DNA of 53,171 nucleotides from Acidobacteriaceae bacterium (GTDB lineage Bacteria; Acidobacteriota; Terriglobia; Terriglobales; Acidobacteriaceae). The position numbers and the translations under genes were made by a program. The notes beneath the pieces are model-generated. The model had not been told where the DNA came from. It ran no database searches and saw only the letters and a program-made list of their open reading frames with translations. Location: NCBI GenBank assembly GCA_003138955.1, contig PLHP01000319.1, forward strand, positions 1 through 53,171. Direction: 5' to 3'. Positions 1 to 53,171 of the stretch are shown here, piece by piece. Position 1 is the stretch's first letter; each line of letters opens with the position of its first letter.

Positions 1-96
1 GTTTCCCGCGCGACAGGTGAGTATAGCTCTGGCCGTGGTTGAGTGCTGTGACGATCAGTTGTGCTTGGAGAGGGCGCGTTGTTACGATCTCGATGT

Positions 97-846
97 ATGA
101 AACTTTCCGTCGTAATGCCGGTATATAACGAACGCACTACGCTTCGAGAGGTGGTGGGGAAAGTTCTCTCGGTCCCCTTGGAGATCGAGCTGATATGCGT
201 CGACGACGGCTCGCGGGATGGCTCGCGCGAGATTCTGGCTGAACTGCAGTCCGAGCATCCGCAAATCCGCCTCGTTCTTCAGCCGCAGAACCTGGGTAAA
301 GGAGCAGCGCTGCGCCGCGGCATTCAGGAAGCCACAGGCGACTATGTCATTATTCAGGACGCCGATCTGGAGTACGATCCAGGGGAGTATCCGCTGATGA
401 TCGAGCCCTTGATCCGGGGCAAAGCGGACGTAGTCTTTGGCTCACGCTTTCTAGGGGGCGCGCCGCATCGGGTGTTGTATTTCTGGCATTCGGTCGGCAA
501 TAGTTTTCTTACCCTGCTCTCCAATTGCCTCACCAACATCAATCTTTCCGACATGGAGACCTGCTACAAGGTTTTCCGGCGCGAAGTGATTCAGTCGATC
601 CCGATCGAGGAGAATCGTTTTGGATTCGAGCCCGAGATCACGGTGAAAGTTGCGCGGCGAAACCTGCGCATTTATGAGGTGGGCATCAGTTATTGGGGGC
701 GGACGTACGAAGAGGGCAAGAAGATCGGATGGAAAGACGGTGTGCGCGCCTTGTATTGCCTGTTGAAGTACTCGTTCAAAGAACCCAGGATTCGGACTGC
801 TGCGCAGGCAGTTCCGGCAACGGATCGCTCAACCGTTGCGCGATGA
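97..846 (+). CDS. GT2 family glycosyltransferase, DPM1-like
   Basis: Soluble GT-A glycosyltransferase of 249 aa, of the polyprenyl-phosphate mannosyl/glucosyltransferase (DPM1/DPG) type, which transfers a sugar from a nucleotide donor to a lipid-phosphate or glycan acceptor at the inner face of the membrane. Visible motifs: N-terminal VVMPVYNE (residues 5-12), the nucleotide-binding VDDGS (35-39), the metal-site QDADLEYDP (87-95) and GSRFLGG (115-121). No membrane segment follows the catalytic domain, unlike GtrB/ArnC relatives. An in-frame GTG lies 36 bases upstream, but the ATG at 97 directly precedes the conserved beta strand and is preferred. It faces the small exported protein gene with a 22-base gap. 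Given the polysaccharide genes in the window, a role in priming or modifying a surface glycan is likely; the exact donor cannot be read. Confidence 0.88.
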
Positions 847-868
847 ATCTAGCGTTGAGGCGGTCTCT

Positions 869-1258
869 TTACTGTTGGTGCGTCTGTTTCTGCCTTACCC
901 GCGTTTTGTGGGAGTTCGCACCTGGGTTGGTCATTCTTGCACTTTTTCCGCCGCCCGTCTCACCAAAGTTGATCGGCGGATTGGGCTTATCTTTTACCGG
1001 CTTCAGCGCGGGTGCCGTTTTCTTTCCCGCAGATGCGGGCGGCGCGGTGGTCCTGGCGGTCTGATGCTCCAGGGCTTGCAAGTTTTTGGCGTTGGCAGCG
1101 GAAGCCGATGTCGGACCCGCCGTCTTGCCCATGGGCGCGCTTGGCTTCGATGCCTTTTCGGGGGCTGAATGCTTAACCTTGAATGTATCGCTTTGCTGCG
1201 CCAAGACGCTGACGCTAATACCCACGAGTATGACCGTAACCGCCAACGAAAATCTCAT
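869..1258 (-). CDS. Small exported Ala/Pro/Lys-rich protein
   Basis: A 129-aa protein with a clear Sec signal peptide (basic start, hydrophobic stretch to residue 20, cleavage around VLAQ). The mature part is low-complexity, rich in Ala, Pro, Lys and Thr, and contains no domain I recognise. Its composition suggests a disordered secreted or periplasmic protein, possibly cell-wall associated. It starts at an ATG with an A/G-rich sequence upstream. Function unknown. The weak point is that low-complexity frames can arise by chance, but the well-formed signal peptide and the convergent placement against the GT2 gene favour a real gene. Confidence 0.6.
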   Translation of the reverse strand: MRFSLAVTVILVGISVSVLAQQSDTFKVKHSAPEKASKPSAPMGKTAGPTSASAANAKNLQALEHQTARTTAPPASAGKKTAPALKPVKDKPNPPINFGETGGGKSARMTNPGANSHKTRVRQKQTHQQ

Positions 1259-1795
1259 CTTTCTTGATCCCCTGCCCGCAATCCCAAGCTCCCGGAACTT
1301 CGAGACACCTATCTCTTAGATGCACGCACCTTGCCATCCAGCGCCCAAGTCTTTCCTATGTTAAACCTGCTGCCAACGGAAAGCACTGGCCAAAATAGGC
1401 TAGCACGCTAACGAGTTAGTCAGGAAAGCGGTTCGCTGGCAACGTCGGCCATCTTGAGCGGATGTGGGCGATATGCAGTGTTCTGCACATTGCCGTCGAG
1501 TTCCCGTTCGCTCGGCAATTCGCTAATGTGACCCAGGCAACTTCAATCTCGGCGTGAACGTTTCTTATCCATTTATTTGGCAATAACTTAAAAGCTATTG
1601 CAGTCTGGTTCTTCGTTTTGCACCGCAGTTCACCCCAAAAAGAGCGATTTGGCCCTGTACACGCTGGCCAAATACCGCGCCCAGCTCGGCCTTTCGCAAT
1701 CTATGGCTTGCGGCGCCCAGGCGCGACACTGGTCTTGCCAGGCTGAAAAATAGTTTGGGCATCGGTGACCCGAGATCCCCCCTCGTTGTATTAGT
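1259..1795. other. Intergenic region without recognisable gene
   Basis: This 537-base stretch separates the divergent small exported protein and the ASH lipoprotein. It should hold both promoters. I see no convincing coding frame, tRNA or repeat; an 83-codon minus-strand frame at 1595-1846 has no start context or recognisable domain. Confidence 0.5.
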
Positions 1796-1808
1796 ATGCG
1801 GGGTCACC
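1764..1808. promoter_or_regulatory. 8-bp inverted repeat spanning the lipoprotein start codon
   Basis: GGTGACCC at 1764-1771 is exactly complementary to GGGTCACC at 1801-1808. The right arm lies just inside the ATG (1796) of the ASH lipoprotein gene. In mRNA it would form a stem with a 29-base loop that contains the start codon; in DNA it could be a split operator. Both functions are inference. Confidence 0.35.
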
Positions 1809-3448
1809 AAAAAAACAGAGGTTCTTTGAACGGTCGTTCCGTGCATCGTTGCTTGGCCAATTCGCTCGTCATTTCACTCGTCGTTGCGGGCAGCTTGTTG
1901 CTGCTCGCTGGGTGCGGGGGCGTAGCCTCAGGCTCGAGCAGCACAGCCCCTGCCGGAACGCTTTCGCCCAGTCCCTCGCAAGTTACTTTTGGAAGCACCA
2001 AGGTTGGGTCCAACCAGACCAGCACGGTGACGCTTTCGAACAGCGGTGGGACAGCTCTCACGATCACCAAGGCGACGCTGAGCGGCGCGGGATTTTCGAT
2101 GGGCAACCTCGCTCTTCCGCTCACGCTGAACGCCGGAAGCACGGCATCGGCAACGATCACGTTCGCGCCCACGGGAAGCGGGAGTTTCAGCGGCAGCGTC
2201 ACATTTGCTACCTCCGCAAACCAGGTAAGCAGCACGGTAGTGGTTCCCTTCTCTGGCGAGGGAATGGCTCCCGGAGCGCTCTCTCCTAATCCTTCCAGCT
2301 TGGCATTCGGGAGTATTCTGGTGGGCGGCAACAGCAGTCAGTCCGAGACTTTGACCAATACCGGCGGATCGAGCCTCACGATCTCGGCCGCCACGGTAAG
2401 TGGCACCGGGTTCAGTTTGAGCGGGCTGACTTTGCCTGTGACACTGAACGCTGGCCAGGGCACGTCTTTCACGGTACTTTTTAGTCCGACCGCGACCGGC
2501 ACTGCGAGCGGCAGCGTAAGCATCACTTCCAACGACTCTGGTTCCAACTTGAGCATTCCGCTTTCTGGAACGGGCGTGACGCAAGGAACCCTGACTGCGA
2601 GCCCCACGAGCCTGGCCTTCGGAAGCGTTCAGGTTGGCAATAGCACGAACTTGTCGGAAACGCTGACCAACACCGGGGGATCAGCGATCAACATCTCGCA
2701 AGCGAATTTGACCGGGGCGGCTTTCTCGATCAGCGGGTTGACCTTGCCCCTCAATCTTGTGGCAAATCAAAGCGCGACGTTTACCGCGACCTTTACGCCG
2801 ACCGGTACCGGTGCGGCGAGCGGAAGCCTGTCCGTGGTGTCGAACGGATCGAACCCGTCGTTCAATATCGCGCTCTCCGGGACCGGAACGGCCACGGGCC
2901 AGTTGGCGGTGTCGCCGACCAGTCTCAGCTTTGGCAACGTGGTCGTCGGGTCGAGTTCGTCGCTCGGCGGCAGCTTGAACGCAACCGGGGTGCCGGTCAC
3001 GGTTGCATCGGCGAGTATTAACAGCGGTGAGTTTGTGCTCTCCGGACTTTCGCTCCCGGCAACGATCCCCGCCGGTAAATCCGCTACCTTCACCGTCACT
3101 TTCACGCCGGGGGCGAGCGGAGCCGCTTCGGCCTCTTTGTCATTTTCGAGCAACGCATCGAACTCGCCAGCCGAATCAATGACCGGCACGGGAACGGCGC
3201 CAGTTCAGCAGTCGGTCAACCTCACCTGGACGGCCACGGCTGATGCAGTCGGCTACAACATATACCGCAGCACAACGTCTGGTAGTGGATACACGATGAT
3301 CAACCCGTCGCTGGATGGGACGACCGCCTACACCGACAGCACGGTCGTCTCCGGCACTACTTACTACTACGTAGCGACGAGCGTGAATAGCGAGTCGCAG
3401 GAGAGCGGATACTCGAATCAAGCGACGGCGGTCATTCCGGCCCAGTAA
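1796..3448 (+). CDS. Choice-of-anchor D (ASH/Hydin-like) repeat lipoprotein with C-terminal FnIII domain
   Basis: A 550-aa predicted lipoprotein. A hydrophobic leader ends in LAGC with the lipidated Cys at about residue 40. Then come four tandem Ig-fold repeats of about 105 residues (about 54-155, 162-262, 270-368, 378-468). Each opens with the 'SP-SL-FG-V-VG' pattern typical of choice-of-anchor D / abnormal-spindle-like (ASH) domains and ends with an 'SGTG' strand. Residues 475-548 form a fibronectin type III domain (VNLTWTA, YNIYRS, YYYVATSV). Proteins of this type sit on the outer surface and are thought to bind glycans or proteins; no enzyme domain is present. The ATG at 1796 gives a long basic leader; internal GTGs are alternative starts. 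The FnIII domain resembles the small FnIII protein just downstream on the other strand. Confidence 0.85.
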   Translation: MRGHQKNRGSLNGRSVHRCLANSLVISLVVAGSLLLLAGCGGVASGSSSTAPAGTLSPSPSQVTFGSTKVGSNQTSTVTLSNSGGTALTITKATLSGAGFSMGNLALPLTLNAGSTASATITFAPTGSGSFSGSVTFATSANQVSSTVVVPFSGEGMAPGALSPNPSSLAFGSILVGGNSSQSETLTNTGGSSLTISAATVSGTGFSLSGLTLPVTLNAGQGTSFTVLFSPTATGTASGSVSITSNDSGSNLSIPLSGTGVTQGTLTASPTSLAFGSVQVGNSTNLSETLTNTGGSAINISQANLTGAAFSISGLTLPLNLVANQSATFTATFTPTGTGAASGSLSVVSNGSNPSFNIALSGTGTATGQLAVSPTSLSFGNVVVGSSSSLGGSLNATGVPVTVASASINSGEFVLSGLSLPATIPAGKSATFTVTFTPGASGAASASLSFSSNASNSPAESMTGTGTAPVQQSVNLTWTATADAVGYNIYRSTTSGSGYTMINPSLDGTTAYTDSTVVSGTTYYYVATSVNSESQESGYSNQATAVIPAQ

Positions 3449-3532
3449 CGTCGCGCTCAGCGTGGCCGGCTAACCTTAGACCACTAGCTTTTGACCAGTT
3501 AACTTTTGAGCAGGCGGCCCCGCCCAGCCAAC

Positions 3533-3862
3533 TCAGGGAATCGTGGCTCGTACTTCGCCAGAGAACCTGCTCTCGCGGCCGACTTGATCCAGAGCGGTCA
3601 CCACATAGACATAAGTGTGGCCACTTCCCACCAGCCGATCTTCATACGGTGGAGCTGGGACTCGGGAGGCGATTTTAACGAATTGATTGCCGGAAGTCGT
3701 GCTCCGATACACGTTGTAACCGACGACGGAGACTCCCGGGGCGGCCGGGGGCACTTCCCACGTGAGCGTAACGCTGTGGGGCGTGGCTTTGTGACAGCAT
3801 GCGAGGCCGATGCAAAGCAGAGTACATAACGCCAGCAAGAGCCGGGATGGGTTGGTTCTCAT
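3533..3862 (-). CDS. Small exported fibronectin type III protein
   Basis: A 109-aa protein with an N-terminal hydrophobic leader (residues 8-22, with Cys22/Cys23 allowing a lipoprotein) followed by a single FnIII domain: VTLTWEVP, GYNVYRSTTSG, YVYVVTALDQVGRES, then the last strand ending in ATIP. It converges on the ASH lipoprotein, with which it shares the FnIII fold and the YNVYRST motif. Probably a surface adhesion or binding module. A decayed copy of this gene lies near 9.7 kb in the same orientation. It is divergent from the Hsp70-like gene across a region with two matching palindromes. Confidence 0.75.
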   Translation of the reverse strand: MRTNPSRLLLALCTLLCIGLACCHKATPHSVTLTWEVPPAAPGVSVVGYNVYRSTTSGNQFVKIASRVPAPPYEDRLVGSGHTYVYVVTALDQVGRESRFSGEVRATIP

Positions 3863-3995
3863 TGATTTGCCTGCCGCCGGTTATCGCGCCGCCTATCGAT
3901 TATAGCCATTAGCCGTTTGTTTTGATGAAATTGGGCACACGGCAGCGTCTGAAAAGACACTACCGGCCACACCGAGGCGGCGGGAGGTTGCATTC

Positions 3996-4108
3996 TCTTG
4001 CAACTGTCGCAAGAACTTACATCTTGACAGCAGGTTCTCCGCTGACTTGAGTTCCGAAGCACTGCAATCGTGAAGATGCGAAGTTCGTTCTTTGCCTCTT
4101 GCGCAAGA
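3996..4108. promoter_or_regulatory. Two palindromes sharing the half-site TCTTGC/GCAAGA
   Basis: In the divergent region between the small FnIII gene and the Hsp70-like gene, TCTTGC (3996-4001) is followed after 7 bases by GCAAGA (4009-4014). About 100 bases on, the same half-sites abut as a perfect 12-bp palindrome, TCTTGCGCAAGA (4097-4108). A possible -10 element, TAGAAT, lies at 4124-4129. Repeated use of one half-site suggests a dimeric regulator. It is not the CIRCE element expected for HrcA-controlled heat-shock genes. Confidence 0.4.
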
Positions 4109-4213
4109 AAAAAAAATTCAGCCTAGAATAATACAAACCGAGGGCAGTTCTTTTCTCGGGAACCCAACTTGGTTCTCGATCAGGCATTGCTTCAGAAACG
4201 GAGCTTGTCATCT

Positions 4214-5809
4214 GTGAAAGTCGGCATAGATTTCGGTACGACCCGGATCGTAGCTGCGGCCGTGGACCGGGGTAATTATCCGCTCGTCAACTTCGAGACT
4301 CCGGACGGGCACGCCCGCGACTGGTTTCCTCCGCTCATAGGCGTGCGTGGAGAAACGCGCGTTTACGGATGGGAGGCCTGGCTTGTGCAGGGGCAACCGG
4401 GCTGGACCATCATTCGCTCTCTGAAACGTTGTCTGAAGGACGCCGGTCCTCGGACCGGGATAGAAATCGGGGGCCAGACTTTTGAGGTCAGGCAGCTGTT
4501 GCAGGAAATGATGGCGGCGTTGCGGGGGCAACTGCGCGAGCACTCAACTTTGCCCTTTCCGGACGATGGGAAGAAGCCCCTGGAAGTAATGCTGGGGGTG
4601 CCGGCAAATGCGAACAGCAATCAGCGCTTTCTTACCACCGAAGCCGCTCGCGCGGCGGGGTTTGAGGTTTTGGGACTGTTGAATGAACCATCCGCGGCTG
4701 CGGTTGAATTTGCCCATCGCGACCTGGTGAACCGCAAGGGCCGTTCCGGGGGCCGGCTCCTGGTCTACGATCTGGGAGGCGGCACGTTCGACGCTTCGCT
4801 CATCGAACTCGGCGACGGCGAGCAGTCCATTGTCGCCTCCGACGGCATTCCAACTTTGGGCGGCGATGACTTTGACGAGATTCTGGCAGAGCTAGCGCTG
4901 CAGGCCGCTGGGATCTCGCTCAACGAAAGGGACAGCCTCTCCGCTGCGGAGTGGTTCGTCCTGGTGGACGAGTGCCGCGAGAAAAAAGAAGCGCTCAGTC
5001 CCAACACGCGCAAACTGACCGTCGATCTCGAACGCGTGCGGCACAACTGGCGCGAGGTCTCAGTGAATGCGAGCGTGTTTTACGAACGGTGCAGGCCGCT
5101 GATCGAGTCAACACGCCGGGTTGTCGATGAACTGCTGGCGGCGCACCCGGAGCACCCGATCGAGTCCCTATATGTCACGGGCGGCGGTTCAGAGTTGCCG
5201 CCGGTTGCGCGCATACTGCGGGAGAGTTATGGCAGGCGGGTGCGACGCTCGGCCTACATGCGATCGGCGACAGCCATCGGATTGGCGATCCGGGCCGATA
5301 CACAATCCGGCTGCATACTGCGCGAGCGGTTCATGCGGAATTTCGGATTGTGGCGGGAGGCAGATGAAGGGCGTGGGGTGGTCTTCGATCTTGTGTTTTC
5401 CCGCGGCACGGAGTTGCCGGGCCCCAAACAACCGCCGCTACGGAGCGTACGTTCTTACCGTCCGGCCCACAACGTCGGGCATTTCCGCTATCTGGAATGC
5501 GCACGGCTGGCCCAGGACGGCCGGCCGGTAGGAGAAATTACCGATTGGGACGACATCCGATTCCCGTTCGACCCAGGTCTCGAAGAGCAGACCGACCTGG
5601 CTGCCGTGTCGGTGAGACGAACACCCACAACGTCGACCTTCGTCGTCGAGGAAACATACACTTGTGACAGTAGCGGCAATCTGGCCGTCGCGATTTCCAA
5701 TAAGTCCACCGGTTATGAAAAAAGGTTCCGCCTTGGCCGTTGGTCTGTGCAGCAACCGAAGGTATTGTCCAGCCGCGCAGCGAAGCGCAGCGCCTCGAGC
5801 GGCCGCTGA
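4214..5809 (+). CDS. Hsp70 (DnaK) family ATPase lacking a normal substrate-binding domain
   Basis: A 531-aa protein. The actin/Hsp70 ATPase fold fills about residues 1-365: phosphate-1 loop GIDFGTT (4-10), LNEPSAAA (156-163), phosphate-2 DLGGGTFD (186-193) and the adenosine loop VTGGGSELP (321-329). The remaining 165 or so residues do not resemble the DnaK beta-sandwich plus lid, and the protein is about 100 residues shorter than DnaK. It is therefore an Hsp70-like ATPase of specialised function rather than the housekeeping chaperone, and no DnaJ or GrpE gene is nearby. GTG at 4214 is chosen because GGAG lies 10 bases upstream and it places the first beta strand at the N-terminus; a TTG at 4169 would only add an unconserved leader. 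Regulation may involve the palindromes upstream. Confidence 0.85.
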   Translation: MKVGIDFGTTRIVAAAVDRGNYPLVNFETPDGHARDWFPPLIGVRGETRVYGWEAWLVQGQPGWTIIRSLKRCLKDAGPRTGIEIGGQTFEVRQLLQEMMAALRGQLREHSTLPFPDDGKKPLEVMLGVPANANSNQRFLTTEAARAAGFEVLGLLNEPSAAAVEFAHRDLVNRKGRSGGRLLVYDLGGGTFDASLIELGDGEQSIVASDGIPTLGGDDFDEILAELALQAAGISLNERDSLSAAEWFVLVDECREKKEALSPNTRKLTVDLERVRHNWREVSVNASVFYERCRPLIESTRRVVDELLAAHPEHPIESLYVTGGGSELPPVARILRESYGRRVRRSAYMRSATAIGLAIRADTQSGCILRERFMRNFGLWREADEGRGVVFDLVFSRGTELPGPKQPPLRSVRSYRPAHNVGHFRYLECARLAQDGRPVGEITDWDDIRFPFDPGLEEQTDLAAVSVRRTPTTSTFVVEETYTCDSSGNLAVAISNKSTGYEKRFRLGRWSVQQPKVLSSRAAKRSASSGR

Positions 5810-6301
5810 AATATTAAGCTGCCTATTTCCACTCTTCGGCACGTCCTCTTCGAAGACTGCGCTCGCAGTCGGTTTCGGTTAGGGAGGGTTCCGCTCTCGG
5901 GAAAAACAAGACAAACCCCTTTCCTCCGGCGGAGGAATTCCCTGCAAACAGGAGGTTCTCTTTTTTTGAGTGCTGAAATTGGCGCTATCGCAATCATCCC
6001 ACGAGGGTTATTGGTGTTGCGGCCTTGGAACGAACAGGGAATTTTCGAGAGATATCAGGGAATACTGCTCCCTGATCCGGCCGGAACCGCCGTTTATCAG
6101 GTCCCTTTGCGATTGGGACGTCGGGGTGTTTCGGAAAAAGCTGCTCCCAGAGCTGAGACAACTCGGCTTTGCCGGGTGGCAATGAACCGAGCTGTTGCGA
6201 GACTGGGTCGGGCATAATACCTCCGGCAGACTCAGCAACATTGCCGCTTGCTCTCCGGAAAGAGTCTCGTCAATTCGATTCGTAAAAATAGGAGACGACC
6301 A
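5810..6301. other. Intergenic region with short hairpins
   Basis: Contains the hairpin GACTGC-GCTC-GCAGTC (5855-5870) just after the Hsp70 gene, which may help end transcription but lacks a T-run, and a second short inverted repeat around TCCTCC/GGAGGA near 5925. Several overlapping short frames (5966-6217) with the repeated string CAGGGAAT look like spurious translations. No confident gene. Confidence 0.4.
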
Positions 6302-7015
6302 GTGAAACCCCTGACGTTGGCCCAGTTGCGTAATGTGTGGGATAGGGTTATCCAGGATCCGGATGCGCACAGGGCGCTCGTCCGGCTCGAGAGGGACGGT
6401 TTTCGCATCCGTCAACTTGAGCCTCGGGATCCGACGTTGAAGTATCCGAACTGGGCTGACTACATTGCCGCAATCCCATTGCTCCCCAATCGGCCCTCCC
6501 GAAGACAGATTCACCGCCAAATCGGCCTGCGGAAATACTCGTCTCTCGTTAGCACCATTCGCCGCTTTGCGGTAGAAATCAGTGACCCGTTTTGCCAGGT
6601 TAGCATTCTTAGCGAAAAGGACTGCTCACTTGAAGAGATCCGCGATTTGGGTCAGAGCGCTTCAGCGACGTCCGATTTCCTTGAGAAATTCCTTTCGTGG
6701 GCTTGGTACACAAGACACTTTAATCCACGCAATACTCTGATCGCGGAGCTACGCTGGCGCATTCGGGAGCGCACGGGTAAACCGCATGACCGTGAACTTG
6801 CGACCCTTATCGACGCAGCATTCCGCGCTGCTGGAATCCAAGGGGGACTCTATTTAGATGCGACCACGCTAGACCGGATCGAAAAGCGCGAGAACGAAGG
6901 ACGCCTCAAAGCTAGCAGTCGGTTGCGCTATCGGACCGGTCCAGGTCCCATATCTAAGAGCGGTCCACCATCAAGCTCCACGAGATTTCCACGAAATCCA
7001 AGAAAACGCGTTTAA
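6302..7015 (+). CDS. Hypothetical protein in a phage-derived island
   Basis: A 237-aa basic protein I do not recognise. It contains charged helical segments and several WA/WAW motifs, and its last 30 residues are Ser/Pro/Arg-rich and look disordered. No signal peptide or membrane segment. GTG at 6302 is chosen because GGAG lies 8 bases upstream; a TTG at 6248 in the same frame has weaker context. It lies upstream of the broken methylase, DUF5681 and terminase genes, all on the same strand, so it is probably part of the same mobile remnant. A DNA-binding role would fit its charge but is not shown. Confidence 0.5.
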   Translation: MKPLTLAQLRNVWDRVIQDPDAHRALVRLERDGFRIRQLEPRDPTLKYPNWADYIAAIPLLPNRPSRRQIHRQIGLRKYSSLVSTIRRFAVEISDPFCQVSILSEKDCSLEEIRDLGQSASATSDFLEKFLSWAWYTRHFNPRNTLIAELRWRIRERTGKPHDRELATLIDAAFRAAGIQGGLYLDATTLDRIEKRENEGRLKASSRLRYRTGPGPISKSGPPSSSTRFPRNPRKRV

Positions 7016-7050
7016 TCGATTCTCTGCTAGCTCAAGTACATTCCTCTTAG

Positions 7051-7339
7051 GCCAGTCATTGGAATCGCGCGATCGAGGAAAATTTGCTCGAATTCCATCC
7101 AACCGTCAAGCCGGTTGCACTGCGGCTGATGCATCATGCATTGCTCGGCGCGCGGTGACATCGTTCTCGACCACTTCCTCGACAGTGGCACGACCGTGAT
7201 CGCGGCCGAGCGAACTGGCCGGTTTTGCTATGGCCTCGAACTGCACCTGGCCTACATGGACACGATCGTTCGTCGCCGGCAGTACTTTACCGGTTATCTG
7301 CTACCCATGGCACTTTGGGGCACCGTTTCACCGAACTAG
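7051..7339 (+). pseudogene. Frameshifted C-terminal fragment of a DNA N4/N6-methylase
   Basis: Two frames together encode the end of a phage/plasmid-type DNA methyltransferase. The first (about 7051-7135) carries the LLEFHPTVKPVAL segment. After a frameshift near 7125-7136 the second (to the stop at 7337-7339) gives CSARGDIVLDHFLDSGTTV, the 'DPFxGSGTT' SAM-binding motif I, followed by AAERTGRFCYGLEL and the terminal helix. The N-terminal ParB-like and catalytic parts usual in this family are missing, and the 'GSGTT' motif reads DSGTT here. Such methylases commonly precede a DUF5681 protein and a terminase, exactly as here. Non-functional. Confidence 0.8.
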
Positions 7340-7354
7340 AAAAGGAGGCTGCAG

Positions 7355-7819
7355 ATGAGCACAAAGGATGACAAACAAGATGACGGCCCCCGAACCGCGA
7401 AGGCTGTTGGCTATGGCACACCGCCCGAAGGCACTCGCTTTAAGAAGGGCGTTTCGGGAAATCCACGCGGGCGTCCCAAGGGAAGTTTGAATGTGGCGAC
7501 GGTGCTCACGAGGACGCTTCGCGAAAAGGTCGCCATCAACGAGAACGGCCGGCGAAGGACAGTAACGAAGCTGGAAGCGGCGCTCAAACAACTGGTCAAC
7601 CAGGCCGCTGCCGGCGATCTCAGAGCGCTTCGTCATTTGACTGCTCTGGCCAATGACGCCGAGGCGCAGCAGAACGTGCGCGATACCAAACTGCAAGATC
7701 TCAGCGAATTGGATCGTGACGTGATGCAAGGGATTTTGCGGCGATTTCAGGTAACTGAAGAACAACGAAATTCGTCCGAAGGAGAGGATCACCATGACCA
7801 TGACGTTGAGCGCTGCTGA
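7355..7819 (+). CDS. DUF5681 domain protein, putative small-terminase-like partner
   Basis: A 154-aa protein with the DUF5681 signature near the N-terminus: GTRFKKGVSGNPRGRPKGS (residues 27-45), then a helical region and an acidic His-rich tail. DUF5681 proteins regularly sit directly before terminase large subunits and are plausible small-subunit or DNA-recognition partners; that role is inferred from context. ATG at 7355 follows a near-perfect AAAGGAGG at 6 bases. The 3' end overlaps the terminase start by 26 bases, so the two are translationally coupled. Confidence 0.85.
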   Translation: MSTKDDKQDDGPRTAKAVGYGTPPEGTRFKKGVSGNPRGRPKGSLNVATVLTRTLREKVAINENGRRRTVTKLEAALKQLVNQAAAGDLRALRHLTALANDAEAQQNVRDTKLQDLSELDRDVMQGILRRFQVTEEQRNSSEGEDHHDHDVERC

Positions 7820-9530
7820 ATATCAGGTAATGTGCCGCCATGATTTGCACACTTTCACGCATCGCGCTTTCCTCGAGCTTAATCCAGACTCTGTTTTTTT
7901 CGACAACTGGCCCATTGAGCTGACCGCATCGAAGCTGCAAGCGTGCCTCGATGGGAAGATCAAGCGGCTTATCATCAACCAGCCCCCGAGATCCTTGAAG
8001 TCTCATGAGGCCTCAATCTGTTTTCCGGCGTATGTGTTCGGACACAGGCCGGGCGCGCAGATCATTTGCGCCAGCTACGGCCAGGAGCTCGCCAATAAAC
8101 TCTCGCTGGACTGCCGAACGTTGATGAACAGCGAATGGTATCGCCGGTTGTTCCCGACTCGGCTTTCGCCTCGGAAGCAGTCCGTGCAGGAATTTCTGAC
8201 CACCGCGAATGGATTCCGTCTAGCCACGTCGGTGGGCGGCGTGCTCACCGGCCGAGGGGCCGACTTCATCATCATCGATGACCCGCTGAAGCCGGACGAG
8301 GCCGTTTCGCAAACCCAGCGCCAAGCGGTCAACGACTGGTACGACCACACGCTCTACAGCCGGCTGAACAACAAGCGCACGGGCTGCATCATCATAATCA
8401 TGCAGCGGCTCCACGAAGACGACCTCGTCGGACATGTGCTGGAGCAGGAGAGCTGGGAGCATGTCCGACTGCCGGCTATCGCCGAAGAGGACGAAACCCA
8501 CATAATTCGCTCCCCTTACCGCACTTGGGTGGCGCGGCGCAAGGCCGGTGAAGCGCTCCATCCGGAGCGCGAACCGCTGACCGTCCTCGAGCACCTCCGC
8601 AGCACCATCGGCGAGTACAATTTCGCCGGGCAATATCAACAATCGCCGGCGCCACTTGGTGGCGGCATCGTGAAAGCCCACTGGTTCAAGAGCTATGTTC
8701 CCGGAGAACAACCTTCTAAATTTGACCTGATCTTCCAGAGCTGGGACACCGCGAACAAGAGCGCGGAGTTGAACGACTACAGCGTGTGCACTACCTGGGG
8801 GCAGAAAAATAAGAAGATCTACCTGTTGCATGTGCTGCGAAGACGCATGGACTATCCCGATTTGAAGCGGGCAGTGCGGGAGCAGCACGAGCGCTTTCGG
8901 CCGACCAATATCCTGATCGAAGACAAAGCGTCAGGCACACAACTCATACAGGAACTGATCCGTGAGGGCGTCCACGCCGTCAAGCGCTACGAGCCCACCA
9001 TGGATAAGGTAATGCGCCTGCACTCGATCACCAGCACTATCGAAAATGGATTCGTATATCTGCCCACCGAAGCGGATTGGCTCGCAGAGTATGTGCACGA
9101 GTTGACGACCTTTCCGAGCGGCAAGCATGATGACCAGGCGGACTCCACGTCGCAGGCTCTCGATTGGCTCAAACAGCGAACTCACGTGTATGGAGTGTTG
9201 GATTTCCGGCGACAAGAAGAGCTGGCCAAAAAGTTGGGGTTGCCTACAGACTACGAATTCACACAGTGCGACGAGGGAGAAGAGATCCTCGCGGCAAACA
9301 GGACAACCGGACACCAGATTCGGTGGACGGATCGAGGTTGGGTTGACGCACGCTCGAACGCCTCGGCACCAGCAGGAGCCTGTCCGCTCTGCGGCGCCAC
9401 TGTGTCCGTGACGGTGTTCGGTGCTCAGAAGCGATGTCAACAATGCGGCCACCAATGGCCGCCTAAGCCCCGCGTTCAACAGACGCTGACGAGAACAGAC
9501 GTCCTCAACGGGAGGGACCGTGGCTGGTAA
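7794..9530 (+). CDS. terL: Phage terminase large subunit with C-terminal zinc ribbon
   Basis: A 578-aa DNA-packaging motor. The N-terminal ATPase has the Walker-A-like QPPRSLKS (63-70) and Walker B FIIIDDP (158-164). The C-terminal RNase-H-like nuclease begins at about residue 310 with FQSWDTANKS (first catalytic Asp) and includes the LIEDKASG and KHDDQADSTSQAL segments (second and third acidic sites). The last 50 residues add a CPLCG...CQQCG zinc ribbon (Cys530, 533, 548, 551), which is not part of the core fold. The ATG has GGAG 9 bases upstream. The frame and motifs are intact, but no portal, capsid or tail gene follows, so this is an orphan packaging gene in a decayed element or one of the solitary terminase loci seen in bacterial genomes. 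Confidence 0.92.
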   Translation: MTMTLSAAEYQVMCRHDLHTFTHRAFLELNPDSVFFDNWPIELTASKLQACLDGKIKRLIINQPPRSLKSHEASICFPAYVFGHRPGAQIICASYGQELANKLSLDCRTLMNSEWYRRLFPTRLSPRKQSVQEFLTTANGFRLATSVGGVLTGRGADFIIIDDPLKPDEAVSQTQRQAVNDWYDHTLYSRLNNKRTGCIIIIMQRLHEDDLVGHVLEQESWEHVRLPAIAEEDETHIIRSPYRTWVARRKAGEALHPEREPLTVLEHLRSTIGEYNFAGQYQQSPAPLGGGIVKAHWFKSYVPGEQPSKFDLIFQSWDTANKSAELNDYSVCTTWGQKNKKIYLLHVLRRRMDYPDLKRAVREQHERFRPTNILIEDKASGTQLIQELIREGVHAVKRYEPTMDKVMRLHSITSTIENGFVYLPTEADWLAEYVHELTTFPSGKHDDQADSTSQALDWLKQRTHVYGVLDFRRQEELAKKLGLPTDYEFTQCDEGEEILAANRTTGHQIRWTDRGWVDARSNASAPAGACPLCGATVSVTVFGAQKRCQQCGHQWPPKPRVQQTLTRTDVLNGRDRGW

Positions 9531-9639
9531 GAAGTTCCGGAACCAGCGGTCCCGTTCTGCGCCAATTCCTCCACAGACCCCATCTGGAGCCCCGCGACCC
9601 GAACGAAGATGTCGGATAGCACATGTCGATTCCGCGTGA
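9520..9639 (+). other. Possible truncated first gene after terL
   Basis: A 39-codon frame starts at a GTG overlapping the terL stop, with GGAGGG just upstream. It is basic and Pro/Arg-rich. The position is where a portal or head gene would begin, but the frame ends shortly before the sequence turns into the degraded FnIII copy. Probably the stump of the next phage gene; the identity is not determinable. Confidence 0.25.
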
Positions 9640-9674
9640 AGTCGAAACCTCGCCTGCAACGATCCGCCCGAAAA

Positions 9675-9840
9675 CGCCTCCACCAAGTGATCTTCACGCG
9701 GCGGGGCGAGGAAACGGGAGGCGATTTTCACGAATTGCCTGCCGGAGCTCGTACTCCGATATACGTTGTAGCCGGCGACCAAGACTCCAGGAACGGTTGG
9801 GAGCGCTTCCCATTTGAGCGTAACGCGAAAACAGGAACAA
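9675..9840 (-). pseudogene. Degraded copy of the small FnIII protein gene
   Basis: The minus strand reads VTLKWEALPTVPGV, then GYNVYRSTSSGRQFVKIASR, closely matching the centre of the intact FnIII protein encoded at 3533-3862, with nucleotide similarity to match. The leader and the last two beta strands (YVYVVTALDQ onward) are missing: similarity stops at about 9675, where the terL-proximal sequence begins. No start codon or full domain remains. It marks the right border of the phage-like segment. Confidence 0.75.
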
Positions 9841-9991
9841 AGGCAGCCTCAAAACTTCCCGCAGCGGAACAGGCAGCGACAACGCGGCTTGCCGCGTCTC
9901 CAGATGGGAGCGGTCCTCATGAAGATTGTTTCGCGATGCTAAGAGGAGGCGGGATGGGCGTATGATCGGTGCCGAAACTTCCAGTAAACTC

Positions 9992-11317
9992 TTACCAGCA
10001 AATTCCTTCATACGTTCGGGCGCCTTCTGGACGCAGGGTCTTATCCAGGTGGATAAGGTCAATCACGATATGCTCGGGCCGCAGGTACTTGGCAAGCTGA
10101 TCTTTGCTCGCCGATTTGTTGCCGAGGATCACGACTTCGGCGGTGCTTAGTACGCCTTCGAGGTCGGCCGATAGCACGGCTCCGATATGCGGGATGACCT
10201 CTTCGATGTACTGGCGATTGGAACCGACGAGGCGGCCGAGAGAAACGTCCTCGTCCCACACTTTGATGTCGAGACCCTCGCCAATGAGGCGTTTGATCAA
10301 CTGCACCTGTGGACTCTCGCGCAGATCGTCGGTGCCGGCTTTGAAACTCAAGCCGAGCTGCGCAATTTTCTTTTTGCCCGTGTTCATCACCATCTCGACG
10401 GCGCGATCGACGTGCTCGGCGTTGCTCGGCATTAGCGATTCGAGCAAGGGAAGCTTGAGATCAAGTTCCTTGGCCTTGTAGGTGATGGCGCGTAGATCTT
10501 TCGGAAGACAAGAACCGCCGAAGGCGAAGCCTGGGAAAAGATAAGCGGCAGAAATATTCAACTTGGTGTCGGAGGTAAAAATCTTGGTGACCGCGTGTGC
10601 ATCAACACCGAGATGCTTGCACATGGTTCCCATTTCATTGGCAAAGCCGACTTTCAACGCGTGATAGCAGTTAGAGAAATACTTGACCATCTCGGCAACC
10701 GGAATGGTCGTCTCGTAGAGCGCGCCCGGAGTATTCTTGTAAAGTTCGCGCAGCGGCGCGAGGTGGCTGGTGTCGCTGGCTCCCAGAATAGTGTAGGGCG
10801 GGTTCAGGAAGTCGGCAACGGCGCTGCCTTCGCGCATGAACTCCGGGTTATAGCAAACAGTGAAATCCCGCCCGCACTTCTTGCCGCTTTCTTTTTCCAG
10901 TATGGGGAGGACGACCGTCTCAGTCGTTCCCGGCAGTACCGTGCTGCGTAGAACAAAAACGTGCGGTGATTTCGTCTGGCGAATAGCCGCGCCGATTTCC
11001 CTGGCCACGCGCTCGAGGTGGCTGAGGTCAAGCTTGCCATTTTTCAAGCTGGGCGTACCGACGCAGACGAACGAGACTTCGGAATTCAGCACGGCTGCGG
11101 TGGCGTCGGTAGTCGCGTGCAGCAGGCCGGCTCGGTGCGCTTCGGCCACGAGCGCGGTCATGCGCGCTTCGATGATGGGGGTGCGACCGGAGTCCATCAT
11201 CTCAACCTTGGCGCGGCTCACGTCGACGCCGGTGACCTTGTGGCCCATCGAGGCGAAGCAGGCAGCCGATACGGAGCCAACGTATCCCAAGCCAAAAACG
11301 CCAACCGACAAGGCCAA
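9992..11317 (-). CDS. algD: GDP-mannose 6-dehydrogenase (AlgD-like NDP-sugar dehydrogenase)
   Basis: A 441-aa cytoplasmic NAD-dependent enzyme that oxidises an NDP-sugar to the uronic acid, supplying acidic sugar for a surface polysaccharide. Domains: N-terminal Rossmann fold with GLGYVG (9-14), central dimerisation helix, and C-terminal UDP/GDP-binding domain. The catalytic Cys270 lies in GGSCLPKD. LGLSFKAGTDDLRESP and a C-terminal EGICW, both also found in Pseudomonas AlgD, favour GDP-mannose over UDP-glucose; this preference is inferred from recalled similarity, so a UDP-sugar substrate remains possible. The start is TTG with AGGAG 7 bases upstream. It stands alone on the minus strand between the phage remnant and a repeat region. 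Confidence 0.9.
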   Translation of the reverse strand: MALSVGVFGLGYVGSVSAACFASMGHKVTGVDVSRAKVEMMDSGRTPIIEARMTALVAEAHRAGLLHATTDATAAVLNSEVSFVCVGTPSLKNGKLDLSHLERVAREIGAAIRQTKSPHVFVLRSTVLPGTTETVVLPILEKESGKKCGRDFTVCYNPEFMREGSAVADFLNPPYTILGASDTSHLAPLRELYKNTPGALYETTIPVAEMVKYFSNCYHALKVGFANEMGTMCKHLGVDAHAVTKIFTSDTKLNISAAYLFPGFAFGGSCLPKDLRAITYKAKELDLKLPLLESLMPSNAEHVDRAVEMVMNTGKKKIAQLGLSFKAGTDDLRESPQVQLIKRLIGEGLDIKVWDEDVSLGRLVGSNRQYIEEVIPHIGAVLSADLEGVLSTAEVVILGNKSASKDQLAKYLRPEHIVIDLIHLDKTLRPEGARTYEGICW

Positions 11318-12216
11318 CCGAATTCTCCTGGCAATCGAGTATGCTGGGGACTAAGACGCAGCAGTAGGAACTATACCAAACCCGGGCTATGCGGTGGCAG
11401 ATGAGTCGGTCCCGCCGCCCTCGCTCGCTCTCAGGCACTTACAGTCGCAGCAGAGGCCTGGCAGTCGGGTTCAGTGCCTCTCATTCGGAAGTAATTGTGC
11501 TCCCCTTTGGCTCCTAAGCCCAAAGGGCCATCGTGCCTGAAATTGGGGGCGCTCAAGCACCATAGCGGTTGAGCAAATGAATTGTTCTCGCCGCCCTCAC
11601 TCGTTTTCAAGGACTTACAGTCGGACCGGTAGCCTCCAAGTCGGGCTCAGTGCCTCTCATTCGGCGGTTATTGTGCTCCGCTTTGTCCTCCAAATTCCCG
11701 AGCTAGCGAAGAATCGGATGAAACCCCAAGTGCCGGCCGGTTGGTTGCTGGCCTTGTAGTGGGTCACTAAGCCATTCAGTCGTCTCGCTCTCCGCTCGCT
11801 CTCCTTTAGACAGCATACGAGCAACGGGGCTGGCTGGTCTGATACTTCCACTTGATCCGGAGTACTCATTGAGAATTCGCCGGTCTGGGTCAATGAGTTC
11901 TATAAAAAGGGATGTCAAGCCAACGACTTCGCATCGTCGGCGATCGGACCCACGCCACCGTCATACAACTTGTTTTCCTGCCCGTTGACGTTCATTCGTT
12001 TTGTCACGACACTTTGTGATTCCGGTCACTGCAATCGAACTGGTTGGCTGTTTATGTTTGCTTGCCTGAGCGCAGCGTGAGCTGTCTATCCCCCTAGCGC
12101 TACGTCCGGCATAGAACGCTGAGTTTCCCAGGCCCCTGAAAAAAGTTCCGTCCAGAGAAGGAGTGCTCGTCATGACTTCTCCGCACTTCCTCATCCGTCC
12201 AGCTTGGAGGCTATCC
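11318..12216. other. Non-coding, repeat-bearing region between algD-like and FG-GAP genes
   Basis: About 900 bases without a convincing gene. The left half holds the imperfect direct repeat listed separately. The right half (11700-12160) has only short frames and should contain the promoter of the FG-GAP gene. I see no tRNA or CRISPR here. Confidence 0.5.
11412..11690. repeat. Imperfect direct repeat, two units of about 105 bp with period 174 bp
   Basis: Unit 1 (about 11412-11514) and unit 2 (about 11586-11690) share long blocks, including GCCGCCCTC, ACTTACAGTCG, CAGTGCCTCTCATTCGG and TTATTGTGCTCC-like ends, at roughly three-quarters identity. On the minus strand both units carry the same short frame: MRGTEPD, then a few variable residues, then TVS and a stop. 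In unit 1 the frame extends upstream in phase. Identity is highest around this frame. Probably copies of an interspersed repeat of the host genome. Confidence 0.65.
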
Positions 12217-13964
12217 ATGTCCACTACTCGTGCCGCACTCGCTATTGTCCTTGTCCTGCTCTCGACGACCCTTTTCGCACAGTCAACCAACTCAATACCC
12301 TTTGTCGACCAGCCTCTGGTACCGACGAGTGTTCGGCCGGGTTCACCGGGGTTGACGCTAACCGTGCATGGTGCGGGATTCGTTTCGAACTCCGTTGTGA
12401 AATGGAATGGATCGCCGCTGAGCACAACCTTTGTGGGTTCTCACCAACTGGAGGCCGTTGTTCCCAAGTCCGATCTGGCCTCCGCCCGCATCGCTTCTGT
12501 GACCGTTTCAAGCCCCGCTCCCGGCGGAGGAACGTCTAACGCTGTTCCCTTTACGATCACGACCCCAACGAAGTCCCTTGCCTTTGCCACCTCGACGATC
12601 CCTGTAGGGCTCAACCCTGCTGGCATTATCGTTGCCGACTTCAACAATGACGGAAAGCCTGACTTGGCGGTTGTCAATCAGAACCAAATCGACTCAACTC
12701 GTTATAATACGCCCGGCCTTATACCCAGCTATGCCGTCGGGACAATTTCGATTCTTTTAGGGAACGGTGACGGAACGTTCTCCAATGAATCAACATTGTG
12801 TTTTCCTAACTTGGAGTTTGAGTACGGGTTGCCACAACTCGTAGCTGGCGACTTCACCGGCGACGGCAAAGTAGACTTGGTTGCTTCGTACGAAGCGGTC
12901 CAAGAGTTTTATTTGATGATGTTCATGGGCAATGGGGACGGGACGTTTACAAACGGTGACAGCGACATCGGGCCGGGGAGTTCCAGCGGCTCTGCAATAG
13001 CCGGTGATTTCAACCGCGATGGCAAGCTAGACCTCGCTTTTCAGTACGAAGGGGATTTCTCCCTACTTTTTGTTGATTTTGGCAATGGCGACGGCACTTT
13101 CACGGGCGGCTGGGAATGGGGGGCCCATTTCAAATACTTGGGGGCGGCCCCGTTGGGCTGGTCACAGGCGACTTTAACAATGACGGAATTCTTGATCTGG
13201 CCTTAATTGGCGTATATGCCGAAGGACTTTCGGGACCGGTGGCAATCCTTCTGGGCAACGGGGATGGCACATTTACCCTAGCTGAGCCGCAACCTTCCGT
13301 GACACTTGTGAACCCAGTCTGGGCAACCGCTGGCGATTTCAACGGCGACGGCATTCTCGACCTGGCGATCGCAGACGCTGGCTCTAATGCTCTCACGATA
13401 CTTCTCGGAAACGGAGACGGAACATTCACGCAGGTAAGCGGAGAACCGGCGCTCCCGCAGTTCTCTAACTTCGTCACCACCGCCGATTTGAACGGGGACG
13501 GAAAGCTGGACTTGGTGTTCTCAAATTCCTGTGGCTATAGCTGCACCGCGAACACAATTTCAATATTTCTCGGCAACGGTGACGGTACATTTCAGCCTGG
13601 ATTCAGCGAGGCGGTGGGCAACGATCCGCAGGCAATTGGTGTTGGGGATTTCAATGGGGACGGCCGCCTCGACCTCGCAGTCACAAATTCGTCTGACAAC
13701 ACGATTTCCATTCTGCTGCAACCGACGTTCGCCAGTCTGATCAAGCTGGTGAAACAATACGATACCAAACCCAATGTAGCGGCCATTATGGTATTTACGC
13801 TGGAATTGGCGCAAGGGGCTGAGAGTTCACATGCCGCGAAGGTGGCAGACGCGCTACTGGATGCGTTCATCGATGAGGTCTCGGAGCAGTCCGGCAAGTC
13901 GTTGACTGCGGCACAGGCCGCCATCCTCATTCAAGACGCGAAAGCACTGATGATGCCGACATAA
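12217..13964 (+). pseudogene. Secreted IPT/TIG + FG-GAP (VCBS) repeat protein, split by one frameshift
   Basis: Start at the ATG at 12217 (GGAGG 6 to 8 bases upstream), followed by an ideal signal peptide ending in LFAQ. An IPT/TIG Ig-like domain follows (about residues 35-115). Then come FG-GAP beta-propeller repeats with the calcium-loop pattern DFNxDGxxDL and the strand LLGNGDGTF, at least seven in all. The reading frame changes between about 13117 and 13143: the first frame runs on to a stop at 13204-13206, while the propeller continues in another frame from 13116 to 13964. The switch falls at a G6 run (13117-13122) or a G5 run close by, so one base was gained or lost, either by real mutation or by a sequencing error. 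Restored, the protein would have about 580 residues. The final 80 residues are helical. Confidence 0.8.
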
Positions 13965-14111
13965 GCGATTTTAAAAAAGCTGGCGAGAATCGACTCGGTA
14001 GATCATCGCAGTCGAAAGACCCAGGCGGATCTGATGGTCATTCGGGCGCAGATGGCGGTGAACCGAACTACATAACACTGGAGACCACCGGCGCGCCCCG
14101 GGCGTGTGCTT

Positions 14112-15539
14112 TCAGCCGATATGTCGGTACAAGAACATTCCCATCATCCGTAGAGCAGAGGTTGGTGTAGCTGGAATTAGTCGTCGTAGCATGTTCTTTT
14201 GCCAAGTGTTTGCAATCCCTACGGTCCGACTCGGATATCTCCAGTAATTCAGTTGCGTTCCGACCGCTCCCCAGTGTTCTTTGAACGATATGAGGCCGGG
14301 GTTGTTACCGTCGGAGCGTCCCATCTCAAATTCATCGAGACCCTTGTCCTTGGCCTCTTGGATGGTGTTCCAAAAGAGAAGTGCCATTCCGCCCAATCTG
14401 TTGAACCGTGCATCACTACAGCCATACTTGTAAACCATTGTCTTCTTGTGTGAAATCGTGAGGATACTCGCCACCGGCAGATCGTCCTTGGACGCAACTC
14501 GGATCCTCAGGTCTTTGCCAAATGAGGCAATCAGTGCCCGAAACCAGTACTGTGGTTGTGGTGGCAAGAACAGTCGCCGGCGGGTGATGACCAGAAGCTT
14601 ATAGAACTGTTGGAGCAGTATTTCCGATGTCCCTTCCTCGTACTTCAACCTTTCCCGCTCAGCTCGTCGAATCTTTCTTTGGACACAACTCTTGTGGAAA
14701 TTGTGGAACAGCTCCTGCGTGCTTCTTCCGCTCAGATTCAGCCGATGAAGATAATACGTGAGACTCTTACCGAAACCGGTCAGACTGGCCGGCTGATAGG
14801 AAGGGGGCCGGATCTCTATGGACTTCCATCTGCCGGTGTCGACATGGTGCCTCATACTAGAGAGCAGGTCATTCAACTCGCCTGAGTTGTTTACCAGTGG
14901 CTCGCAATGATCGGAGAAGGGCAAGGAGACCATTCGCCGCCCCGTCAACCAACTCTTGACACGACAAAAGGCAAGACCATTGGTCAGAGCGGCCTGCCGG
15001 GGACATGTAGTCACAACAGCCGGATCATACCCATACGCAATTTGTAAGGCTCTGAGCCAGTTTGTACTGTGAAAGACTGAAGCTCGAGCATGGTTGCAGA
15101 CGAAAGTCTCCCAGCGCGGATCATACAGCGGGTTGAGTTCGTAAACGGTAGTTGCGGCAGATTTCCCCACACCGAGATGAGGGCCGTCGTCTGCTGGATT
15201 GATCAGCGAAATCCATTCTTGTATTCTGCCGCGAACGCTTTCGGGCGGATCAAGAAACCTTATGCCTGCTTCTCTCCTCGATTCACTCAGCCACGCGATC
15301 TGTCCTATTATTTCCACCCAGTCTTCGGAACCGGGTAAACGGAAAGCCACCGTGGAGATGTGTGCTTCGATCTCAGAGGCAGCTGCGTGTACACCCAACC
15401 CGCCTTCACTGACATCGGACACCACACCGCGACTGGCGCCAATGTTGACGTAAGCGGCCGATTGTACCCGACGCCGGGCGTGGAAGCGGCGCTCGGGAAC
15501 GCCGAGAGCGCAATCGGGTTTTTGCGGGGCACTCGACAT
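14112..15539 (-). CDS. PilZ domain fused to a FemAB-like GNAT acyltransferase
   Basis: A 475-aa cytoplasmic protein. Residues about 14-115 form a PilZ domain that keeps both c-di-GMP motifs: RFHAR (18-22, RxxxR) and DVSEGG (42-47, [D/N]xSxxG). Residues about 130-475 form a FemAB/GNAT-type domain with the blocks GLAFCRVKSWLTGRR, SLPFSDHCEPL, YYLHRLNL, HKSCVQRKIRRAERE, YKYGCSD, GGMALLFW, EFEMGRSD and SFKEHWGA. These match the FemAB-like proteins found in exosortase-associated EPS loci. Such domains transfer aminoacyl or acyl groups to glycan or peptide acceptors. A second paralogue without PilZ lies at 27590-28675. The fusion implies that c-di-GMP controls the transferase directly. Donor and acceptor are unknown. 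Confidence 0.88.
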   Translation of the reverse strand: MSSAPQKPDCALGVPERRFHARRRVQSAAYVNIGASRGVVSDVSEGGLGVHAAASEIEAHISTVAFRLPGSEDWVEIIGQIAWLSESRREAGIRFLDPPESVRGRIQEWISLINPADDGPHLGVGKSAATTVYELNPLYDPRWETFVCNHARASVFHSTNWLRALQIAYGYDPAVVTTCPRQAALTNGLAFCRVKSWLTGRRMVSLPFSDHCEPLVNNSGELNDLLSSMRHHVDTGRWKSIEIRPPSYQPASLTGFGKSLTYYLHRLNLSGRSTQELFHNFHKSCVQRKIRRAERERLKYEEGTSEILLQQFYKLLVITRRRLFLPPQPQYWFRALIASFGKDLRIRVASKDDLPVASILTISHKKTMVYKYGCSDARFNRLGGMALLFWNTIQEAKDKGLDEFEMGRSDGNNPGLISFKEHWGAVGTQLNYWRYPSRTVGIANTWQKNMLRRLIPATPTSALRMMGMFLYRHIG

Positions 15540-15627
15540 GCTCGACCATTGTTAAGAGAACCCAAAGCGGCTGAGTAGCTTCTGTCAAAGCAACCGAACG
15601 ATCCCGAGAACCACTGCGCCGACGAAG

Positions 15628-15800
15628 CTAAGCAGCGAAACGAGCAATAGCCCATATTCCTTGATTGTTTACGTCTGCTTCAAGGTGATGTCCGGGTAGT
15701 TGATCCGGAATTTCTTTTTTCACATCGAAAACGACACCATTGTATGCCCATCTTGCCGGTTCGCGGCATTGCGAAAGCGCACAGCGGTAATTCTCGTCGG
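15628..15800 (-). other. Short conserved frame upstream of the PilZ-FemAB gene
   Basis: The minus strand encodes a frame ending at 15628 with CREPARWAYNG and DVKKEIPDQ. A similar segment, CHEEARWGTKV and EIKKEIPAD, precedes the second FemAB gene near 28.7 kb. The 'C..xARW' and 'KKEIP' elements match in spacing. No clear start codon or ribosome site is visible here. Possibly a small gene or its remnant linked to FemAB genes. Confidence 0.35.
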
Positions 15801-16213
15801 ACAGCCTAGCGCACCTTAGTCCTGACGGAAGGGACTTCTATCACCATGCCTTCGAGTATTGTCGCTTGGTTTACAACCGACTTCCCAGAACCCCCGAAAG
15901 ATCCAGACCCTCGCCCAGGTGTGGAAGCAGTTGTGGAAGTGGCGAAGAGGGTGAACTTCTCATCTCGCCCAATGGAAAGCTTGTCATGTACACGAAACTG
16001 CCTTGGCCCAGCCAAACCGAGCTCTGGGTTTCAGATCTTGACGGTAGAAACAGAATTAGGCTTGCCTCGTCCTCGGGAATGTTGGACACCGGCTTCCGGT
16101 CACTTGACGTTCGCAACTGTCCTTTTTGGACGCTACGGGCGGCCGAAGTAAGGAGGCATCACCCAGCGGTTGGATGCTCTCCGGTTGTGCTATTTGGCAT
16201 TAACTATCGGTGA
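15791..16213 (+). pseudogene. Remnant of a TolB/PD40-type beta-propeller protein
   Basis: One open frame carries LSPDGRDFYHH near 15815, and later ISPNGKLVMYTKLPW, ELWVSDLDG and NRIRLASSSG (about 15956-16070). These are the strands of WD40-like PD40/TolB propeller blades. The sequence between and after them has lost the pattern, there is no start codon with a ribosome site, and only about two blades remain of the usual six or more. It is a decayed fragment, placed directly before the NRPS promoter region. Confidence 0.55.
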
Positions 16214-16345
16214 CTTGTGACGTATGGCGGTTTCACAAACGGGACCACGGATGGCCGCCTGTGGCGAGGAAGTACCAGAAATACTTTTAGTTTGAGAGAG
16301 ATAGAAGTGTTACCATAGTCGGAACTAGATCCCCCTAAGCACTTT

Positions 16346-16351
16346 TATAAT
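16346..16351 (+). promoter_or_regulatory. Candidate -10 element of the NRPS operon
   Basis: A perfect TATAAT lies 56 bases before the NRPS start, inside AT-rich sequence that contrasts with the surrounding GC-rich DNA. No good TTGACA partner lies 16-18 bases upstream. The assignment rests on the -10 and on its position. Confidence 0.35.
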
Positions 16352-16406
16352 GGGCACCAGTCAGCTAAACAATTAGAGAAAACTTAAAGTCCCGAGGAGT
16401 CTCAAG

Positions 16407-18305
16407 TTGTCTGAAGTCCCGCATACGTGCTACCTGCCTCGCAGCGGTGGGGCAACCTTGCACCAGTTGTTCGAGGCGCAGGTGGCGTTGCGGCCGAAAG
16501 CAGTGGCGCTCACGTGCGAGGGACAGTCGCTGACGTATGGACAGCTCAACGCGCGGGCCAACAGGCTGGCTTGCCAATTGGTGAAGTTGGACGTCACGGC
16601 CGACAGACTGGTGGGGCTCTACATGGATCGATGCAACGAGTTAGTCGTCGCGATCCTGGCGATCCTCAAAGCGGGCGGGGCATACGTGCCAATCGACCCG
16701 GCGTATCCGGCTGACCGGGTGGCCTTCATGCTGGAAGACTCGCAGGCGCCGGTGCTGCTGACACAAAGTAAGTTGGCGTGCAAGTTGCCCCCGACACAAG
16801 CAAAGGTGCTTTGCATAGATGAGATGTTGGCTCGGCCGGTGCAGGCTGGGGAAGAAACGAACCTGCTGCCCGTGGCCGGCCCGGACCATTTAGCCTACGT
16901 GATTTACACATCGGGCACGACCGGCAAGCCCAAAGGTTCGCTGATCACGCACCGGAACGTGACGCGTTTGTTTGCCGCCACCGAGCATTGGTTCGGGTTC
17001 CGCGAGCACGATGTTTGGACGGTGTTCCACTCCTGTGCATTCGATTTCTCCGTGTGGGAGATTTGGGGCGCGCTGCTCTACGGTGGGCGAGCGGTGATGG
17101 TTCCCTACACGGTGAGCCGAACCCCGGAGGCGTTTTACGAGCTGCTGGCGAACGAGCAGGTGACAGTGCTCAACCAAACGCCCTCCGCCTTCCGGCAACT
17201 CATCCAAGCCGAAGAATCAGCGGGACAAAAGGAACTGGCCCTGCGCTATGCGATTTTCGGGGGTGAGGCGCTGGAAATGGGGAGCCTGCGGCCATGGTTC
17301 GAGCGGCACGGGGATCAACAGCCCCAGCTCGTGAACATGTATGGCATCACCGAGACAACGGTGCATGTGACCTACCGGCCACTGTCGAAGAGCGATTTGG
17401 ACTCCGGTAGCGTCATTGGAGTGCCAATCCCCGATCTGCAGATTCACATCCTGGACCCGCAGCGGCAGCCGGTTGTAATGGGGGTGCCCGGAGAAATGTA
17501 CGTGGGAGGGGCCGGATTGGCCCGCGGCTATCTGCGCCGCCCGGAACTGACGGCCGAGCGATTCATCCCCGACCACTTGACGGGCCGCCCAGGGTCGTGC
17601 CTTTACAGGACCGGAGATCTGGCGCGGTTCCTGTCCAGCCGCGACATTGAGTACTTGGGCCGGATCGACAGCCAAGTCAAGATTCGCGGCTTCCGGGTCG
17701 AACTGGGAGAAATCGAATCCGTGTTCCGCCAGCATCCGGCGGTGCGGGAAGTGGCGGTGATCGCGCGGGAAGACACGCCCGGCGCCAAGCGTTTAGTGGC
17801 CTATCTGGTTGTACCCCCGCCAGCCGCGGGCCAAGCTCCCCGAAGTCAGGAGTTGCACGAGCTCTTGTCCCGCAAACTGCCTGAATACATGATTCCCGCC
17901 GAGTTCGTCCGGATGACGGCTCTGCCTTTGACCGCGAACGGCAAACTCGACCGGGCGGCGTTGCCGATGCCCACGCGGGAGAACGCGCTGGACACGATTC
18001 CTTATTGCGCGCCGGAGTCGGCGATTGAGATTCAAGTGGCCTCGATTATGTCGCAGCTGCTGGCGATCGACCGCGTGGGACGCGAGGATGATTTCTTCCT
18101 CTTGGGCTTGCACTCTATGCTCAGCGCTATGCTGATCGTGCGCTTACGCGAGAAATTCGGAGTGCAGCTCACGCTCCGCGATTTGTTTGAAACGCGAACT
18201 CTGGCGAAGCTATCCGAGAAGGTCGAGCACGAGTTGCTCTCGAATTTGACGCAGATGAGCGAGGAGGAAGTTCACCGCATTCTGTCAACGCTGGAGGGCG
18301 GATGA
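16407..18305 (+). CDS. NRPS A-PCP didomain, predicted threonine-activating
   Basis: A 632-aa free-standing adenylation plus carrier protein with no condensation domain. A domain (about 17-525): YTSGTTGKPKG (A3, 167-177), FDFSVWEIW (A4), NMYGITETT (A5), YRTGDLAR (A7), GRIDSQVKIRGFRVELGE (A8), NGKLD with Lys513 (A10). Residues at the Stachelhaus positions read by eye are D213 F214 W217 N256 I283 G285 M311 V319 H320 K513, i.e. DFWNIGMVHK, the classic Thr code. PCP (about 535-605) carries the phosphopantetheine Ser570 in LGLHSM. TTG start with GAGGAG 7 bases upstream. The stop overlaps the P450 start (ATGA). A lone A-PCP followed by an oxidase usually means that the amino acid is modified while tethered. 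Confidence 0.93.
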   Translation: MSEVPHTCYLPRSGGATLHQLFEAQVALRPKAVALTCEGQSLTYGQLNARANRLACQLVKLDVTADRLVGLYMDRCNELVVAILAILKAGGAYVPIDPAYPADRVAFMLEDSQAPVLLTQSKLACKLPPTQAKVLCIDEMLARPVQAGEETNLLPVAGPDHLAYVIYTSGTTGKPKGSLITHRNVTRLFAATEHWFGFREHDVWTVFHSCAFDFSVWEIWGALLYGGRAVMVPYTVSRTPEAFYELLANEQVTVLNQTPSAFRQLIQAEESAGQKELALRYAIFGGEALEMGSLRPWFERHGDQQPQLVNMYGITETTVHVTYRPLSKSDLDSGSVIGVPIPDLQIHILDPQRQPVVMGVPGEMYVGGAGLARGYLRRPELTAERFIPDHLTGRPGSCLYRTGDLARFLSSRDIEYLGRIDSQVKIRGFRVELGEIESVFRQHPAVREVAVIAREDTPGAKRLVAYLVVPPPAAGQAPRSQELHELLSRKLPEYMIPAEFVRMTALPLTANGKLDRAALPMPTRENALDTIPYCAPESAIEIQVASIMSQLLAIDRVGREDDFFLLGLHSMLSAMLIVRLREKFGVQLTLRDLFETRTLAKLSEKVEHELLSNLTQMSEEEVHRILSTLEGG

Positions 18306-19570
18306 GCAACCCCGGCGCCAACCTAGATGTCGAGCTGAGCCTTTGCCAGCTCTTGAACCCCGCGGTGATGGCGAACCCGTATCCTTTGTACGCCCGGCTC
18401 AGGGAACAGGATCCGGTGCATTGGGATCCCTATCTGCAGTCTTGGGTCGTGACCCGCTATGCCGACGCGATCACAGTGTTGAACCGATTCTCAGCCGACC
18501 GCGCCCCCTCGCCCGAAGTTTTCAAAGCCCTGGGATGCGCTACTTTGAGCCCGATCGCGCAACTGATGACGAAACAGATGATGTTCTTGGACGGCACGGC
18601 GCACACGCGTCTCCGGAGTCTCGCCGCGGCAGCCCTCACTCCACGGCGCGTCCAGACCCTCCACGAAATCATTCAGGCGGTTGCCGACCGGCTGATCGAC
18701 CGTATCGCTGAACAGGGGCACGCGGAATTGCTGGCCGATTTCGCCGAACCGCTGCCATCCATCCTCGCCACCGAGATTCTGGGAACACCCATGGCCGATT
18801 ACAGGCAGATCAAAGCTTGGTCCTCAGACTTCGGAAAGATGCTGGGAAGCATTCAACATGCCGCGGAATTCGCCCCGCAAATCGTCCGGAGCCTGAACGA
18901 GGCGGTGGCCTATTTCCGCGACGCGATTCGCGAGCAGGAGACCAAGCCCAGGGAAGGTCTGGTCCATTCGCTGGTCACAGCGCAGATTGATGGCGCGCGC
19001 CTCAGCGAGGAAGAAGTCATCGCCAACTGCATTCTGTTAACCGCGGGAAGCCAGGAAGACGTTACGAACCTGATCGGAAACGGCATGCTCACGCTGTTGC
19101 GCCATCCGGAGAAAATCGGGCCGCTCGCCAGCGATGCTTCGTTGATCCCACCCGCGGTGGAAGAACTGCTGCGCTATGAGAGCCCCACCCAGCAGACCAT
19201 CCGGGTGGCTCAAGACGACGTAATGCTCGGCGGGAAGCCGGTCCGCAAGGGTCAGCGGGTGGTGGCGCTGCTCGCCGCTGCCAACCGGGATCCAGAAAGG
19301 TTCACCGACCCGGAGCGGCTTGATCTCGCCCGGGAAGACAACCGTCATCTCGCTTTCGGTTGGGGCGCGCACTTTTGCTTCGGGGCGCCCCTCGCACGTC
19401 TGGAAGGGCAGATAGCGTTTAATACCTTGTTGCGGCGTCTCCCCAATCCCGCGCTTGAAAGTGGCCACGCCGATTGGCGCATAAATCTCAGTTTACGGGG
19501 CTTGCAGACGTTGCCGGTCCGTTTCAACGCGCTCGTCCCGGAGAAGGACTCCCAGTTCGTCAGCCAGTAG
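18302..19570 (+). CDS. Cytochrome P450, putative PCP-bound amino acid oxidase
   Basis: A 422-aa soluble bacterial P450. The heme-binding loop is FGWGAHFCFG with Cys359 as iron ligand, and the K-helix ExxR is ELLR (288-291). The I-helix reads TAGSQEDVTNLIGNG (247-261); the usual AGxxTT is replaced by AGSQEDVT, which shifts the acid/alcohol pair used for oxygen activation. No membrane anchor, so it needs a separate ferredoxin, and none is in the window. It overlaps the A-PCP gene by four bases and ends three bases before the next NRPS. From this linkage its likely substrate is the Thr carried on the upstream PCP, or the released peptide. The reaction cannot be read from sequence. Confidence 0.92.
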   Translation: MSNPGANLDVELSLCQLLNPAVMANPYPLYARLREQDPVHWDPYLQSWVVTRYADAITVLNRFSADRAPSPEVFKALGCATLSPIAQLMTKQMMFLDGTAHTRLRSLAAAALTPRRVQTLHEIIQAVADRLIDRIAEQGHAELLADFAEPLPSILATEILGTPMADYRQIKAWSSDFGKMLGSIQHAAEFAPQIVRSLNEAVAYFRDAIREQETKPREGLVHSLVTAQIDGARLSEEEVIANCILLTAGSQEDVTNLIGNGMLTLLRHPEKIGPLASDASLIPPAVEELLRYESPTQQTIRVAQDDVMLGGKPVRKGQRVVALLAAANRDPERFTDPERLDLAREDNRHLAFGWGAHFCFGAPLARLEGQIAFNTLLRRLPNPALESGHADWRINLSLRGLQTLPVRFNALVPEKDSQFVSQ

Positions 19571-19573
19571 ATC

Positions 19574-22500
19574 ATGCCGAACCAAGTTCCGATGTCCGAC
19601 GCAAAATCCCGGCTCCTCGAAAGGATACGCCGCGGAGAAATTGCGCTGCCCACCGGGGAGGAGACGATCGGGCCGCGCGCGGACGGCGCGCTGGTTCCGC
19701 TCACGGCGAGCCAGCGGCAAATTTGGCTACATTCCCAGATGGCACCCCAGGTGCCGATCTACAACGAGCCGATCACCATACGCCGCCGCGGACCACTCGA
19801 CCGCAGCGTGTTGGAGCGAAGCTTTCACGAGATTGTACACCGGCATGCAATCTGGAGAACCACGTTCTCGACGCTCAATGGCCAAGTAGTTCAGACCGTT
19901 CACGATCATTGTACGATTCCGATCCTCTATTCCGATCTCTCTTCACTCCCGGAAACTGAGCGCGAGCCTGCGGCGATCCGCCTGGCGGCAGGCGACGCGC
20001 AACTTCCCTTCGATTTAAACGCGGGGCCATTGCTTCGGCCACGCTTGATAAAACTTGGCGAGGAAGATCACCGCTTTCATCTCACGTCCCATCATTTGAT
20101 TTTTGACGGCATGACGGTGTTCCGCGTCCTGCTTCCGGAACTCGCCGTTATCTACGAAGCGTTCTCCAGGGGCCAGCCTTCCCCGCTTCCCGAGCCCCGC
20201 CTGCAGTATGCCGATTACGCACTATGGGAGCAGCGGCAGTTGGAAAAGGATTTCGTGGCGCGCCAGTTGGAATACTGGCGGCGAACGTTGGCGGAAGGAG
20301 AAGCGGCCAGTTCACTTCTTCCCGCGGATCGTCCGCGTCCGGCCGTCCCCACTTTCCGGGGAGGCACGGAGGTTTTTGCGTTTCCCGTGGGGTTGTTCGA
20401 ATCGGTAAACCGCGCCGCCCGCGACGAAGGCGTCACGATGTACATGGTGCTGCTGGCATGCTTCTACACCCTGCTCTACCGTTATAGCGGCAGCGAGGAC
20501 TTGATGGTGGGCGGCGTCACGGACGGGCGCCAGCGGACGGAATTCGAGAGCCTTATGGGCACCTTCACGAACACCCTGGTGTTGCGCGCCAGTCCTCGGG
20601 GAGAGATGACCTTCCGTGAATTCTTGGGCCACGTGAAGGAAGTGGTGCTGGGTGCAATGGCAAACGGAGATGTGCCGTTCGACTCAGTAGTGCGCGAACT
20701 GCACCCGAAACGCGAGGCTAGCTACAATCCTTTCTACCAGGTCCTGTTCTCCATCGATCCTCCGCCGCAGAGCGATCGACATCCGGGCTGGGAGCTGGAG
20801 CAGCTCGGCATCGATACAGGCGCCACCAAATGCGACCTGTTTGTCGCGCTGGATGAGTGTGAAAACGGCATGACCGGCCGCTTCCATTACAGCTCCGATC
20901 TGTTCGATCAGCGGACCGTCCGTCGCATGATCAGCCACTGGTTGACGCTGCTCGAATCGGTGGTTCGCGAGCCCGGCGCGAGACTCAGCGATTTGACGGT
21001 GACGGCGCCGGCCGAGACGCGCAAGCTCATCCATGATTGGAACGATTCAGCCCGCGAGCTTCCAAACCTGACAATTCACGAATTGATCGAGCGGCAGGTC
21101 AAATTGACGCCGGATGCGGAAGCGGTGGAGGCGGCCGGGGTTCGTCTGACGTATCGCGAAATGAATGAGCGCGCCAACCGTCTGGCGCGGCGGTTGCAGG
21201 GCGCGGGCGTTACGCCAGAAACGCTGGTGGCGGTGTGCGTGGGGCGGACGATGGATTTGGTTATTGCTCCGCTGGCGGTGCTGAAAGCGGGTGGGGCGTA
21301 CCTGCCTCTCGATCCGGGATTCCCGAAGGAACGGTTGGCGTACATGGTCGAGGACGGGCACGCTCCTGTTCTGCTTGCGGCCAGGGAGCTTGAGGATCAG
21401 TTGCCGGAAACCAGCGCGCAACTGTTGTTTTGCGATGACGCCTTGGGCGACGGGTCCGATCTCCCGAACACCGCGACGCCCGAGAACCTCGCCTATTTGC
21501 GCTATACTTCCGGATCCACGGGACGACCGAAGGGTGTCGCGATTCTGCATGGCGCCCTGGTCAATTTGCTGCTTTCCATGCAGCGCGAGCCTGGATTCAC
21601 GAAGGCGGATTCACTGCTTGCCATCACGACGCACTCGTTCGATATCTCCGAGCTGGAACTCAATCTTCCATTGATCTGCGGCGGACGGTTGGTGATCGCC
21701 GCCCGCGACGACGTCCGCGATTCGCGCCGTCTGGTGCAACGTCTGCGTGAATCGAAGTGCACGGTGATGCAAGCCACGCCAGCCGCGTGGCGCGGGATGA
21801 TCGACGCGGGCTGGAGCGGCCAAGGCAATCTGAAGGCATTATGCGGAGGCGAGGCTCTGCCGCGCGATCTAGCCGACTTGCTGTTGGCGCGCTCCGGCGA
21901 GTTATGGAATCTGTACGGTCCCACGGAAACCACGGTCTGGTCGGCCGTTTTTCGGGTGGCCTCCGGGTCCGGTCCGATCCCCATTGGCCGTCCGATTGAC
22001 AACACGCAAATGTACGTGCTCGACGCGCATCAACACCCGGTTCCTACACTAGCGTCCGGTGAACTTTACATCGGAGGCGCGGGTGTGGCACGCGGCTACT
22101 TGCGCCGCGAAGAGCTAATGCACCGTTTTGTCCCGAATCCGTTCCGGTCCGGCGAGCGGTTGTATCGAACCGGCGATCTGGCGCGCTGGCTGCCCGACGG
22201 AACCCTCGAATATCTGGGACGGGCAGACAATCAGGTGAAGGTCCGCGGATTTCGCATCGAGCCCGGCGAGATTGAAGCCGTGCTCGGGCGCCACGCGGCG
22301 GTGGGGCAAAGCGTGGTGGTTGTGCGCGAAGATACGCCCGGCGATAAACGGCTGGTTGCCTACTTCGAGTCGCTGCCGGAATCGGCGCCCAGCTCAGGCG
22401 AGCTGCGCGAGCACCTGAAGGAGTTGCCGGAGTACATGATCCCGACGGCCTTCGTCCGGATGGACAAGTTGCCGCTGACGCCAAACGGAAAGATCGACCG

Positions 22501-23638
22501 CAAGGCGCTGCCCGCCATGGCGGAACTCGCTACTGAAGTCCCCGGCGGCTTCGCTGCGCCGCGCGATTTACTCGAGCAAACGCTGGCGCGGATTTGCGCC
22601 AAAATTCTCAAAGTGAAGCAGGTTGGGCTGCACGACAATTTCTTCGAGCTAGGCGGGCATTCTCTCGCCGCGGTCAGGTTGCTGATTGAAATCCAAGAGT
22701 TAACGGGCAAGACCCTGCCGTTGGCGACTCTCTTCCAGACTTCAACCGTCGAAGGTTTGGCGAACGCGCTCCGCAAGGAGGGCTGGACTCCGTCCTGGTC
22801 ATCCCTTGTGCCGATCCAGCCACTCGGATCGAAAAGTCCCTTATTCCTGGTGCACGGCGCGGAGGGCAATGTGCTGCTATACCGGCAGTTGATCCGACAT
22901 CTGGGGCCGGATCAGCCCGTATACGGTCTGCAATCGCAAGGCCTGAATGGGGATGGGCAGATTTACGCAGGCGTTCATGAAATGGCGGCGCAGTACGTAA
23001 AGGAAATAATCGCGGTGCAGCCGGATGGACCGTACATTCTGGGCGGGTACTGTATGGGCGGAGCGATCGCATTCGAAATGGCCCAGCAACTCAGAGCGTC
23101 AGGCAAGAAAGTGGAACTCGTGATCATGCTCGACACGTACAACAACGGCGTGATTCCCCTCTCCAGGGCCCGCCTGCAAGCACCTTTGCGGCTGTTGCAG
23201 AATGTGTGGTACCACTGTGCCAACGCGTTTTCCTTGAGTGCGAAAGACCGCGGCAAATTTCTGCGTGAAAAACGAGACATCGCGATCGCAAGGACCGGGA
23301 TCAGGTTGCAGGCGGCATATCACGCCCTGGGGCGGCTTAACAAGCAGAACACACAACATCGCTATCCACATTTGATTCTGAAAAAAGCCAATGATCAGGC
23401 GTCGCAGAAGTATGTTCCGGGGCCTTATGAGGGCCGTGTGGCCCTTATTCAGTCTAAAGGATCCATCGCCGGGCTTGGAAGCCCTAGCCCAAATTGGGAA
23501 CCATACGTCGTGGGCGGATTGGAGGTTCATGAACTCCCGGTATATCCGAAGGGGATGCTCATCGAGCCGTTCTGCCGTTCCCTGGCGCAAATCTTGAACC
23601 AGCTTCTTGCTGGTCGAGACGTGGAGGGCGCGAGATGA
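19574..23638 (+). CDS. NRPS module C-A-PCP-TE, predicted glycine-activating, with Cys-type thioesterase
   Basis: A 1354-aa single-module synthetase. C domain (about 41-480) with catalytic HHLIFDG (173-179). A domain (about 500-980) with RYTSGSTGRPKG (A3), YGPTETT (A5), YRTGDLAR (A7) and Lys973; specificity residues D690 I691 L694 Q733 L756 G758 L780 V788 W789 K973 give DILQLGLVWK, essentially the Gly code. PCP (about 995-1065) with Ser1030 in LGGHSL. Thioesterase-like domain (about 1085-1350) whose nucleophile elbow is GGYCMGG: Cys1160 replaces Ser. The C-terminal segment where the catalytic His is expected reads VYPKGMLIEP and has none. The simplest reading is condensation of the upstream Thr unit with Gly and then release. 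The ATG at 19574 follows the P450 stop; the methyltransferase start overlaps the stop. Confidence 0.94.
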   Translation: MPNQVPMSDAKSRLLERIRRGEIALPTGEETIGPRADGALVPLTASQRQIWLHSQMAPQVPIYNEPITIRRRGPLDRSVLERSFHEIVHRHAIWRTTFSTLNGQVVQTVHDHCTIPILYSDLSSLPETEREPAAIRLAAGDAQLPFDLNAGPLLRPRLIKLGEEDHRFHLTSHHLIFDGMTVFRVLLPELAVIYEAFSRGQPSPLPEPRLQYADYALWEQRQLEKDFVARQLEYWRRTLAEGEAASSLLPADRPRPAVPTFRGGTEVFAFPVGLFESVNRAARDEGVTMYMVLLACFYTLLYRYSGSEDLMVGGVTDGRQRTEFESLMGTFTNTLVLRASPRGEMTFREFLGHVKEVVLGAMANGDVPFDSVVRELHPKREASYNPFYQVLFSIDPPPQSDRHPGWELEQLGIDTGATKCDLFVALDECENGMTGRFHYSSDLFDQRTVRRMISHWLTLLESVVREPGARLSDLTVTAPAETRKLIHDWNDSARELPNLTIHELIERQVKLTPDAEAVEAAGVRLTYREMNERANRLARRLQGAGVTPETLVAVCVGRTMDLVIAPLAVLKAGGAYLPLDPGFPKERLAYMVEDGHAPVLLAARELEDQLPETSAQLLFCDDALGDGSDLPNTATPENLAYLRYTSGSTGRPKGVAILHGALVNLLLSMQREPGFTKADSLLAITTHSFDISELELNLPLICGGRLVIAARDDVRDSRRLVQRLRESKCTVMQATPAAWRGMIDAGWSGQGNLKALCGGEALPRDLADLLLARSGELWNLYGPTETTVWSAVFRVASGSGPIPIGRPIDNTQMYVLDAHQHPVPTLASGELYIGGAGVARGYLRREELMHRFVPNPFRSGERLYRTGDLARWLPDGTLEYLGRADNQVKVRGFRIEPGEIEAVLGRHAAVGQSVVVVREDTPGDKRLVAYFESLPESAPSSGELREHLKELPEYMIPTAFVRMDKLPLTPNGKIDRKALPAMAELATEVPGGFAAPRDLLEQTLARICAKILKVKQVGLHDNFFELGGHSLAAVRLLIEIQELTGKTLPLATLFQTSTVEGLANALRKEGWTPSWSSLVPIQPLGSKSPLFLVHGAEGNVLLYRQLIRHLGPDQPVYGLQSQGLNGDGQIYAGVHEMAAQYVKEIIAVQPDGPYILGGYCMGGAIAFEMAQQLRASGKKVELVIMLDTYNNGVIPLSRARLQAPLRLLQNVWYHCANAFSLSAKDRGKFLREKRDIAIARTGIRLQAAYHALGRLNKQNTQHRYPHLILKKANDQASQKYVPGPYEGRVALIQSKGSIAGLGSPSPNWEPYVVGGLEVHELPVYPKGMLIEPFCRSLAQILNQLLAGRDVEGAR

Positions 23639-24318
23639 CACTGAAGGAACGGTTTGGACCGTTTCTCAAAATGTGGTGCGCAAGGAACGGGATGGTGCTG
23701 GCCAACTACTCGAACGGTGACCGGAAAGCACGTTTGCGGGATTACGTCCGGCTTAAGGCCCAGGGCCGTCTCTTGCAAAATCCCGCGGACGGGTGCCAAC
23801 TGATAAATGCGTTACTGGCGACCAAGAACGTCGATGGCGATATCGCTGAAGTCGGAACCGCGGCTGGGGGTTCGGCGCGCCTGATCAGCCAATACTCGAA
23901 CGGAAAAACCATCCATGTATTCGATACCTTCGAAGGCTTGCCCAAGCCGGGCAAAATGGATGCCGGGTTCGTTGAGGGCCAGTATCGGTGTAGCTTGGAA
24001 GACGTCCAGGAATATCTGAAGGGCTTGCCAGTTGAATTTCACAAGGGACGGTTTCCCGAGTCGGCGGGCTCGTTACAGGCTTCCCGCTTCTCGTTCGTTC
24101 ATTTGGACGTCGATCTCTACCAAAGTGTCCTGGATTGCCTGGGATTTTTCTATCCACGGCTGAATCCGGGGGGAATTCTCGTTTGTCACGATTACCTGCA
24201 TGTGGAAGGCGTCACACAGGCCATCGCCAAGTTTTTCGCTGACAAACCAGAAGGGCCAATCGAGCTCATTGGGCACCAAGTTATGGTGGTGAAACTATCG
24301 CCAACGGTCATCTGCTGA
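23635..24318 (+). CDS. TylF/MycF-type class I SAM O-methyltransferase
   Basis: A 227-aa methyltransferase of the TylF (macrocin O-methyltransferase) family. The SAM-binding loop is GDIAEVGTAAGGSARL (73-88), followed by HVFDTFEGLP (acidic residue for the SAM ribose). HLDVDLYQS and CHDY supply the Mg-binding acidic residues. Family members methylate sugar hydroxyls of natural products and also occur in polysaccharide loci. The ATG overlaps the NRPS stop (ATGA), so it is co-translated with the NRPS operon and probably methylates its product, perhaps the Thr-derived or P450-generated hydroxyl. That substrate is inference. Confidence 0.88.
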   Translation: MTLKERFGPFLKMWCARNGMVLANYSNGDRKARLRDYVRLKAQGRLLQNPADGCQLINALLATKNVDGDIAEVGTAAGGSARLISQYSNGKTIHVFDTFEGLPKPGKMDAGFVEGQYRCSLEDVQEYLKGLPVEFHKGRFPESAGSLQASRFSFVHLDVDLYQSVLDCLGFFYPRLNPGGILVCHDYLHVEGVTQAIAKFFADKPEGPIELIGHQVMVVKLSPTVIC

Positions 24319-24446
24319 TCGATCATGCCGGCGCCCAAACGACACCCGGTTATCCGTAAATCCCAATGAGCGTTCGGGAACCGTGATCTTCAATGCGCCT
24401 CACGTTGAAATCCTGGCAGACCTTCGGGATTCGCACCTTTTTCCGT

Positions 24447-25070
24447 TTACAGACGGCAACTTTTTGCTGGTGCAGAATGCAATATGATGGGTACTGAGGC
24501 ACCCTTGCAGAAGCCCTGCGCATCGCACCGCGGCTCCAGCGCCGCCTGGCCCGGCTTTGCCAGCAGGAAGATGTTGCTAATTCCGTAAGCACAGAACTTG
24601 TTACCATTCGTCAAGGGGAAGCTGAAATTCTTCCCTGTCGAGGACACCAGTTGCACGGCTATGGAAATGCAGGTTTGCGTCAATTCTTGCTCTTTGTTCA
24701 GCTTTGCGCATGGCGCCAGACTAAAACCAGCCGACCTTGGGCCTCCCTCGAAACGCAAGTCGCATGGAGCCTGATAGGGCGGCAGGCCGCATCCGAGGCC
24801 GGTGGTGATCGCGCCGCTACCCTGCTCGGTTCCTTTGACCAACAAGCTCACGTTGCTGAAAGAGATCGGCTCGATCGTGATATCTGTTGTGTCAAGGTGG
24901 ACTTCGTAACTACTCACCCCTGAAACGGTACCGTCACCGTTCTTCTGGGCGCCTGTACCTAAGTAGGTTAACTTGCCGATCGTGATGGATCGGGTTTGCG
25001 CGGGTGCCTGCGAAACGAACAACGAAATAGCAATCGCCACGCACGCAAGAAAAACAAACTTCTTTTCCAC
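24447..25070 (-). CDS. Secreted cysteine-rich protein of unknown function
   Basis: A 207-aa exported protein. GTG at 25070 is chosen because AGGAG lies 8-9 bases upstream and it gives a proper signal peptide (basic KK, hydrophobic core, cleavage after APAQ); the longer open frame upstream to 25298 reads into unrelated sequence. The mature protein is predicted to be mostly beta, with eight cysteines, an even number that suggests disulfides. I recognise no domain. It converges on the NRPS operon and is separate from it. Confidence 0.7.
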   Translation of the reverse strand: MEKKFVFLACVAIAISLFVSQAPAQTRSITIGKLTYLGTGAQKNGDGTVSGVSSYEVHLDTTDITIEPISFSNVSLLVKGTEQGSGAITTGLGCGLPPYQAPCDLRFEGGPRSAGFSLAPCAKLNKEQELTQTCISIAVQLVSSTGKNFSFPLTNGNKFCAYGISNIFLLAKPGQAALEPRCDAQGFCKGASVPIILHSAPAKSCRL

Positions 25071-25211
25071 ACTTCCACTCCTCGTCGCTACGTTGCCATA
25101 ATACACTCGAGGCATATGGGATGCGGAATATCCATAAGTAGGCTGCTGAAAAATGAATCTACTTGGTAATCTCGACTCATTCCGGCGAACAAGATTCAAG
25201 TACTTGCAAGC

Positions 25212-25277
25212 CACTTTCTGTCCGTTTCCGGCCAGACCTACTACTACGTAGCCACGGCCATGGCCGGCCAACCTTGA
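25212..25277 (+). pseudogene. 3' remnant of a fibronectin type III gene
   Basis: A plus-strand frame reads LSVSGQTYYYVATAMAG and stops at 25275-25277. VSGxTYYYVAT is the F-strand of the FnIII domains encoded at 1796-3448 (VSGTTYYYVATS) and 3533-3862. Everything upstream is lost, and an intrinsic terminator follows immediately, so this is the tail of a former gene. Confidence 0.6.
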
Positions 25278-25320
25278 TTGGCACGATTGTGCCAACACCT
25301 AGCACGTTCGTGCCATTTTT
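25278..25320 (+). terminator. Intrinsic terminator with an alternative hairpin
   Basis: TGGCACGA (25279-25286) pairs perfectly with TCGTGCCA (25308-25315), followed directly by TTTTT (25316-25320). The same left arm can instead form a tighter stem, TTGGCAC/GTGCCAA (25278-25295, 4-base loop). The terminator starts one base after the stop of the FnIII remnant. Confidence 0.6.
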
Positions 25321-25387
25321 CTCTTGGCGGAAAGGTCTTACGCTGTGTGCGAACGGCATTCTTGGGGGAGGAGCTGTTCATTCTCTT

Positions 25388-25423
25388 GCCCCACAACTCC
25401 GACTGGGTTGTGGGGCATTTTTT
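25388..25423 (+). terminator. Strong intrinsic terminator without an obvious gene
   Basis: GCCCCACAAC (25388-25397), a 9-base loop, then GTTGTGGGGC (25407-25416) and A plus T6 (25418-25423). A perfect 10-bp GC-rich stem with a U-tract on the plus strand only. The nearest plus-strand gene ends more than 1 kb upstream, so it may end a small RNA starting downstream of 25320. Confidence 0.75.
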
Positions 25424-25449
25424 GATGGCCCGCCATGACGCGCGCAGGC

Positions 25450-26226
25450 TCAGTTCCAAGAATACGTTTCCAGGCGAGAATGACAGCGATCGAGAGCCAC
25501 CGTCGCGCGAAAGCCGTCGACCACACTGAGGTCTGCCAGAAACCATCGTTTCCCGGCTTCCGTGTTTCCATTGATTTCTTCAAGTTCCGGATCGAGATCG
25601 GGGTGAGTGGTGACGGAAAAATCCGCCAGCGGAAAGGAAAGGCCGTCACCGGTGGCCTTCAGGAAGGCTTCTTTACGCGTCCAGCAGGCAAAGAAGCCCG
25701 GCACGCGAAGACGATCCGACAATGCCTGAAGTCCGGCCCGTTCGCGAAGCGAGAAGAATTGCTCAGCCAGCGCTGTGATGTCGACGTCGCCGCGGATTTT
25801 TTCGATGTCGACGCCTAGCCGGTGCTCAGATCCAACTGCAATCACCGCCATATTTGCCGAGTGGGATACATTGAACTGCAGCACGTGTGGATTCTGCTCC
25901 GCTGCGAGCTGAGGCTTGCCGCTGGTTAGATATTCGAAACGAATCTCGGCCGCGGGAATCGCCAGGTAACCGGCAAGTATGGCTCGAAGTGCAGAACGGC
26001 ATTGAGTGAAGTGAATCTGATCATTCTCGAAGTGGAATCGGCCAGCGCGGGCGATCTCATCGGGAGACAGAGCGCTGGCCTCGACGGCTACGGCCGCCGG
26101 TTCGTCAAGACGCACTCTCCAGACGTCAACGCATCCAGTGGGAAACGCCGGCGTGGAATGGGCTTGCGACCACAAAGTGTCGAGGCGTTGCTTCGTGTTA
26201 CCGGCAGGCGCGCTGACTTCCTTCAT
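25450..26226 (-). CDS. Sfp-type 4'-phosphopantetheinyl transferase
   Basis: A 258-aa cytoplasmic enzyme that moves phosphopantetheine from CoA onto the Ser of carrier proteins. The three family motifs are present: FNVSHSANMAVIAV (118-131), GVDIEKI with Mg-binding Asp and Glu (138-144), and CWTRKEAFLKATGDG (181-195). The length matches Sfp. It is the dedicated activator for the PCP and ACP domains at 16.4-23.6 kb and 29.3-37.1 kb, and its position between the two synthetase units supports that. The start is an ATG. It is co-oriented with the epimerase, with a 124-base gap. Confidence 0.95.
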   Translation of the reverse strand: MKEVSAPAGNTKQRLDTLWSQAHSTPAFPTGCVDVWRVRLDEPAAVAVEASALSPDEIARAGRFHFENDQIHFTQCRSALRAILAGYLAIPAAEIRFEYLTSGKPQLAAEQNPHVLQFNVSHSANMAVIAVGSEHRLGVDIEKIRGDVDITALAEQFFSLRERAGLQALSDRLRVPGFFACWTRKEAFLKATGDGLSFPLADFSVTTHPDLDPELEEINGNTEAGKRWFLADLSVVDGFRATVALDRCHSRLETYSWN

Positions 26227-26350
26227 CTTGCCTGGTCCTAGTCACTAGTCGCTGTCTTGATCGTGGTCCGTGGCGGTCATGTTTTCCAGATTGCGGCCTG
26301 CATATTGTAAAACGTGCCGTACCAGTCCTCACAGGAATCGTTCCGGGCTG

Positions 26351-27409
26351 CTAGTCAGCGAGTACGGCGGCGATTCTCTCGCCCGCGTGACCGTCCCAAA
26401 GCGGAGGGATGGTCCCCTTCTTTGCCTGGCCGGCGAGGACTCGGGAGAGTTCGGACCTGAGTTTGTCGGGATCGCGTCCGACAAGAACATTGGTTCCGAA
26501 AGTGACTGTGACTGGACGCTCGGTGTTCTCGCGCAGGGTCAGGCAGGGCACCCCCAGATAAGTAGTCTCTTCCTGAATGCCTCCGGAATCGGTAATCACC
26601 ACGGTGGCACGCGATTGCAGGCCAAGAAAGTCCACATACGACAGCGGATCGAGTATGCGCAATTGCTCGGCATTCAAACCAAAATCAGCAATTCTCTGCC
26701 GTGTTCTGGGGTGAGCAGGAAAGATGACAGCTAGATCACGATTCACTTCGAGGAGCGACTGCAGGAGGCGTTTCAGCGTGGCGCCGTCGTCGACGTTGGC
26801 CGGCCGATGGAGCGTGACCAGCGCATAGCGTTCGGGAAGGCCGTTCTTGCTTTGCCGCTGCGCTACGGGCAGGAGCTTCACCAGAGAATCGATCATCACA
26901 TTGCCGACGCGGAAGATCTTCTCGGCGGGAATTCCCTCTTTCCGAAGATTAACGTCTCCGTCCTCGGAAGGCGTAAACAGCAGATCTGCGAGCTGATCGG
27001 TGACCAGCCGGTTGATTTCCTCCGGCATGGTGCGGTCGAAGGAGCGCAGTCCAGCCTCGACGTGGCCGACGCGCACTCCGAGCTTGGCGCAGACCAGAGC
27101 GGTGGCGACCGTTGAGTTGACGTCGCCATAGACCAGCACAATGTCGGGCTGGCGTTCGAGCAGCACCGGCTCGAAACGAGTCATGATTTCGGCCGTCTGC
27201 CGCGCGTGCGTCCCGGAGCCCACCGCCAGGTTGACATCCGGAGCCGGGATGCCAAGCTGCTCAAAAAACACGTCCGACATATTCGCATCGTAGTGCTGGC
27301 CGGTGTGGACCAGGGTCTGGACCACGTGTTTGCGCGTTTTGAGCGCGTTCATCACGGGCGCCACTTTCATGAAATTCGGGCGGGCACCCACGATGTGAAA
27401 TACGTTCAC
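26351..27409 (-). CDS. wecB: UDP-N-acetylglucosamine 2-epimerase (non-hydrolysing)
   Basis: A 352-aa cytoplasmic enzyme that interconverts UDP-GlcNAc and UDP-ManNAc, supplying ManNAc-type sugar for surface polysaccharide. GT-B fold with HIVGARPNFMK at the N-terminus, HTGQHYD, GHVEAGLRS, MPEEINR, VTLHRPAN and TDSGGIQEE, all characteristic of WecB/MnaA. GTG at 27409 is chosen because it immediately precedes the first beta strand and has GGAG 5 bases upstream; a TTG 15 bases earlier is possible. It lies between the PPTase and the second FemAB gene, all on the minus strand. Confidence 0.95.
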   Translation of the reverse strand: MNVFHIVGARPNFMKVAPVMNALKTRKHVVQTLVHTGQHYDANMSDVFFEQLGIPAPDVNLAVGSGTHARQTAEIMTRFEPVLLERQPDIVLVYGDVNSTVATALVCAKLGVRVGHVEAGLRSFDRTMPEEINRLVTDQLADLLFTPSEDGDVNLRKEGIPAEKIFRVGNVMIDSLVKLLPVAQRQSKNGLPERYALVTLHRPANVDDGATLKRLLQSLLEVNRDLAVIFPAHPRTRQRIADFGLNAEQLRILDPLSYVDFLGLQSRATVVITDSGGIQEETTYLGVPCLTLRENTERPVTVTFGTNVLVGRDPDKLRSELSRVLAGQAKKGTIPPLWDGHAGERIAAVLAD

Positions 27410-27589
27410 GAATTCTCCGACCAACGATCAACGACAACCTGGATTTCAATTATCTGAAACTGAACGATCTGATGATAATAGCAGGAGAGCGGGGGGGTAA
27501 TTCGGGCCAATTCGGCACCTGCGTTCAGCAAGGTGGTGGGAAGAGTTCATGCGGGTCGTGCTCGCCGCCAGTTCTGAACTCGCGGTGCT

Positions 27590-28675
27590 CTATCCGACAT
27601 GTTTGTACAAAAGTTTACCAACCGTTTCCAGAGCTATATCTGGGGAAATTGAGACCACGCGCCTTGCCAACATTTTCTTCCAGACGCCGGGGAGTCCTGC
27701 CCGCACCTTCGGATAACTCCAGTAATGTATTACCGTTGCAGTGGCACCCCAGCGCTCCTTGAAAGCGATCAGCCCCAAATTGTCAATATCTGAGCGGCCC
27801 ATCTCAAGCTCCTCGAAGCCGTGGTCCCTCGCCTCTTGGAGGGTTTTCCAAAACAATAACGCTGTTCCGCCGAGCTTATTAAACGCTGCGTTGCTGCAAC
27901 CATACTTGTAAATCATGGATTTCTTGTGCGAAAGAGTAAGAATGCTGGCAACAGCTGTGCGAGCCTTAAAGGCCACACGAATCTTAATGTCGTTCCCAAA
28001 GGCAGCGATCAAACCGCGAAACCAGTTGATTGGCTGCGGTGGCAGGCCTTTCCGGCGGCGAGTCATGACCAGAAGCCGATAAAACTTCCGCAGCAACTCC
28101 TCCGACGTTCCTTCCTCGTACTGCCGCTTTTCGCGTTCGGCACGACGAATCTTCCTTCTCACGCAATCTTTGTGGAAGTTAAGAAACAATTCCTCCGTGG
28201 CTGGACGCAGATTCAGGCGATGCAGCAAATACGTACCTCCCCTGCTTAATTCGATACGGCCACTCGGCTGGTAAGAGACAGGTCTAATCTCGATGTACTT
28301 GCACTTTTTCTCGGCGACCTCTCGTTTCATGTGCAGAAGCATTTCGTCGAGTTCCTCCGACCGGTGGACCAAGGGGTCGCAATGATCAGAAAAGGGCAGA
28401 GACACCAAGCGTCGACCTGTCAACCAGCTGTTGATCCGACAGAAAACAAGGCCGTTCGACAGGTGGGCATCGGGAGGACAGGTCGTCACAACGACAGGTT
28501 CGTAGCCGTACACAGCGCGCAACACTCGGAGCCAGTTCGGACTATGAAATAGTGACGCCCGTGGGTGTTCTGCAACCAAAGCCGCCCAGCGGGGGTCCGA
28601 AAGCGGATCAACCTTGTAACAACCCGAGGGTGAAACGGGAAACGTTTCGGTTGCACATTGGGTTCCTGAGTCCAT
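27590..28675 (-). CDS. FemAB-like GNAT acyltransferase, paralogue without PilZ
   Basis: A 361-aa protein colinear with residues about 130-475 of the PilZ-FemAB fusion at 14112-15539, sharing SLPFSDHC-PLV, YLLHRLNLR, HKDCVRRKIRRAERE, YKYGCSN, GGTALLFWKTLQEA, ELEMGRSD and AFKERWGA. Similar proteins occur in exosortase-associated EPS loci and are thought to transfer aminoacyl or acyl groups to glycan or peptide. Here the domain stands alone, with only about 20 residues before the conserved region, so it would not respond to c-di-GMP directly. ATG start; a short upstream frame overlaps its beginning. The two paralogues lie on either side of the first NRPS operon. Confidence 0.85.
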   Translation of the reverse strand: MDSGTQCATETFPVSPSGCYKVDPLSDPRWAALVAEHPRASLFHSPNWLRVLRAVYGYEPVVVTTCPPDAHLSNGLVFCRINSWLTGRRLVSLPFSDHCDPLVHRSEELDEMLLHMKREVAEKKCKYIEIRPVSYQPSGRIELSRGGTYLLHRLNLRPATEELFLNFHKDCVRRKIRRAEREKRQYEEGTSEELLRKFYRLLVMTRRRKGLPPQPINWFRGLIAAFGNDIKIRVAFKARTAVASILTLSHKKSMIYKYGCSNAAFNKLGGTALLFWKTLQEARDHGFEELEMGRSDIDNLGLIAFKERWGATATVIHYWSYPKVRAGLPGVWKKMLARRVVSISPDIALETVGKLLYKHVG

Positions 28676-28787
28676 ACCAGACCATCCCTTCGACCTGGAT
28701 ATCGGCCGGAATTTCCTTTTTGATCTCCGAAAGCGGCACCTTGGTACCCCATCTCGCCTCTTCGTGACATTCTAAATGGTTTTTCAT
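28608..28787 (-). other. Short conserved frame overlapping the start of the second FemAB gene
   Basis: A 59-codon frame from an ATG at 28787 contains CHEEARWGTKV and EIKKEIPAD, resembling the frame preceding the PilZ-FemAB gene (CREPARWAYNG, DVKKEIPD). It runs 68 bases into the FemAB gene in another frame. The ribosome site is weak. Either a small conserved gene or the remnant of an N-terminal extension. Confidence 0.35.
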
Positions 28788-29010
28788 CGCGGGTACCCCC
28801 GTCGGTCTCGCCATCCGCGCAGACACGACCGGAATCGCCCCCTTTTTCTTCCCCTCAGTCAATTTCTTGATCGGAACGCCATAAACGCGCACGAACTGCG
28901 GGAATGCAATCCCATTACCGCACGGTAGGCTCGAATCAAGCCGCATCGCGAGCCCCAACTACTCGGTGTACGGGCAGTCCCTATGGGGCCCTTTTTTCAG
29001 CGGCGGACAG

Positions 29011-29226
29011 CTAGTTTACGGGCAATGCGTGGGCTCGGAGTTCTGAGGCCATGCAAATCAAGAAGCACACCACACTGACCTCAAGCAGATTCCGCTGCGA
29101 TAGACGCATCGCCGTGAACAGCGTCGTTGCAATGTTAAGGTGGAACAAGCCTCCACATACCAACACGATCCAACCGGCGTAGTAGGTAACCCTGCCAATC
29201 AACTGCAGACGAATAACGTGACTCAT
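29011..29226 (-). CDS. Small two-helix membrane protein
   Basis: A 71-aa protein with two hydrophobic segments (about 13-34 and 48-60) and a short soluble end. The ATG is preceded by AAGGAGGG with good spacing, which makes it a convincing gene despite its size. No family assigned. It lies just downstream of the NRPS-PKS gene on the same strand (111-base gap) and upstream of FemAB. Confidence 0.65.
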   Translation of the reverse strand: MSHVIRLQLIGRVTYYAGWIVLVCGGLFHLNIATTLFTAMRLSQRNLLEVSVVCFLICMASELRAHALPVN

Positions 29227-29337
29227 GGTGAAACCCTCCTTGGATGCACAGGGCCCCGAACGGGCCGCTCCGATTTACCTCCCCGCGATAGGACAACTGA
29301 TTTCATCTTACTCTTAGGGGGACTCGGGAAAGCGAGA

Positions 29338-32300
29338 CTAATCTGTTGTAACGAGTTCCAAACTAGGTTCGTGCACAGCAATTGTCGATTCTTTTATCGC
29401 CCGGTCAAGGCAACCGCGCAAGAGGCTAGCCAGTTGCCCAACATAGGGCTCTACGAGGCTGCCGCGGGGGCTGATTGGAAGCTTGAAGAGCCGAACGCCA
29501 CCTTGCGCAACCTCTCCCCAGCCACCCAATTGAGTGTGATAACCCGCCAGATGACGCTCCGCCAGGAAGAGAGTCAATTCCCCGGGATAGGGCCTGACGT
29601 CGTATTGAGCAAGGGCTTCTTCGTAGATGTCCGCAAGTTTGGCTTGGGGCGCGGCCGCAGCGGCATTAAGCAGAAGGCGATTCCGAAGACGGGCCCAACC
29701 AAAACGAGCGGATGCTTTTATTCGGGTAATCTCGACGCGAAGTTTTTCCATGAAAAAGGCGACTTTGCCTGCGCCCTCCGCTGCGAAGAGATTGTGGAGG
29801 TGAAAGTAGGGGTTGAGGATAAGACGATTGATAAAGTTCTGGTGCAACGGGAGCGGCCAGCGCAGGGCGCGGATATTGTAAATCTCAATCAGGGCTACGA
29901 GGCCCACGGTCTCGCCCGATTCGATGAGTTGCCGTGCCATTTCTAGGGCCAGCGTGCCACCCAGGCAGTACCCGCCCAGCATGTAGGGACCATGCGGTTG
30001 TACTTGACGGATCTCGTCGATATAACGGCGTGCCACATGTTCGAAACGGCCGTCGACCGGAGAACGTCCGTCGAGACCGGCGGATTGCAAACCGAAGACG
30101 GGCTGATCGGCGCCGAGATGGGCAGCCAGGGAACGATAGAGCAAGACGTTGCCTTCCGCGGCGTGCACGAGAAAAAGCGGCGGCCGATCATTGGATCGGG
30201 ATCGGCGGGGTCGATTGATGGCCACGAGGGATTGCCAGTCTTCTTTCTTGCTGCCCCGGATCAGAACACTCGCCAGCATCCGCGGGGTACAGGCATCGTA
30301 GAGGGTCGCGAGCGGTGCGGTGCACCCCAACTCGCTCTGAATCACGGCAAACAACTGCGCCGCAGCGATGGAGTGGCCGCCCAGGGCAAAGAAATCATCG
30401 TCTGGCCCAATCTTGCGGATGTCCAATACGCGCTGCCAAAGCGGGAGCAGCGCTCGGAGCAATGCGGGCTCCGCCATCGTTGCAAATCTCGTGGAGCTTG
30501 CCGGTGAATCTGAGAATTGCCGTGGCAGCTCTGGGGCCGAAGTCGGAACGGCCGTGAGGGATCTGTCAGCAGCCTCCCGATTTGAGGCATGAGTGTAAAC
30601 AATTTCAGTTGCAGCAGAAGCATCGCCACGCTTGAGCCGGGCAAGATCCAGAACTTCCCGCGAGGGATCTGCCGCAAGGTCCCGCAAGATGGAACCGAAC
30701 GTTGTGAGCCATGCTCGTATGGTGATTTCCTCAAAAAGCTTGATGTCGTAGTGGCAGCGCAGCTCCAGTTTCTCTTCCATCTCGACCGCATTCAAATACA
30801 ACTCGAACGATTCGTAGCCTTTGGGGTTGGCATCGTAGTCGACGGTAAATCCGGATTGCGGCAATTCGTTGGGCTTAAACTTCTTGACGTTGGTGAGGCC
30901 AGTCGAGATCGGGGAAATGCCGAGCGCGGGCACGACTGGACGCAGGTCTTCCAGTAAGCTCACCATCGTGAAGTTGGCATGGTCTAGCGCAGCAAGAAGC
31001 TCGCCTTGTACTCTCTGGAGAAAAGCGCTGACGGCTTCGCCTTCGCGTAATCCCACAACGAAGGGGAGAAGACTTACACAGTGTCCGACGAGACCGGGCT
31101 GGCCGATGACCGGTTGTTCCGCAGTTGGCAGAGCGATAACAAAACGGCGCTGCTGTGAAATGCGGGCCAGAAGGATGGCCAAGGAACTGAGAAGGACAGC
31201 GAAGAAGCTGCAGCCTTCGTTTGCTCCTAGCGCTCTGAGGTTTTCAACCACCGGGGCCGGAATGGAGCGATCGAGACGGCGCGCAGTGAATTCACGCCGC
31301 GCGCTCCGAGGGTGATTGGTCGGAAGCACAAGCACGGGAAAACCATCCTTGAATTTCGAGTGCCAATAGCTGCCCGCTTCCTTGAATTCGTCAGAGCGGT
31401 GGAGCTCGGTTACGCTCTGTACGTAATCGACGTAACTCTTCGCCGGCTCCAGGGCTGCCTGTGCGCCCGAGATTTCTTCGGAATAGAAAGCGCAAAGATC
31501 GTGGATCATGACATCCAACGACCAACCATCGCAGATGATGTGGTGCGCGGTGAAGATAACCGCCGCGCGATCGGGGCCGAGCAAAACCATTTGGCAGCGG
31601 AACAACGGACCCGCAGGCAGGGGGAACGGCAAGGAGGTCTCATCGGCAATCAGTTTGCGGAGACGCTCCTCTTGCCGGGTTGGCTCGTTGATGGAAGAAA
31701 GATCGATGGAAGAAAGATCGGTTACCGGCATCGCGATTTTCTGCGCCGGGTTGATCTTCATCACCAGACCGGTTTCATCGAAGCTGGCGCGAAGAGCATC
31801 ATGCCGCCCAACTAAACGTTCCATGGCGCGCGCCATTTTCTCGATCGAGATGTTGCCGGTAAATCGCAACGTCATGGATTCGTTGTACGAGGCCGACAAA
31901 CGTTCGGAAAGGCGTGAGGAAGCATAGATGCCGCGCTGCGGAACAGTAGATTCAACCTCCAGGAGGCCGGAAGCCGCCGGAGCGGTGGTCGATGCGTTGT
32001 CTTTCGGCAGTGTGGCCACCACGGGTGTACCGGCGTCGGCAGCCGCGGCTGGATGATTCACGCCGGCCTTTTCGAGCAGGGTAACCAAGCGCGCGATGGT
32101 GCGTGCTTGATCGGCAACAACTTCCTCGAGCGCACTGCCGTTCGTGCGCACGTTCAGTCGGACTTCTGCAGCAGCAGGCGCAGCAGGAACATGCAGAGAG
32201 GCCGAGATGGCAGCGGTTTCCGCAAGAATGTCGGCAGGCAGGGTAGCGTCAAGATGCCCCGCAAGCATGTCAACGTTTGGCCACTGATTCATGAGCTGAC

Positions 32301-35300
32301 TGAAGCTGACCTTGGCAGAAAACTCCTTGCGGATGGCAAAAGCGACCTGCGTCAAGGATAAAGAATCGAATCCCTGCTCCATGAACGTAGCAGAGGTGCT
32401 GATCTGTGAGCGTTCGCGTCCGGAGACTGGTAAGAGGAGGTCAACCAGACGCGCAGCGAGGCGGTCTTTGCGTGAAGATGAGGGTGAAGCTAACGAGCTT
32501 CCTGAGGTAACGGTCTCCAGCGGCGCGGAGGAAGCCAATGGCTCAACGAATGGCTCGACTGAGGAACGAGTGGCCGAAGCGGAACTCGCGGCCTGGGGGC
32601 TTGGTGCAGCGGGTGCCACTGGCGCAGGGTCTACCCAGAACCGCTGCCGCTCAAAGGGATAAGTTGGCAAAGGTATGCGCCGACGGTCTTCGTGGGCATA
32701 GAAGGCATCCCAATCAATGGACACGCCGTTCTGCCAGAGAGACCCCAGGGCGAAAAGCAGGGTCGCCCACTCGGTGTTGTTCTCAGGCGTATCGGCAAAC
32801 GTGGGAATGGCTGTGCAGGGATGGTCGGGCGTGAACTGCTGGCGAGCCAACGAACATAGTGTGGAACGCGGTCCACATTCGAGGAAGAGGTCGTATCCCT
32901 CGTCTTTGAGACACTGGATTGCTTTCGAAAACTCCACGGTTGCCCGGGAATGGCGGGCCCAATAAGCGGGATCGGTGGCTTCTGCTGTGGTGATGGGGCG
33001 TCCCGTGACCGTCGAGACAAAGGGCCTCACCGGAGGGCGCAACTGGACTTTGGCGATGGCCTCGCGCAACGGCTCAACCATGGGATCCATCATGGCGGAG
33101 TGAAAGGCGTGCGAGGTATGCAGGCGGCGGCAGACCATCTTTTCCGCTCCGAGGTTTTCCGCTTCGAGTTGCTTCTGGAATTGGGCGACATCCGCTTCCG
33201 GACCCGACACGACACATAAAGCCGGAGCATTATTGGAAGCGATCTGAAGCGTAGCCGGAAGAATTTTCGCGACCGAATCTGCGCTGCCACTCACCGCCAT
33301 CATCGAACCACGCGGGAGGTTCTGCATTAAACGGCCCCGCAGCGCGATGATGCTGAGAGCGTCCTCAAGCTCCCACACGCCGGCGAGCGTGGCGGCGACA
33401 AATTCTCCGATGCTGTGCCCGGCCATCGTGGCAGGCTCGACACCCAGGCTCTGCCAGAAACGCGCCAGCGCGTATTCGATCACGAAAATGGAGGGCTGGG
33501 TGAAAAACGTGTCCTGCAGCGAGATTTGGGCGGTCTTCTCATCTCCACTTTGAGGATAAAGAATGTCACGCAAATCTCTGCCGAGATGGGGCTTGAGGTG
33601 TTCGCAACAATCGTCCACGACGGCGCGGAAGAGAGGCTCGTCCCGATAGAGGTTCAGGCCCATGTTGACGTACTGAGTGCCCTGGCCGCCGAAAAGAAAG
33701 ACGACCGGAGGATCCCGGCGTTCACAGCGTCTAGCGCTGCAGCGCAAAGGATTCGGTTGCGTGAGCAGTCTGGCGGCTTCGCCGGAATCGGCGGCGACCA
33801 CGAAACGCCGGTGGGCCATTTGCTTGCGCCCGGTTTGAAACGTGTAGGCCGCATCCGCAAAAGCTTCCGGCGCGGCACTCGCGAGATGCTCCGCCAATGC
33901 CCGGCTGTAGGCATCCAAGGCTGCCGGACTCTTGGCGGAGAGAGGCAAAAGCTGCAGCGGACGCGAAGCGCGCGCGCCCTTCGGCACGGGTGCTTCTTCG
34001 AGGATGACGTGTACGTTAGTCCCGCCAAAGCCAAACGAGCTGACCGCTGTGCGGCGCACTTCCTCTCCCCGAGGGAACGGGATGAGCTTGTCGGCCATGA
34101 TGAACGGGCTGCTGGCAAAATCGATCTTGGGATTCGGCGTTTTGAAATGGAGGGTCGGAGGAATCTGTTCGTAATGGAGAACGAGGGCCGCTTTGATCAG
34201 GCCCGCAACTCCCGCGGCATTGGTTGGATGCCCGATGTTTCCCTTGATGGAGCCGATATAGCAGAACTGCTTCTTGCCGGTCTTGCTCTCGAAAACTTTC
34301 TGCAGCGCTTCGAATTCAATGGGGTCGCCGACAGGAGTGCCCGTGCCGTGCGCCTCGATGTATCGAATGGTCTCGATAGGAACGTTGGCATTGGACTGGG
34401 CCAGGGCAATGGCATCCGCCTGGCCGTCCACGCTCGGGGCCAGAAAGGAAGCGGGGCGCGCACCGTTGTTGTTTTTACCGGTACCGCGAATAACGGCATA
34501 AATGGTATCGCCATCGGCGAGAGCGTCGGCGAGCCGCTTGAGCATGACCACGCCAGCACCGTCACAAAACATGGTTCCGGTGGCGTCCGCATCAAAAGGA
34601 CGGCAGTGGCCATCCTTGGCAAACGTGCCTCCCTCTTGATAGAGGAACCCGCTTTTTTGCGGAACCGTGATATCAACGCCGCCGGAGAGAGCGATATCGC
34701 ACTCATAGTCGAGCAGCGAGCGATAGGCCTGGTCCACCGTTAAGAGCGTGGTCGAGCAGGCGGTATTGACGCTGATCGCGGGCCCGCGGAGATCCAGGAG
34801 ATAGGCGGTCCGAAGCGCGATGTAATCTTTCTGGTTGCCGTACTCGACGGCGAGCTTGCCGGCCATGGCCATCAGATCGGGGTGGGTCAGGAGGTTGGTG
34901 GTGTAGTAGTGGTTGTCGCCGATGCCCGCAAACACGCCGATGCGCCCTTTGTAGCGCTCCGGGTCGTACCCTGCGTTTTCGAGCGCCTGCTGGGCGAGTT
35001 CGAGAAAGACGCGTTGTTGCGGATCCATGACCCTGGCTTCGAGCGGATTGATGCCAAAGAAGGCTGCATCGAAAAGATCCGCCCCCTCGATCAAACCTCG
35101 AGCGCGGATGTAGTCCGGATCACTGCGAAGATGTTCGTCAATGCCGGGGCCCAACTCTTCGGGTGTAAAAAAAGAAATGGATTCGACGGAATTGCAAAGG
35201 TTGCGCCAGAGCTGATCGAGGTTGGCCGCGCCCGGGAAGCGCCCGGTCATGCCGATCACCGCAACGGCAGCGCGCGCGCCGTCGTTCCCGTCTTGCGAAT

Positions 35301-37143
35301 TGCGCCGATGCCGCGCCCGGGTTTCGGCTTCGGCAAAAAAGTCGGCCCTCGTATCGCTCTCTTCCGCTTTCAGAAATTCCGCGAGCTTGGCGATCGTGGG
35401 ATATTGAAAGACCTTGACTGGAGGAATCTCACGTCCGAAGCGCGTGTGGTAGTGACCCACCATGCGCACCGCTGCCAGCGAATTGCCGCCTAAATCGAAG
35501 AAGCTGTCGTCGATGCCCACTTCTTCCATCTGTAGCAAGTCGCACCAGAGATTTGCCAATTGCTTTTCTGCCGCTGTCCGCGGGGCGATAAAGTCCTGGG
35601 CGAGAAGTGGCCGCTTGCCTTCGGGCCGGGGCAGAGCCTTGCGATCGAGTTTGGCATTTGGGGTCAGGGGGAATTTCTCCAAACGCAGGAAGACGGAGGG
35701 GATCATGTAGCCCGGCAGCGTGGCTTTTAGGGCCTGTACTAAAGAGGTAGAACTCAAGGCTGCACGGCCCGTGTAGTAGGCGGCTAGGCGTTTATCGCCG
35801 GGACGATCCTCTCGAAGGATGACGACGGCCTGTCCGATTCCCTCGATTTTCGAAAGCACGCTCTCGATCTCGCCCAATTCGATGCGAAAACCGTGGAGCT
35901 TCACCTGCTGGTCGAGACGCCCCAGAAATTCAACAGTGCCATCGGGGCGGTAGCGGACCTCGTCCCCAGTACGGTAGAGACGCACATCAGTACCCTCACT
36001 GGTGGGACCTATAACGAACCTCTCGGCAGTCAGCTCAGGACGCTTGAAATATCCGCGAGCCAAGCCCGTTCCGCCAATCCAGAGCTCGCCGGGCGTGCCC
36101 TGAGAAACCGGCTTGTGGGTCTCATCGAGAACATGGAATTGCGTATTGGCAATGGGCGGCCCGAGGGAGATGTGGTCAGCAGAGGTAAGGCGTTCGGTGG
36201 AGGACCAGATCGTGGTTTCGGTCGGTCCATACATGTTCCAAAGTTCGCGGCAACGAGGGAGCAATTGACGAGCGAGGTCTGCGGTCAGGGCCTCACCTCC
36301 GCAAAGGATTCGCAGGTCGGTCTTCCCTTCCCAGCCGTTTTCGAGCAGCATACGCCAGGTCGTTGGCGTTGCCTGCATCACCGTGACCGCGTGTTGCCGA
36401 AGCAATCGCTTAAGCTCGCGGGCGTCCGACGACTGTTCCGCAGTGGCCATGACGATCTGGGCGCCGCACACAAGGGGAAGCAGGAATTCCAGAATCGAGA
36501 TGTCAAAAGAAGTCGTCGTAACCGCCAATAGTGTATCGGACGCAGCCATCCCAGGTGTTTCCGCCATGGACAAGAGAAAATTGACCAGCGCGCCCCGCGG
36601 GATCATGACTCCCTTGGGCTTTCCCGTCGAGCCCGAAGTGTAAATGAGGTAGGCGAGATGTTCAGGGTTGTTGTCTAAGGGGAGGTTCGTCACTGGGACT
36701 TTGGATAGTGACTCGTTTTCTCGGTCGAGCAGAACAACTCGGGCGGTTGTTTCCGGCAGACTTTCCCGCATAGAAAAATGTGTCAGCAGGAGTGCGACTT
36801 CGGAGTCCGCCAGCATGAACGCTATACGGTCTTTCGGAAACTTTGGATCGAGGGGCAGATAAGTCCCGCCGGATTTGAGGATGGCGAGAAGGCTCACAAC
36901 CGAATCCAACGAGCGCTCGAGATACACACCAACCAGGCTCTCGGGACCGACTCCTTGTTCACGAAGGAAATGTGCCAGGCGGTTCGAGCGGGAATTCAGT
37001 TCACGGTAGGAAATCTGCTCCGGGCCCAGGGTCAGAGCGGGAGCGTCAGGCGTGCGCTCGACTTGGTCTTCAATAAGCTCGTGCGGGCCTCGGCTCAGGG
37101 GGCAGTCCCGCCGGGCGTCGTGGTGAGGAAAGACCATTCCCAT
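29338..37143 (-). CDS. Hybrid NRPS-PKS: A-PCP-KS-AT-ACP-C-PCP-TE
   Basis: A 2601-aa megasynthase. A (about 20-510): YTSGSTGKPKG, YGPTETT; code D214 I215 L218 Q257 L280 G282 M304 I312 W313 K498, DILQLGMIWK, Gly-like. PCP about 525-592, Ser555 in LGGNSL. KS about 625-1050 with Cys796 (NTACST), His932 (EAHGTGT) and His972 (GNIGH). AT about 1148-1440 with Ser1244 in GHSIGE; HAFH (1345-1348) indicates malonyl-CoA. ACP about 1560-1632, Ser1594 in GFDSL. C about 1735-2170 with HHIICDG (1867-1873). PCP about 2225-2292, Ser2258. TE about 2320-2570 with GGYCLGG, Cys2393 in place of Ser; the usual His region reads ISPRGSLVEP. No reductive domains. No A domain accompanies the last PCP. Logic: Gly loaded, extended by malonyl to a beta-keto acid, then amide formation with a unit supplied in trans. 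ATG start with AAGG 7 bases upstream. Confidence 0.95.
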   Translation of the reverse strand: MGMVFPHHDARRDCPLSRGPHELIEDQVERTPDAPALTLGPEQISYRELNSRSNRLAHFLREQGVGPESLVGVYLERSLDSVVSLLAILKSGGTYLPLDPKFPKDRIAFMLADSEVALLLTHFSMRESLPETTARVVLLDRENESLSKVPVTNLPLDNNPEHLAYLIYTSGSTGKPKGVMIPRGALVNFLLSMAETPGMAASDTLLAVTTTSFDISILEFLLPLVCGAQIVMATAEQSSDARELKRLLRQHAVTVMQATPTTWRMLLENGWEGKTDLRILCGGEALTADLARQLLPRCRELWNMYGPTETTIWSSTERLTSADHISLGPPIANTQFHVLDETHKPVSQGTPGELWIGGTGLARGYFKRPELTAERFVIGPTSEGTDVRLYRTGDEVRYRPDGTVEFLGRLDQQVKLHGFRIELGEIESVLSKIEGIGQAVVILREDRPGDKRLAAYYTGRAALSSTSLVQALKATLPGYMIPSVFLRLEKFPLTPNAKLDRKALPRPEGKRPLLAQDFIAPRTAAEKQLANLWCDLLQMEEVGIDDSFFDLGGNSLAAVRMVGHYHTRFGREIPPVKVFQYPTIAKLAEFLKAEESDTRADFFAEAETRARHRRNSQDGNDGARAAVAVIGMTGRFPGAANLDQLWRNLCNSVESISFFTPEELGPGIDEHLRSDPDYIRARGLIEGADLFDAAFFGINPLEARVMDPQQRVFLELAQQALENAGYDPERYKGRIGVFAGIGDNHYYTTNLLTHPDLMAMAGKLAVEYGNQKDYIALRTAYLLDLRGPAISVNTACSTTLLTVDQAYRSLLDYECDIALSGGVDITVPQKSGFLYQEGGTFAKDGHCRPFDADATGTMFCDGAGVVMLKRLADALADGDTIYAVIRGTGKNNNGARPASFLAPSVDGQADAIALAQSNANVPIETIRYIEAHGTGTPVGDPIEFEALQKVFESKTGKKQFCYIGSIKGNIGHPTNAAGVAGLIKAALVLHYEQIPPTLHFKTPNPKIDFASSPFIMADKLIPFPRGEEVRRTAVSSFGFGGTNVHVILEEAPVPKGARASRPLQLLPLSAKSPAALDAYSRALAEHLASAAPEAFADAAYTFQTGRKQMAHRRFVVAADSGEAARLLTQPNPLRCSARRCERRDPPVVFLFGGQGTQYVNMGLNLYRDEPLFRAVVDDCCEHLKPHLGRDLRDILYPQSGDEKTAQISLQDTFFTQPSIFVIEYALARFWQSLGVEPATMAGHSIGEFVAATLAGVWELEDALSIIALRGRLMQNLPRGSMMAVSGSADSVAKILPATLQIASNNAPALCVVSGPEADVAQFQKQLEAENLGAEKMVCRRLHTSHAFHSAMMDPMVEPLREAIAKVQLRPPVRPFVSTVTGRPITTAEATDPAYWARHSRATVEFSKAIQCLKDEGYDLFLECGPRSTLCSLARQQFTPDHPCTAIPTFADTPENNTEWATLLFALGSLWQNGVSIDWDAFYAHEDRRRIPLPTYPFERQRFWVDPAPVAPAAPSPQAASSASATRSSVEPFVEPLASSAPLETVTSGSSLASPSSSRKDRLAARLVDLLLPVSGRERSQISTSATFMEQGFDSLSLTQVAFAIRKEFSAKVSFSQLMNQWPNVDMLAGHLDATLPADILAETAAISASLHVPAAPAAAEVRLNVRTNGSALEEVVADQARTIARLVTLLEKAGVNHPAAAADAGTPVVATLPKDNASTTAPAASGLLEVESTVPQRGIYASSRLSERLSASYNESMTLRFTGNISIEKMARAMERLVGRHDALRASFDETGLVMKINPAQKIAMPVTDLSSIDLSSINEPTRQEERLRKLIADETSLPFPLPAGPLFRCQMVLLGPDRAAVIFTAHHIICDGWSLDVMIHDLCAFYSEEISGAQAALEPAKSYVDYVQSVTELHRSDEFKEAGSYWHSKFKDGFPVLVLPTNHPRSARREFTARRLDRSIPAPVVENLRALGANEGCSFFAVLLSSLAILLARISQQRRFVIALPTAEQPVIGQPGLVGHCVSLLPFVVGLREGEAVSAFLQRVQGELLAALDHANFTMVSLLEDLRPVVPALGISPISTGLTNVKKFKPNELPQSGFTVDYDANPKGYESFELYLNAVEMEEKLELRCHYDIKLFEEITIRAWLTTFGSILRDLAADPSREVLDLARLKRGDASAATEIVYTHASNREAADRSLTAVPTSAPELPRQFSDSPASSTRFATMAEPALLRALLPLWQRVLDIRKIGPDDDFFALGGHSIAAAQLFAVIQSELGCTAPLATLYDACTPRMLASVLIRGSKKEDWQSLVAINRPRRSRSNDRPPLFLVHAAEGNVLLYRSLAAHLGADQPVFGLQSAGLDGRSPVDGRFEHVARRYIDEIRQVQPHGPYMLGGYCLGGTLALEMARQLIESGETVGLVALIEIYNIRALRWPLPLHQNFINRLILNPYFHLHNLFAAEGAGKVAFFMEKLRVEITRIKASARFGWARLRNRLLLNAAAAAPQAKLADIYEEALAQYDVRPYPGELTLFLAERHLAGYHTQLGGWGEVAQGGVRLFKLPISPRGSLVEPYVGQLASLLRGCLDRAIKESTIAVHEPSLELVTTD

Positions 37144-37568
37144 CTTGAGACCTTAACGAGCAATTCAAGCCCCAATAAAAGGCACCACTTCGGGTTCCAG
37201 TTACTGGGCAAGCCTATTGTTCCTAATATTTCACGAGAGGAGCCAAGCACGTCAGTGACGTTGGTAACCGTTCGCCTTAGCGGCATGATCTCGTCTATCA
37301 TACGAGGAAACGACTTAGAAGTGGAAGAGATTTCCCTCCAATCCACCGCAGTCGCATGAGCGAACACCGATTGCAAGAGATGAATGATCTCGCTTTGCAC
37401 AGAAGCCCGAAGCCGCGGGAAAGGTAGTTCACCTGACGGCCCGATCGAAATGGTTGGCGCAATGCTGGTGAATACTTGTCCTAGTTTTGGCGTTGATCTT
37501 TTGTCAGGCCCGGCTAGACCCATGCTAAACTGTTGATCCTTAGGGTGGATCTTAGGAGTCTTGTCACA
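37144..37568. promoter_or_regulatory. Divergent promoter region of NRPS-PKS and export gene
   Basis: About 425 bases between divergent genes. Toward the export gene, TTGTCA (37501-37506) precedes an AT-rich CTAAACT stretch near 37525, with spacing longer than ideal. No clear promoter is seen for the NRPS-PKS. No gene recognised. Confidence 0.35.
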
Positions 37569-38576
37569 ATGCCGTTTCAGCGTCATAAGTCGTTCACAAC
37601 ACTGCGTTTCCAGCTGTTCTTCGCAGCCGCTTTGCTCGGCTCGCTCGCGGTGACAGCCCAAGAACAGCCGGCTTCCACCCGTCATGGTAGTAACGACAGC
37701 GATCAAGAGAAGAGCGAGGTTCAGTCGGCACCGGACATTGCCCAGTCAAGCCCCCGAGAAAGAGGCCACTCCCTGCAACTAGGGGTTGGAGACCTGATTG
37801 AAATGACCGTCTACGACGTTCCCGAGCTCACGACCAAAACTCGCATCTCCAGCACCGGTGACATCTATTGCGCTTTGATCGGGCCCACGCACGTGGCTGG
37901 TCTCACCACCGAAGAAGCTGCGCAGTTAATCCAGAAACGGCTCTCCGCCTTCTTGAAAGACCCGTACGTCTCTCTGTTCGTGACCGAATACGCTTCGCAG
38001 GGAGCAAGCTTGCTGGGAGAAGTTGCCAAGCCTGGGGTTTATCCAGCGCTCGGAGAGCAACACCTTTTCGATCTGATCTCGGCTGCCGGCGGCCTGACGG
38101 ACAAGGCTGGCCACAGCATCACCATTACTCATCGGAGTGATCCTGATAAACCGGTAACTGTGCCGCTGTCGCGAAATCTCAGCGATCATCCGGAGAGCAA
38201 CATAAAGGTCTTCCCTGCGGATACTATCGTGGTGCGCAGGGCCGACATCGTGTATGTAGTGGGAGATGTTGGCAGGCCGAGCGGATTGCTCATGGACGCA
38301 AACGGTCTCACCATACTGCAGGCGGTGGCTTTGTCCGGAGGCACAACTCGGACGGCGAAACTGAGCGGCGTAAAGATCCTGCGCAAGAGTCCCTCCGGCA
38401 TGACCGAAACTCCGGTCGAGCTGAAGAAAATCCTGCAGGCAAAAGCACCGGATGTACCCTTGCAGGCCAACGACATTCTCGTGGTCCCTTCAAGTACCGG
38501 AAAAATCTTGGCGGGGCGCACCCTCGAGGCCGCGATCCAGGCCGCGACCATCATGAGCGTTGCCGCGATTCCGTAA
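37569..38576 (+). CDS. Polysaccharide export protein (Wza-type, Poly_export + SLBB)
   Basis: A 335-aa exported protein. Signal peptide (hydrophobic 14-29, cleavage near VTAQ), then a Poly_export domain (about 67-145: LGVGDLIEMTVYDVPEL, AGLTTEEAAQLI, DPYVSLFV). Two SLBB domains follow (about 148-225, GEVAKPGVYPA; and about 228-310, VGDVGRPSGLLMD). It would form the periplasmic/outer-membrane channel for polysaccharide. No lipobox Cys is present, unlike E. coli Wza, and the protein is slightly shorter. ATG at 37569 has TTAGGAG 10 bases upstream; an ATT/ATG further upstream adds only unconserved residues. No Wzc-like kinase or chain-length regulator is in the window. Confidence 0.9.
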   Translation: MPFQRHKSFTTLRFQLFFAAALLGSLAVTAQEQPASTRHGSNDSDQEKSEVQSAPDIAQSSPRERGHSLQLGVGDLIEMTVYDVPELTTKTRISSTGDIYCALIGPTHVAGLTTEEAAQLIQKRLSAFLKDPYVSLFVTEYASQGASLLGEVAKPGVYPALGEQHLFDLISAAGGLTDKAGHSITITHRSDPDKPVTVPLSRNLSDHPESNIKVFPADTIVVRRADIVYVVGDVGRPSGLLMDANGLTILQAVALSGGTTRTAKLSGVKILRKSPSGMTETPVELKKILQAKAPDVPLQANDILVVPSSTGKILAGRTLEAAIQAATIMSVAAIP

Positions 38577-38928
38577 CGGAATGGGTGGATTCACGCCGCG
38601 CAACGCGGCTTGACTGGGTAGCGGGGATTTGCCGGGAGCTATCACAGACAAGTCTACTGAATTAGTCGTACTCGGGACCTCGACCACCCTTACTATCGCC
38701 GTTACCTACACCGAAGAAAGGGCACGGACCGACGTCTGTGCCCTGTCGTAGACCCTCTTTGCCACCACGGCGGCGGCCGGTGCTGTTGTCGAAGAATCAC
38801 TACTCGAAAGCTCGAAAGCGCTACCACCGCTAAACCCGCCGATGCTGCAATGGTCAGCGTCACCGTACACATCGTGGAACTTCCCCCCGGTAACGGCCGC
38901 AAGATTCAGCACCGACAACAGCGTCGAC
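38577..38928. other. Intergenic region between convergent genes
   Basis: Contains a perfect short stem GCCGCG/CGCGGC (38595-38609, 3-base loop) 18 bases after the export gene stop, a possible weak terminator without a T-run. A minus-strand frame here overlaps the S53 gene end and has no recognisable domain. Confidence 0.4.
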
Positions 38929-41900
38929 TTACGGTTCCGAAACGTAGGTGCTCGCGGTGCTAAACCACTGCCCTCCAATATCCGAGTACAGGGTCACGTA
39001 GATCGTGCTGCCGTTTTGCGGTAGTCCGGTGTATGTGTAACCGTAAGGAGCAGAAAACGGGACCGGCAGGGTAAAGCTCAGCCCACTGATCGGCCCATGC
39101 TGATAGATATCGTCCGCGCCGACTGAGGACCCAATGGCCAGCCAGTATCCGCTGGCATTTGTGGCGGCGCTCCAGCTAAAGGTCGGGGTGTTGCCGGTCA
39201 CAGTCGAACCCTGAGCCGGCGACGTCATGACTGCCAAGCCGGCGGTTCCGTTCGCCGCCGCCGTGTAAGTGTACCCGTTACCCACCCAAGCGCCGGCAAT
39301 CACCGAGTACAGAGTCACGTAAACCGTGGTTCCATTCGTTGGCAGTCCGTATACCGTCGCGGTCAGCGCGTTGCCCAGGTTCCCCGACGAATAGTAATTG
39401 CCCCCGCCTGCCGTGCTCCCCACAACCAGCCAGTAGGCCGACGCACTTGCGCCCGCCGTCCAGTTGAACGTCACGCTGCTGCCACTCAGAGTCGAGCTCG
39501 GCGCTGGCGTGGTTATCACCCCGCCCGCCGCCGCGTTCAGCGCTGTGTAGGTATACGCATTGGGTACCCAAGCGCCGCCGATCAGCGCGTACAGAGTCAC
39601 GTAGAGTGTGCTGCCATTCGTTGGCAGTCCATTTACCGTCGCGGTCAGCACGTTGCCCAGATTCCCCGACGAATAGTAATTGTCCCCGCCCGCTGTGCTT
39701 CCCACAACCAGCCAGTAGGCCGACGCGCCGCAGTAGCCATTCCACTTGAAGGTAGCACTCGTACCTGTGAGCGTCGATCCTGAAGTTGGACTGGAAATAC
39801 CCGGCGTAAGCGGAAACCACGCGCACGAATTCACTAAGTTCCTCGCGTTGACGCTGCCGAGTCCCGTCGCTAAGTCATAGCCAGGCGCTGCTCCATATGC
39901 GGGCTGGTACGTTGATGCGGCGGTTCCAAAGCTGATGTTTGCTACGGCAATTGCGCCAGTGCCTCCGCCGCCAGTCAGCGTGATCGGAGTCTCCGGCTGG
40001 TAGCCCGAGCCACCGGCCGTTATGGTGATGCCGCTTACGTAGTTCGGCCCTTCGCCCAAGGTGGTGTTCGTGATGTAGACGTAGAAGGCGTCGAACAGCG
40101 TGGCCGTGCCGAACTCCGCGATGAAGTTGCCTGCCGCGCCTGCCGTCTTCGCGGTAAGCGTCACTGTGTGGCTCGAGCTGGTTGCCGATGCAAGAAGTGA
40201 GCACCCGGACCCGATCTGTTTCACCAGGCCCGATGCCATGGCTGTCGTGGACGCTCCACTCAGCGTGTAGGGCCCGCAGGTAGTCGACCCGCTAGGCGTC
40301 GTCAAAATGATCTGGTCTCCTACTCCGTCGGTGCTTTCCATTGCAATCGTCCAGACGGCGGTGGTTGTGCTGGAGCTCACCGTTGCCGTACAGGTCGCCT
40401 GAGTACCGCCCGCCCAAAGGGTGCTACCGGTCGGCGACAGGTAGGGCGAATTATTGGTCGGGCCCGCGATGGTGCAGGTAGGCGCGGTCGTATAACCCGA
40501 GCCTCCCCAGATAACGGTGCCTGCCGTAATAACGTCAGTGCCATCCACGCCGTAAGTACCGGAAGGTTTATAGCAGTGCGCCTCTTCCACAGTGCCGTTA
40601 TCCTCGCACGCCAAGTCGATGTCGCCCTGGGTTACGTCGTTGAAAACGCATCCGCTGCCCGGGCCGCCGCTGCCGCTGGAGTTGCAGGAGCTGCCGAGGA
40701 AGGTTCCGCCAGCCGTGCCGTACTCGTTTTGCGCGATCTGGTAGTAGATGGGATTGGGATTGCCCCAGCTCTCGCCGGTCTTTTGATTCACCAGCGCTTG
40801 AATGGCTGCCATGGTGGGAGATGCAACCGAGGTTCCGCCAAAACCTGACCAGGTGCTCGGGGCGCCGCTGCAGGACGCCGACCCAGACGAGGTGTAGGCC
40901 GGGTCGGACCAGCAAACTATTTCGTAGTGCCCCCAAATCCCGTTGGCGGCAAACATCGAAACGTCGGGAATATCGCGCACGCCATCGGAGGGCTGCCCGT
41001 ATACAGCTTTACCCCTTGTCAGCGACGTCCCCGACTGCCAGGAGGGTTTGGGCCACCCCTGACACTGTGGATCGGATATGCCGTAGTCCCCCTGATCCGT
41101 GCCCCCGGCTCCCGTAGCGCAATTGCTCGCGCCTCCGCTGCCGGCAGCGGGAATCAGGTAGCTACTGGTGGTGTCGTAAGGGCTTTTGTTGCAAGTGCCG
41201 CTGCTTCCATAAGTCGTGAAGGTGCCGTTGGCGACCTCGGAGATCAGGACGCTGGCGCAGGAATCGTTCCAGGGAATCTCCGGAATGTACTGTAAGGCGG
41301 AGCCGTAGGACGCGGAGTTCGTCGCACTCCAGTAGGTGCTCAAGGGGGCTCCCCCTTCCTTGGAGTTATAGACGTCCTCGAAATCAGTTCCCCCCACTGC
41401 TACGTTGTAGGGCGTGTCAGTCCATCCGCTAACGCCCAGGCTAGCAACGTCATACTCGGAACCTATCGAGAAGTCGTTGGAGCAACTGGACGGGCCTTCA
41501 TCGCCCGAGGCGCCGAAAACCGAGACGCCCTCGCTGGCTGCTTGCTGATAGGTGTTGTAGAAGGCCGCGTTGCCCCCGTTACCGTTAAAGGCTTCGCACA
41601 CGCCGTAGCTGACGCTTACGATGGCTGGCGGCGTTCCGCTTTCGTTAATCAGGTTTTGCAGAGCGATCAGGCCGCCGAAGGTAACCGTGCCCGACGCGCA
41701 CGAGATGAGCTCGATGGCGGCGCTGGGCGCGATCGCGCTGGCTACTTCCACGTCGATGGCCGCTTCGCCGTCGTCCCCGTTGGTGCCGGGATCGGTGCAG
41801 CCGCCGGGATGCACCTGGGTGTAAGTCCCTTCAGGGAAGGCGCTGGCCAAGCCAAAAGTCGAGCGGTAAGTGTTCCAGTCGCCGGTGCCGTTATAGGTAT

Positions 41901-42732
41901 CGGTGTCCTCGACCAAGACGATCGTTTGGCCCTGCCCCGAGATACCGGCGTTGTAGAGCGGATTCAAGTTGTAGATTGTCTGGTTGTCCTGCGGCGTCAT
42001 CGCGTAGCAGGTACCGGGTTCAGTTGGGGCGTCCGCGGTAGTGGTGCAACCCGCAAAAGCATATTGCGCTGTTGGCTTGTACATGGGGTGGGGCTTGAAG
42101 TCGTTGAGGGAGAATATCCCCTTCACCATTGGTGCCAGCGCCACCGGAATCCGCAGATCACTCATGTTGGAGATATGCGGCTCGCCATTGACCTCAAGGT
42201 GGTGGATCTCAGTGTGGAAGGCCTCCCGGAGCTGGCCCGCCGTACCCGAAAAGTCGATCAGGATCCGGCTGGGGTAGACCCTGTTGACGCGAAAGCCATG
42301 CGACCCGAGCCAGCTGGTGATGGTGTCGATATCTTCCGGCGCCACTCCGAACCTCGGTCCAAATTCATTGGCGGTAAGCCAATGGTGGAAATTGGGCGAG
42401 GTCCTGTCATTGAGTTCGTCGATCAGCTTGTCAAGCTCCTGTTCCTGCTCGGGAGAGCGCTGGAGCAGGAGGAAAATGTGCTCGATGTCGAAGCCGTCCG
42501 AGACCGGGCCGCGATCGTTCCTGGAGTTCGCCTCCGGGCGCGTGTTGCGCGGGAGCGTGATCAGTTGGGCCTCATTGATCGGCTGAATAATGCGATCGGG
42601 AACGGAAGCAGCAGTGCTTGTTGGCTGGACAGAGGCTTTTTGCGCGAAGGCCGACAAAGTCAGGGCCGTTGCAAATAGAAGAGCCAGCAAAGGCAGAGCG
42701 CGCGAATGAAGTGGTGAGTTAGAGCGTTGCAA
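38929..42732 (-). CDS. Secreted S53 (sedolisin/kumamolisin-like) serine-carboxyl protease with C-terminal Ig-like repeats
   Basis: A 1267-aa exported protease. Signal peptide (to about residue 30), pro-kumamolisin activation domain (about 45-210), S53 catalytic domain with the triad Glu323 and Asp327 (DGEAAIDVE), oxyanion Asp411 (SGDEG) and Ser635 (GTSVASP), closed by GYDLATGLGSVNA (951-963). Some 290 residues lie between the catalytic Ser and that last motif, far more than usual, including two GGSGYxxxP beta motifs (744-751 and 907-913). Residues 981-1267 are three Ig-like repeats. Family members are acid-active endopeptidases outside the cell. TTG start with AGGAGG 10 bases upstream; a good promoter lies further upstream. 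Confidence 0.92.
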   Translation of the reverse strand: MQRSNSPLHSRALPLLALLFATALTLSAFAQKASVQPTSTAASVPDRIIQPINEAQLITLPRNTRPEANSRNDRGPVSDGFDIEHIFLLLQRSPEQEQELDKLIDELNDRTSPNFHHWLTANEFGPRFGVAPEDIDTITSWLGSHGFRVNRVYPSRILIDFSGTAGQLREAFHTEIHHLEVNGEPHISNMSDLRIPVALAPMVKGIFSLNDFKPHPMYKPTAQYAFAGCTTTADAPTEPGTCYAMTPQDNQTIYNLNPLYNAGISGQGQTIVLVEDTDTYNGTGDWNTYRSTFGLASAFPEGTYTQVHPGGCTDPGTNGDDGEAAIDVEVASAIAPSAAIELISCASGTVTFGGLIALQNLINESGTPPAIVSVSYGVCEAFNGNGGNAAFYNTYQQAASEGVSVFGASGDEGPSSCSNDFSIGSEYDVASLGVSGWTDTPYNVAVGGTDFEDVYNSKEGGAPLSTYWSATNSASYGSALQYIPEIPWNDSCASVLISEVANGTFTTYGSSGTCNKSPYDTTSSYLIPAAGSGGASNCATGAGGTDQGDYGISDPQCQGWPKPSWQSGTSLTRGKAVYGQPSDGVRDIPDVSMFAANGIWGHYEIVCWSDPAYTSSGSASCSGAPSTWSGFGGTSVASPTMAAIQALVNQKTGESWGNPNPIYYQIAQNEYGTAGGTFLGSSCNSSGSGGPGSGCVFNDVTQGDIDLACEDNGTVEEAHCYKPSGTYGVDGTDVITAGTVIWGGSGYTTAPTCTIAGPTNNSPYLSPTGSTLWAGGTQATCTATVSSSTTTAVWTIAMESTDGVGDQIILTTPSGSTTCGPYTLSGASTTAMASGLVKQIGSGCSLLASATSSSHTVTLTAKTAGAAGNFIAEFGTATLFDAFYVYITNTTLGEGPNYVSGITITAGGSGYQPETPITLTGGGGTGAIAVANISFGTAASTYQPAYGAAPGYDLATGLGSVNARNLVNSCAWFPLTPGISSPTSGSTLTGTSATFKWNGYCGASAYWLVVGSTAGGDNYYSSGNLGNVLTATVNGLPTNGSTLYVTLYALIGGAWVPNAYTYTALNAAAGGVITTPAPSSTLSGSSVTFNWTAGASASAYWLVVGSTAGGGNYYSSGNLGNALTATVYGLPTNGTTVYVTLYSVIAGAWVGNGYTYTAAANGTAGLAVMTSPAQGSTVTGNTPTFSWSAATNASGYWLAIGSSVGADDIYQHGPISGLSFTLPVPFSAPYGYTYTGLPQNGSTIYVTLYSDIGGQWFSTASTYVSEP
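38932..39792 (-). repeat. Three tandem Ig-like repeats in the protease tail
   Basis: Repeats correspond to residues about 981-1065, 1074-1158 and 1171-1267. The first two are nearly identical at DNA and protein level (ASAYWLVVGSTAGG, NYYSSGNLGN, LTATV, GLPTNG), so they arose by recent duplication or are homogenised. The third is diverged (GYWLAIGSSVGADDIY). Confidence 0.85.
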
Positions 42733-42796
42733 TGAAGTGATTCCTCCTCACTGCTAAGTCAGTAATTTTGAGATCTTTGCAAGGAGAGGTTGATTT

Positions 42797-42826
42797 ATTA
42801 CAAACGACATTGAGACATGCTGTCAA
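42797..42826 (-). promoter_or_regulatory. Sigma-70-type promoter of the S53 protease gene
   Basis: On the minus strand a perfect TTGACA (-35, 42826-42821) is followed after 18 bases by TGTAAT (-10, 42802-42797). It reads toward the protease start with a leader of roughly 60 bases. Confidence 0.6.
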
Positions 42827-42955
42827 GTGAAAATCGGGCGGTAGCTGAATTCGACAAATTCAGCCGGTACCGACAACCGCGACTGTGAGAAAAATCGGTT
42901 GCGCGTTCGTCTTTTCGAGACTTTCTCCTCGTGGCCTCGTCACACTGAGACGTAT

Positions 42956-44155
42956 TCATCCGGTAAATCGTCCAACACCCCCCCATTCTGCCCGACTCGC
43001 AACCACTTCCTCTTCCTCCGCATGCACAAGTTTAGCGGGAACACCACTCCGGCAAGGTTCGTTCAACATCTCCTGGTAAACCTGCAGCATGGCCTGCGCC
43101 ATCTTTGCCGACGTGAAATGCTGCTCGACGCGCATGCGGCCAGCCTCACCCATCTCTTCCCGAAGTTGAGGATTGTTAATTAAGTGCTGTATGCACTGCG
43201 CTAACTCCTCTGCATTCCCTGGGGAAACTACATACCCAGTTTTCCCGTGCTGGTTTACCCACGACACACCCGTCGGCAGGTTGGTCGAGATCACCGGCTT
43301 GCGGCACGACATGGCTTCAAGTTGCACCACTCCGAACATCTCAGCGTTCGTGATGGATGGCAACACGAACACATCGCAAGCGTGATAGTAAGCAACCAAG
43401 TCCTGATCGGATACATGTCCGAGAAACTCAACCCGGTTAGCGATCCCTCTCTCTTGAGCCAGGTTCTTCAGCGAACCTTCGAGAGGACCCGTACCGATAA
43501 TCCGAAGACGCGCCTTAATGCTTTCAAGCGCTCGTATCAAGAACTCCACTCCCTTGTAGGTGACCAGTCGCCCCACGCAAAGCACGGATGGCAAGCCGTC
43601 CCGAAGTTCATCAGCCTTCCTGCGGCCGCTCTCATCCAGTTCAAAGCGGGATACGGGAACGCCAAAAGGTACAACGCGACACTTTTCACGGTATTTGGAA
43701 ACGAACCTGGAAATCTCAATGTGTCTGGGCGTGGGCACGACGATGCAACTCGCGCGCTGGTAAAAAGCTTCCAGGAATGGCCCGTACAACTTGAGCAAGT
43801 TGCGCTGCCGCACGACGTCGCTGTGGAACTGCGCAACCACGGGAATGTCCCGGTCCGCCATCAGTGCGGACAATTCAGCGAGCGGGTTGGGTAGATGAAC
43901 GTGGATCAGATCGGGATCGAACCTTCGCGCCCAAAGCGGATAAGACGCCGCCATCGAGCAGGAAAACAATTTCCCCAAGCTGGCAACACGTGTGACTGGA
44001 ACCTTTCTGTTCTCATGCTCGGTGCGACAGCGAGTGTTCGCAACAATTACCTGGAACTCTACTTGGTCGACGAGGCTCTCGCAGATCTCTTTAAGAACAG
44101 TCTCCATCCCGCCGACGAACGGATCATAGAACTTCCCGAGCTGAAGGACTCTCAT
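42956..44155 (-). CDS. GT4 family glycosyltransferase
   Basis: A 399-aa GT-B glycosyltransferase (glycogen-synthase-like GT4). The N-terminal acceptor domain has LGKFYDPFVGGMETVL. The C-terminal donor domain has CVGRLVTYKGVEFLI and the EX7E-type nucleotide-sugar site around AEMFGVVQLEAMSCRKPVI. Adds one sugar from an NDP donor to the EPS repeat unit in the cytoplasm. ATG at 44155 is chosen because AGGAGG lies 7 bases upstream and it overlaps the previous gene's stop by four bases. The longer upstream frame is unconserved. Last gene of the five-gene minus-strand operon. Confidence 0.9.
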   Translation of the reverse strand: MRVLQLGKFYDPFVGGMETVLKEICESLVDQVEFQVIVANTRCRTEHENRKVPVTRVASLGKLFSCSMAASYPLWARRFDPDLIHVHLPNPLAELSALMADRDIPVVAQFHSDVVRQRNLLKLYGPFLEAFYQRASCIVVPTPRHIEISRFVSKYREKCRVVPFGVPVSRFELDESGRRKADELRDGLPSVLCVGRLVTYKGVEFLIRALESIKARLRIIGTGPLEGSLKNLAQERGIANRVEFLGHVSDQDLVAYYHACDVFVLPSITNAEMFGVVQLEAMSCRKPVISTNLPTGVSWVNQHGKTGYVVSPGNAEELAQCIQHLINNPQLREEMGEAGRMRVEQHFTSAKMAQAMLQVYQEMLNEPCRSGVPAKLVHAEEEEVVASRAEWGGVGRFTG

Positions 44156-45345
44156 ACTGTGGCCTCCTGCTGGTGGGAAGCGATGGCGTTGGCGAGGACC
44201 CGATCGAATTTCCCCGCTAACTCCTTCGAGACAAGGTTCTGCCGAATCCAATCGTGGCCGCGTTTTCCCATCATCTTCCGCAATGATCCGTTCCTTCCTA
44301 ACATGAGCATGTGAGCGGTTAGTTGCCCAGTGTCCAGCGGCGGGAAAAGCAGACCGGTCTCACCGTCCTGAACCAACTCGGCAGGTCCCCACTTGTTCAC
44401 AGCGATAGCCGGTACGCTGCATGCCATCGCTTCCAGTACCGAGCGCCCCAAGCCCTCGGGGCCGCGGTTGGGTTGCACCAACACATCCAGTTGGGAACAA
44501 ACGCTGGGCATGTCGCCCCGGAACCCCACGAATTTCACCCGCTCCCGGAGTGACGAACTCGCGACCCTGCGCCGCAGGTGGGCTTCATACTCCAGTCCCG
44601 CTTCCGTCGCATAGGGATTACTTCCCACGATGACGAACATCGCTTTTGGCAACTGCGCAAGCACTCTTTCGGCGGCGTCGAGAAACACGTCATGCCCTTT
44701 TAGGGGCGTAATGGCGCCGACGATGCCGTACCAGATCTCATCCGGTTGTTTACGCAGATCCGCAGGCGGCAAGACATCAGGATGAAAACGTTTCAAATCC
44801 ACGATGTTATAGACAACCGTCGTCGGCAATGAGGCCGAGACATATTTCCGAAACTGCGAGGCCACGTATTGAGAAATGCAAACTGCCAGATTGCAGCGCC
44901 GCGACAGCACGGCCAGCAATTTGCGCGAAATTATACGGTCTTCCATTCCATCCCGCATGTACCAGATCAACGGAACATTCTTCCGCCTGCGCGTGAGCGA
45001 ACCGACGATATGGGCCTTGACAGCGTTGGTGACGAAAGCCGATGGGCCGATTTCCTGAAGCAATTCGGACAACCGCCTTGTGAACGACGGCAGGTATCCC
45101 GCGGCACGCACCATTTGCGCCAGACCGGGACGCTGGGCCGTCTCGCCAGTCCTGACGATGGCTTCCGGCCAGGGCAAGACCCACACCCTTGCGCCGCCTA
45201 ATCCGGCGCGCTCCTTGAGCGGTCCTTCGCCAGGCACAATCAGATGAAACTCGTAAGAGCCGCGCAGATGGGCCACGAGTTCCAGGAGGCTGAACTCCGC
45301 TCCGCCCATCCCGGAAATCGCGCACAGCACGCCCACCCTAGGCAA
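44152..45345 (-). CDS. GT4 family glycosyltransferase
   Basis: A 397-aa GT-B enzyme. N-terminal GMGGAEFSLLELVAHL, central YGIVGAITPLKGHDVFLDAA, and donor site EGLGRSVLEAMACSVPAIA with the conserved acidic pair. It is a retaining NDP-sugar transferase for the polysaccharide repeat unit; the sugar is unknown. The start is probably TTG at 45345, overlapping the AsnB gene by eight bases; a GTG nine bases later is the alternative. Downstream it overlaps the next GT4 by four bases, so translation is coupled through the operon. Confidence 0.88.
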   Translation of the reverse strand: MPRVGVLCAISGMGGAEFSLLELVAHLRGSYEFHLIVPGEGPLKERAGLGGARVWVLPWPEAIVRTGETAQRPGLAQMVRAAGYLPSFTRRLSELLQEIGPSAFVTNAVKAHIVGSLTRRRKNVPLIWYMRDGMEDRIISRKLLAVLSRRCNLAVCISQYVASQFRKYVSASLPTTVVYNIVDLKRFHPDVLPPADLRKQPDEIWYGIVGAITPLKGHDVFLDAAERVLAQLPKAMFVIVGSNPYATEAGLEYEAHLRRRVASSSLRERVKFVGFRGDMPSVCSQLDVLVQPNRGPEGLGRSVLEAMACSVPAIAVNKWGPAELVQDGETGLLFPPLDTGQLTAHMLMLGRNGSLRKMMGKRGHDWIRQNLVSKELAGKFDRVLANAIASHQQEATV

Positions 45346-47221
45346 CGGAATATTCCACCCCAGTCCGGCAATGCCAATTCAGCAACACGAAAAGTGACCA
45401 CACCTCGGACCACGACTGCAGCCGGTCGCCGCGCTCCAAGCCATCCAGCAGTCGTCCTCCGTAAGCGGGATCGAGACGCAGCGGCTCATAGAGCTGCTTG
45501 TCCCGCAAAGTGCACGCGATCGTTTCTTTCAGCACGCGACTGAGCCACTGCTGCCAGGGGAAGGTGAATCCCATCTTGCGCCGTTGTGGAATTTGCTCGC
45601 CCGCCAGCTCACTGAGAATCCGCCTCGTGATCCGCTTTCCGCTTCCAGCTTCGAAATGATAACCCGGCGAAATCGCAAGCGCCACTTCTATTAGTCGGGT
45701 ATCCAAGAATGGCACGCGCAATTCCACGGAGTTCGCCATGCTGAATACGTCGGCATCTCTGAGGAGTTGATTGCGCGCATAAAATTGAAGTTCCAGCGCC
45801 GCCAGCTTCTGAAAATCGTTGGCCAAGGATTCGATACTTTCCTGAACACTTTGTTGGACAGGACGCGACACGGCCCGCAAGTTCTCCTGCCGCCATCGGA
45901 TGCTACGTTGCAACAGGTAAGCCTCAGCCAGGTTGCGCAGCGGACCGGCGTCGGCTACTTTCTGCCACTGGATCGGGTTTCTTGTCCTCAGCTTCGCCAA
46001 CACACGCGCCGCCGGACGCAGCCCCGCTCCGTACCGCAGCAGCCTGGGAACCTTGGTGAACGTCGTGTACCCTCCGAACAGTTCGTCGCCACCAATTCCA
46101 GTCAGCAGCACCTTCAAGCCGAGCGCAGCACCCACTCGCGAAATCACGTACGTGTTGATCCCGTCCACCGTCGGCTGGTCCATCGCACCCAGAGCGAAGG
46201 GCAGCAACTCGCGCAGTTGTTCCGGGGTGAGCGTCACCACTTCATGGTGATGCGGGAGGCCGCAAGCAATCTGCCGCGCGTACGGCAACTCGGAAAATTG
46301 CTCCTCTGGAAACGCAACCGTCAGCAGCGTGATGGGGCTTTTCGCATAGCGCGACGCCAGGAGCGCCAACAAACTCGAGTCCACGCCACCGGAGAGAAAC
46401 ACTCCCACGGGAACATCGCTAACCAGATGTGAACTGACCGCGTACTCGAGGCGTTCCCGTATTTCTGCGACCGCATGATCGAAATCCTGACAATCCGCTG
46501 GCGCGCTGTCCGCGAGGCTGCGACTTAACGACCAGTATTCGGACTCGGCAACCTCGCCTCGCGCACTGACCCGCAGCAGGTGGCCTGGCTCTAGTTCCCG
46601 GATTTCCTTGAAGATCGTATTCGGCCCAATTACGGCGCCGTATGCCAGGAACGAGTCCACCGCATCATGGTCGACAGTAAGAGAACAAATCTGCGCCCGT
46701 TCGAGCACTTTGACTTCCGAGGCGAAGGCAAAACCCCGCGGTCCCGCGTAGTAGTAGAGCGGCTTCATGCCCACGCGGTCGCGGGCCAGCAGAAGATTCC
46801 TGCTCAGGCCATCCCAGAACGCAAACGCGAACATGCCTTCCAGTTTTTCGAGCGCTTGTTCTCCCCACCGCGCCAGCGCCTTGAGCAAAACCTCCGAGTC
46901 GCCGGAGGTCGCGAACTTCATTCCCAGATTTTCAAGTTCCGCCCGCAACTGGCGGAAGTTGTAGATCTCGCCGTTGAACGCCAGCCAAGAGCCGGATTCG
47001 GCATCCTGCATCGGCTGCCGCGAGCCATCGCTAAGGTCGATGATGGAAAGCCGCGTGTGCCCAAACACCAAACTGTAATTTGCACTGCCGGGCGCCAGGG
47101 GAATCTCGACGCTCCCGCTGGCATCGGGACCGCGGTGGCGGGATGCGGCCATCATGTTGCGCACCGCCGCCCGCGTCTCTTCGGGCCTGCCGTCGCTCAA
47201 AAACCCCATGATTCCGCACAT
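45338..47221 (-). CDS. asnB: Asparagine synthase-type amidotransferase (glutamine-hydrolysing)
   Basis: A 627-aa two-domain enzyme. The N-terminal class II glutaminase starts directly with the nucleophile Cys2 (MCGI) and has RHRGPDASG (28-36), FNGEIYN (82-88) and GDSEVLL. The C-terminal synthetase has the ATP-pyrophosphatase loop SGGVDSS (277-283). It uses glutamine ammonia to amidate a carboxylate. In EPS loci, including exosortase-associated ones, AsnB-like proteins are thought to amidate uronic acids of the polysaccharide, which would fit the AlgD-like dehydrogenase in this window. Plain asparagine synthesis is the alternative. ATG start, five bases after the upstream GT4. Confidence 0.93.
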   Translation of the reverse strand: MCGIMGFLSDGRPEETRAAVRNMMAASRHRGPDASGSVEIPLAPGSANYSLVFGHTRLSIIDLSDGSRQPMQDAESGSWLAFNGEIYNFRQLRAELENLGMKFATSGDSEVLLKALARWGEQALEKLEGMFAFAFWDGLSRNLLLARDRVGMKPLYYYAGPRGFAFASEVKVLERAQICSLTVDHDAVDSFLAYGAVIGPNTIFKEIRELEPGHLLRVSARGEVAESEYWSLSRSLADSAPADCQDFDHAVAEIRERLEYAVSSHLVSDVPVGVFLSGGVDSSLLALLASRYAKSPITLLTVAFPEEQFSELPYARQIACGLPHHHEVVTLTPEQLRELLPFALGAMDQPTVDGINTYVISRVGAALGLKVLLTGIGGDELFGGYTTFTKVPRLLRYGAGLRPAARVLAKLRTRNPIQWQKVADAGPLRNLAEAYLLQRSIRWRQENLRAVSRPVQQSVQESIESLANDFQKLAALELQFYARNQLLRDADVFSMANSVELRVPFLDTRLIEVALAISPGYHFEAGSGKRITRRILSELAGEQIPQRRKMGFTFPWQQWLSRVLKETIACTLRDKQLYEPLRLDPAYGGRLLDGLERGDRLQSWSEVWSLFVLLNWHCRTGVEYSVA

Positions 47222-47226
47222 CGCCG

Positions 47227-48474
47227 CTACACCGCCTCCTTACCGCCAAAGAAAACCTGAGGAAAGAACTTCTTCATCGCCTGCTCAAACTCATCCGCCG
47301 CACGCGTCCAATTCATTTCGCTTTCGACCCACTTCCGCCCGTTGTCGCCCATGGTTTTCGCCGCGCCACGTTCCCGCAGAACTTTGATCATCGCCGCCGC
47401 AACCGCCTCGCTGTCGACTGGATTCACCAGCAGCCCAGTAATGCCATCCTGCACGGCATCGGGCACACCGCCCGATCGCCCAGCGATCACAGGCTTCCCG
47501 CAAGCGGACGCCTCAAGCAAGGCCAGTCCGAACCCTTCGGCTAGAATGCCGCGCCGGGTGCGGTTTTCGCGGCTGCACATGATGAACGCATCGCAGACGT
47601 TGTAGAGCAGCGGGAGTTCTTCATCAGAAACACGCCCCGCAAAAATCACGTTCTCCCGGACTCCACTCTCGCGTGCTAGACGATCGAGGTAGTCCAAGTC
47701 ATCGCCCTCACCCACAATCACGTAGGCGACGTCAGGCAACGCGCGTTTAACCGTTGCCAAGGCGCGCAGTACGACATCGTGACCCTTGTATCGGTTGGCC
47801 TTCACGATGCGCGCAACCGTAAGCAAAGTCGGCCGGCCGAGCACGCCTAGACGCTGCGCCAACTCGCGGCAATCAAGTCCGGGACGAAAATGTGTGGGGT
47901 CGGCCCCAGGCCGGATCTTCACAATCCGAGACTGTGGCACACCGGCTGACGAAAGGAACGCGCGCGTGAATTCACTGATGGTGATCACTAAGTCCGCGTC
48001 CAGCATTGCCGGCAGAATGCTGGCGCGCAGCCGTTCGTCCATGATTTCAAGGGCGTAGGTCCACAAAAGATAGGGTGTACCGTAGCGGCGCTTTAATTTG
48101 CGGGTGGCGACGGCCGCGTTCACGTGACCGCAATGCAGCACAAGGTCCCGCTTCAGCAGCTTTGCTGCTTCGCTATACATCCGCCACACTTGCCACGCTC
48201 CGCGGATGCCCGGAACATCGAACGCTGACCGGAATCGCTCCGCGGAATAAGCCTGCGCGGAATCGAATCGTTTCGCATCGGGATGCAGAGGCGCAATCAG
48301 CGTCATCTGCCGCAAATCAAACTGCCGGTATACGTTGAATAGGAAGTTGCTGATGCCTCCCAGTACGGGCGGAAAATCGGTGGCGAGCAGGACCCCGCGT
48401 CCTAACCAGCGCATCGCTTTGTTGCAACCTTCCGGGGTCCGTAATGTCGAGTGTGCAACCGGGAAGATAACCAT
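47227..48474 (-). CDS. GT4 family glycosyltransferase
   Basis: A 415-aa GT-B enzyme with DFPPVLGGISNFLFNVYR in the acceptor domain, RIVKANRYKGHDVVLRAL at the domain junction and EGFGLALLEASACGKPVIAG as donor site. One of three GT4s of the operon. The start at ATG 48474 lies six bases after the upstream gene; an ATG at 48414 (MRWLGRGVLL) fits the first beta strand better and is a fair alternative. Substrates unknown. Confidence 0.88.
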   Translation of the reverse strand: MVIFPVAHSTLRTPEGCNKAMRWLGRGVLLATDFPPVLGGISNFLFNVYRQFDLRQMTLIAPLHPDAKRFDSAQAYSAERFRSAFDVPGIRGAWQVWRMYSEAAKLLKRDLVLHCGHVNAAVATRKLKRRYGTPYLLWTYALEIMDERLRASILPAMLDADLVITISEFTRAFLSSAGVPQSRIVKIRPGADPTHFRPGLDCRELAQRLGVLGRPTLLTVARIVKANRYKGHDVVLRALATVKRALPDVAYVIVGEGDDLDYLDRLARESGVRENVIFAGRVSDEELPLLYNVCDAFIMCSRENRTRRGILAEGFGLALLEASACGKPVIAGRSGGVPDAVQDGITGLLVNPVDSEAVAAAMIKVLRERGAAKTMGDNGRKWVESEMNWTRAADEFEQAMKKFFPQVFFGGKEAV

Positions 48475-48480
48475 TGGGCC

Positions 48481-49881
48481 CTAGGAGCGCTCCAGAGTGG
48501 GGTCGAAGTCCAGTGCAAAGTCAGCGTTGTGGCGGCGGGCCAAGGCGACGAAACTGGCAACGACGATCAATAGAAGGAATATCTGGATAAACGCAGCCAC
48601 CGAATGGTCAAAGTCCCGTTCCACCGACATGGCGCAGTGCGTGGCGACCAGCGCGGTGAGGGCTGCAGAGCAATATCCCGGCAGATGTCCTTTCCACCCG
48701 TCCACCAGTCCCACCAAAGCGCCCCAGATCAACGCCCCTAATGCAATGTTGAGCACACCGCCCGAGTCATACAAGTCGCCCGGCATCGAGGGGGCAATAG
48801 GGACAACGCCGTGGTCGCGGGCCACAGGATCCTCGAAAGCCCAAGTTTCCGTCCCAAACCTTTCTCCGGCGTCCGCTACGCCCTTGTCGCCGTAGATGAA
48901 GCGCGGCACAAAGCCCCTAACAAACGCAGAGACAAGAACGCTGCGCCCCGAGTAAGGTCTTGCACTGGGAACCAACTGGACCGTGAGCAACATTGAATCG
49001 AAGGAGTGGAACCGTGCCATCCGCTTTCCCCAATCCCCGGTAAACCAATCCACCGCGCCGGCATTCCGCATCTCGCTCGCAACTTCCTCCGTCCGAGCGT
49101 TTTCCCACTTGATACGGCGATACCCAGTAATAAAAGAAGTAGCCATCAAGAAACAGACCAACACGGCCGGCACTAACGTTCGCAGCGTAGGCCGCCTGCC
49201 CGCGAACAGCGCGGCTATCAGCGGTATAAGAAACAGCGGCGCCAGGTTTTCGCGGTAGGGACTGCGCCAGCCGTGCACCAGCGCTGGCAGCAAAATCACC
49301 AGTTGGATGCTTCCTGCTCGCCACCATGGACCAGGCCGCCGGAAATGATCCCACCACACGACAGTCGCGGGCACTATGTACAGATATGCCATGGCAGAGA
49401 GCGGAGTGATCAACGCCGTTAAAAGTTTGCTTGTTGGGCCATCCGTTAGATAAAACAGCACGGAGCAGAGCAGGGCCGTTGGGAGGGCCGCAGCGTAAAC
49501 AAGATCGAGCGTGAACATCCGGGCTATACCGAGCGGCCCCGCTCCCTTACGGCGCACCGCGAACCAATAAGCCAGCGCCACCAGTAGCCAGAACAGCCCG
49601 CAGTAAGCCAGCGTGATGTTCACCGTATCCACGGTCTGCGCGACTAGGCGCGGACTGCCGTTTCCCCACTCCACCGCGTTGTACGACAGCATCAAAAACC
49701 GCAGCAGAATATCCACACCGAAACCGAGCCAGACAAACCCGTACAGCGACTTCAGCAGCGACGGCCATCCTTCGTGGGCCCAACCCGGAACGAGGCGCAC
49801 CGAAATCACCCAGCCGACGGTCGTGCCGACCAGGATGAGCCACGTGAGAAGGTTGGTTTGTAAGCCGGCAAACGCAGGCAT
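48481..49881 (-). CDS. Polytopic membrane protein, putative Wzy-like polysaccharide polymerase
   Basis: A 466-aa inner-membrane protein with about eleven hydrophobic helices and one large hydrophilic loop (about residues 265-375) rich in Arg, Trp and Gly, containing GRSVLVSAFVRGFVPRFIYG. This layout resembles O-antigen/EPS polymerases, which join lipid-linked repeat units in the periplasm. No signature motif exists for the family, so the call rests on topology and on position as first gene of a GT/AsnB operon. ATG at 49881 opens the first helix; a longer frame to 50010 adds a basic, unconserved leader. Alternatively another EPS membrane factor. Confidence 0.65.
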   Translation of the reverse strand: MPAFAGLQTNLLTWLILVGTTVGWVISVRLVPGWAHEGWPSLLKSLYGFVWLGFGVDILLRFLMLSYNAVEWGNGSPRLVAQTVDTVNITLAYCGLFWLLVALAYWFAVRRKGAGPLGIARMFTLDLVYAAALPTALLCSVLFYLTDGPTSKLLTALITPLSAMAYLYIVPATVVWWDHFRRPGPWWRAGSIQLVILLPALVHGWRSPYRENLAPLFLIPLIAALFAGRRPTLRTLVPAVLVCFLMATSFITGYRRIKWENARTEEVASEMRNAGAVDWFTGDWGKRMARFHSFDSMLLTVQLVPSARPYSGRSVLVSAFVRGFVPRFIYGDKGVADAGERFGTETWAFEDPVARDHGVVPIAPSMPGDLYDSGGVLNIALGALIWGALVGLVDGWKGHLPGYCSAALTALVATHCAMSVERDFDHSVAAFIQIFLLLIVVASFVALARRHNADFALDFDPTLERS

Positions 49882-50107
49882 AGCACTCTCTCGTCGTGCA
49901 CAGCACGCCCGACGGGACAGACCGTCGTGCGCACAAACTGCCTTAATCGCCCAATCTCGATTCGCCGGTTTCTGTTTAGGCGACAGAAGGATCGGACTTG
50001 GCAAACTCAACTCGGGTCAGGATCGCACCTAGGAATAGGGATTGCTCCGCGTACGAGCAAGTGTACTGGGCGCGGTTCCGATTGGTCAATAAGAGATCGT
50101 TGAGGGT

Positions 50108-50137
50108 ACTGATCTAAATCAGTCAAAGTAGATCAGT
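50108..50137. promoter_or_regulatory. 9-bp perfect inverted repeat between divergent genes
   Basis: ACTGATCTA (50108-50116) and TAGATCAGT (50129-50137) are exact inverted copies separated by 12 bases, so centre to centre is two helical turns. They lie 35 bases before the MFS/SpeE start and upstream of the EPS operon. A possible -10, TACAAT (50158-50163), lies so close to the ATG that the plus-strand mRNA could be nearly leaderless. A dimeric regulator binding here could control both directions. Confidence 0.5.
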
Positions 50138-50171
50138 GCCTCGTTGAGACCCTGCTGTACAATCCCAAAAC

Positions 50172-52388
50172 ATGAGCTGGTATTTTATATTCTTTTTTGT
50201 CTCCGGCTTCTGCAGCATCCTCTACGAAGTGATCTGGCTTCGTCTCGCGATGGCACAGTTCGGCGTGACCACTGCCATGGTCTCCATCGTGCTGTCGGCC
50301 TTTATGGGTGGCTTGGGCTTGGGCTCTTGGGGTTCTGGATACCTCATCAGAAGATATGGGAACCGGATCAGGTTCCCTCCGTTGCGTTTGTATGCAATCA
50401 CAGAGTTGCTTATTGGCGTCTCGGCGATTGCCGTGCCCTACTTTCTGTTCTTGGGAAGGCAACTGCTTCAGCAAACAATCTTCCACACGTCATCCGCGGG
50501 GCATTACTTGCTAGCAACGATATGGGTGACCGTCACTCTGGTCCCTTGGTGTGCATGCATGGGAGCAACATTCCCTTTTGCCATGCTGGCGATCAGGAAC
50601 CGTTTTGATTCGCAGAGCAAGCGTTCATTCAGCTTTCTTTACCTCGCTAATGTTCTAGGAGCGGTCGCGGGGGCCATCATTCCCTTGCTGTTGATAGAAC
50701 TCCTCGGGTTTCATGGCACTCTGTACGTGGGAGCGGCCCTGAACTTTTCGCTCGCTTCGTGCGCTTTTGGGCTGACGCTGACTCATATCGGCGTCAGCCG
50801 AATTGAGTCCGACCCTAGACCTGAAAATAGGATTGCGAACGCGACCCACGACGCGGACAAGAGATTGCTTTGGCTACTGTTTGGAACCGGCCTCACGAGC
50901 ATGGGTGCTGAGGTTATATGGATTCGGCTTTACACCCCGTCGGTAAGCACAGTTGTCTATTCCTTCGCCGCTATCCTTGCCACGTATCTGGCTGCGACCT
51001 ATCTGGGGTCGTGGTTTTACCGCCGCAAGAGCCGGGCACAGGGTCTCGAGAGCGGCCTCGTCTGGGCTGAACTTGGGTTTTCCGTGTTACTGCCGTTCTT
51101 GACTGTCGATCCCAGGTTGCCATTGCCGGTCCTGCTACGGCTGGTTCTCGGGGTCGTGCCGTTTTCCTCCATTGTCGGGTTTGTGACACCGATGATCGTG
51201 GATTCGTACTGTTTGGGTGATCCCGACCTTGCTGGCGACGCCTATGCGATTAATATTGTCGGTTGCGTTATCGGTCCGCTGCTATCGGGTTTCTTGCTAC
51301 TCCCGCTGGTCGGCGAACGGTTGGCGCTCTGTCTGCTTGCTTTCCCATGGTTTATTGCCGGGTTTGTCTTCGCTCCGCTCCAGTCAAATGGCAAACGGTT
51401 CCCAAGGCTCACCGGTTACTCGGTGCTTGCCGTGAGTGCGCTTGCGCTCGCAGTTTTCACGGAAGGATTCGAGGAGCAATTCAATCCACGCGAGGTCCTC
51501 CGCGACAACACTGCAACTGTGATAGCCACGGGGTCTGGTCGCTCGAAACAGCTCTTGATCAATGGCGTGGGTATCACGTCTCTGTTATCTGAAACCAAGA
51601 TGATGGCTCACCTGCCGCTAGCGTTGCTGCCGCACCGCGCGGCAAATGCACTCATCATCTGTTTCGGAATGGGCACTAGTCATCGCTCCGCCCTTTCCTG
51701 GCATATCCAGTCGACCGCCGTCGAACTGGTTCCCAGCGTCCCGGCGCTTTTCTCTTTCTTTCATCCGGACGGGACAGTAGGTTTGGATTCTCCGCTTTCT
51801 CATGTTGTGATCGACGATGGGCGCTCGTACCTGGAACGCACCCAGGAAAAATATGACGTGATCGTGATCGATCCGCCTCCCCCCATCGGTGCTGCTGCAT
51901 CTAGCTTGCTTTACTCCAAGGAGTTTTACGCAATCGCTAAGGAACGCTTACGGCCCGGTGGGATCCTTCAGCAATGGCTACCCGGAGGAGATGCGGCGAC
52001 GCAGGCGTCCGTCGCGCGCGCGCTCAAGGAATCCTTCCCTCATGTTCGCGTCTTCCCTTCGGTGGAAGGTTGGGGATTTCATTTTCTGGCCAGCATGACT
52101 CCTATTCCTTACCTCTCCGCCTCCGATTTGGCTGGAAAGCTTCCCTCCTATGCAGCTCGTGACCTGATGGAATGGGGGCCTGCTTCTAATCCTCAAGAGC
52201 AATTCGGAATTGTGCTGAGCCATGAATTATCTCTCGACGCCCTGATTCACGAAGCTCCCAACGCTCCCGCCCTGCAAGATGATCACCCGGTAAACGAGTA
52301 CTTCGTGCTGCGGCGTTTACGTGACCCCGCCTTTCAGCGTGTCTTCCTTCGGCGCTTGCTTGGACGCGGCGGATTCGATCATTACTAG
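50172..52388 (+). CDS. Fused MFS transporter / spermidine synthase-like protein
   Basis: A 738-aa protein. Residues 1-435 form about twelve membrane helices of the major-facilitator-like part (SGFCSILYEVIWLRLAM, then a repeat GLTSMGAEVIWIRLY at about 240). Residues about 455-710 form a Rossmann-fold spermidine-synthase-like domain with ICFGMGTSHRSALSW (SAM-type glycine motif), VIDDGRSYL and DVIVIDPPPP. Such fusions are common in soil and aquatic bacteria, and polyamine synthesis has not been shown for most. Here the second segment reads FGMGTSHR rather than the usual GGGxG with acid, so aminopropyl transfer is uncertain. No ribosome site is visible before the ATG. Confidence 0.85.
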   Translation: MSWYFIFFFVSGFCSILYEVIWLRLAMAQFGVTTAMVSIVLSAFMGGLGLGSWGSGYLIRRYGNRIRFPPLRLYAITELLIGVSAIAVPYFLFLGRQLLQQTIFHTSSAGHYLLATIWVTVTLVPWCACMGATFPFAMLAIRNRFDSQSKRSFSFLYLANVLGAVAGAIIPLLLIELLGFHGTLYVGAALNFSLASCAFGLTLTHIGVSRIESDPRPENRIANATHDADKRLLWLLFGTGLTSMGAEVIWIRLYTPSVSTVVYSFAAILATYLAATYLGSWFYRRKSRAQGLESGLVWAELGFSVLLPFLTVDPRLPLPVLLRLVLGVVPFSSIVGFVTPMIVDSYCLGDPDLAGDAYAINIVGCVIGPLLSGFLLLPLVGERLALCLLAFPWFIAGFVFAPLQSNGKRFPRLTGYSVLAVSALALAVFTEGFEEQFNPREVLRDNTATVIATGSGRSKQLLINGVGITSLLSETKMMAHLPLALLPHRAANALIICFGMGTSHRSALSWHIQSTAVELVPSVPALFSFFHPDGTVGLDSPLSHVVIDDGRSYLERTQEKYDVIVIDPPPPIGAAASSLLYSKEFYAIAKERLRPGGILQQWLPGGDAATQASVARALKESFPHVRVFPSVEGWGFHFLASMTPIPYLSASDLAGKLPSYAARDLMEWGPASNPQEQFGIVLSHELSLDALIHEAPNAPALQDDHPVNEYFVLRRLRDPAFQRVFLRRLLGRGGFDHY

Positions 52389-52573
52389 CCTCTTTGGGCC
52401 ATGACTTACACGGGACAGACGGACTGTTCGGCATCATGGTTACTAGCTACTTTCCGTCGCAAAAATGCGCTTTCTGACATAGGCCGGGTAACATTACACG
52501 CAACGGATATAGTCTTCCGTGGTGATTTTGCGCGTGTCCATTCTCGTGCGCGAGGCGAGTGGACTGTGCCGGC
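52389..52573. other. Left flank of the IS element
   Basis: Non-coding stretch between the MFS/SpeE gene and the transposase remnant. It should contain one end of the insertion sequence, but the opposite end is outside the window, so the terminal inverted repeat cannot be defined. Confidence 0.4.
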
Positions 52574-53171
52574 TTAGGTGCTCTGTCGCGCAAGATAGCA
52601 CCCCATCTGGATTACGTTGTCCGCAATCACGCCCAGCCCCACCTAGCGTCGCATGCCGTCCAGACCGGGATAGAGGCAACGACGTAACCCGTGTCTTCGT
52701 TTGAGCACGCTGATTCGACCCTCCGACCCAGTCCTCCACTTTTGCCCTCTACGAAACCAACGCTGGTGCTGAAGACGTTTCCGTTCGCTACTTGTGGTTT
52801 TTTTGTTGGGCACCGACAGCCACCGCACCCCCAGAGCTTGTCCCACTTTCTCGTTCTCGCGCGAATAAAATCCCGCATCGGCGGCTACCATGCGCGGGAT
52901 TCGTCCCAATCTCTGTTGGTGCACCTGGATCGAGGACAGCAACAGAGTCGAATCCGCAGGCCGCTCGGCATACACCTCAAAGTGGGTTACGATTTGGTTT
53001 TCCGCTTCCTGGATCTTGACCAGCTTGCCAAACTCGTTGGGCTTGCTCGCTTTCCCTTTGCGAATAATTTCCGTGTGCGGTTCGAATACGCTCACGATCT
53101 TTTCCGGCGACTTCGTGTCTCCTGCGAAAATCCGTATCCGCGTCTGTTTCACCACTTGCCGAACCCGCCCC
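52574..53171 (-). pseudogene. ISNCY-type transposase, interrupted by a stop codon and cut by the window edge
   Basis: The minus strand encodes the C-terminal part of a DDE transposase of the ISNCY type: VKQTRIRIFAGDTKSPEKI, FEPHTEIIRKGKASKP, VAADAGFYSRENE (catalytic Asp region), QRWFRRGQKWRTGSEGRIS (Glu region) and LKRRHGL. After GMRR an in-frame TAG (52643-52645) stands where a Trp codon (TGG) is expected. The frame then continues unbroken, VGLGVIADN onward, to a stop at 52574-52576. The upstream part is open to the window edge. Probably inactive through one nonsense mutation. Confidence 0.85.

Follow-up and report, generated by a model that had tools for sequence, protein, structure and literature searches.

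Two thioesterases of an Acidobacteriaceae gene cluster are members of a clade of type I domains with a cysteine nucleophile and no catalytic histidine

The two C-terminal thioesterases TE1 and TE2 encoded in the window, i.e., the whole analyzed stretch of 53,171 nucleotides (contig PLHP01000319.1 of assembly GCA_003138955.1), have a cysteine nucleophile, an acid, and a proline at the place of the catalytic histidine, and they fall into a single clade of 60 domains that all lack this histidine. That the trait marks such a clade, goes along with glycine-type modules and is accompanied by a conserved histidine in the lid goes beyond the preliminary description of this DNA. We tentatively favor, at slightly less than even chances, the reading that in both domains the chain is bound as a cysteine acyl-enzyme, is shielded from hydrolysis and is then handed to a nitrogen nucleophile, either its own or that of another molecule.

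Residues and fold of the two terminal thioesterases

The domains and their key residues are located as follows (basis of the assignment or distribution in brackets).

22799..23635, plus strand: TE1, C-terminal thioesterase of the C-A-PCP-TE synthetase, residues 1076-1354 of 1354 (PF00975, 91.2 bits)
23051..23053, plus strand: Cys1160, nucleophile of TE1 in GGYCMGG (Cys in 59 of 60 clade domains)
23132..23134, plus strand: Asp1187, position-I acid of TE1 (clade column Asp 35, Glu 24, Asn 1)
23141..23143, plus strand: Asn1190, three residues past the acid, clade signature (57 of 60 clade domains vs 5 of 129 others)
23213..23224, plus strand: lid helix motif H-x-x-N (His1214, Asn1217), candidate relocated base (model helix 128-144)
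23546..23548, plus strand: Pro1325, catalytic-His column of TE1 (alignment)
29341..30234, minus strand: TE2, C-terminal thioesterase of the NRPS-PKS, residues 2304-2601 of 2601 (PF00975, 82.4 bits)
29965..29967, minus strand: Cys2393, nucleophile of TE2 (sequence)
29884..29886, minus strand: Glu2420, position-I acid of TE2 (sequence)
29791..29802, minus strand: His2448 and Asn2451 in the lid of TE2 (alignment; model helix 130-151)
29467..29469, minus strand: Pro2559, catalytic-His column of TE2 (alignment)

Both domains score above the curated PF00975 cut-off (26.4 bits), each lies C-terminal to a PP-binding domain, and both contain the nucleophile motif GxCxG and the position-I acid. They are certainly members of the PF00975 fold family, an assignment that implies no claim to the standard triad. 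The AF2 models (pLDDT 90 for TE1 and 89 for TE2) have an alpha/beta-hydrolase fold with a lid, and the structural matches obtained with TE1 as query in Foldseek and VIA-align agree with an intact thioesterase fold. VIA-align ranked PDB 4zxh first (Z 28.5, rmsd 3.9 over 235 residues), tied with 6ojd (Z 27.8). The sequence search and Foldseek placed 7crn/7dxo first (7crn with Z 27.1 in VIA-align), which according to their titles represent a bifunctional epimerizing and cyclizing thioesterase; unlike TE1, 7crn has a serine nucleophile in the alignment. The 4zxh structure is the uncharacterized AB3403 of Acinetobacter baumannii, which resembles the TE1 protein in its C-A-PCP-TE order, its cysteine and its position-I aspartate, but keeps the catalytic histidine (LPGDHSS).

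The preliminary description had read cysteines 1160 and 2393 in the GGYCxGG motifs of both domains, which the sequence confirms, and had found no histidine at the canonical place. This also stands: in the HMMER alignment of TE1 with AB3403, the gap-free stretch LPVYPKGMLIEP over LPGDHSSIMYAE puts Pro1325 on the catalytic-His column, the corresponding residue of TE2 is Pro2559, and neither domain has the catalytic histidine after beta8 when aligned with AB3403 and canonical relatives. Eight other histidines are present in TE1 and ten in TE2. His1094 of the FLVHGAEGN motif occurs in all 60 clade domains and is not tied to the loss, since 111 of 129 other domains have it too. Directly after strand beta7, TE2 contains Glu2529 and His2531, the latter (RHLAG) being kept in four close TE2 orthologs; this Glu/Lys-Arg-His stretch is found in TE2 and these orthologs, is absent from TE1, and might provide a second base or acid of the TE2 group. 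The pair is not conserved across the clade, in which 15% of the domains have an acid at the Glu2529 column, and TE1 has neither histidine nor acid after beta7, residues 1288-1303 being devoid of Asp and Glu.

The trait is not a matter of chance, because the TE2 orthologs in four genomes of the genus (75-89% identity) keep both the cysteine and the proline. Sequencing error or a pseudogene is ruled out by these orthologs and by the open reading frames. Within the genome, the loss of histidine is specific to TE1 and TE2, since the third PF00975 match is an ordinary Ser/Glu/His domain.

A clade of thioesterases without the catalytic histidine

Relatives were collected from named genomes by a peptide pattern containing GYC (L036-L115), by which cysteine is over-represented, and by searching genomes of the same genus, family, and phylum with a profile built from Cys/no-His rows. 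The profile search contributed 30 hits taken as loci and 60 further hits, the weakest being left out; one of its 89 domains is TE2 itself. The domain set excludes hits that scored below 60 bits or whose match began late in the profile, as well as a single partial domain of 126 aa. The resulting 189 distinct domains comprise 100 Ser/His, 72 Cys/no-His, 16 Cys/His, a single Arg/no-His (L047) and no Ser/no-His type. Histidine is thus kept in all 100 serine types and missing in 72 of 88 cysteine types, and cysteine is present in 72 of the 73 domains without histidine. The profile-search subset gives the same picture (70 Ser/His, 9 Cys/His, 10 Cys/no-His, no Ser/no-His; Fisher 1.8e-8, a statistic that ignores shared descent), and a paired-rows test of nucleophile against histidine on the tree yielded few supported pairs. 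In this sample of 189 domains, loss of the histidine is tolerated with cysteine and not with serine. Such a pattern is expected chemically, because thioester exchange onto a thiol requires less base. Since 72 of the 73 domains devoid of histidine have kept cysteine and none of the 100 serine types lacks histidine, it is the thiol that is under selection and not the histidine; the pattern also says that the thiol is still in use. A His-less cysteine thioesterase is therefore not peculiar to the pathway of the window.

In a maximum-likelihood tree of the 189 domains, from which the nucleophile, acid, and His columns had been left out, 60 His-less domains including TE1 and TE2 (the latter as L116) form a single clade without exceptions (SH-aLRT 98), which a slower tree of 95 rows recovers (ultrafast bootstrap 99, SH-aLRT 87). 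The earlier view of TE1 and TE2 as one subfamily is borne out by this common placement as well as by their 39% identity and common motifs. Thirteen His-less cysteine domains lie outside the clade, and parsimony requires at least five changes of the histidine state on the full tree and six on the 95-row tree, a count that is blind to direction (gain vs loss). The record titles of the clade name Acidobacteria, Verrucomicrobia, Planctomycetes, Chloroflexi, Ignavibacteria, Nitrospirae, and Calditrichia, besides deltaproteobacterial lines including Geobacter, Fibrobacter, and one cyanobacterium; as most are metagenome bins, individual taxon placements may be wrong.

The clade has a signature of its own. 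Proline at the position of Pro1325 is found in 56 of 60 clade domains and in none of the 129 others, and the residues at Asn1190 (57 of 60 vs 5 of 129), Cys1160 (59 vs 29), Tyr1159 (59 vs 38), and Lys1233 (57 vs 44) are likewise enriched. The position-I acid is retained in 59 domains (Asp in 35, Glu in 24), the remaining one having Asn. In the lid, where the alignment is least certain, His1214 is conserved in 58 of 60 clade domains (43 of 129 others) and Asn1217 in 55 (26 of 129); the two residues lie one turn apart in the helix of the TE1 model, and matching residues are present in the TE2 lid helix. L047 (5560-6828), the sole clade domain without cysteine, has arginine instead and also arginine at His1214, a double loss hinting that the two residues work together. 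L064 keeps the cysteine and has glutamine in the His1214 column. No published description of the clade was found in the portions of the open-licence literature available to the search, and it appears to be an undescribed variant within the known type I thioesterase family.

Clade architectures are diverse, some of the thioesterases directly following a PKS module. Free-standing PCP-TE didomains account for 12 of the 57 clade domains with context, and a further 22 run into the end of their contig or locus. In four loci (L036: 5689-8829, L038: 5650-8887, L044: 5728-9927, L047: 5560-10782) a free-standing PCP-TE of the His-less clade is followed by a second PCP-TE of the Ser/His type, the nucleophile of the former being cysteine in L036, L038, and L044 and arginine in L047. 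All four contain AMP-ligases with codes unlike those of amino-acid A domains; L044 also encodes a homoserine O-succinyltransferase and Cys/Met PLP enzymes, and L036 a TPP enzyme. Further variants were seen among the relatives. In a second His-less cysteine lineage (L123, L128, L130, L134, L139) the position-I acid has been lost as well, and L123, L128, L130, and L134 have A codes (DAMHLGGVS-like) in common with their Ser/His relatives L118 and L122, which makes them a natural before/after pair. Full-length relatives of the C-A-PCP-TE of the window (45-46% identity; L018: 2154-6302, L026: 4121-8293) have a thioesterase with cysteine and with glutamine at both the acid and the His column (PGHQET), and L031 (1531-8883) encodes a KS-AT-PCP-TE-TE protein with two tandem Ser/Asp/His thioesterases.

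Glycine-type modules and the gene cluster

The cluster around the two thioesterases contains the following genes.

16407..18305, plus strand: stand-alone A-PCP with the threonine-like A code DFWNFGMVH
18302..19570, plus strand: cytochrome P450 between A-PCP and C-A-PCP-TE
19574..23638, plus strand: C-A-PCP-TE synthetase of 1354 aa with the glycine-like A code DILQCGLVW
23635..24318, plus strand: TylF-type methyltransferase
25450..26226, minus strand: phosphopantetheinyl transferase
26351..27424, minus strand: UDP-GlcNAc 2-epimerase
27590..28675, minus strand: FemAB/GNAT-type acyltransferase, below the TIGR03019 cut-off
29338..37143, minus strand: NRPS-PKS of 2601 aa, A(glycine-like)-PCP-KS-AT-ACP-C-PCP-TE, last module without A domain

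At the code positions, which we take to be those of GrsA, alignment gives DILQCGLVW for the C-A-PCP-TE, DILQCGMIW for the NRPS-PKS, and DFWNFGMVH for the free A-PCP. The published codes DILQVGLIWK and DILQLGMIWK stand for glycine and DFWNIGMVHK for threonine. From codes and domain order, the TE1 line probably assembles threonine, perhaps oxidized by the P450, followed by glycine, and the TE2 line probably glycine, one AT-loaded PKS unit, and then an amino acid on the PCP that lacks an A domain.

In the clade, the last in-frame A domain before the thioesterase is glycine-type in 20 of 24 cases, compared with 8 of 40 elsewhere (uncorrected for shared descent); restricted to A domains starting less than 620 aa before the thioesterase, the figures are 17 of 20 and 8 of 38. 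Five of the eight non-clade glycine-type codes precede other cysteine thioesterases and three precede serine ones, and two of the eight are loose assignments (L097, DIMQCGMIY; L081, partial). Shared ancestry of entire modules confounds the glycine link, which is not universal either, as four of the 24 clade members differ (L062, L076, L080, L117). An aminotransferase domain upstream of the C-A-PCP-TE was detected in L062, L063, L067, L069, and L073, a KR in L060 and L068, and neither in L115 and L045; since this content differs among relatives, the acyl part varies while glycine recurs. In the five loci with an aminotransferase, which is of class III and lies between the PKS part and the C-A-PCP-TE, the code is glycine-type in four, and they perhaps represent a family of beta-amino acid plus glycine products. 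Tetramate as one common product class is not general, because seven of nine clade proteins scanned have a KR or aminotransferase. For the TE2 line itself, KS-AT-ACP without a KR match before C-PCP-TE would be compatible with a Dieckmann-type tetramate closure.

In other genomes of the genus, relatives of the epimerase and the phosphopantetheinyl transferase lie close to NRPS genes. Further neighbors are of polysaccharide type (three GT4-type glycosyltransferases, an AsnB-like amidotransferase, and a weak Wzy-like match), adjoined by a MFS/spermidine-synthase-like fusion (50172-52388). A PilZ domain fused to a FemAB/GNAT acyltransferase is encoded at 14112-15539, and a gene with a phage terminase RNaseH-like domain (PF17289; 7794-9530) lies to the left of the cluster. 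In a comparison with plasmid records, the best 15 of 493 matches were all below 35% identity. No acceptor gene conserved across the clade was found in the neighborhoods of 57 clade domains. A polysaccharide or amino sugar is a possible acceptor for the released chain, but the association is weak: FemAB genes lie near 8 of 57 clade domains (1 of 42 others), and none was found beside the NRPS-PKS orthologs in the four other genomes examined. This acceptor was set aside. FemAB, AsnB, and glycosyltransferase genes near several free-standing PCP-TEs are a lead towards an acceptor.

Release chemistry

From the residues, their conservation, the clade, and the glycine-type codes we infer the chemical steps and the acceptor as follows. 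The Ser-His-Asp arrangement would have become Cys-(no His)-Asp/Glu within a clade of type I thioesterases. The chain would move from the pantetheine of the last PCP onto Cys1160 or Cys2393 in a thioester exchange that is close to energy-neutral; the helix dipole and the oxyanion environment would activate the thiol, and the lid histidine might or might not assist. With no fixed histidine beside the acyl-thioester, water would not be activated and hydrolysis would be suppressed. The acyl-cysteine would instead react with a nucleophile superior to water, an amine being the likeliest. Such a nucleophile could sit either in the chain itself, giving a lactam such as a tetramate or a diketopiperazine, or on a separate acceptor. 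Most of the clade members that contain an A domain in line would have a donor ending in glycine, an unhindered thioester prone to hydrolysis, which removal of the base would protect.

Characterized cysteine thioesterases support this reading. The NRPS release domains of ObiF1 (obafluorin) and SulM (sulfazecin) have a cysteine nucleophile like TE1 and TE2 and favor cyclization over hydrolysis. Transfer to the cysteine of ObiF1 is described as energy-neutral transthioesterification, its Cys-to-Ser variant forms the hydrolyzed acid only, and the corresponding SulM variant rapidly hydrolyzes the product. The conserved thiol, the intact fold, the clade support, and the glycine association also count in favor of the base-free acyl-enzyme. 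Against it stand the lack of a conserved acceptor gene and a glycine link that is incomplete and confounded by descent, and the diverse architectures make one reaction for all members doubtful. Moreover, removal of histidine or aspartate is reported to lower ObiF1 activity strongly, and loss of the catalytic histidine was suggested to block transfer onto the thioesterase; a cysteine thioesterase may thus need a base, which keeps alive the possible, if rather unlikely, alternative of a relocated one. Here, His1214, together with the position-I acid and with Asn1217, Asn1190, or both, would pair with the cysteine on lid closure, yielding a full catalyst that may hydrolyze or cyclize as usual, and in TE2 alone Glu2529/His2531 would be a second candidate. 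The lid histidine is a serious candidate for this role: it is present in 58 of 60 clade domains and in 8 of the 13 His-less domains outside the clade, compared with 29 of 100 Ser/His domains (Fisher 0.027 for the latter comparison, in which sister rows are not independent), its arrangement with Asn1217 recurs in both models, and L047 has lost it together with the cysteine. As to the second candidate, the four close orthologs of TE2 keep His2531. Its occurrence in 29 serine domains with the canonical histidine, however, means that it was there before the loss and may have a different role. Moreover, L064 has cysteine without it, the alignment is least secure in the lid, and TE1 offers no histidine or acid after beta7. 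A more specific proposal, which we regard as unlikely, is a lid-gated enzyme in which the lid helix, and no longer the beta8 loop, would provide the base (His1214, Asn1217, Asn1190), so that the Cys-His pair would form only when the lid closes over the glycyl-thioester, with water shut out and the enzyme committed to aminolysis.

An inactive holding domain, its fold kept for docking or spacing and release being spontaneous or left to another enzyme, seems improbable. The model is the C-terminal TE0 of PacP, which lacks the usual triad and is believed inactive for this reason; one triad residue is lost in TE1 and TE2 too, and one clade member also lacks the cysteine. Yet the PacP-like hallmark, the absence of conserved catalytic residues, does not apply to the clade, with cysteine and acid each kept in 59 of 60 domains, and a new conserved signature is unexpected for decay. 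Closure of a strained beta-lactone or beta-lactam ring as in ObiF1 and SulM is very improbable. It would fit the cysteine nucleophile common to these enzymes, the glutamate after beta7 in TE2, and a cluster in which the threonine-type A domain and the P450 could supply a beta-hydroxyl. ObiF1 and SulM, in contrast, retain their histidines (His1284 and His2956, respectively) and have aspartate after beta7 (position II), whereas the window domains have proline for histidine and a position-I acid, TE1 lacks an acid after beta7, and the A domain fused to it is glycine-like, glycine having no beta-hydroxyl. SulM is further described with a Gln-Cys-Asn motif. Membership among the beta-lactone thioesterases is thus rejected on the missing histidine of both domains and on the acid position of TE1. 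The preliminary description had proposed ring closure or chain transfer rather than hydrolysis and had pointed to obafluorin; non-hydrolytic release remains the most economical reading, and the link to beta-lactone closure is not supported.

Other release and transfer enzymes offer partial parallels. The Dieckmann cyclases TrdC and NcmC release by cysteine like TE1 and TE2, but are stand-alone proteins with a Cys-Asp-His triad; the A domain that supplies the chain end in nocamycin has a glycine code of the DILQ type. The shuttles CmaE and SyrC, and LgnA with its Ser77-Asp184-His212 triad, likened here by description, move aminoacyl groups between carrier proteins and are separate proteins.

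Type I thioesterases decide whether a nonribosomal product leaves as an acid, a ring, or a conjugate, an outcome that is hard to predict from sequence. A clade recognizable by cysteine, proline for histidine, D/E-x-x-N, H-x-x-N in the lid, and an upstream glycine module would allow many uncharacterized assembly lines from soil and sediment bacteria to be sorted. It also offers a natural test of the need of cysteine thioesterases for histidine. If the lid histidine is the base, a catalytic residue would have moved between structural elements within one enzyme family, and the lid-gated enzyme, if true, would represent a catalytic arrangement new to the alpha/beta-hydrolase thioesterase fold, in bacteria of many phyla.
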